Made by a program: the position numbers and the translations under genes. The notes beneath the pieces are model-generated. The model saw only the letters and a list, made by a program, of their open reading frames with translations, made no database searches and was not told the origin of the DNA. A DNA stretch of 32,584 nucleotides, from positions 1-32,584 of the IMG/VR virus record IMGVR_UViG_3300034198_014809; one strand, 5' to 3'. Source of the stretch: a virus. Below are positions 1 to 32,584 of the stretch, in pieces (within the stretch, counting starts at the first letter, position 1; every line of letters begins with the position of its first letter).

Positions 1-48
1 CCAACGCCAACGCCAACTACACCAACGCCAACAGCAACGGCAACTCCT
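1..48 (+). repeat. CCAACG-type hexamer repeat encoding Pro-Thr stalk
   Basis: Imperfect tandem CCAACG, CCAACT, CCAACA and GCAACG units encode the PT/AT repeat of the truncated first gene. Hexamer repeats of this kind can change in unit number by slippage without shifting the frame, which would vary stalk length. The repeat runs off the left edge of the window. Confidence 0.7.
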
Positions 49-243
49 GTCTGCAAGGACACTGCATTCTATTATGACGGCGCTGGCACAATTTATATAA
101 CAGCAACAACTTGTGTCGGTGGCGCATATTACGCAGTAGACTATTCCGGCGAGCCGGGCGGGCTTTTTGGTACACAATGTATTCAAACCGGAACAGCAAA
201 CGTCACGGCAGGTAGCGTAATAGAAGGCATTACTTGCACATAA
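1..243 (+). CDS. C-terminal end of Pro/Thr-stalk protein, likely virion surface (5' partial)
   Basis: Frame 1 is open from the first base to a TAA at 241-243, giving 80 residues with no start in the window. It begins with a Pro-Thr stalk (PTPTPTTPTPTATATP), then a compact domain of about 63 residues with four cysteines (in VCKD, TTCVGG, GTQC and ITCT) and many Gly, Tyr and Thr, like a small beta domain. Such PT-rich linkers are common between domains of phage fibre or surface-decoration proteins. The stalk is encoded by imperfect CCAACG-type hexamer repeats. The next genes are a glycosylation cluster, so the Thr-rich stalk could be a glycan acceptor, but this is inference. The upstream domains are missing, so no function can be assigned. 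Confidence 0.75.
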   Translation, partial: PTPTPTTPTPTATATPVCKDTAFYYDGAGTIYITATTCVGGAYYAVDYSGEPGGLFGTQCIQTGTANVTAGSVIEGITCT

Positions 244-249
244 TATTTT

Positions 250-480
250 ATGAAAACTACTGTAGATAAAACATCATTTCCCGCACTAAAATCCGCATTT
301 GATACAGCATTTAATCCATCGAATGTTGGATATGAAGTCAGATTGATAAAAAAAGACTCGTCCGAAACAAGACTATCTGGTGCTATTCAAAATCAATCGG
401 AGTTATTAGTTATAAAATTGTCTGACAAATCTCGTATTCTTGTTGGTTTGGACGATGACATCATTTTATATATTCCATAA
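250..480 (+). CDS. small hypothetical protein (76 aa)
   Basis: ATG at 250 lies 6 nt after the preceding stop, and the frame is open to TAA at 478-480. The product is 76 residues, mixed alpha/beta in appearance, with no signal peptide or membrane segment. It ends in a hydrophobic, acidic segment (SRILVGLDDDIILYIP). I do not recognise a family. No clear Shine-Dalgarno precedes it, so translation may be coupled to the upstream gene. It sits between a structural-protein end and the glycosylation cluster, which gives no clue to its role. Confidence 0.6.
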   Translation: MKTTVDKTSFPALKSAFDTAFNPSNVGYEVRLIKKDSSETRLSGAIQNQSELLVIKLSDKSRILVGLDDDIILYIP

Positions 481-494
481 TTATTTTTATAACT

Positions 495-512
495 TATATA
501 TATATATATATA
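495..512. repeat. (TA)9 dinucleotide tract
   Basis: Nine uninterrupted TA units lie in the 55-nt gap before the first glycosyltransferase. The gap is almost pure A/T and holds no ORF. It may act as an easily melted promoter or spacer region, but no good -35/-10 pair or late box is visible. Confidence 0.8.
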
Positions 513-535
513 CAAGTAAATGTTACAAAGGTTAT

Positions 536-1822
536 ATGCTCAAAGATAAAATATTCATTCAGATTGCATCATATAGAGATCCTCAGTTGATTCATACAAT
601 AAAAGACTGCATAGCAAATGCAAATCATCCAGAAAATTTGGTGTTTTGCGTTGCGTGGCAACATGCTCCTGAAGAAAATATTGATGAAATAAAGTCTTTG
701 TCAAATGTAAAGATAATTGATATTGATTACAAACAAAGCAAAGGAGCTTGTTGGGCAAGAAATCAAATTCAACAAAGATATGAAGATGAAGAATATACGC
801 TGCAACTTGATTCACATCACAGATTTGCAAAAGATTGGGATGATATTGTTATTGGAATGTATAAACAACTACAGGGAATGGGATATGCCAAGCCATTATT
901 GACTTCATACATTCCATCATTTGATCCAGATAATGATCCGGCTGGCAGAACACAAGTTCCATGGCGAATGGATTTTGATAGATTTATCCCAGAAGGTGCA
1001 GTGTTTTTTCTACCAGCATCTATTCCAGATTGGAAAGACAAAACAGAACCAGTTCCATCTAGATTTTATTCTGCACACTTTGCTTTTACAACTGGTCAAT
1101 TTTGCAAAGAAGTACAACACGACCCAGAATATTATTTTCACGGAGAAGAAATTAGTATAGCAGTTCGAGCATACACACATGGATATGATTTGTTTCATCC
1201 ACACAAAATTGTTGCGTGGCATGAATATACACGCAAAGGAAGAACCAAGCATTGGGATGATCATACGGGAGAAAACAAAGATAAATTACCAGATAAAAAG
1301 CATTGGGGAGAAAGAAATGAAAGTTGTCACAAGCGAAATAGAATATTATTTTCTATGGATGGTGAGGATTATAATACCATAGATTGGGGAATATATGGAT
1401 TTGGTAAAGTAAGAACTTTGAGAGACTATGAAAAATATGCAGGATTGCATTTTGGAAAACGGGCTGTGCAACAAGAAACATTGGACAAAAAGTATCCACC
1501 AAATAATTTTGCTAAATATAAAACCGAAGAAGAGTGGGAAAAATCATTCACGAGTGTATTTAAGCATTGTATAGATATACAAGTTAATCAAGTGCCGGAA
1601 AAAGATTACGAATATTGGGTTGTTGCATTTCATGATCATAAAGATGAAACTTTATTTAGAAAAGATGCTGACATCAACGAGATCAATAATATGTTGAGAG
1701 ACCCCGATGGATATTGTAAAGTTTGGAGAGATTTCCAAACTACATCAAGACCAAAATATTGGGTTGTATGGCCATATAGCAAATCCAAAGGCTGGTGTGA
1801 AAAAATTACAGGAAAACTATGA
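536..1822 (+). CDS. glycosyltransferase, GlcNAc-transferase-like (PF11397 type)
   Basis: A 428-residue soluble protein resembling the GlcNAc family of transferases that add alpha-GlcNAc to hydroxyproline/polypeptide or glycan acceptors. The N-terminus IFIQIASYRDPQL, the KGACWARN segment (about residues 69-76) and LQLDSHHRF (89-97, a D-x-H metal/nucleotide-sugar motif) are typical. YFHGEEISIAVRA and a later WHEYTR also fit. Residues about 357-428 form a separate C-terminal module ending in VVWPYSKSKG that recurs in the fusion glycosyltransferase at 3961-5751. The frame is open upstream to 440, but the family N-terminus begins at the ATG at 536, outside the preceding gene. It is first in an overlapping gene string; its stop overlaps the methyltransferase start (ATGA). 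Confidence 0.85.
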   Translation: MLKDKIFIQIASYRDPQLIHTIKDCIANANHPENLVFCVAWQHAPEENIDEIKSLSNVKIIDIDYKQSKGACWARNQIQQRYEDEEYTLQLDSHHRFAKDWDDIVIGMYKQLQGMGYAKPLLTSYIPSFDPDNDPAGRTQVPWRMDFDRFIPEGAVFFLPASIPDWKDKTEPVPSRFYSAHFAFTTGQFCKEVQHDPEYYFHGEEISIAVRAYTHGYDLFHPHKIVAWHEYTRKGRTKHWDDHTGENKDKLPDKKHWGERNESCHKRNRILFSMDGEDYNTIDWGIYGFGKVRTLRDYEKYAGLHFGKRAVQQETLDKKYPPNNFAKYKTEEEWEKSFTSVFKHCIDIQVNQVPEKDYEYWVVAFHDHKDETLFRKDADINEINNMLRDPDGYCKVWRDFQTTSRPKYWVVWPYSKSKGWCEKITGKL

Positions 1823-2376
1823 ATTTAGAATTTGAAAGAATGTGTCACGCGGGACATCCTCGTCCACATTTGGGGAAAGGATTTGGTGGGCTGTACCAAG
1901 AAGGATTCTATGTGAATTATCTTCACGGGCTTGATTATTTGTGCCGACGACATATAAAAAAAAATACAAAGATTTTGGAGCTTGGCTGCTTTTACGGGGC
2001 ATCTTCTAAGCTTTTTAGAGAATATTCAAACGACGTAACTTGTGTGGATTTGGTACTATACCCAGAGATGGAAGACTTGATAAAAAGTTATGATATCAAG
2101 TTTTATAAATCCAATTCGGTATCATTTTTAAATGAAATCACTATTGGACAATATGATTTAATTTATATTGACACTTCTCACGATTATGAGCAAACGAGAT
2201 CGGAAACACTTCTATCGTATTCAAAATTAAATGACGGAGGAATTATTTCGGGACATGATTATAATTGTCACGGGGTTCATAATGCCATAGTGAGCACATT
2301 TCAATATCCGGATATTGAAATTTACTTGGATAGTTCGTGGGCTATAGAAAAAAACAAAAATTTAAAATTTAAATGA
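1819..2376 (+). CDS. class I SAM-dependent methyltransferase (Methyltransf_24-like)
   Basis: 185 residues. Motif I is ILELGCFYGASS (about 52-63), followed by an acidic strand end (CVDL) and the DLIYIDTSHDYE block (113-124) with GGIISGHDYN after it. This is the arrangement of the Methyltransf_24 group, which O-methylates sugars or small molecules. The start overlaps the preceding glycosyltransferase stop by ATGA and the stop overlaps the next gene the same way, pointing to translational coupling. The context suggests methylation of the glycan made by the cluster; the acceptor is unknown. Another methyltransferase with the same motifs lies at 6306-6923. Confidence 0.8.
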   Translation: MNLEFERMCHAGHPRPHLGKGFGGLYQEGFYVNYLHGLDYLCRRHIKKNTKILELGCFYGASSKLFREYSNDVTCVDLVLYPEMEDLIKSYDIKFYKSNSVSFLNEITIGQYDLIYIDTSHDYEQTRSETLLSYSKLNDGGIISGHDYNCHGVHNAIVSTFQYPDIEIYLDSSWAIEKNKNLKFK

Positions 2377-3188
2377 AAAAAGCATTACTGGGGCTGGCGA
2401 ATAATATAGGGGAAAATATAGAAAAAGTAAAACTGTGGGCGCTTAGTTTCAAAAAATATTCAAATGGGGAGGTTATGTTGCTGTGTGCCAATGCAAATCC
2501 ATCAGAAATACAAATGTGCGAAAGATTGGGAATAAAATGTATAGAAGTAAATCTTCCCAATACCCACGAAATAAATCATGAAAGACTAAAATATACCGTC
2601 GATTCCCTCAAGAGTACAGATATAGATTTGTTATTGATAACGGATGTATACGACGTTGCATTTCAGGGCGATCCGTTTGTAAAACTTGATACAAGTAACT
2701 ACGATATTTTTATTAGCGGAGAAGGATTGCTAGTAGAACACGAAGTTTGGAACACCGATAATATAAATAAATTGTTCCCATCGGAATTTCAAAAGTGTAG
2801 AAAAACTGAAGTAATGAATTCGGGGGTGATTGCTGGAAAAAGAACATCGTTGATAAGTTTATATGAATCTATGTATAACTTATGCGAGAATTCCACGGAT
2901 AAGCATAATATAAAAGACCAAGCGGCGTTGATAGTAATGGTTTCGAACAACCAGATTAAAAATATAAAAGTATTTAACTTGGACGATGGTTGGGCAATGC
3001 ATTGTGCCGTTGCCGGACCTACGTATTTCTTTGATGCATGGGACTTTAAGAAAAATATACGTTACGGAATTCCACAAATGAAAGATAACCATATAGTAAA
3101 TAAGTTTGGAAACAAATACGATATAGTACATCAATTTAATAGAGTTGCGGAATGGCATGAATTAATTAAAAAAAATAACAATTTATGA
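2373..3188 (+). CDS. glycosyltransferase-like protein with DxxD motif
   Basis: 271 residues. A Rossmann-like N-terminus leads to LLLITDVYDVAFQGDP (about 86-101), which looks like the metal-binding DxD region of GT-A enzymes, here as DVYD as in procollagen-galactosyltransferase/PLOD-like proteins. NSGVIAGKR (149-157) matches the 'N-x-G' acceptor-side motif of such folds. No membrane segment is visible. ATGA overlaps at both ends tie it to the neighbouring methyltransferase and glycosyltransferase. Donor and acceptor sugars cannot be read from the sequence. Confidence 0.65.
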   Translation: MKKALLGLANNIGENIEKVKLWALSFKKYSNGEVMLLCANANPSEIQMCERLGIKCIEVNLPNTHEINHERLKYTVDSLKSTDIDLLLITDVYDVAFQGDPFVKLDTSNYDIFISGEGLLVEHEVWNTDNINKLFPSEFQKCRKTEVMNSGVIAGKRTSLISLYESMYNLCENSTDKHNIKDQAALIVMVSNNQIKNIKVFNLDDGWAMHCAVAGPTYFFDAWDFKKNIRYGIPQMKDNHIVNKFGNKYDIVHQFNRVAEWHELIKKNNNL

Positions 3189-3970
3189 ACGAGACCGCTA
3201 TAGTAATGTGTACTTATCACAAAACCTTTACAGGTGGATGGAAGGATAATATTTTGACTTTTAGAAATCAAAATTTTAAAAACTTTCAATTGTTATTTGA
3301 TAATCAACTTGGATTGTCAGAAAATGAAGTATCGAGTAAATATTCAAACATTCCTGTATGTCTGTTTGATGATTTGTTTTTTGCAGAAAACAATTTCAAT
3401 CGCCCCATAAATAGAATGCATAGGTGGGGAAATCATCAAAATCCAAAATATTTTTATGCTCATTTTAGAATGCTATCTTATTATTTAAAAAATCCAAATT
3501 ACAAATATTATTGGTTTTTTGACGACGATGTGCAGTTTGAAGGAGATCTTAAAGCGTTGTTGAATGCATATGAAGAATACACCGATGACTTCATTGCAAT
3601 ACAAGCATTCAAAAAAGAACAATATCCAGAGTTGGATAGAGTCAATGTTGTTAGCAAAAAGATGAAGGGATCTGGGGGGGAATGGTTAGATTTTGCTCCC
3701 GGACCGGGCGATAAATTTAAATCTGTAAATAGACACTTAGGCTCATTTTTTCCAATCGTAAGATTTTCAAATAGAGCACTTGCCCATCTAAATGCCGTGA
3801 ATGGGCAAGGATTTTACGGGTACTCCGAGGGGTTCGTTCCAACCACACTTGCGAGTGATGGATTTTATGTTTCAAGTATGATGAACGAAGAAGATAAATA
3901 TTTTATTAATACACAATCAACCTGTGTTTTGAAGCACAAAGGAGCCCAATTTACTTGGTCATGGATATAA
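3185..3970 (+). CDS. glycosyltransferase, GT-A/GT2-like
   Basis: 261 residues. The N-terminus TAIVMCTYHK resembles the first strand of GT2 enzymes, and WFFDDDVQFEGD (110-121) is a clear DxD metal-binding site. A Gly-rich segment (GSGGEWLDFAPGPGD) and GYSEGFVPTTLAS follow, the latter placed where GT-A enzymes have acceptor or catalytic residues. The start overlaps the previous stop (ATGA), and the 3' end overlaps the next gene by 10 nt. Probably cytoplasmic, transferring a sugar within the pathway encoded by this block; specificity unknown. Confidence 0.7.
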   Translation: MNETAIVMCTYHKTFTGGWKDNILTFRNQNFKNFQLLFDNQLGLSENEVSSKYSNIPVCLFDDLFFAENNFNRPINRMHRWGNHQNPKYFYAHFRMLSYYLKNPNYKYYWFFDDDVQFEGDLKALLNAYEEYTDDFIAIQAFKKEQYPELDRVNVVSKKMKGSGGEWLDFAPGPGDKFKSVNRHLGSFFPIVRFSNRALAHLNAVNGQGFYGYSEGFVPTTLASDGFYVSSMMNEEDKYFINTQSTCVLKHKGAQFTWSWI

Positions 3971-5751
3971 CATTCTGTACATTCTATTTTGATATAGATA
4001 GAAAAAACTGGAAATCTTTCACTGTTCCGAATGAGGCTTACATGAACTGGTTTTTAAATCTTCTCTCGCTTGATATTAAATTATATATCACGACTGAGAC
4101 GAAGTTTGTGAGCCAAATATTGGAGGCAAGAAGAAAAGTAGACCCCGAGTTAAAAAATACAATAATAAAAGAAACTACGGTAGAAGAACTACCGGCGTAT
4201 AAAATGTTCAACGACAGGTTAGAAAAATTGATGTTTTCTGAGGAGTTTAAAAAAATTGCATACCACAGGGATGTACCGGAAATGTCAAAGCCGCTTTACA
4301 ACGTTTTGATGTTTAACAAAGTTAATTATCTACAACAAGTGATGGAAGAAAATCTATTCAATACGGAATATTTCAGTTGGGTTGATGCCGGTTTTATCCG
4401 CACTTCCAAGGAAGTTGAAAATATAAAAAAATGGCCAGATCCTTCATTATTAAAACTTGTGGATGACAAAATAAAGTTCTTTTGCATAAACGACGAAATT
4501 GGCCCCAATATGAACGATATTCGAGCACATTTACTTTCCCAAACGCGTTTATTAAAAGGCACTATATTTTTCTTACACAAAAATTTGATTCCCAAAATTA
4601 AGGAAGTATTTAATAAGTATGTTGATGAAAGTCTAACAAATGGGTATATAGGCAGCGACGAAAAAATATTTGATTTGTGTTGCTTAAATAATCCGAATTT
4701 ATTTGATTTATATAAATGTAATTGGAGAGAAGAATTGCAAATATTCTCATATGGATACAAAAAACCAAATAAACTTGACTATAATATTGTAATTGAATGG
4801 AATGAATCGGAAATAGAAAAGGTGGATGACTATCAATATTGGTTTTTTTGTATAGAGGACAAATTTTCCAAATCTCTATTTAGAGAAGATTTTAAAATAG
4901 ATTCCTTCAAGCTGTACGAAAAGTATAAGAATTACAAAAAAATATACACGATACAGTCCGAAAATAAACCGGAGAATTTTGTTTTGTGGCCGGTATCCAA
5001 ATCGAGAGGATTTTTAAAACCTTTAAAAAAATCAATTAAATATCTCCCCCAAAAACATAACAATAAAACGGGCGTGTCTGTGGATGAGTATTATTTTGTT
5101 AATCTAGATAGAAGAGCGGACAGGCTTGAGTATATCCAAGGAGAAATACAGAAAAGTGACATTCTTAAAAACAACATTAAAAAATGGAGTGGTATAGATG
5201 GGAGAAATGTCAATCCCAACTTCATTCCTCGGAATTTTCTCAGTAAACGTGCATACGAGGATATTATGTCGGGAAAACCCGTAATTAGTGGATTGAGCGT
5301 TACGCCCGGCGGCCTTGGATTTTATCTTACACACACCAAAATATTTGATTATGCGGTTGAAACAAAAAAAACTTTATTTGTAATGGACGATGATATACTA
5401 ATCCATAAAAATTTTGACAGCGAACTTTCCGAGATTTTGGAAGAACTTCCGACGGATTTTGACTTTTGTTATCTTGGTTACTATGACACAAAATACGAAA
5501 AAATACCCGTTTCTAATAAAATTTTCAAACCTAAAGGACAGTTTTGCGGGCCGCACGCATACATCATATCTCCAAAAGGGGCGCGCAAGATTATAGATGA
5601 TATATTTCCAATAGAAATACAACTCGATTCAAGGTTGTATCAATTACAAAATAACATTGATTATTATGCGGTCTATGACCGATTGGCAATGTATGTTGAT
5701 AAATATGAAACCGATATACAGCACGAGCCGGGATGTGTTAAATACTATTAG
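3961..5751 (+). CDS. fusion protein: HtrL/YibB-like domain + shared module + GT25 glycosyltransferase
   Basis: 596 residues from the ATG at 3961; an in-frame TTG at 3955 is possible but less likely. Residues 1 to about 270 look like the HtrL/YibB family (ITFCTFYFDI start; KPLYNVLMFNK and YFSWVDAGFIR blocks), found in LPS-synthesis loci. Residues about 290-358 (DYQYWFF ... VLWPVSKSRG) match the C-terminal module of the glycosyltransferase at 536-1822. Residues about 375-560 are a GT25-type domain: DEYYFVNLDRRADR start, TPGGLGFYLTH, LFVMDDDI (DDD 476-478) and the FCGPHAYIISPKGA block. GT25 enzymes transfer galactose or glucose to LPS or protein. The two catalytic domains may act in sequence on one acceptor. 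Confidence 0.8.
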   Translation: MDITFCTFYFDIDRKNWKSFTVPNEAYMNWFLNLLSLDIKLYITTETKFVSQILEARRKVDPELKNTIIKETTVEELPAYKMFNDRLEKLMFSEEFKKIAYHRDVPEMSKPLYNVLMFNKVNYLQQVMEENLFNTEYFSWVDAGFIRTSKEVENIKKWPDPSLLKLVDDKIKFFCINDEIGPNMNDIRAHLLSQTRLLKGTIFFLHKNLIPKIKEVFNKYVDESLTNGYIGSDEKIFDLCCLNNPNLFDLYKCNWREELQIFSYGYKKPNKLDYNIVIEWNESEIEKVDDYQYWFFCIEDKFSKSLFREDFKIDSFKLYEKYKNYKKIYTIQSENKPENFVLWPVSKSRGFLKPLKKSIKYLPQKHNNKTGVSVDEYYFVNLDRRADRLEYIQGEIQKSDILKNNIKKWSGIDGRNVNPNFIPRNFLSKRAYEDIMSGKPVISGLSVTPGGLGFYLTHTKIFDYAVETKKTLFVMDDDILIHKNFDSELSEILEELPTDFDFCYLGYYDTKYEKIPVSNKIFKPKGQFCGPHAYIISPKGARKIIDDIFPIEIQLDSRLYQLQNNIDYYAVYDRLAMYVDKYETDIQHEPGCVKYY

Positions 5752-5752
5752 T

Positions 5753-6316
5753 GTGAAGAAACGCGAACTTACGGTCGTGATTTCTAAATACATGGAAAAT
5801 ATCGAATGGATATTTAAATTAAAATATAAAAGTATAGTTTATAACAAAAACTGTGCAGAGAATGATTTATTTTATTTTAATTTGCCAAACGTGGGAAGAG
5901 AAGCACATACATTTTTTACTCATATAGTTGAAAACTATAACGAATTAAGCGAATACACTGCGTTTTTGCAAGGAAATCCGTTTGATCACTGCCCCGAGGT
6001 AGTGGAAGAAATAAACAATTTTAATTTTGATATGGATTTTAAACCATTGGGTACAATAATATACCATACATCGGACGCGGTTGCAAATATACCAAATCAA
6101 ATAAACGAGTTTGCAAAAAAAATTGGGTTTGATTTGGTATATCCAGTTCCATGTATACGAGGTGCCCAGTACATTGCCAGCAAAAAAATAATACAACAAC
6201 GACCTGTGGAATTTTATAAAAAAATATTGAGTTGTATAGACGGGGAAAATGCCCCGTTTGATATATACAACGTAGAAAAAACATTGTTTCAAATATACGC
6301 AATATATGAATGGTAA
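5753..6316 (+). CDS. DUF3431-like protein
   Basis: 187 residues if started at GTG 5753, two bases after the previous stop. That start gives VKKRELTVVISKYMENIEW, matching the expected first strand of the family, whereas the open frame back to 5657 would lie inside the GT25 domain. The block NVGREAHTFFTHIVENY followed by YTAFLQGNPFDHCPE is characteristic of DUF3431, a family of unknown biochemistry often found near polysaccharide genes. The stop overlaps the next methyltransferase by 11 nt. In this setting it is probably a glycosyltransferase-like or glycan-modifying enzyme; that is inference from location. Confidence 0.7.
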   Translation: MKKRELTVVISKYMENIEWIFKLKYKSIVYNKNCAENDLFYFNLPNVGREAHTFFTHIVENYNELSEYTAFLQGNPFDHCPEVVEEINNFNFDMDFKPLGTIIYHTSDAVANIPNQINEFAKKIGFDLVYPVPCIRGAQYIASKKIIQQRPVEFYKKILSCIDGENAPFDIYNVEKTLFQIYAIYEW

Positions 6317-6923
6317 ACTGACCGATGCATCTATATATGATAACTTTTCGCCGCTACCGCCGGATTGTCGGGGTTGGAATGGAAATCATAGTATTTTCGA
6401 TATATTGGTACGAGAGATAAAACCAAAAGTTGTAATTGAAGTCGGGTCGTGGAAAGGCCAATCTTCCATAACTATGGGAAAATCTCTAAAAAAAGTGTGT
6501 GATAATCCCAAGCTGTATTGCGTTGACACGTGGCTGGGCGCTCTTGAGTTTTGGACACACGGCTGTTCGGAAGAAAGAAATATGATGTGCCGAAACGGAT
6601 ACCCACAAGTTTATTATCAATTTTTATCAAACGTTGTTCATAACAATCTCCAAGATATAATCTTCCCAATACCAGCAACATCTTCGACGGGGGCGAAGAT
6701 TTTAAAAAACAATACTATAAAAGCGGATTTGATTTATATTGATGCTTCTCATGAGTATGAAGATGTGCTCAATGATATAAAAATATACTCGCATCTAATT
6801 AATCCTCGTGGTGTTATGTTTGGAGATGATTATGGCGCATGGCAAGGTGTCAGACGGGCAGTTGATGAATGTTTTTCGGACATAACCGTGGTCGATAACA
6901 TTTTTTGGGTCAAACGTTTTTAA
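6306..6923 (+). CDS. class I SAM-dependent methyltransferase (second Methyltransf_24-like)
   Basis: 205 residues. Motif I is VIEVGSWKGQSS (43-54), then CVDTW, and near residue 140 DLIYIDASHEYEDV with RGVMFGDDY and GVRRAVDE after it. The same IDxSHxYE signature occurs in the methyltransferase at 1819-2376, so the two are related but diverged enzymes, perhaps methylating different positions of one glycan. An 11-nt overlap with the DUF3431-like gene and a 1-nt gap to the mutase gene place it firmly in the operon. Confidence 0.8.
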   Translation: MNGKLTDASIYDNFSPLPPDCRGWNGNHSIFDILVREIKPKVVIEVGSWKGQSSITMGKSLKKVCDNPKLYCVDTWLGALEFWTHGCSEERNMMCRNGYPQVYYQFLSNVVHNNLQDIIFPIPATSSTGAKILKNNTIKADLIYIDASHEYEDVLNDIKIYSHLINPRGVMFGDDYGAWQGVRRAVDECFSDITVVDNIFWVKRF

Positions 6924-6924
6924 A

Positions 6925-8010
6925 ATGTACGATTATTTAATAGTTGGCGCAGGATTTTTTGGCAGCATATGTGCATATGAACTAAACAAGATTGGGAAAA
7001 AGATTCTTGTTATAGATTCTCGTGATCATATTGGAGGCAATTGTTATACAGAAAACAGAGACAACATAAATCTTCATGTATATGGTCCGCACATTTTTCA
7101 TACATCAAATGAAGAAGTGTGGAAGTGGATAAATCAGTTTGCTACATTCAACAACTTTGTATACACCCCCGTCGCAAACTATAAAGAAAAATTATATGCT
7201 CTTCCATTCAACATGTGGACGTTTTATCAAATGTGGGGAGCAACTTCGGAAATGGAAGTAAAAGAAATTATCAAAAAACAATCATCTGTTATAAAAGGCG
7301 AACCAAAGAATCTCGAAGAGCAAGCAATCAAACTTGTTGGGTCGGACGTATACAATACACTTATTAAAGGCTACACAGAAAAGCAATGGAGAAAACCAGC
7401 AACAGAACTGCCCAAAGAGATTATAAAAAGACTACCCGTTCGTTATACATTTGATAATAATTATTTCAATGACAAGTATCAAGGTATACCCGTTGGCGGA
7501 TATACAAAAATATTTGAAAAGTTGCTGGAAGGCATTGAAGTAAGATTAAACACGGATTATTTTACAACGGAACTACCAGAACACACCAAAGTTATTTATA
7601 CTGGTCCCATTGACAAATATTTTAGTTATAAGCACGGCAAACTTGAATATAAAACCGTTAAACTTGATCATATGAAAATAAACACTTCAAACTATCAAGG
7701 CGTTGCTGTTATAAATCACACAGATAAAGATGTGCCTCACACTCGTACCATAGAACACAAACACTTTGAGAAATCAGACAGCCCAGTTTCTTGGGTTAGT
7801 TGGGAAACTCCGGTTGAATATATTCCAGAAAAAACTGAACCATATTATCCAGTGAATGATACGGTCAATACTGAAATATATAACAAGTATAAAGCGGATG
7901 CTTTACTTGAAGATAAAGTTATTTTTGGTGGAAGACTTGGTGAATATAAATATTATGATATTGACAAAGTGATACAAAGTGCATTGAATTGCGTTGAAGA
8001 ATTAAAATAA
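6925..8010 (+). CDS. glf: UDP-galactopyranose mutase
   Basis: 361 residues, the usual length. This flavoenzyme interconverts UDP-galactopyranose and UDP-galactofuranose in the cytoplasm. The N-terminus YDYLIVGAGFFGS is the FAD-binding GxGxxG, followed by HIGGNCYTE, YGPHIFHTS and a C-terminal GGRLGEYKYYDID that caps the flavin site, all hallmark segments. It starts 2 nt after the methyltransferase stop. Its presence implies that at least one transferase of the block uses UDP-Galf, giving the phage galactofuranose-containing glycan chemistry independent of the host. It is the most certain assignment in the block. Confidence 0.95.
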   Translation: MYDYLIVGAGFFGSICAYELNKIGKKILVIDSRDHIGGNCYTENRDNINLHVYGPHIFHTSNEEVWKWINQFATFNNFVYTPVANYKEKLYALPFNMWTFYQMWGATSEMEVKEIIKKQSSVIKGEPKNLEEQAIKLVGSDVYNTLIKGYTEKQWRKPATELPKEIIKRLPVRYTFDNNYFNDKYQGIPVGGYTKIFEKLLEGIEVRLNTDYFTTELPEHTKVIYTGPIDKYFSYKHGKLEYKTVKLDHMKINTSNYQGVAVINHTDKDVPHTRTIEHKHFEKSDSPVSWVSWETPVEYIPEKTEPYYPVNDTVNTEIYNKYKADALLEDKVIFGGRLGEYKYYDIDKVIQSALNCVEELK

Positions 8011-8034
8011 AATCTATATATACGATACACGGCG

Positions 8035-9159
8035 ATGTTACATCTTAAAAAATCACTTTCCAATTTAACTATATGTAAAGAAGAATTGTGTAAATATCCA
8101 AACAAAAAAAGAATATCCATATTGTTTGTGCTTAAAGCACGGGATCGAAATTGGAATCCAAACGACAAGTATTCAAAGGGATCTTCTGGATTACTCAATT
8201 CTGCAAGATTCGTAAGCAATATGCTTGTTGAAAATGGAATGACATCGGAAGTCATACTGAGCGAGAACAACAAGAACCATTTGGAATTAAAACTTAGAGA
8301 GTTTAATCCGGACATTGTTGTTCTAGAAGCGGTTTGGTTCACTGCCGAGAATCTAAAGTTGCTTACCGAAAATCCTAGACATAAAAATAGAAGATGGATA
8401 ATACGATGCCATTCGGAATTTCCATTTTTATCGGTGGAAGGTGCAATCCTAACGCCGTTTTTAAAATATGGAAATATCAATAATGTTTATGTATCATGCA
8501 ATTCTCCGAGGGCAGTATATGACTTCAAAGTGGTGACAGATTCTAAGAATATAAAATTTAACAATAATATATTATTACTACCAAATTATTACGAAGTACC
8601 CAACACTTTACCAATTAAGGATCGTAATGATTCCGACACATTTAATGTTTCTTGTTTCGGTGCAATCAGGCCGTTGAAAAATCAATTGCAACAAGCAATA
8701 GCGGCAATGGCATATGCAAATGAAAACAAGAAAAAACTGAGATTCCATATAAATTCAAGTCGAATAGAATGTAAGGGGGAAACAGTGTTGTCCGCAATCA
8801 GAGATGCATTTTCAAATTCTCAGCACGAATTGGTAGAGCAGTTGTGGTTGGATCATATGGAATTTGTGTCTTTATGTGGTACAATGGATGTGGGCTTGCA
8901 AGTTTCTTTCTCCGAAACATTTAATATTGTTGGTGCCGATCACGTTTGCAACGGTGTTCCAATCGTGGGTTCCAGAGAACTTCCTTGGCTGAACTCTGAT
9001 TTTCACGCCGATCCCTGTGACTCTGTTGATATAAAGAATAAAATATATCTGGCGATTGCGAGTGGGTCTTGGTCGCAAGCGAAATCTTTAAAAGAATATT
9101 CCATTCGATCCAAATATATTTGGATAGATGCTATCACCAAAATTTTTATTTCTAGGTGA
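8035..9159 (+). CDS. glycosyltransferase, GT-B fold (GT4-like)
   Basis: 374 residues with two Rossmann-like halves. The C-terminal half has FNVSCFGAIRPLKNQLQQAIAA (loop after the first strand of the donor-binding domain) and MDVGLQVSFSETFNIVGADHVCNGVPIVGS, the usual place of the nucleotide-sugar E-x7-E region in GT4/GT1 enzymes. The match there is loose: SETFNIVGADH has one glutamate and then Asp. There is no DxD and no membrane segment. It is the last gene of the glycan block, 24 nt after glf, and could be the Galf-using transferase, although specificity is not visible. A 159-nt non-coding gap follows. Confidence 0.7.
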   Translation: MLHLKKSLSNLTICKEELCKYPNKKRISILFVLKARDRNWNPNDKYSKGSSGLLNSARFVSNMLVENGMTSEVILSENNKNHLELKLREFNPDIVVLEAVWFTAENLKLLTENPRHKNRRWIIRCHSEFPFLSVEGAILTPFLKYGNINNVYVSCNSPRAVYDFKVVTDSKNIKFNNNILLLPNYYEVPNTLPIKDRNDSDTFNVSCFGAIRPLKNQLQQAIAAMAYANENKKKLRFHINSSRIECKGETVLSAIRDAFSNSQHELVEQLWLDHMEFVSLCGTMDVGLQVSFSETFNIVGADHVCNGVPIVGSRELPWLNSDFHADPCDSVDIKNKIYLAIASGSWSQAKSLKEYSIRSKYIWIDAITKIFISR

Positions 9160-9166
9160 CTTTATT

Positions 9167-9181
9167 TCACACTCGATGTGA
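9167..9181. repeat. inverted repeat TCACA-N5-TGTGA
   Basis: A perfect 5-bp dyad just after the stop of the GT-B gene. A second TGTGACA copy lies at 9232-9238. No T-run follows, so it is a weak terminator candidate at best; a protein-binding site is possible. Confidence 0.4.
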
Positions 9182-9244
9182 CATAATAATCCACCAAAGA
9201 TCGTCCTTTTTATTGCTTACGAGGTAGATAGTGTGACAAAACAT

Positions 9245-9277
9245 TTGGCACGAAACATGATAATGTGTATGTGCCGA
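9245..9277 (+). other. intergenic hairpin upstream of hsp20
   Basis: An outer 7-bp stem of TTGGCAC (9245-9251) with GTGCCGA (9271-9277, one G-U pair) and an inner ACAT/ATGT stem (9255-9258/9263-9266) with a GATA loop. No poly-T tail follows. It lies about 20 nt before the late promoter box of hsp20 and could block read-through, stabilise an RNA end or act as a leader element. Confidence 0.5.
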
Positions 9278-9295
9278 TGTTCATAATGAAGTCGG

Positions 9296-9303
9296 TATAA
9301 ATA
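9296..9303 (+). promoter_or_regulatory. T4-type late promoter box TATAAATA
   Basis: Exact match to the T4 late -10 consensus TATAAATA, correctly oriented and 15 nt before the hsp20 ATG. In T4 this box is read by gp55 sigma on phage-modified RNA polymerase with the sliding clamp. By T4 spacing the transcript would start near 9309, leaving a leader of about 10 nt. The AAGGA at 9304-9308 would then serve only longer transcripts. Confidence 0.65.
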
Positions 9304-9318
9304 AAGGATACAATAAAT

Positions 9319-9765
9319 ATGTCACTAACTAAATACACACGGGATGAGTTTCTCACCCCTTTTGATAAACTGTTTGATGAAGTTTTCAATAACTTCGGAG
9401 TAACACCATATATAGGTTCATACGCAAAAACCAGTTTTCCCAAAGTGGATGTGGTTGAATATATAGATAAACTTGTGCTAGAAGCAGATGTTGCTGGTCT
9501 AACCAAAGAAGATGTAAGTGTTGAACTGGAAGGTGACACTCTTACTATTCGTGGCGGCAAGAAGCCAGCATCAACTGAAACAGATAGCAAGGCTCGTTAT
9601 GTTTATAGAGAAATAAAGCGTTCAAGTTTTGTTCGTTCTTTTGCTATTGGCGAAGGTATTGATAAAAGTAAAATAAAAGTTGATTATCAAAATGGAGCAA
9701 TCAAAATTGTGTTGCCTAGAGTCAAAGTTGAAGAACAAAAGCCACAAAAGGTCAGGTTGCTATGA
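9319..9765 (+). CDS. small heat shock protein Hsp20 (alpha-crystallin domain)
   Basis: 148 residues. An N-terminal arm (about 1-40) is followed by the alpha-crystallin domain (about 41-135): FPKVDVVEYIDKLVLEADVAG, then the L-x-G-D-T-L-T-I-R-G strand, YREIKRSSFVRSFAIGEGID and the GAIKIVLPR segment that ends the domain. The C-terminal tail carries VRLL, in the place of the I-x-I/V anchor. These are ATP-independent holdases that keep unfolding proteins soluble. T4-like phages of cyanobacteria and other aquatic hosts often carry Hsp20, perhaps to aid virion assembly. It has its own late-type promoter, and its stop overlaps the next ORF by ATGA. Confidence 0.95.
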   Translation: MSLTKYTRDEFLTPFDKLFDEVFNNFGVTPYIGSYAKTSFPKVDVVEYIDKLVLEADVAGLTKEDVSVELEGDTLTIRGGKKPASTETDSKARYVYREIKRSSFVRSFAIGEGIDKSKIKVDYQNGAIKIVLPRVKVEEQKPQKVRLL

Positions 9766-9950
9766 GTGATTACAAGACGCCAATAACTGGCGGGTTCTCC
9801 ATAAGCGACGAAGACATGAAGAAAGTGATGGAATTGGTACGAAAATGGGCACCTGTTATGGACTCAACGGCTTCCAATTCTCCATGCAACATTCTGCTTG
9901 AGTCTGAAGAAAAATACTTCGTTTCAGAGGATAAAAAAGTTGACAATTGA
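9762..9950 (+). CDS. small hypothetical protein coupled to hsp20 (62 aa)
   Basis: 62 residues starting at the ATGA overlap with hsp20, so probably translated by coupling. A helical segment (SDEDMKKVMELVRKWAPVMD) is followed by a polar tail. No family is recognised and no signal or membrane segment is seen. The stop codon (9948-9950) lies within the first arm of an inverted repeat, so its last codons are part of a potential RNA structure. Confidence 0.65.
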   Translation: MSDYKTPITGGFSISDEDMKKVMELVRKWAPVMDSTASNSPCNILLESEEKYFVSEDKKVDN

Positions 9951-10050
9951 TAAACCTTCATACAGTATATCAATTGTAAAGGTTATATAGGCGTCTCTCC
10001 TATTATATGAGACTGGTGGAGGGTGATGTTGAGTTCAACCACCCCTGTAA
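9940..10050 (+). ncRNA. structured non-coding stretch with nested and overlapping hairpins
   Basis: No ORF fits here. Visible elements are: ACAATTGAT/ATCAATTGT (9943-9951/9969-9977, 9 bp); AACCTT/AAGGTT (9953-9958/9979-9984), which interleaves with the first and so is either an alternative fold or a pseudoknot; GTCTC/GAGAC (9993-9997/10009-10013); and GGGTG-AT-GTTG-AGTT-CAAC-CACCC (10021-10044). A terminator hairpin follows at once. A TTGACA at 9940-9945 could be the -35 of an internal promoter, though the -10 (TACAGT at 9961-9966, 15-bp spacing) is poor. It may be a small RNA or a long 3' UTR of the hsp20 transcript; no known RNA family is recognised. Confidence 0.4.
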
Positions 10051-10051
10051 A

Positions 10052-10083
10052 CAGCCCCCAAGAAATTGGGGGTTGCTTTATTT
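10052..10083 (+). terminator. Rho-independent terminator
   Basis: CAGCCCCCA (10052-10060) pairs with TGGGGGTTG (10067-10075) through nine positions with one G-U, around a 6-nt loop, followed by the T-rich CTTTATTT. It closes the hsp20 transcript or the structured RNA before the nucleotidyltransferase gene. It is the only convincing intrinsic terminator in the window. Confidence 0.75.
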
Positions 10084-10102
10084 ATAGGGCATGATATTTA
10101 TA
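10079..10102 (+). promoter_or_regulatory. double TATTTATA box before nucleotidyltransferase gene
   Basis: TATTTATA occurs at 10079-10086 and again at 10095-10102, the second ending 4 nt before the ATG at 10107. The first overlaps the terminator tail. The same 8-mer, the reverse complement of the T4 late box, precedes many genes downstream (see findings). Confidence 0.4.
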
Positions 10103-10106
10103 TAAC

Positions 10107-11387
10107 ATGAAGTTGAAGACCCTAATACTTGAAATTGAGAAAGAAACTGCCGCTTTGGAGTTTCTGAGCAACCTTGTCAAAAAAGGACCATTCAAAAATA
10201 AAGTATTTTTGGCAGGCGGCAGTCCGCGTGACATGCAACTTGGTATGAAACCAAAAGACCTTGATGTGGTTGTAAAAGGTGGTATATCAGCTGGTATTGA
10301 CTTTGCCACATGGGCCGCAAAAGAAATTGGTAATTATAAGGCCGGTAGCAATCCTGTAATATTTCCAACGTATGGCACCGCGAAGTTTACACTGCAAGGT
10401 GTCAACTATATGGGACACGACTTGAGTGATGTGGATGTTGAAGCTGTTGCTCCACGCAAAGAAAAATATACGCTCGGCAGTCGCAAGCCAGAAGTTTCTG
10501 GTGGCGAGCTTGAGGATGATGTACAGCGTCGTGACTTTACGGTAAACAGTTTGCTACACGACTTGACCACGGGTGAAACACTTGACCTTACAGGTATGGG
10601 TAAGGCTGATATAAAGTCTGGCATTGTTCGTACACCGCTTGATCCAGATGTTATTTTCAGCGACGATCCGTTGCGCATTCTGCGTGCTGTTCGGTTTACC
10701 GCAAAATATAATTGGAAGCTGCCGATGTTCATGATTCGTGCCATAAAAAAGAACTCAGCCCAACTCACCAACATTTCCAAAGAGCGTATTCATGATGAAG
10801 TTAATAAAATGCTGCTTACCAACTATCCATTCAAGGCGTTTAGAATGTTGCAAATATTTGGACTGATGCAGTATGTGTTTCCGTCTCTCCAGAAGACAAA
10901 CATAGATTATATGAAGCAAATGAAAGGTCTCAGACCAGACCTCGTGATTCGTCTTGTTGCTGCACTAAATCCAATAACTCCAAACAAAGTGCAATCTGAA
11001 ATGAGTGGATTGAGATACAGCTTGGACATTATCAAATCTGTGACGAATACTTTGAGTGCACTGCCAACTTTCTTACAGAATGCCAACAACCTGTCCGATG
11101 AATATCTGCGTGAGTTGGCTTATACTTCGCCAAACATCGTGACATACTTGTTCAACTATGCCGAAATATATGTTGAAAACTTCAATGTATACGAAGCTGA
11201 GGAACGCTATACAGAAGCACAAGACTCCATAAAGAACAACCCATTGCCAGTTACAGGTAATGACTTGATTGCTATGGGCATGAAACCAAGTCCAGAATTT
11301 AAGAATTTACTTGCCAAGTTCAAGTCAATATATATAAAAAATCCTAAAACACCAAAAGATGATTACTTGAAGTTGGCCGAACGCTGA
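10107..11387 (+). CDS. CCA-adding enzyme / poly(A) polymerase family nucleotidyltransferase
   Basis: 426 residues. Class II nucleotidyltransferase features appear in order: FLAGGSPRD (35-42), the catalytic DLD (51-53), a second-domain strand carrying D-V-D (about 108-110), RRDFTVNSLLHDL (141-153) and DPLRILRAVRFTAK (187-200), then an all-helical C-terminal body. The family adds CCA to tRNA 3' ends or A-tails to RNA; the sequence alone does not separate these. No tRNA genes are in this window, so it may maintain host or phage tRNAs encoded elsewhere. The segment between DLD and RRDFTVN is long (about 87 residues), with a Lys/Gly-rich piece (about 116-133), suggesting an insertion. It stands alone between a terminator and a 66-nt gap. 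Confidence 0.9.
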   Translation: MKLKTLILEIEKETAALEFLSNLVKKGPFKNKVFLAGGSPRDMQLGMKPKDLDVVVKGGISAGIDFATWAAKEIGNYKAGSNPVIFPTYGTAKFTLQGVNYMGHDLSDVDVEAVAPRKEKYTLGSRKPEVSGGELEDDVQRRDFTVNSLLHDLTTGETLDLTGMGKADIKSGIVRTPLDPDVIFSDDPLRILRAVRFTAKYNWKLPMFMIRAIKKNSAQLTNISKERIHDEVNKMLLTNYPFKAFRMLQIFGLMQYVFPSLQKTNIDYMKQMKGLRPDLVIRLVAALNPITPNKVQSEMSGLRYSLDIIKSVTNTLSALPTFLQNANNLSDEYLRELAYTSPNIVTYLFNYAEIYVENFNVYEAEERYTEAQDSIKNNPLPVTGNDLIAMGMKPSPEFKNLLAKFKSIYIKNPKTPKDDYLKLAER

Positions 11388-11431
11388 TCTTTAACTTTAT
11401 AATAAGTCGTCGTAATAGGGCGCAGTACTGA

Positions 11432-11452
11432 TATTTATAGATTTATATAAAT
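11432..11452 (+). promoter_or_regulatory. TATTTATA box and A/T palindrome
   Basis: TATTTATA (11432-11439) is followed by the perfect palindrome ATTTATATAAAT (11441-11452), which ends just before the ATG at 11454. Likely promoter or operator of the membrane coiled-coil gene; the element is shared with other gaps in the window. Confidence 0.4.
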
Positions 11453-11453
11453 C

Positions 11454-12947
11454 ATGAGATTTTTAGCCTATTTGGTATTACTGAGTGCGATTGTTATATC
11501 CGCGTGCGGTGCTTATTTTAGTATCGTTGGATTAAAGTTATTGTTTGTTGGTGGCGGCGCGTCTATTGTTGTGATGGGAACGGCGCTTGAAGTTGGCAAG
11601 CTTATTACTGCTACTTTTTTAAAACAAAAATGGAATGACATAAGTTTGTGGATGAAAACATACATGGTCATAGCCACATTTTTTCTTATGCTCATAACCT
11701 CGATAGGTATTTATGGATATCTAAGTGCCGGTTACACAGCTACATCTATTACCGTGCAAGGGTATGAACACCAAATAGAGTCAAATATATCCAATATAAA
11801 AGATATTGAGAAAGAAATAGCATCACTGAAGACATCAACTTATAATGAAGCAGAAATAAGGTCTATTGAGGACAACAGAAAGAAGGTGATTGAACAGCGT
11901 ACTTTGCTTATAAACCAAAAGAATCAGCAAGCAGAAACTATAAGAAAGTCAACGGACACAAACAAAGATGCTTCGTCTGATATTATATCAGCAAAACAAG
12001 CATTGGAACTATCCAAGTCATCTACCGACTCTGATATTGGTCGTGAACTTGAGCAAATAAAGTTGTATAACTCGCGGCTTGAGATATTAGATAAAGAAGT
12101 ACAAAAATGGATAGACCAAGGCAGTGGAAACTTGTTCAAAAAAGGTGGATTGGACAAAGCAAGAGAAATCAAAGAGTCGCAACAGAAAGAACGCGATGAC
12201 ATTGATGCTCAAATAAAATCTTCACAAGACAGAATGGAAAAACTGCGTCAACAATATGCTGGTCAAGTAAAAGAATATAATGATCGTGTAGCGGCGATTG
12301 AATCTCGCAGCAAATATCAAAGAAGTGAAATAGATGCGAATATAAAAAATGTTGAAAAAGAAGGTGCGGACATTGCAGCATCTATAACAGCATACAACAA
12401 AGAAACGGATGAAAAGATTGCCGCATTAAATACCAAAAGAAGTGAAATGACTGATCAAAGCAAGCAGAAGATAATTGAATATCAAAATAATATACAAACA
12501 TTGCGAGCACAAAACACAGAAACGCAAGAAAAAATTGTTCATACAGATGTTGGTACATTCAAGTTCATTGCCAAAAGCCTAGACATTCCATTGGACAAAG
12601 CAGTGAATTATTTTATTTGGGCCATCATTGGAGTGTTTGATCCGTTGGCAATATGTTTAATTTTGGCGTTCAATACACTGATCAAAAAGGATGAAAAGAA
12701 AGAACAGCCAATGATTGTAATAGAACCGCCGCCAACCACAACCGGTCCAATTCCGACGCCCAATGCAACATCCACTCCAACAACAGATACAATCACAGAA
12801 AATATTTTGGTTAAAGCACCTGTTGCAGTTGATGTTGTATCACCGGAATCAATTGTCGCAGACGAGACATTCAGAGCATTGCCACCACAAGCACCCATTG
12901 CTCCACATGGCATATCAAGTGGTAAAGTTAAAATGCATAAAGAATAA
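11454..12947 (+). CDS. membrane protein with long coiled coil
   Basis: 497 residues. Three hydrophobic segments (about 4-24, 28-54, 68-93) are followed by about 270 residues of charged, heptad-rich coiled coil (about 101-370; many Lys/Glu/Gln with Ile/Leu spacing). A fourth hydrophobic segment (about 383-410, including YFIWAIIGVFDPLAICLILAF) and a Pro/Thr-rich tail (PPPTTTGPIPTPNATSTPTT) complete it. The layout of three TM, coiled coil, one TM resembles DUF4407-type proteins, but I cannot confirm that. It should sit in the host inner membrane with the coil on one side. Candidate roles are superinfection exclusion, membrane remodelling or a lysis-linked function; none is shown by sequence. Confidence 0.75.
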   Translation: MRFLAYLVLLSAIVISACGAYFSIVGLKLLFVGGGASIVVMGTALEVGKLITATFLKQKWNDISLWMKTYMVIATFFLMLITSIGIYGYLSAGYTATSITVQGYEHQIESNISNIKDIEKEIASLKTSTYNEAEIRSIEDNRKKVIEQRTLLINQKNQQAETIRKSTDTNKDASSDIISAKQALELSKSSTDSDIGRELEQIKLYNSRLEILDKEVQKWIDQGSGNLFKKGGLDKAREIKESQQKERDDIDAQIKSSQDRMEKLRQQYAGQVKEYNDRVAAIESRSKYQRSEIDANIKNVEKEGADIAASITAYNKETDEKIAALNTKRSEMTDQSKQKIIEYQNNIQTLRAQNTETQEKIVHTDVGTFKFIAKSLDIPLDKAVNYFIWAIIGVFDPLAICLILAFNTLIKKDEKKEQPMIVIEPPPTTTGPIPTPNATSTPTTDTITENILVKAPVAVDVVSPESIVADETFRALPPQAPIAPHGISSGKVKMHKE

Positions 12948-12960
12948 TTCTTTACATTTT

Positions 12961-13003
12961 TATTTATTATACATTGACAATATAAATATTTAGCATATAT
13001 ATG
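12961..13003 (+). promoter_or_regulatory. candidate promoters before peptide deformylase gene
   Basis: The 86-nt gap contains TATTTATT (12961-12968), a sigma70-like TTGACA (12974-12979) with TATATA 16 nt later (12996-13001), and between them a perfect T4 late box TATAAATA (12981-12988). The gene could thus be read early by host sigma70 and late by the phage sigma factor. Confidence 0.5.
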
Positions 13004-13033
13004 TGAATTGTATATACGACCATTCACAAAAAT

Positions 13034-13648
13034 ATGAGTTACAAAATTGTCAAAAACAAAGATTTTCTACACAAGAAAACTGAGCCAGTAGCAACAATAG
13101 AAGAAGGCGAAGCAATCGCCAAGAAACTGATCGAGGCTTTGGATGAACTTTCACATGGCATCGGTCTTTCTGCTATACAAATTGGAATACCCAAGGCGGT
13201 ATCAATTGTACGAGTTCGTAAAGATAATCCACCAATTGTTCTCATGAATCCCACTATTGTAGAAGCAAGCAAAGAAAAACTTATCTTCACCGAAGGATGT
13301 CTGAGTTTGCCCGGAAAACTCGCAAGCACGGTACGTTCACTGAAGGTGACCGTATCAACTCTCAATCACGCCAATCCGCTTTCATTTGGTCCAGATACAG
13401 ACCCAGTCACCCAAGAATCTGCTGGCAAGGATTACGGCTTGTTGGAAAGCATTTGCATTCAACACGAAACTGACCACACCAATGGAGTTTTGATGATTGA
13501 CGACGGCGTTCGCTTTTCACCCAGAGTAGAGAAAAAAGTTAAATATGGCAGAAATGATAAAGTTATGGTGGGAAAAGATGGAGAAACTCAATATATAAAA
13601 TACAAGAAAGCCTTGGAACTCGTGGAGCAAGGCTGGAATATTCTATAA
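13034..13648 (+). CDS. def: peptide deformylase
   Basis: 204 residues. It removes the N-formyl group from nascent proteins in the cytoplasm. All three metal-site motifs are present: GIGLSAIQIG (42-51, motif 1 with Ser for the usual Ala), EGCLSLP (87-93, Cys89 ligand) and QHETDH (143-148, His144/His148 ligands with Glu145 catalytic). The stretch between motifs 2 and 3 is about 13 residues longer than in E. coli Def (FGPDTDPVTQESAGKDYG region). A C-terminal extension of about 50 residues (SPRVEKKVKYGRND onward) follows the core. Phage deformylases in aquatic phages are usually shorter. Likely speeds maturation of phage or host proteins during infection. Confidence 0.93.
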   Translation: MSYKIVKNKDFLHKKTEPVATIEEGEAIAKKLIEALDELSHGIGLSAIQIGIPKAVSIVRVRKDNPPIVLMNPTIVEASKEKLIFTEGCLSLPGKLASTVRSLKVTVSTLNHANPLSFGPDTDPVTQESAGKDYGLLESICIQHETDHTNGVLMIDDGVRFSPRVEKKVKYGRNDKVMVGKDGETQYIKYKKALELVEQGWNIL

Positions 13649-13649
13649 T

Positions 13650-13802
13650 ATGAACATCAACATTGATAACTTGGAAGAAATAAAAGAACTACTTGAACAC
13701 GCGCTTGAACGACACAGTTGGCCAGCCGTTGAAGATGCACTGGCAATATTGAAAGAAGAACTTGGTTATGAAGCTGAGGAACTTGAAGAAGAAGAGGAAT
13801 AA
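13650..13802 (+). CDS. small acidic hypothetical protein (50 aa)
   Basis: ATG at 13650, 1 nt after the deformylase stop, open to TAA at 13800-13802. The 50-residue product begins MNINIDNLEEIKELLEHAL, contains ALERHSWPAVEDALAILKEEL and ends with a run of Glu residues. It is predicted to be helical and strongly acidic. Tight spacing on both sides (1 nt and 3 nt) supports a real gene in the operon. No family is recognised. Confidence 0.6.
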   Translation: MNINIDNLEEIKELLEHALERHSWPAVEDALAILKEELGYEAEELEEEEE

Positions 13803-13805
13803 TTT

Positions 13806-14057
13806 ATGTGGATAACAATATTAATGGTTTTGTTTTTTATCTCAACCTGTGCGTTGGCATATGCATGCTACAACATGCTAAAAAAGATTGAGATACATGA
13901 AGCATGGATCGAGGAATACCGTACAGAAATAGAAAATGTGTATAAACGCCTCAAGATAGTTGATGACAAAAACTTGTTTGAAAAAGACGATGACGTTGGA
14001 TTCGTTTTTTCCGAAATACAAAGAGTGATACAGGAGTTCAATGACAGTATAAAATAA
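13806..14057 (+). CDS. small single-pass membrane protein (83 aa)
   Basis: 83 residues. One N-terminal hydrophobic segment (about 2-23, WITILMVLFFISTCALAYACY) is followed by a charged helical coiled-coil segment and the ending DDDVGFVFSEIQRVIQEFND. This ending is familiar to me from small proteins of T4-like environmental phages, but no function is established. It is probably anchored in the inner membrane with the helix in the cytoplasm. It begins 3 nt after the acidic ORF and ends 1 nt before the sigma factor gene. Confidence 0.7.
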   Translation: MWITILMVLFFISTCALAYACYNMLKKIEIHEAWIEEYRTEIENVYKRLKIVDDKNLFEKDDDVGFVFSEIQRVIQEFNDSIK

Positions 14058-14058
14058 A

Positions 14059-14952
14059 ATGAAGAAACGTAAAAAAATCGGCAAATCTAAAAAGATTGCA
14101 AAAAAATCTAAGCCAACAAAAAAAGTTGTCAAAGCTCAAAAGCCCAAAAAGAAAATCAAGAAACAGATTGTACATACGGCAGAATTTCATGTAAATGAAA
14201 AGATTTCTCGTCCACGTGGCAGACCAAAGGGAAAAAGGAACAAGAAAGAGGCTGTTGATGGTGTAGAAAAGAAGGTGTCCAATGTATATTTCACTCCAGA
14301 CACAGAATCGGCCATTGTTGCTTATAATGAAACCGAAGATCCAAGAGAAAAGGATCGTATCTATAACGAAAAGATACAAGGAGCGTTTGGCAAGATTGCC
14401 GAGAACATTTATAATACATTCAAGTTTAGTTATGCTGATGTAAGTCCACTTGAGATTCAGAAGCAAGCGATTTCACATATGGTTGCAAACATGAGTAAAT
14501 ATGAAAAGGGCAAAGGCAAGGCATTCAGTTATTTTAGTATTGTGGCCAAGCACTGGTTTATCTTGGACAACAACACAACATATCGTCGTTTCAAAAAGCA
14601 TGTTGAGATTTGTGAACAAACTGGCGAAGCCGGTGAGTTTGTGGTTGAACCAGAGCACGAAAAGCAAGAAAGTGAAACACGCGAATTTATCAAACTCATG
14701 GTTGAATATTGGGACAAAAATGTGGGCAAACATTTTACCAAAGAACGCGATTTGAAGATTGCCAACGCAGTTGTTGAAATATTTAGAAATGCTGATCGTA
14801 TTGATGTATTCAATAAAAAAGCATTGTATCTATATATACGCGAAATCGCAGATTGCCAAACTCAACATATCACAAAAGTTATAAACAAAATGGCAGGACC
14901 ACAATCTGTTATAAAAACCGAATATCTAAACCGTGGCACTGTTGCTCTCTAA
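14059..14952 (+). CDS. 55: late-transcription sigma factor, gp55-like, with Lys-rich/AT-hook N-terminus
   Basis: 297 residues. Residues about 105-190 carry the gp55/sigma70 region 2-like core: ENIYNTFKFSYADVSPLEIQK, MVANMSKYEKGKGKAFSYFSIVAKHWF and NNTTYRRFKKH, i.e. the -10 recognition helices. The C-terminal part is helical with no clear region 4, as in T4 gp55 (185 aa). The extra length is at the N-terminus: 19 Lys in the first 36 residues, then RPRGRPKGKR (51-60), an AT-hook-like minor-groove binding motif. T4 gp55 directs host RNA polymerase to TATAAATA late promoters. The AT-hook could add affinity for AT-rich promoter DNA; this is inference. Confidence 0.75.
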   Translation: MKKRKKIGKSKKIAKKSKPTKKVVKAQKPKKKIKKQIVHTAEFHVNEKISRPRGRPKGKRNKKEAVDGVEKKVSNVYFTPDTESAIVAYNETEDPREKDRIYNEKIQGAFGKIAENIYNTFKFSYADVSPLEIQKQAISHMVANMSKYEKGKGKAFSYFSIVAKHWFILDNNTTYRRFKKHVEICEQTGEAGEFVVEPEHEKQESETREFIKLMVEYWDKNVGKHFTKERDLKIANAVVEIFRNADRIDVFNKKALYLYIREIADCQTQHITKVINKMAGPQSVIKTEYLNRGTVAL

Positions 14953-14969
14953 ATATATACAAATTAGAC

Positions 14970-14977
14970 TATTTATA
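14970..14977 (+). promoter_or_regulatory. TATTTATA box
   Basis: Sits in the 29-nt gap between the sigma gene and the first tail-module gene, 4 nt before its ATG. It overlaps a GGA too close to the start to be an ordinary ribosome site. Confidence 0.35.
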
Positions 14978-14981
14978 GGAT

Positions 14982-15362
14982 ATGGAAACATCTGAATTCG
15001 AGATTTACAAAGGAAAAAGCTTTGCTTCTTTGTGCAAAGATATTATAAATAATTCAGAACAAAAGAAAGACCAGTTGGACATATTGATCACTGACCTAAA
15101 GGACATGATCAAAACCGTTAATGACGCTGTTACAATTGTTCCTTTGCTCAAAGAATACTTTGATGTGTCTGTGCGCAATGATGAACAACTAATCAAACTT
15201 GCCGCCATTGTTCAACGTTTGATGGCTGGCAAGGTTGGACCGGACGGTGAAGGAGGCGGTACAACACTAACCGACGAAGAAAAGAAACAACTCATGTCGG
15301 CTATAGAAGAAACCGCAAAGACGATGAAGTCTCCGGAAAAATCAAAAGAAGAACTTAAATAA
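14982..15362 (+). CDS. hypothetical protein, probable baseplate-associated (126 aa)
   Basis: 126 residues, mostly helical: FASLCKDIINNSEQKKDQLDILITDLKDMI, then VPLLKEYFDVSVRNDEQLIKLAAIVQRLM, a Gly-rich hinge (GPDGEGGGTTLT) and a charged tail. No family is confirmed. Its TAA overlaps the start of the hub/spike candidate (TAATG), so the two are probably translated together. It may be a chaperone, adaptor or subunit of the baseplate hub. Confidence 0.65.
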   Translation: METSEFEIYKGKSFASLCKDIINNSEQKKDQLDILITDLKDMIKTVNDAVTIVPLLKEYFDVSVRNDEQLIKLAAIVQRLMAGKVGPDGEGGGTTLTDEEKKQLMSAIEETAKTMKSPEKSKEELK

Positions 15363-16792
15363 TGTCATACACAGAAACAGAACGCAGAAGTGACCTCAAC
15401 ATAAAGCAAGATGACATGCTTGCTTCCAAAAGGTTTGTCATCGAACGCAAACCAGACACAAGTTATTTCTATGAATTGGAAGAAGCGGTAGTACTGGATA
15501 TTATATTGGACGATAAACACCCGGCATTTACAGACGAATTGGATGCCAATGATTTTCCACCGAACATAGATGGCAGTGAACCTGTCTCCGGTACAAGTGA
15601 TTATGGTCAAATTGGTGCAATCAAATTTAGATTTTTGAACAGCGAAAGAGGAAAAGATAAAGAACAACTTGGGTGGGCATATCCAATTGAAAACACCGGA
15701 ATCACAGAATGGCCATTGATGAATGAAATGGTGATTGTTGGCAGATATATGGAAAGTTATTTCTATTCTCGTAAATTGAACTTCAAATCGGTTGTGAATA
15801 GCAACGCAAGTTTTATAACCGAGCGTGTGTCTGGTTGGGTGGATCAAAATACTGATGAATACAACAACGGAGAACCATACACTGGTCCAAAATCAACCAT
15901 GAATTTTGCTGGTGGGGATAATTATACTGGAGTATTGGGAGATTATTTTAAGTTCAATCCAAAGATTCGCAGCTTGAAAAGATATGAAGGAGATACTATA
16001 TTGGAATCAAGATTTGGATCTTCTATACGATTTGGAGCATATGATGACAACAGAAACAATGATTCTGGTATTGAAGGAGAATATGAAGATGGTGGTGGAA
16101 ATCCAAAAATTCTGTTGCGCAATCGACAGGCACCAATAAAAAACCCAGAGGGATTTACCGCAAAGGGATATACCGAAGAAGACATAAATAAAGACGGCTC
16201 GTCTGTTCATATAACTTCCGGCAAGACTATATCAAAGTTTCAACCTACCACAACCAACGCAATAATACGCGGAAATAAACCAGTCAGTTTACCAAAACTG
16301 GACGGTGATCAGATTGTAATAAACAGCGATAGGTTGGTGTTTTCGTCCAAAGCCGATGAAATGTTTTTTTTCTCTAAGAAAAAAATTGGAATGACAAGTG
16401 ACGATGCAATTTCTATATCGTGTGTTGATAGAATGACGCTCACCGCATTGAAGACGGCAACAATAAATTCTCCAAAGATATATTTGGGAGATCATGGAAA
16501 AACATATGAACCAGCTTTGTTAGGAAGAAGTACGGTGGCTTGGATGTATTCAATGTGCGATTGGATGCTGTTGAATGTCAATACACAAATTCAAGTCCTA
16601 ATGGCCCTACAGGCCCACTTGCATTTGACCAAAACCGGCCCAACCCTACTTCCTATATTACCACCCGCTTCAGTATTATGGGCGGAACAATTGCTGTCTC
16701 TACAAGCGTCCCAGATCAGTTTGCTCGCTCTTCGCTCTCAATTGAGTTCGCTCATGAGTGGTAGAGTGTTCGTTGCTGGAGGAGTTGATTAA
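15362..16792 (+). CDS. baseplate hub/spike protein, gp5-like (OB-fold N-domain)
   Basis: 476 residues. Residues about 38-140 (EAVVLDIILDDKHPAF ... IGAIKFRFLN ... WAYPIENTGITEWPLMNEMVIVGRY) fit the N-terminal OB-fold of T4 gp5/VgrG-type spikes. Residues about 310-375 (VINSDRLVFSSKADEMFFFSKKKIGMTSDDAISISC) are short beta repeats as in a spike helix. The C-terminus (LLGRSTVAWMYSMCDWMLLNVNTQIQ) resembles the end of such proteins. No lysozyme domain like that of T4 gp5 is visible. It lies shortly before gp25 and gp6. The assignment rests on overall pattern, so a related hub component is possible. Confidence 0.6.
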   Translation: MSYTETERRSDLNIKQDDMLASKRFVIERKPDTSYFYELEEAVVLDIILDDKHPAFTDELDANDFPPNIDGSEPVSGTSDYGQIGAIKFRFLNSERGKDKEQLGWAYPIENTGITEWPLMNEMVIVGRYMESYFYSRKLNFKSVVNSNASFITERVSGWVDQNTDEYNNGEPYTGPKSTMNFAGGDNYTGVLGDYFKFNPKIRSLKRYEGDTILESRFGSSIRFGAYDDNRNNDSGIEGEYEDGGGNPKILLRNRQAPIKNPEGFTAKGYTEEDINKDGSSVHITSGKTISKFQPTTTNAIIRGNKPVSLPKLDGDQIVINSDRLVFSSKADEMFFFSKKKIGMTSDDAISISCVDRMTLTALKTATINSPKIYLGDHGKTYEPALLGRSTVAWMYSMCDWMLLNVNTQIQVLMALQAHLHLTKTGPTLLPILPPASVLWAEQLLSLQASQISLLALRSQLSSLMSGRVFVAGGVD

Positions 16793-16795
16793 CAT

Positions 16796-17692
16796 ATGCC
16801 AGACATCCCATTATTTTCTTCCCCGAAGGTATCTCTAAGTCCACCAACATCTTTGTCATCGATGACAAATAGCGTGACATCAACAGGTTTATCTATTTTA
16901 AAATCTCCCACAATATCTATCGGAGCGGGTTCTTCTTTATCTTCCATGACATCTGTATCGGGAATTTCCTCAAAAATTATTGGCGCTCCCACAACACTGG
17001 CTGGCGCTGCTGCAACTTTTGGGGTTCCAACAACCATAGGCGGTATATCGTCAGCGTTCGGAGGTCCAACTTCTCTTTCCGGTGCCATCGGATCTACTGG
17101 ATTGGCTACATCGCTTCCGAATTTTGCAGCATCATTGCCGCCGCTTCCAAGTTTGAACTTGCCGAACATGCCAAGCTTTCCCGGTTTGGATAAAGCCGGT
17201 ATTCTTCTTGGTGCCGGTCCAAAGTTTATTGCCGACAAAATTACAAAATATACAACTATAGTGCCGCCATTTGCACCGGGTCTTAAAATAAATATGGCAA
17301 TGATAGGTGGAGCGATTGCAATAATTTCTGCATTGTCTTCCGGAAATCCGGGTGCGATATTAAAGTCGTTGGTTGAAGATCTGGTAGATCAGGCGGTTGG
17401 AGATTTGAAAAACCAAGTTGGTGATGCGGTAAACGGAGCAATGGATCAGACTGGGATATCCAACCTACAGGATCAAATACAAGGAATACAAGGAAACATG
17501 CAAAATGCAGTATCTGATGCAACTGGTGCTGTTCAAGACAATGTTTCTGGTACTGTGTCGGAAAATACTTCTGGTGGAACTGCAAATCTAAATCTATCGG
17601 CAGTGTCAACACCAATAAACAACACACTTTCGGGTGCCACGTCATTCACAAATGATAAAATAAGTGCATTCAGTTTCCCACCATCGGGATAA
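16796..17692 (+). CDS. low-complexity Ser/Gly/Pro-rich structural protein candidate
   Basis: 298 residues with no recognised family. Residues 63-101 hold three tandem 13-residue units of form G-x-P-T-[TS]-[LI]-x-G-x5 (starting GAPTTLAG, GVPTTIGG, GGPTSLSG). A Pro/Leu-rich stretch (about 107-130) follows, then a hydrophobic segment (INMAMIGGAIAIISALSS, about 164-181), then an amphipathic, Gln/Asp/Gly-rich region (QAVGDLKNQVGDAVNGAMDQ onward), and a Ser/Thr-rich tail. It starts 3 nt after the hub/spike gene, so it is probably a virion or membrane-active baseplate component. The hydrophobic segment could insert in a membrane or pack inside the tail. Confidence 0.55.
   Translation: MPDIPLFSSPKVSLSPPTSLSSMTNSVTSTGLSILKSPTISIGAGSSLSSMTSVSGISSKIIGAPTTLAGAAATFGVPTTIGGISSAFGGPTSLSGAIGSTGLATSLPNFAASLPPLPSLNLPNMPSFPGLDKAGILLGAGPKFIADKITKYTTIVPPFAPGLKINMAMIGGAIAIISALSSGNPGAILKSLVEDLVDQAVGDLKNQVGDAVNGAMDQTGISNLQDQIQGIQGNMQNAVSDATGAVQDNVSGTVSENTSGGTANLNLSAVSTPINNTLSGATSFTNDKISAFSFPPSG
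16982..17098 (+). repeat. three tandem 39-bp units (13-residue repeat)
   Basis: Units at 16982-17020, 17021-17059 and 17060-17098 encode the GxPT-type 13-residue repeats of the low-complexity protein. They agree at the protein level more than in DNA, so this is an old or selected repeat rather than a recent duplication. Confidence 0.6.
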
Positions 17693-17709
17693 TTATTAAA
17701 AATACATTA

Positions 17710-17717
17710 TATTTATA
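17710..17717 (+). promoter_or_regulatory. TATTTATA box
   Basis: Located in the 40-nt gap, 15 nt before the ATG at 17733, with AAGGAA (17719-17724) between box and start as a likely ribosome site. This layout (box, SD, start) is the clearest of the set. Confidence 0.45.
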
Positions 17718-17732
17718 TAAGGAATCATATAT

Positions 17733-18182
17733 ATGAACAAGAAGGAACTAGTAGAAATTATAAGAACGGTTGTACGAGAAGAGATTAATAATGCTCTTCC
17801 TCAATATCTCATGGAAGTGTTGGCCGAAAGAATTACGGCTCAACCAGTAATTACAGAAGAAAAAGAACCAGTTCAGGTCTCCACGCCAAGAAAGAAGCCT
17901 TCGGTTGCTTTTGATGCACCAGTTAAAAAAGCGCCGGTACAAGCACCAAGAACCTTTTCTTCGAACCCAATATTCAACCAAGTATTGAACGAGACCGTTG
18001 GAGGAATTCCGGACGAAAATTCCGTGTCTGTTCCTTCAGCCATAGACACCATCAAAAATCTACCAAGAGAAGTGTTGGCCGAAAACAAGGATGTTGCTGC
18101 TGTGGCAAACGCCATGACCAGAGACTATTCCAAGTTGATGAAGGCGATTGACGCCAAAGCAAAGTCCAGCAGACCGGCATAA
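17733..18182 (+). CDS. hypothetical helical protein with Pro-rich linker (149 aa)
   Basis: 149 residues. An N-terminal helix (MNKKELVEIIRTVVREEINN) has heptad character and may oligomerise. A Lys/Pro/Val linker (about 40-75, with KKPSVAFDAPVKKAPVQAPR) follows, then a helical C-terminal part (VAAVANAMTRDYSKLMKAID). It ends 2 nt before gp25. I do not recognise a family; its place in the baseplate block suggests a minor structural or assembly protein. Confidence 0.65.
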   Translation: MNKKELVEIIRTVVREEINNALPQYLMEVLAERITAQPVITEEKEPVQVSTPRKKPSVAFDAPVKKAPVQAPRTFSSNPIFNQVLNETVGGIPDENSVSVPSAIDTIKNLPREVLAENKDVAAVANAMTRDYSKLMKAIDAKAKSSRPA

Positions 18183-18184
18183 AG

Positions 18185-18589
18185 ATGGCAATAGCAACAC
18201 AGACTTATGGTATAGTTCTTCCCATCACGCATGGGCCACAGGGTTATTTTAACCAAAGTTACAGTGCCATCGAGCAAGTAAGGTCAAACTTACACTTGTT
18301 GCTAAAAACAAAAAAGGGAGAACGCCGAATGAATCCAGATTTTGGTTCTGGGCTGTGGAATGTATTGTTTGAGAACATGGCAGATGATATGACTCCGATC
18401 ATTGATAGCACGATTCGCAGAGACATTGCCAAATGGATGAGTTATGTGAATGTGCAGTCCGTATCAGTGGTAAACAACAAGGATAATAATTATAATCGTT
18501 TGGATGTTTCGGTTGTATTTACCGTTCCTTCAATTGGAGTTTTTGACCAACAAACCTTGCAAGTGGGCATGAACACAAATAATATATGA
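18185..18589 (+). CDS. 25: baseplate wedge subunit gp25-like (GPW/gp25 family)
   Basis: 134 residues, matching the size of T4 gp25 (132). The GPW_gp25 features are clear: an N-terminal arm, EQVRSNLHLLLKTKKGERRMNPDFGSGLWNVLFE (the conserved 'ERxxxPDFG' core) and TIRRDIAKWMSYVNVQSVSV. gp25 forms the core of the wedge around the hub and is conserved across phage tails and type VI secretion (TssE). The stop overlaps the gp6 start by ATGA. Confidence 0.9.
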   Translation: MAIATQTYGIVLPITHGPQGYFNQSYSAIEQVRSNLHLLLKTKKGERRMNPDFGSGLWNVLFENMADDMTPIIDSTIRRDIAKWMSYVNVQSVSVVNNKDNNYNRLDVSVVFTVPSIGVFDQQTLQVGMNTNNI

Positions 18590-20541
18590 TTTTAGACACA
18601 CCAAAATCCTTTCAACCGGGAAAAAGAGATGTTAAGTATCTCAGCAAGGACTTCTCGCAATTGAAGCAGTCTTTGATTGATTTTTCTAAAACATACTATC
18701 CAAACACATACAAAGATTTTAGCGATGCATCTCCTGGAATGATGTATATTGAAATGGCTGCTTATGTTGGTGATGTATTATCATACTATATAGACTATCA
18801 GTTCAAAGAATCAATGTTGGTAAATTCAGAAGAACGTCAGAATATTATTGATTCTGCTCGTTCGTTGAGTTACAAGTCAAAACCAACCGCACCAAGCGTC
18901 ACCAGTTTTGATGTATATCAATTGGTGCCATCAAAAATTTCAGAAGACGGTAGCATTGTTCCTGATATGAGTTATGCTCAAATCATAAAACCTGGTATGT
19001 CTGCCACCAGCGATTCCGGTGTTTCATTTTTGACCAGTGTACCAGTTGATTTTACCGTGGATACCAAGAACGATCCGTTGGAAGTTTCTGTGTATCAACG
19101 CAACGCCGCTGGACAGCCAGAATTTTATGTATTAAAAAAGACCGCCGAAGCATTTTCTGGTCAGTTGATAAGCAAAACTGTGAGCATATCAGCGCCATCT
19201 CCATTTTATAAAATATATCTTTCTGAAACAAACGTCATTGAAGTTTTTGATGTATATGATTCTGACGGAAATCGTTGGCATGAAACAGATTATCTCGCAC
19301 AAGATTTGGTACCAATTGAAAGCGAAAATATATACAAAAACGACATGTCACTTTCTGCATACAGAGACACCGTTCCTTTCTTGTTGAAATATTTGAGAAC
19401 ATCCAAACGTTTTGTTACTGGTGTGCAAGCTGACAATACAACATTTTTGGAGTTTGGTTCTGGTACAAATGTTTCCGACGACGAAATTATTATACCAAAT
19501 GTATATACTGTTGGAAAACCAAACACATTCAGAAATGAGAGCATAAACTATGATCCCGCAAACTTTTTGTCGTCTCGGGCATTTGGACAAGCTCCAAGCA
19601 ACACAACATTAACAATTCGCTATATCACCGGAGGTGGTTTGGAGAGCAATGTAAATGCTAATACTATCAAGAATATTACCAACGTAGAATTCTTTGGAGA
19701 TATTACAGAATTGCCGGTGTTTGATCAAGGATTGACCAATTTGGTTAGACGTTCTGTAAAGGTAAATAATCCAGTTCCTGCTTCTGGAGGTCGTGGTTCA
19801 GAAACCAATGATGAAATTCGCAACAATGCATTATCAAGTTTTTCTGCGCAAGGTCGCGCAGTTACTCAAAAAGATTATGTTGTAAGAACATATTCAATGC
19901 CTTCAAAGTTTGGTTCAATTGCCAAAGCATATGCTGTAGCAGATACCAATTTGGATTCTCCAAATATACAGGCATTACCGAATCAACTTTCTACAAGTTC
20001 TCTTGCGCCGCAAAACACTAACACAAAGAATATTGGAAACAACAATCAGTTCGCCATCAACTTATATCTACTCGGCTATGATACAAACCAACGCTTGATT
20101 GTTACCAACGAAGCTATTCGCCAAAATCTCAAGAACTATCTAAATCAATATCGTATGTTAACAGACAGTGTTAATCTACTCGATGGATATATAATAAATA
20201 TTGCAGTAGACTTTACAATTATTGCATACAAGAATTATAATAAGCGTGAAGTGTTGGCAAATTGCTTAACATTGGTTCAACAATTCTTTGATATCAACAA
20301 TATTCAATTCTGTCAGCCGATCAACTTGAGTCGTCTTGAACTGGAAATTGCCAAGATTGATGGTGTACAATCTGTTTCTTTGTTGAAAATTAAGAATTTG
20401 ACATTGCGTGATGGTGATTATTCTCCATACGAATATGACATCAGCAAGGCTACGGTAGACAAGGTGGTATATCCATCCATTGATCCGTCAATATTTGAAG
20501 TAAGATTTCCTACAAAAGACATTGTTGGCAGAGTGGCATAA
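18586..20541 (+). CDS. 6: baseplate wedge subunit gp6-like
   Basis: 651 residues, close to T4 gp6 (660). The N-terminus (RDVKYLSKDFSQLKQSLIDF, TYYPNTYKDFSDASPGMMYIEMAAYVGDVLSYYID) is the hallmark gp6/gpJ-like wedge start. RGSETNDEIRNNALSSFSAQGRAVTQKDYVVRTYSMP in the centre is the conserved gpJ-type segment. gp6 dimers link neighbouring wedges into a ring around the hub, with gp25 as partner. The C-terminal 180 residues are alpha/beta with VQSVSLLKIKNL. Confidence 0.9.
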   Translation: MILDTPKSFQPGKRDVKYLSKDFSQLKQSLIDFSKTYYPNTYKDFSDASPGMMYIEMAAYVGDVLSYYIDYQFKESMLVNSEERQNIIDSARSLSYKSKPTAPSVTSFDVYQLVPSKISEDGSIVPDMSYAQIIKPGMSATSDSGVSFLTSVPVDFTVDTKNDPLEVSVYQRNAAGQPEFYVLKKTAEAFSGQLISKTVSISAPSPFYKIYLSETNVIEVFDVYDSDGNRWHETDYLAQDLVPIESENIYKNDMSLSAYRDTVPFLLKYLRTSKRFVTGVQADNTTFLEFGSGTNVSDDEIIIPNVYTVGKPNTFRNESINYDPANFLSSRAFGQAPSNTTLTIRYITGGGLESNVNANTIKNITNVEFFGDITELPVFDQGLTNLVRRSVKVNNPVPASGGRGSETNDEIRNNALSSFSAQGRAVTQKDYVVRTYSMPSKFGSIAKAYAVADTNLDSPNIQALPNQLSTSSLAPQNTNTKNIGNNNQFAINLYLLGYDTNQRLIVTNEAIRQNLKNYLNQYRMLTDSVNLLDGYIINIAVDFTIIAYKNYNKREVLANCLTLVQQFFDINNIQFCQPINLSRLELEIAKIDGVQSVSLLKIKNLTLRDGDYSPYEYDISKATVDKVVYPSIDPSIFEVRFPTKDIVGRVA

Positions 20542-20571
20542 ATATAGGCTCAATTTATTGGTTGGGGCGTA

Positions 20572-20579
20572 TATTTATA
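20572..20579 (+). promoter_or_regulatory. TATTTATA box
   Basis: In the 56-nt gap after gp6, 18 nt before the next ATG. No strong Shine-Dalgarno follows (TAAAGAA only). Confidence 0.4.
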
Positions 20580-20597
20580 ATGTAAAGAATATAGCAT

Positions 20598-21944
20598 ATG
20601 CATTACTTTTTATATCCAACCAAAGACACCACCATTAGCAACGATCCGTCGTATATGTTCAAGAACATGGGGTTGGATGAAATTCTTGAAGTGGAAAAAA
20701 TAATTTCTACGAACAGTTGTTCAAGCACATCTACGTATCCTGTACTGATTACTTATACCAGTTCTAGTATAGAACTTTTAAGCGGATCGATGGCGTCTTC
20801 TTATGACTCAGGATCAACTGACCCAAGCGTGGTGTCCAGTTCGTATAGACTTGTTTCGGGTGAAATTACAGCAGGATCTGTTTTATCAAGGGCGTTATTA
20901 AATTTTGATTTGACCGAAGTATCAAAATCTATTGCATCAAACGATATATACAGACCAGTAAATCCAAAGTTTTATCTAAACTTGAAGGTGTGCGAATCCA
21001 ATGAAATTCCGGTCAAATATACTCTGGCGGCATATCCGGTGTCACAATCATGGGAGATGGGGACTGGTTACAAACATGATGGTCAAATCCATCCGGATGG
21101 AGCAAATTGGAAGTTTTCCGATGGATATTCCAAACCTTGGTACACAGGTTCTTTGATCGATTGTTCTGGTGGAGGTGTGTGGTGGCTTGAAAGTGGATCA
21201 ATTGGATATGGTACTGGATATGCCGATGCCCCTTATGTAACCGGTTCCACCTATTATGAAGATTGTCCAACATCTCCATATGTTCCACCGGTTCCCGGTC
21301 CTATCCCGCATGTAACAGGTTCATACACTTGTTATCAAAATTTTGATTATCAAACTTCCGATGTCAGAATGGATGTCACCACCATTGTAAATGCGTGGTT
21401 GACTGGCGATATCCAGAACAATGGTTTGATATTGATGCACAGCGATGAGTCCAGTTCAATAGATTATGGCAAGTTGCGTTTCTTCTCAAAAGAAACCAAC
21501 ACAATATATTCTCCATACATTGACATAGCATGGGAAGATGCGACGATTAGCACCGGCAGCGCCGACCCAATTCAAATTAGAGATGCTGTTGTTAACATGA
21601 AAAATATGGCAAAAGAATATAAGTTCGGATCTATACTGAGAATGGACGTTTCTTCCAGAAAACGTTATCCCGTCAAGACATTCACCAATAAATCGTCCGA
21701 TTATTTGACACCATATTATCTACCGTCTTCAAGTTATTATCAGATAAAAGATGCCGAGAGTGAAGACGCTGTTATTCCATACGATACATTCACTCGTCTG
21801 AGCTTTGATGGAGGCGGAAACTACTTCATGTTGGACACAACCGGTCTTCCACAAGAAAGATATTTCAAAGTAGAAATTCGTACAGAGCAAAGTGGGTCCG
21901 TGTTGACATTTCCAATTCCTACAGCTTTCAAAATTTCTAGATGA
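20598..21944 (+). CDS. virion structural protein with DNRLRE/CBM96-like domain
   Basis: 448 residues. The start (HYFLYPTKDTTISNDPSYMF) and later SRALLNFDLTEV, VTTIVNAWLTGDIQNNGLILMH and TIYSPYIDIAWE match the DNRLRE/CBM96-type beta-sandwich pattern seen in bacterial surface and phage proteins. An aromatic/Gly/Pro insert (about residues 195-250, including YVPPVPGPIPHVTGSY) interrupts it and may be an exposed loop. It lies between gp6 and the gp7-like protein, so it is probably a wedge or fibre-attachment subunit. The stop overlaps the next ORF by ATGA. Confidence 0.6.
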   Translation: MHYFLYPTKDTTISNDPSYMFKNMGLDEILEVEKIISTNSCSSTSTYPVLITYTSSSIELLSGSMASSYDSGSTDPSVVSSSYRLVSGEITAGSVLSRALLNFDLTEVSKSIASNDIYRPVNPKFYLNLKVCESNEIPVKYTLAAYPVSQSWEMGTGYKHDGQIHPDGANWKFSDGYSKPWYTGSLIDCSGGGVWWLESGSIGYGTGYADAPYVTGSTYYEDCPTSPYVPPVPGPIPHVTGSYTCYQNFDYQTSDVRMDVTTIVNAWLTGDIQNNGLILMHSDESSSIDYGKLRFFSKETNTIYSPYIDIAWEDATISTGSADPIQIRDAVVNMKNMAKEYKFGSILRMDVSSRKRYPVKTFTNKSSDYLTPYYLPSSSYYQIKDAESEDAVIPYDTFTRLSFDGGGNYFMLDTTGLPQERYFKVEIRTEQSGSVLTFPIPTAFKISR

Positions 21945-22162
21945 ACGCAAACCCAAATCTAACAGGATACAATCAAGATGACGTACAGAAGCTATATCAA
22001 AGCGGATACATCGCCCCAAATATAGATTCGTATGGTAATTTGATTATTCAAAATGTTGGTGGTCAGTTGTATTCATCATCAATAATGATTCCTCTACAGA
22101 ATGTGGTGTATGACCCAATCAAAGTAGAAACAAAATATGATGTTACATTCAAAGAACTATGA
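21941..22162 (+). CDS. small baseplate-block protein (73 aa)
   Basis: 73 residues with ATGA overlaps on both sides, so it is translated with its large neighbours. It begins MNANPNLTGYNQDDVQKLYQ and has a beta-rich second half (NLIIQNVGGQLYSSSIMIPL). No family is recognised. A small subunit bridging the DNRLRE-like and gp7-like proteins is plausible, but only from position. Confidence 0.65.
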   Translation: MNANPNLTGYNQDDVQKLYQSGYIAPNIDSYGNLIIQNVGGQLYSSSIMIPLQNVVYDPIKVETKYDVTFKEL

Positions 22163-25100
22163 AACTTACAGATATAAAATATAGAACCCAATCCACATCT
22201 TCTTTGAATGTTGGCTCTACTTTTTCCGAAAAAGATTTGAAGTTTTATACCGAGAATCAAACTTATGTTAATTTTCCGTTTGGTGAATCTGATAAGGATA
22301 TAATAAATATTTCGGTATTCAATTTTGATGAGTCTCAAGTGACTGCATCCGTGGTTGTGTCGTCTGGATCATATACACAAAATACTCAGTCATATTATGA
22401 TGTAACCAACAAATATGTTACTTATTCATACGAAAATTTTAATAGCACGTTTCCTCTTATAGCATCAACACCGGATTCAACAAATACATCGGGGTCCGTT
22501 TCAACAAGTTCTCTTTTCTTGGATGTATCCAAGGAGTTGAACAAGGTGGGAATACTCGATGGAAATTACAAGATTTCTATAGAATTGTTGAGAAATTTGG
22601 TTGGAACAGAATATGGTTCAGATGAAAAGTTGATAATAGACACAATCTCCACATCAAGAACCGAAATAGCAATAATTCCAAAGACACTAAAGGGAATACA
22701 ATCCAACACCGTTGATGAATTTAATATATTTTCAAATTATCAATTTCAGATAAAAGAAATTGCAAATACTCTTACAGATTCTATTTCGTCTCCTCCTATA
22801 TATAATTTGTATTATGCTGCCAAAGATAGATATAAAAATGCGGCTGACAGTTTTAAGTATAATTACGGACTAAATACCAGAGAATCTGAATCTGGCAATG
22901 ACATTGATGCTATAAATCTTCTCACCGACATGTTCTATGGTGTCAAGAAAGGAAATATACGCAATAGCGGCGAAATCTCAACCAATGACATTCTGGGGAT
23001 ATATGATCAATTCAAAAACTGGCTATATCAGAATTATGAATCCGGTGCCAATTTTCAGGATGTCCGAGACTATTATTATAGCATATTCAGATTTGTAGTT
23101 GATCAAGAACTCAACAGAATAACCAACAGGAAGCCAGATGATTATAACTCCATACTAGAATTTCTTGGATATATCTATTATAATCTCATTTTCTATCCAG
23201 AGATTTATGTTATAGAGGTAAAGCACAACATATATTTGTCCGGATATTTCAAAAATTATGTAAATTTCGGTAGAGATAAAAAATATTCTATCCTCAACAA
23301 GAAGGTGTTTCCATCCGCCGATCCAAGATTTTACGATAAGTTGATATTAAAATTGAGCGATCCTCTGCCAGCTTCAATATCAATTGGAGATGATCTCTGG
23401 ATCACAAACAATTTTGGATTTCTCCCGATAGTTCAGAATTTATATTATTTCACAAAACCAAATATACAAACGATTCCTCTGAAGGGTCCGAATTTTTTGG
23501 TCAGGATTGAAAGTCAAGGCAATGCTACAGAAGCGTTATCAATGGAGCAATTGATAAATCAAACTGGCAGTGCATATAACGAAATAGTTTCAAAGATAAG
23601 TGTTCCATTTGACACCATTGTTGATAATACAAATTACAGAAATTTTAAAAACTTTGTAAATTTCTCATCAGCAACTTTAAGAATTTCTGCATTTGATACC
23701 AAAAAGTCGCAAATTGAAAAATTTCAAGGCGACATAGAATATTTTACAAACAAACTTGATAGCAATCCAGATGACCAGTTTTATATAAAAGAGCGCACAG
23801 ACGCAAATACAGAAATAGACAACATTGAAACTTCAATGGATGGATATGAAAAATTCTTGTATAAAAATCCGGCATGGTATACGGAACATATTGGTTCTTC
23901 ATCGTTGTATGATCGCAACAATGGAAATTCTTTGATTAACAATCTTCCACAATTCATGGTGGAAGAATCCGATTCCAATGTTGATTATATCAAGTTTGTT
24001 GGCATGATTGGTCACTTCTTTGATAATCTGTCATTGACCATCAAACAGATCACAGAGAAAAATAATTATTCCAGCAGTCCAAGTTATGGTATTTCGGTAG
24101 ACATTGTTGAAGACATGTTGGCATCCTTGGGTTGGGAAGCGGAGATTTCCAAGGAGAATCTTCCACTGCTACTTTCATCCTTCTCGAAGAGTGATTTTGA
24201 CACTACCAGCGAGTTATATCAACTGAGCAGAGATTTATCTGAAGAACAACGCAATCAAATCATCTGGAAGCGCATTCTTAACACTCTGCCTTATATCTAC
24301 AAAACCAAAGGCACAGAAGCATCGTTGTCATCACTGTTGAGTTGTTTTGGCATACCAAAGAACATTATAAAAATAAAAGAGTATGGTGGAATTCACAATG
24401 TACATAATCTACAGGACACTTCGGAGTATGTGATTGATGAAGTAAAATATGAACCATATTTCAGCGGAAGTGCAGAATATTTTAAGGTAAACTGGACAGG
24501 AAGTGCGCAAACATTGGAATTCAATTTCGCGTTTGATCCAAATAGCACCAGTGACGAAGGACATGTATTCAGATTGGCAGAATGTCCTGGTAGTTGGTTG
24601 GTTGGAGTATACCGAGACAAGGGATTGGATTGGGGAAAAATGTTTTTCAGTTTGGATAATGGATCTGGCAGTGTCAAGACGGTCATGACCAACAAGGCAC
24701 CGGTGTTTGATGGCAACACCTATCACGCCATGATTCGTCGCAACGACGCATCCCAAGAGTTTTCTGTCTACAATTTCACTCCATCTCAAATTGATCAATA
24801 CCCAATCAAATATGATGTGTATCTGCAACGTGCAGAAGATTCCAGAATCACATTCTTTGCAACGGCAAGTCAATATTTGAGTGGCAGTTATAACACACAA
24901 TTCCGTTCTGGTTCGCACGTGTACATTGGCAATTATAACCAAAACACATCTTCTTTGAATGTTGACCCAGAAGCATTCTTCGGAAACATCGATGAAATTA
25001 AGATTTGGCAATCTCCTGTAAGAGATTCTATCTTCAAAAATCACACACTGCATCAGAATGCATATGATTTGAATTCTCCTGTGAATATGGTTTCTGACAA

Positions 25101-26820
25101 TCTGTTCAGAATATCGTTTGAGCGCCCGTTGGAATTATATACATCTTCAAATTCCATCACATTAAACAATTTGTCGTTCCGAGATGATTTTCCAACGTTT
25201 GATGCAATAAACTTTCCGGAAAATAATATTCCATTGGCAAGAACTACCGAATGTGATCCGGCGTATGGAACTGGATTTCCTTGGCAGTTTACTCGCAAGG
25301 ATACAAGACAGACCGTAAAATTACCAGACTATGGTGCAGGTAAGTTTGGTAGCAATAAAATAAATTATGTTGAACAAGAATTGATATCAAACTTGTCTTC
25401 AACCGAAAGATCGTCCCTGCAATCGAGTAAACTTGTTGGAGTGGGATCTAATAGACTTGGTATATTCTTTTCTCCTTCCGAAATTCAAAACACAGAAATA
25501 ATAAAGTTCTTTGGAAATTATCCTCTGTCTGAACTAATTGGAGATCCATCATATGTGTATGCAAGTTCATACACACGATTTGAAAAATTTAAGCAAATTT
25601 TCTATGATCAAGGATTTGGTGCAATAGACTATCAGTTCTTTATGAACGTGGTACGATTCTATTTTGACAAGGCGATGTTTAAATATATCAAGTCGGTTGT
25701 TCCAGCCAGAGCAAAACTGGTTGATGGTATTTTGATTGAACCATCTATATTGGAGCGTCCAAAGATTCAACTAAAGCCACTTGTACAAGAAAATATTCCT
25801 CAAAAAGAATCGCACATAGAAGTTAATCGCGGAATCGCTGGAACACAGGTTCCGAAATTAGAAGATACTTTGGTTACGAAAAATGAAGGAACGTCAATTT
25901 TAAGTGACGTGAATCAAATATTTTTTCCAACCGACGAAGACCAATACGGATTTGGAGTATATTCGGACAATGGATTAACATACTATAATGGAGAATATTA
26001 CAGAGCCGATGTAATCAAAGTCAAGAAGCAGTATCAAGTATACAACAAATACAATTTACCATCGTCTTCATTCAATGACCATGAGATAAATGTGAATTTG
26101 AACGGAACGGTGCAAACATTGTCGTCTTCTTACTACAAAATCAATATGGCAAAATTGTCAGAATTGACTTCGTACCTCGTGACAATTTCTTATGAAGATG
26201 TATACTACAGCGGAAGCGTGAGCTTTACTCCACCATCAACCGGATCTTCAATATCACATACCATATCATCGGCACATTCATTGAGTGGAATAATATTATC
26301 TGGCTCTTTATGGGGATCAACTGGAAATGGTGTGGTATTATCACCTGGTATCTCTATAACTTCCGATTATGTTTCGGCATATCCTATGATTTATACTGGC
26401 GTTTTTGGGTATTCTGGTGGAACATATCATTTTGTTGGAAGTATATTTGGTGGAGTTCCGTCCACATTAAATCTGACAAAGTATAATACCACATTCTTGT
26501 CATCTGGAACTGGACCTGTGACAGATGATTTCAAGTATAGAACTTTGGGGGCATTTTTCGGTTCATTGGCTTCTGGTATTAATTATAGAAAAACGCTATC
26601 CATGTTATATTATCCAAAAAATGCTGAATTATTGAATGGATATTTCACAAACCACCACAAATACGGCAAACAACAGTTTTCTACCAAAGAGATAAACTCA
26701 TACGACAACACAAATACACGGTTTAAATGGAAGAAAAACAGCCAAAATAAAAAAACCACGGTTGATGTGAATACCGGTCTATTGGATAACAGTGACCCAG
26801 TAGAAACAAAAACAGTCTAA
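22159..26820 (+). CDS. giant baseplate wedge protein, gp7/tail-protein-I-like, with LamG-like domain
   Basis: 1553 residues; T4 gp7 is 1032. The first 500 residues are alpha/beta with many Tyr/Asn/Ser. Residues about 690-740 (RNQIIWKRILNTLPYIYKTKG, ASLSSLLSCFGIP) match the 'tail protein I' type motif in which a helix pair ends in a Gly-Ile-Pro turn. Residues about 778-955 look like a LamG/concanavalin jelly roll (TLEFNFAFDP, YHAMIRRNDASQEFSVY, SHVYIGNYNQ, GNIDEIKIWQSPV), a sugar-binding or structural fold. A beta-rich Ser/Gly region (about 1345-1480) precedes a basic C-terminus. In the gp6-gp7 gene order this is the best wedge gp7 equivalent; I cannot confirm by alignment. Confidence 0.65.
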   Translation: MKLTDIKYRTQSTSSLNVGSTFSEKDLKFYTENQTYVNFPFGESDKDIINISVFNFDESQVTASVVVSSGSYTQNTQSYYDVTNKYVTYSYENFNSTFPLIASTPDSTNTSGSVSTSSLFLDVSKELNKVGILDGNYKISIELLRNLVGTEYGSDEKLIIDTISTSRTEIAIIPKTLKGIQSNTVDEFNIFSNYQFQIKEIANTLTDSISSPPIYNLYYAAKDRYKNAADSFKYNYGLNTRESESGNDIDAINLLTDMFYGVKKGNIRNSGEISTNDILGIYDQFKNWLYQNYESGANFQDVRDYYYSIFRFVVDQELNRITNRKPDDYNSILEFLGYIYYNLIFYPEIYVIEVKHNIYLSGYFKNYVNFGRDKKYSILNKKVFPSADPRFYDKLILKLSDPLPASISIGDDLWITNNFGFLPIVQNLYYFTKPNIQTIPLKGPNFLVRIESQGNATEALSMEQLINQTGSAYNEIVSKISVPFDTIVDNTNYRNFKNFVNFSSATLRISAFDTKKSQIEKFQGDIEYFTNKLDSNPDDQFYIKERTDANTEIDNIETSMDGYEKFLYKNPAWYTEHIGSSSLYDRNNGNSLINNLPQFMVEESDSNVDYIKFVGMIGHFFDNLSLTIKQITEKNNYSSSPSYGISVDIVEDMLASLGWEAEISKENLPLLLSSFSKSDFDTTSELYQLSRDLSEEQRNQIIWKRILNTLPYIYKTKGTEASLSSLLSCFGIPKNIIKIKEYGGIHNVHNLQDTSEYVIDEVKYEPYFSGSAEYFKVNWTGSAQTLEFNFAFDPNSTSDEGHVFRLAECPGSWLVGVYRDKGLDWGKMFFSLDNGSGSVKTVMTNKAPVFDGNTYHAMIRRNDASQEFSVYNFTPSQIDQYPIKYDVYLQRAEDSRITFFATASQYLSGSYNTQFRSGSHVYIGNYNQNTSSLNVDPEAFFGNIDEIKIWQSPVRDSIFKNHTLHQNAYDLNSPVNMVSDNLFRISFERPLELYTSSNSITLNNLSFRDDFPTFDAINFPENNIPLARTTECDPAYGTGFPWQFTRKDTRQTVKLPDYGAGKFGSNKINYVEQELISNLSSTERSSLQSSKLVGVGSNRLGIFFSPSEIQNTEIIKFFGNYPLSELIGDPSYVYASSYTRFEKFKQIFYDQGFGAIDYQFFMNVVRFYFDKAMFKYIKSVVPARAKLVDGILIEPSILERPKIQLKPLVQENIPQKESHIEVNRGIAGTQVPKLEDTLVTKNEGTSILSDVNQIFFPTDEDQYGFGVYSDNGLTYYNGEYYRADVIKVKKQYQVYNKYNLPSSSFNDHEINVNLNGTVQTLSSSYYKINMAKLSELTSYLVTISYEDVYYSGSVSFTPPSTGSSISHTISSAHSLSGIILSGSLWGSTGNGVVLSPGISITSDYVSAYPMIYTGVFGYSGGTYHFVGSIFGGVPSTLNLTKYNTTFLSSGTGPVTDDFKYRTLGAFFGSLASGINYRKTLSMLYYPKNAELLNGYFTNHHKYGKQQFSTKEINSYDNTNTRFKWKKNSQNKKTTVDVNTGLLDNSDPVETKTV

Positions 26821-26848
26821 AAATAAGTAAAAAAAGTAATTAGATATA

Positions 26849-26856
26849 TATTTATT
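26849..26856 (+). promoter_or_regulatory. TATTTATT box
   Basis: One-base variant of the recurrent box in the 52-nt gap, 16 nt before the ATG at 26873, with GAGAAAG between as a possible ribosome site. Confidence 0.35.
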
Positions 26857-26872
26857 GAGAAAGTAACACTAT

Positions 26873-27514
26873 ATGGCGTACATCAATAACGAAATAATAA
26901 CAGTAGATGCAGTCTTGACAAAGAAGGGTAGAGAACTACTTGCGGCAAACGGCGGTCTGAACATAAAGTCGTATGCCTTGGCTGATGATGAAATAGACTA
27001 TCGCTTGTACCAACCAAATCATCCACAGGGTTCTGCCTATTATGACTTGGCTATTCGCAATACTCCTGTATTTGAAGCTTTTACTGATGAAACTCAGTTG
27101 CTAAAATACAAGCTTGTTACTCTTCCTTCTGGCGTCACTTCGATTCCGGTAATTTCTCTTGGTCAAAGTGCCATTTATGTGGACAAAGATTACAAGGGCG
27201 AAGTGGTCATTGTTCCTTCTACCAACCCAGTTTACAACACAACTCTTGGTTATACAGCAATTTTGTCCAACAAGTCGGCTGGTACAATCATCGGAGAGCA
27301 ACTTCAGAATGTTACGAACGCAACGATTCCAACCTTCATCGGAGACGTTTCTTCAACAACTGCTCAAGTCAGTCTTGGCCTTCGTTTCCGCTTTGTTCCA
27401 AACTCGGCATTGACACAGACTTTAAGTACCACTCTCACGGTTGTTGGAAATGAAAGTGGCGGGTCAGTAACAATACCGGTTACTGTGAATGTAAAGGGAA
27501 CTACAACTTCTTAA
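26873..27514 (+). CDS. structural protein with Ig-like C-terminal half (213 aa)
   Basis: 213 residues. The N-terminal half (MAYINNEIITVDAVLTKKGRELLAANG, YALADDEIDYRLYQ) is a pattern I associate with small structural proteins of environmental T4-like phages. The C-terminal half (about 95-213) is beta-rich with alternating hydrophobics and ends TTLTVVGNESGGSVTIPVTVNV, like an Ig-type sandwich that in phages often binds the cell surface or decorates the virion. It is followed 10 nt later by the next structural gene. No symbol is assigned. Confidence 0.6.
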   Translation: MAYINNEIITVDAVLTKKGRELLAANGGLNIKSYALADDEIDYRLYQPNHPQGSAYYDLAIRNTPVFEAFTDETQLLKYKLVTLPSGVTSIPVISLGQSAIYVDKDYKGEVVIVPSTNPVYNTTLGYTAILSNKSAGTIIGEQLQNVTNATIPTFIGDVSSTTAQVSLGLRFRFVPNSALTQTLSTTLTVVGNESGGSVTIPVTVNVKGTTTS

Positions 27515-27524
27515 TTTTACCACA

Positions 27525-28670
27525 ATGATTTTTAAACAATTTGATCCAACAGATATAGTGGCAGGAAGAACTCAACCGGTTTCTACCGGATTGTGGAGTG
27601 ACGGTGAAGCGGTGTGGGGAAATGGTTCCACGACCGTGGGGTCATCTTTTTACACCAGCAGCCGTCAAACCCAACAATCTTCTTCGTTGTTTGAGCCATT
27701 GAACGGTCTTTACTATACCAATGTATATGATGCTCCAACAGGATCATCAAATTCTGATATTTATTTTTCAATTGCATACGGTCATTATGCCGGTTCTGGT
27801 TCTTCTACTTTTGACACAAATTCTTCACAGGGCAGTTTGTTGTTTCCAACGAAGGCTATCTATAATCAGTATCGTAACTTGCTATTGTCACCCGGTGATG
27901 AAAAGTTTACTTTTATAACTTCTTCGCTTTCTGGGTCGGCAACATATACAGATGCCGACGAAATCTATGCAATTTCATTCAGAAATTCCAAGTATAAGGA
28001 TAGATTGGATCCAGGGCAATTTGAGATGACATTGAGCGGATCTGGTGTGGGTGGTTCTGGAACAAATATCACAATTATTGATGATTACAGGGATAACCCA
28101 GACACAGGAGTTCAAACTGGTGGCAAGAGATATAACTTACTACAAGGAACACTGGCTTCTGGTTCTCTTGCTACAAGAAATTATCAAGGTATTGGGTTGA
28201 TGTATCCAGACCTTGGAATTGTTATTCTCAACGCAAAGAAGGTACATGAATTGATTGGTAAGGTTGATGGCAAGTCGTTGTATTATAACTCAACCGAGTG
28301 GAATGGTGGTTTTGCCAGCATGGGAAATTTGATATTCTCAGCTATTAAAAATGGAACATCTATAAGTGGAATGAAGGCGCGAGTCACTGAATATGTTCCG
28401 GCTCGTCACTTCTTTGTTCGTGTAAAGAATCAAGAATACAACTATAGCAACAATCCTACCTTTGTTATATCCGAGAACGACAATCCAAGTAATTCTCAAG
28501 ACATTGGCAAGCTAAGATTTACCGACTTTTATACCAATCCAAAGGTGTATATTACGACCGTTGGTTTGTACAATGACAACAACGACCTTGTTGCTGTTGC
28601 CAAATTGAGTCAGCCATTGCTCAAAGACTTTACCAACGAATGTTTGGTGAAGATAAAAATTGATGTTTGA
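27525..28670 (+). CDS. baseplate/virion structural protein (381 aa), gp8-like candidate
   Basis: 381 residues. MIFKQFDPTDIVAGRTQPVSTGLWSDG at the start, then the SIAYGHYAGSGS and KAIYNQYRNLLLSPGDEKFTF blocks and EIYAISFRNSKYKDRLDPGQFEMTL. I recognise this pattern from virion structural proteins of cyanophages and related phages. The C-terminus (VRVKNQEYNYSNNPTF ... VYITTVGLYNDNNDLVAVAKLSQPL) is a module also present, but interrupted, in the next protein. T4 gp8 has similar size (334), but identity with gp8 is only a guess. Confidence 0.65.
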   Translation: MIFKQFDPTDIVAGRTQPVSTGLWSDGEAVWGNGSTTVGSSFYTSSRQTQQSSSLFEPLNGLYYTNVYDAPTGSSNSDIYFSIAYGHYAGSGSSTFDTNSSQGSLLFPTKAIYNQYRNLLLSPGDEKFTFITSSLSGSATYTDADEIYAISFRNSKYKDRLDPGQFEMTLSGSGVGGSGTNITIIDDYRDNPDTGVQTGGKRYNLLQGTLASGSLATRNYQGIGLMYPDLGIVILNAKKVHELIGKVDGKSLYYNSTEWNGGFASMGNLIFSAIKNGTSISGMKARVTEYVPARHFFVRVKNQEYNYSNNPTFVISENDNPSNSQDIGKLRFTDFYTNPKVYITTVGLYNDNNDLVAVAKLSQPLLKDFTNECLVKIKIDV

Positions 28671-28674
28671 GTAA

Positions 28675-28710
28675 CGGGTAAATCCCGCTGTAGACAAATA
28701 TTTATGTCTA
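28675..28710 (+). promoter_or_regulatory. two hairpins with TATTTATG box in the second loop
   Basis: CGGG/CCCG (28675-28678/28684-28687, 5-nt loop) and TAGACA/TGTCTA (28691-28696/28705-28710, 8-nt loop). The second loop contains most of TATTTATG (28699-28706), and its stem ends just before the ATG at 28712. The site could mix promoter, terminator and translation-control roles. Confidence 0.4.
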
Positions 28711-28711
28711 T

Positions 28712-31700
28712 ATGATTAAGCAGTTCACTGCGGGAGACATCACAGTAAGACCATTTAGCACGTTCAAACATTGGACGATTCAAAGCATTGACTCTGCTAG
28801 TGTAGATACATACGGAGTAAGCACTTATTATAATGGTAGAATGGAAGTGAACGAAGGACTGAAAATATCTTCTCCATTTTATCCTTCTGGTAGCATCTAT
28901 TATGTTTCTTCCGATGAGCCAATAAATTCATCTGGTAAATATGCCAGAAACATACACAGCACGACTGATGCTATGTTTTATAAGAATGCCGGCGAACCAA
29001 TCAAGTTGTTTGGAGTTGAAGAATATACACAAGACCCAAAAACTGGAAAAGAAGAAGTGCGAGAAATTCATGATCGTATCATCACTGCCACTTTGAAACA
29101 TAATGTATATGGCGAAAAGGTTATACCAAATACAGTTCAACTTGTGGACGACTCCAACATTCACCAAACTTTGGACATTCATGATGATGGTTATACCAAC
29201 TTGTATGCAACTGGTTCACACTTTCCATCAACTGCTGAAATACAAGCGATAAGAAACACTCATATAGCAATTTCACAATGGGATACTGGTAGTGGGTTGT
29301 TTTATGTAACATTCAGTAATGGTTCTACTCAGTATGTTGATTATGTGAATGCCAAACAATATATGGCAATGGGATTGACGGTAACATATATTCCACCAAG
29401 TCCAAGCGGTTCTGAATGGGTGTTGAACACCGGAAGTCATCAAGATTTGTTCTTTCCAGAAAATGAACACTTTGGAGAATCTGTGAGTTGTTGGTCAAAG
29501 TATGTTGCCGTTGGCTCGTCAATGGATGCTTATAGTTTATCCGATTATCGCATTGGTCATGCTGCATTATTCAAGTATGATGAAACTCGGGGACATCATC
29601 GCCCAATTGCAAAACTACATTTTCCATTTACTCAAAGTTTGACTGATACATCTTCGTATTTCAAAGACTCGTTTGGTACGTCCGTGTGTGTAAGAGACAA
29701 TTTCTTGGCGGTTGGTTCCCCAACGGGTTCAGTTTGTTCTTCCAGTATGTATCCAGGTTTTGTATGTGTGTATGACAGATACAAGGGTGGCGAAGATAAT
29801 TGGGGAATAATAAATATTCTAAAAGGAAAAAGCAACGGAGACAAATTTGGTACTTCGGTTGCCATTGACAATGATGTTTTGGCCGTTGGAGCAACTGGTG
29901 TGAGTGGTAGCAAGGGTGCGGTACATTTGTATAGAAAGAAAAGATATATGGATGCGGAATATCCATGTCAAAATATTGATACTGGTTCGGTATGGATGCA
30001 GGTTGTTACTCAAGAAGATTTTTGCAAGGAACTACAAACAGGTTCATATATTGCTTCACAAAGTTATACTCCAACATTTGTTTCAGGAAACTATTCATGG
30101 GAGTATGAAACTACTATCACTTCAAGCAACCAGTCTGCTGGTGACAATTTCGGTTGGTCTGTATCTTTGGATTCAAACCGATTGATTGTTGGTACAAATA
30201 AAACGGGCAAAGGGTATGCCGTAGCATTTACTTGTTCATACCATTCGGCATCGCTTGGTGCATGTCCAACTGCTTCTTGGGGACAACACCAAATATTCAT
30301 CGCCAATAGCAAAACCGGCGATTTGAACATTGATGCTCCGGAATATTCCGTTGATGTGTCCAGTGTTATAACATCAGATATGTTTGGTTATAGCGTAGAT
30401 GTCAGTGGACAGAATGTAATCATTGGATGCAAAGCGGACAAAGCATATAAACCATATTATGGATATACAGGAAGTGCTATGATTTTGGGTGCTGCATATT
30501 TATACACCTATAGATATGATGAAGCATGTTTGCGTTGGCAATATGATTTGATTACCAAGACATTTGGAAACAGAGACTATTTGACCGATAATAATTTTGG
30601 TCACGCTGTGTCTATCGACGGAAATACCGCAGCAGTCACTTCATTGCCAGACACTCTTGGCAGGACGGTTGGATATTCCGGCAGTTCTTATATATTGGAA
30701 AATTATGCATATAAATCTTCTGCATCACTTGATTCTGTGTTGGGTAGAGCAACATTGTATAATTTTGATTTCACAAATGATGCTTGGTATAGAGCCGGTG
30801 AATTGAGAAGAAACAAAGAAGAAAATCATCCATACAATATATATGGATATTCTGTTTCTATTGCTTCCGATTTTATGTGCGTGGGAGCACCAATCGTAAA
30901 TTTGGCCACGGCATCTGCATATTCCCAAATCATTGATCCAATAAATCAGTCCGGTTCATTTCCATCATCATATTCTGGTTCAGTTTATGTATATGACATG
31001 AACAAATATGAAGCTGATCCAAAGATTGGTAATGTATTTTATAAGAATGGACATTTGGTAATCACCAACACATCATCAATGTATCATGATGTAATGACAG
31101 GAACGGGTTCTCGTGGATTTACTTTGGATTATCAAGGTGCTCATACAATATATGAACATGAATATCTTGTATCAATAAGACCGGGTGAATTTAATTATAG
31201 TACCAATCCAACTTCGTTGCAGCCAAACCCTCTTACATTTGATGTAAATCAAGATGGTGTGTTTGATTATAAAGATGTGGATCTTATCATGAGATACTTG
31301 AAACTCAAGAAGTTTTATGCAGATTATGTGTTGGATGACAACGGTATTGTTTTGGAACAAGACACAAACACTGATTTTAGTTGGTGGGCAAATGATATTC
31401 TTCAAACAGAAGCCGGTGATGTGTTGCAACAAGAAGACGATACAGCATCCAGTGTAAAATATTCATATTTGGCAGCTTTCACCAATACCGCATATCAGTT
31501 TATAACAAATAATTTATATAACACAGGGTTGTTGGATGTTGATGGCGACGGAAAAATCAACATGAATGATGGTTATATATTGGCACTATATGTGTTGAAG
31601 AGATTGAATCCAAGTACTTTGGCACAATATCTAACCATAGATTCAACTCGCAGATATGTCAAAGATATTGAAGATTATCTAAATCCATATTGCGGCAACA

Positions 31701-31900
31701 ATCCATTCAGAGTCAATCCAACATTTCTTGGATATCAATATAGTTCATCATATGACGCCACTGGTTCATTTTTGTCACCATGTGTCACCACAATTGGATT
31801 ATATCAAGACAATCAACTTGTAGCAGTAGGTAAACTTGGTCGTCCGATCAAAAATCTAATTGATTGGCCAGTCAATATTGTCGTCCGTTTTGATACATAA
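28712..31900 (+). CDS. tail/baseplate protein with seven FG-GAP blades (integrin-like propeller) and split dockerin
   Basis: 1062 residues. The N-terminus (MIKQFTAGDITVRP) resembles that of the preceding protein. Seven FG-GAP-type blades start near residues 254, 321, 379, 480, 558, 629 and 711, each with F/Y-G-x-[SA]-V followed by a V-x-[VI]-G or similar strand (e.g. FGTSVAIDNDVLAVGA). Seven is the number in integrin-alpha beta-propellers. After about 785 comes the phage module GNVFYKNGHLVIT ... IRPGEFNYSTNPT, interrupted by two dockerin/EF-hand loops, DVNQDGVFDYKD (844-855) and DVDGDGKINMND (942-953). It resumes at RVNPTFLGYQ (about 1000) and ends VTTIGLYQDNQLVAVGKLGRP. Likely a receptor-contacting or fibre-docking component. 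Confidence 0.7.
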   Translation: MIKQFTAGDITVRPFSTFKHWTIQSIDSASVDTYGVSTYYNGRMEVNEGLKISSPFYPSGSIYYVSSDEPINSSGKYARNIHSTTDAMFYKNAGEPIKLFGVEEYTQDPKTGKEEVREIHDRIITATLKHNVYGEKVIPNTVQLVDDSNIHQTLDIHDDGYTNLYATGSHFPSTAEIQAIRNTHIAISQWDTGSGLFYVTFSNGSTQYVDYVNAKQYMAMGLTVTYIPPSPSGSEWVLNTGSHQDLFFPENEHFGESVSCWSKYVAVGSSMDAYSLSDYRIGHAALFKYDETRGHHRPIAKLHFPFTQSLTDTSSYFKDSFGTSVCVRDNFLAVGSPTGSVCSSSMYPGFVCVYDRYKGGEDNWGIINILKGKSNGDKFGTSVAIDNDVLAVGATGVSGSKGAVHLYRKKRYMDAEYPCQNIDTGSVWMQVVTQEDFCKELQTGSYIASQSYTPTFVSGNYSWEYETTITSSNQSAGDNFGWSVSLDSNRLIVGTNKTGKGYAVAFTCSYHSASLGACPTASWGQHQIFIANSKTGDLNIDAPEYSVDVSSVITSDMFGYSVDVSGQNVIIGCKADKAYKPYYGYTGSAMILGAAYLYTYRYDEACLRWQYDLITKTFGNRDYLTDNNFGHAVSIDGNTAAVTSLPDTLGRTVGYSGSSYILENYAYKSSASLDSVLGRATLYNFDFTNDAWYRAGELRRNKEENHPYNIYGYSVSIASDFMCVGAPIVNLATASAYSQIIDPINQSGSFPSSYSGSVYVYDMNKYEADPKIGNVFYKNGHLVITNTSSMYHDVMTGTGSRGFTLDYQGAHTIYEHEYLVSIRPGEFNYSTNPTSLQPNPLTFDVNQDGVFDYKDVDLIMRYLKLKKFYADYVLDDNGIVLEQDTNTDFSWWANDILQTEAGDVLQQEDDTASSVKYSYLAAFTNTAYQFITNNLYNTGLLDVDGDGKINMNDGYILALYVLKRLNPSTLAQYLTIDSTRRYVKDIEDYLNPYCGNNPFRVNPTFLGYQYSSSYDATGSFLSPCVTTIGLYQDNQLVAVGKLGRPIKNLIDWPVNIVVRFDT

Positions 31901-31905
31901 CACTA

Positions 31906-31913
31906 TATTTATA
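31906..31913 (+). promoter_or_regulatory. TATTTATA box
   Basis: In the 36-nt gap, 23 nt before the ATG at 31937. It is followed by the best Shine-Dalgarno in the window, AGGAGA at 31923-31928, 8 nt before the start. Confidence 0.45.
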
Positions 31914-31936
31914 ATAAACAACAGGAGAAACTATAT

Positions 31937-32209
31937 ATGGCAGACAAACCAATTGAAAGAAAATCACTCACCACGGGACTAGAAAAACGCTATAACAACG
32001 CACCAGCCATCAATACTGGTACTGGTGACGCCAAGACCGCCGGTAAAGCTACTACTCACTTCATCAGTGAAGCGGATTTGGATTTTCAAAAACAACCACA
32101 ATCATCCAACGTTGAATATCACTGGAACAACGTCAGTGGATTGGATCCGGCGTACAATGGAAGAAATACGCTTCCAACTGTTCCATACGCACCAAGCGGT
32201 CGTTTGTAA
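31937..32209 (+). CDS. small hypothetical protein, last of the tail block (90 aa)
   Basis: 90 residues, polar and likely extended: RKSLTTGLEKRYNNAPAIN, a Gly/Thr/Ala stretch, then FISEADLDFQKQPQ and a Pro-rich end (TLPTVPYAPSGRL). No transmembrane segment. The strong ribosome site suggests abundant expression, as for a structural or assembly protein. No family is recognised. A 23-nt gap with TTTTTATAAAA separates it from the resolvase gene. Confidence 0.65.
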   Translation: MADKPIERKSLTTGLEKRYNNAPAINTGTGDAKTAGKATTHFISEADLDFQKQPQSSNVEYHWNNVSGLDPAYNGRNTLPTVPYAPSGRL

Positions 32210-32232
32210 TATAGTTTTTATAAAATGGTTAT

Positions 32233-32584
32233 ATGAAAGTATTGGGACTTGATCTCTCAACCACGACATGTGGTTGGGCTGTAACAGAAAATAAGATTAT
32301 TCTTGGCGCTGGATTTGTTGATATTTCAGATGTGGTAGATTATGCTACTAAAGCAGACCTTATTATAACTGCTTTAAAAGGTCAAACTTTTGAGAAAATA
32401 ATGATTGAAGAAAGCTTGTTTGGATTTGCTGGTGGAGGCACTTCGCAGCAAGTTATAATCAAACTTGTGAAAAACAAGGCAGTTGTTGGTTATATCTTAG
32501 AAAACCATTATAAATTGAAAGTAGAAAGCATACATGCTCAAACAGCACGAAAGAAAGCATTTGGCATAGCAAGAATCAAAGGAA
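32233..32584 (+). CDS. RuvC-like Holliday junction resolvase (3' partial)
   Basis: Start ATG at 32233; the frame is open to the window edge, giving 117 residues of the N-terminal part. MKVLGLDLSTTTCGWAV (Asp7 as first metal ligand) is the RuvC/RNase H-fold first strand, and KIMIEES (Glu59/Glu60) is the second acidic strand. The HAQTARKKAFG segment fits phage RuvC-like nucleases that cleave four-way junctions during recombination and packaging. The remaining acidic residues lie beyond the window. It marks the change from tail genes to DNA metabolism. Confidence 0.8.
   Translation, partial: MKVLGLDLSTTTCGWAVTENKIILGAGFVDISDVVDYATKADLIITALKGQTFEKIMIEESLFGFAGGGTSQQVIIKLVKNKAVVGYILENHYKLKVESIHAQTARKKAFGIARIKG

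Follow-up and report, generated by a model that had tools for sequence, protein, structure and literature searches.

Genomic context of the FG-GAP gene

The window, that is, the whole 32,584-nucleotide stretch of IMG/VR record IMGVR_UViG_3300034198_014809, carries a tail-baseplate gene cluster closed by an open reading frame encoding 1062 residues (28712..31900, + strand). The encoded protein combines an FG-GAP propeller with a dockerin-like insert. The boundaries of this reading frame were correctly given in a first-pass annotation of the DNA. Homologues of two T4 baseplate wedge proteins are encoded upstream of it, both on the + strand: a gp25-like protein (18185..18589; Pfam GPW_gp25, E=3.7e-15, and a PHROG match) and a gp6-like protein (18586..20541; PHROG tail matches with E values of 8e-15 and 1e-14), the latter being 37-43% identical to its homologues in Flavobacterium phage immuto and Microcystis phage Mel-JY01. 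The gene order is gp25-gp6-448-1553-213-381-FG-GAP protein, where numbers are protein lengths in residues, and the genes directly upstream keep their order across the FG-GAP contigs examined. The 213- and 381-residue partners also lie ahead of the orthologous gene in Mel-JY01, immuto and LR756508.

No PHROG matched the 1062-residue protein significantly, no known T4 baseplate protein matched it in sequence, and a tblastn search of annotated phages with the whole protein gave no match. Its parts are all encoded on the + strand. The N-terminal module (residues 1-240, 28712..29431) shares residues 1-169 with shorter orthologues described below. The C-terminal module is split in two, with a first half at residues 770-835 (IGNVFYKNG...EFNYSTNP, 31019..31216) and a second half at residues 1013-1062 (TGSFLSPCVTTIGLYQDNQLVAVGKLGRP..., 31748..31897). 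The motif of the second half also ends the neighbouring 381-residue protein (27525..28670, + strand), which lies upstream of the FG-GAP gene or of its orthologue in the related phages examined. The presence of this TTVGLY module in both proteins suggests a common attachment signal.

Neither module has a Pfam match. Both recur in a family of proteins that other T4-like phages encode downstream of their gp25 and gp6 homologues, which in substance bears out the earlier description of the propeller as flanked by baseplate modules. Profiles of the 381-residue neighbour and of the shortest orthologues gave no meaningful match in the PDB. With a model of such a short orthologue, Foldseek returned nothing below an E value of 0.6, and VIA-align ranked the C-terminal part of T4 gp6 first with a weak Z score of 5.7, within the noise range. 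As the N- and C-terminal modules are modelled with low confidence and correspond to no known fold, the argument for baseplate attachment is built on synteny and on the shared module.

The central domain is predicted to be a seven-bladed propeller

The first-pass annotation had proposed seven FG-GAP-type blades in this protein. A scan with [FY]Gx[SA][VI] finds starts at residues 254, 321, 379, 480, 558, 629 and 711, exactly the seven that had been named, and no others. The domain (residues 250-766, 29459..31009) belongs to Pfam family FG-GAP_2 (PF14312), with E=3.2e-31 and 107.7 bits for a gathering cut-off of 23 bits, and five stretches at E<=1. A match to this family is found in 24/24 aligned homologues. 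When an HMM built from six blades was used to find the seventh and scored against shuffled sequences, six of the seven blades outscored all the shuffles reported; for the weak blade 5, two of the 1452 reported shuffles scored as high.

In an AlphaFold2 model computed with the 24 homologues, local confidence is high across residues 250-766 and low in the N-terminal module, the C-terminal module and the middle of the insert. According to DSSP, the model contains seven successive blades of four strands each, except blade 7, which has three. Residues 250-766 are thus predicted to form a closed seven-bladed beta-propeller. In integrins, an N-terminal strand closes blade 7. Whole-ring alignments to seven-bladed chains cover model residues 167-772, and since the structural alignments begin at residues 167-168, a strand near residues 174-178 may close blade 7, and with it the ring, in the phage protein.

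The best PDB matches of the propeller model in Foldseek are nearly all integrin alpha chains (best E=1.8e-11), and with the FG-GAP_2 profile they agree with what had been expected of a structure prediction. In VIA-align, alignments with integrins span about 350-380 residues and reach a Z score of 28.4, while those with WD40 propellers such as CIAO1 and G-beta span about 290-310 residues and reach 27-28. Because WD40 propellers tie with integrins, shape alone says only that the domain is a seven-bladed propeller; its FG-GAP identity is indicated by the sequence family and not by the geometry.

Comparison with integrins

The resemblance to an integrin alpha head put forward in the first-pass annotation therefore stands for the number of blades and for the top structural matches, whereas the Z scores do not separate integrins from WD40 proteins and the calcium sites are missing. 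Integrin alpha chains carry DxDxDGxxD calcium loops in their last blades. This motif has no match in residues 250-766; its sole match in the protein is the dockerin loop at residue 844. A Kyte-Doolittle scan with a 19-residue window reaches a highest mean of 1.4 and reveals no membrane-spanning segment, and Pfam reports no integrin leg domains. The lack of blade calcium sites and of a membrane segment led us to reject a true integrin. Consequently, it is extremely improbable that the gene is an integrin-alpha homologue taken from a eukaryote: the integrin chains heading the structural matches and a weak profile match to integrin alpha-L (E=0.048) speak for such an origin, but both hallmarks are absent and the sequence is of the FG-GAP_2 family, which is present in several other phages.

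FG-GAP proteins in other viruses

FG-GAP_2 proteins were found in Vibrio phage nt-1, in the cyanophages S-TIM5, S-MbCM6 and S-SCSM2R and in Sinorhizobium phage Phosso; searching BFVD extends the list to Agrobacterium phage Atu_ph07 and giant viruses. Like the window protein, S-TIM5 AEZ65754.1 has an FG-GAP_2 propeller in a T4-like phage, and it is annotated as virion structural. However, it has 407 residues, the main Pfam domain detected in it is FG-GAP_2, its gene neighbourhood differs, and the 24% identity covers part of the propeller only. The FG-GAP repeat protein of nt-1 (AGN30308.1, FG-GAP_2 at E=7e-64) has 402 residues, and no adjoining genes are annotated as baseplate. The giant structural protein AFD02696.1 of S-MbCM6, annotated as gp8 baseplate wedge and virion structural, contains both FG-GAP_2 and LamG_3, but with about 7000 residues its architecture is unlike that of the window protein. 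In S-SCSM2R, the FG-GAP_2 gene adjoins tail-fibre genes. Giant size is also seen in Phosso, whose protein (L184, 3985-13803) exceeds 3273 residues and has 13 FG-GAP_2 stretches.

The architecture had been thought to lack a described precedent. This holds for the open papers searched, among which none describing FG-GAP proteins in phages was found and one discusses FG-GAP in a prasinovirus as perhaps the first viral case (PMC11467894). It does not hold for the databases, since FG-GAP_2 occurs in several T4-like or large phages. FG-GAP propellers are thus already in phage databases, and the window protein arranges known parts in a new way.

A dockerin-like insert splits the C-terminal module

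A feature missed by the first-pass annotation lies between the two halves of the C-terminal module (residues 836-1012, 31217..31747). It matches Dockerin_1 (PF00404) with E=1e-6, above the cut-off, and contains two EF-hand-type loops, DVNQDGVFDYKD (residues 844-855, 31241..31276), whose aligned Asp/Asn positions are invariant, and DVDGDGKINMND (residues 942-953, 31535..31570). In the AlphaFold2 model, helices follow the loops at residues 853-868 and 951-961. Dockerin_1 is matched by 22/24 homologues, and no shuffle of the C-terminal part gave two such loops (0/5000). Both loops are of the Ca2+ type and may bind this ion.

In a standard type I dockerin, the two repeats are adjacent and the domain comprises about 60-70 residues. 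Here, the second loop starts 98 residues after the first, so that the insert is a split dockerin and not a standard one. The spacing is 98 residues in nearly all homologues, with 88 in L037 and 99 in the L028 group. The insert stands between EFNYSTNP and TGSxxxPYITTIGLY, two motifs that are near each other in relatives with a LamG domain or no central domain, which lack the insert. More generally, no protein outside the FG-GAP clade was found to combine the propeller with a split dockerin lodged in a baseplate anchor module.

It could be imagined that the split dockerin works as a Ca2+-dependent socket, where a dockerin-cohesin-like contact within the baseplate or with host scaffold proteins would lock or release the integrin-like adhesion head on cell contact. 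We regard this as very improbable. Type I dockerins bind a cohesin, and among the window ORFs scanned, no Pfam match to cohesin was obtained.

Three classes of orthologues at one locus

Searches of IMG/VR recovered relatives with identities of 46-92%, on contigs of up to 297 kb. The search of environmental phages for the same architecture was productive, with 41 complete, intact copies, the window included, having the propeller and dockerin-type loops (a single strict loop in L021). No relatives were found in bacterial and archaeal genomes, and there is hence no evidence for a prophage.

Orthologues sharing the N- and C-terminal modules occur in Mel-JY01, in immuto and in an uncultured 484-kb phage, and they fall into three size classes. 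The minimal class (about 300-375 residues) has no central domain. The second class (about 575-635 residues) has a LamG/ConA-like lectin domain, LamG_3 being detected in 7/7 tested. The third (1048-1126 residues) has the FG-GAP propeller and the dockerin-type loops. Homology of the flanking modules across classes is confirmed by hhalign, with probabilities of 98.4 for the N-terminal module and 99.7 for the first half of the C-terminal module against the minimal class. Mel-JY01 WWT39517.1 and the LamG-type orthologues of IMG/VR thus share locus, flanking modules and preceding genes with the window protein, but a LamG/ConA-like domain replaces the propeller and the dockerin insert is lacking. Likewise, immuto QQO92083.1 (357 residues) has the same locus and modules, with neither central domain nor insert. 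In a tree of the flanking modules, the 15 FG-GAP rows group together with full support, consistent with a single acquisition of the FG-GAP form.

Two proteins of the largest size class, L098 (1140 residues) and L101 (1133 residues), have weak LamG matches and no FG-GAP, and are left out of the count of FG-GAP copies. Two orthologues of minimal type (L125, 1649-3367; L126, 3301-4941) carry a C-terminal extension of about 170-200 residues past the TTVGLY module, for which no Pfam match was found.

Variation and selection

The segments of the C-terminal module are the most conserved (mean identity 76-85%, the highest value being that of its second half), and the blades are less so (56-71%). Most substitutions fall in the blades and their loops, as do insertions of 6-63 residues. 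The longest of these is found in a blade-7 loop of L011 and L017 (residues about 742-804), proteins otherwise about 92% identical to the window protein. In every segment dN/dS is below 0.2, with values of 0 to 0.19 in the blades, which denotes purifying selection; no sign of positive selection was seen in the blades by this measure. In close relatives, dN is raised in blades 4 and 5, where dS is mostly raised too, a pattern that fits recombination more than positive selection.

Possible role in host attachment

Within one slot, related phages have nothing, a lectin-like domain or a propeller, which places the propeller in what appears to be an adhesin slot. This variable slot, in the gene that closes the baseplate cluster, lends indirect support to the receptor-binding or cell-contact role suggested in the first-pass annotation and points to a baseplate protein that would bind a receptor or glycan. 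It can be proposed that the protein is a peripheral adhesin in the baseplate of a T4-like freshwater phage, a reading that we consider probable. The conserved N- and C-terminal modules would fix it to the baseplate; the neighbouring cluster protein has the C-terminal TTIGLY module too. The propeller, held between these anchors, would be displayed outwards on the virion, and its loops would bind a host surface protein or glycan. The insert with its dockerin-like pair of loops, which bulges out of the C-terminal module, could serve as a Ca2+-stabilised hinge or clamp beside the anchor. The contrast between conserved C-terminal segments and variable blades favours this reading, as do the virion structural annotations of FG-GAP_2 proteins in S-TIM5 and S-MbCM6 and the tail-fibre genes next to the one in S-SCSM2R; the purifying selection on the blades, with no sign of positive selection, weighs against it.

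Propellers are also common protein-protein scaffolds. The domain might accordingly hold neighbouring baseplate or fibre proteins without contacting the host, as would suit the tie with WD40 scaffolds in Z score, the strong purifying selection and the restriction to a single clade. Such an internal scaffold seems rather unlikely, however, because relatives at the same locus have no propeller or have a lectin instead, and an exchangeable, outward domain fits better. A little less likely still, the propeller and the LamG domain would be low-specificity glycan tethers to a matrix or biofilm, other fibres choosing the host. The ConA-like nature of the alternative domain agrees with this, as does the possibility that specific receptor binding falls to other large proteins of the cluster; on the other hand, glycan-binding residues are not readable from the sequence. 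A single baseplate locus with conserved anchors and a centre that is empty, lectin-like or propeller-bearing offers a natural experiment on how tailed phages change attachment.

The neighbouring 1553- and 381-residue proteins may nonetheless be the main receptor binders. The former (22159-26817) has a weak LamG match at residues 823-949 and is possibly another adhesin. Elsewhere in the window, this T4-like phage contig encodes proteins for glycan modification (440-8007), namely a GlcNAc glycosyltransferase, two Methyltransf_24 proteins, HtrL_YibB with a glycosyltransferase 25, and a UDP-galactopyranose mutase. These are followed at 9319-13645 by phage-borne Hsp20, CCA tRNA nucleotidyltransferase and peptide deformylase genes.
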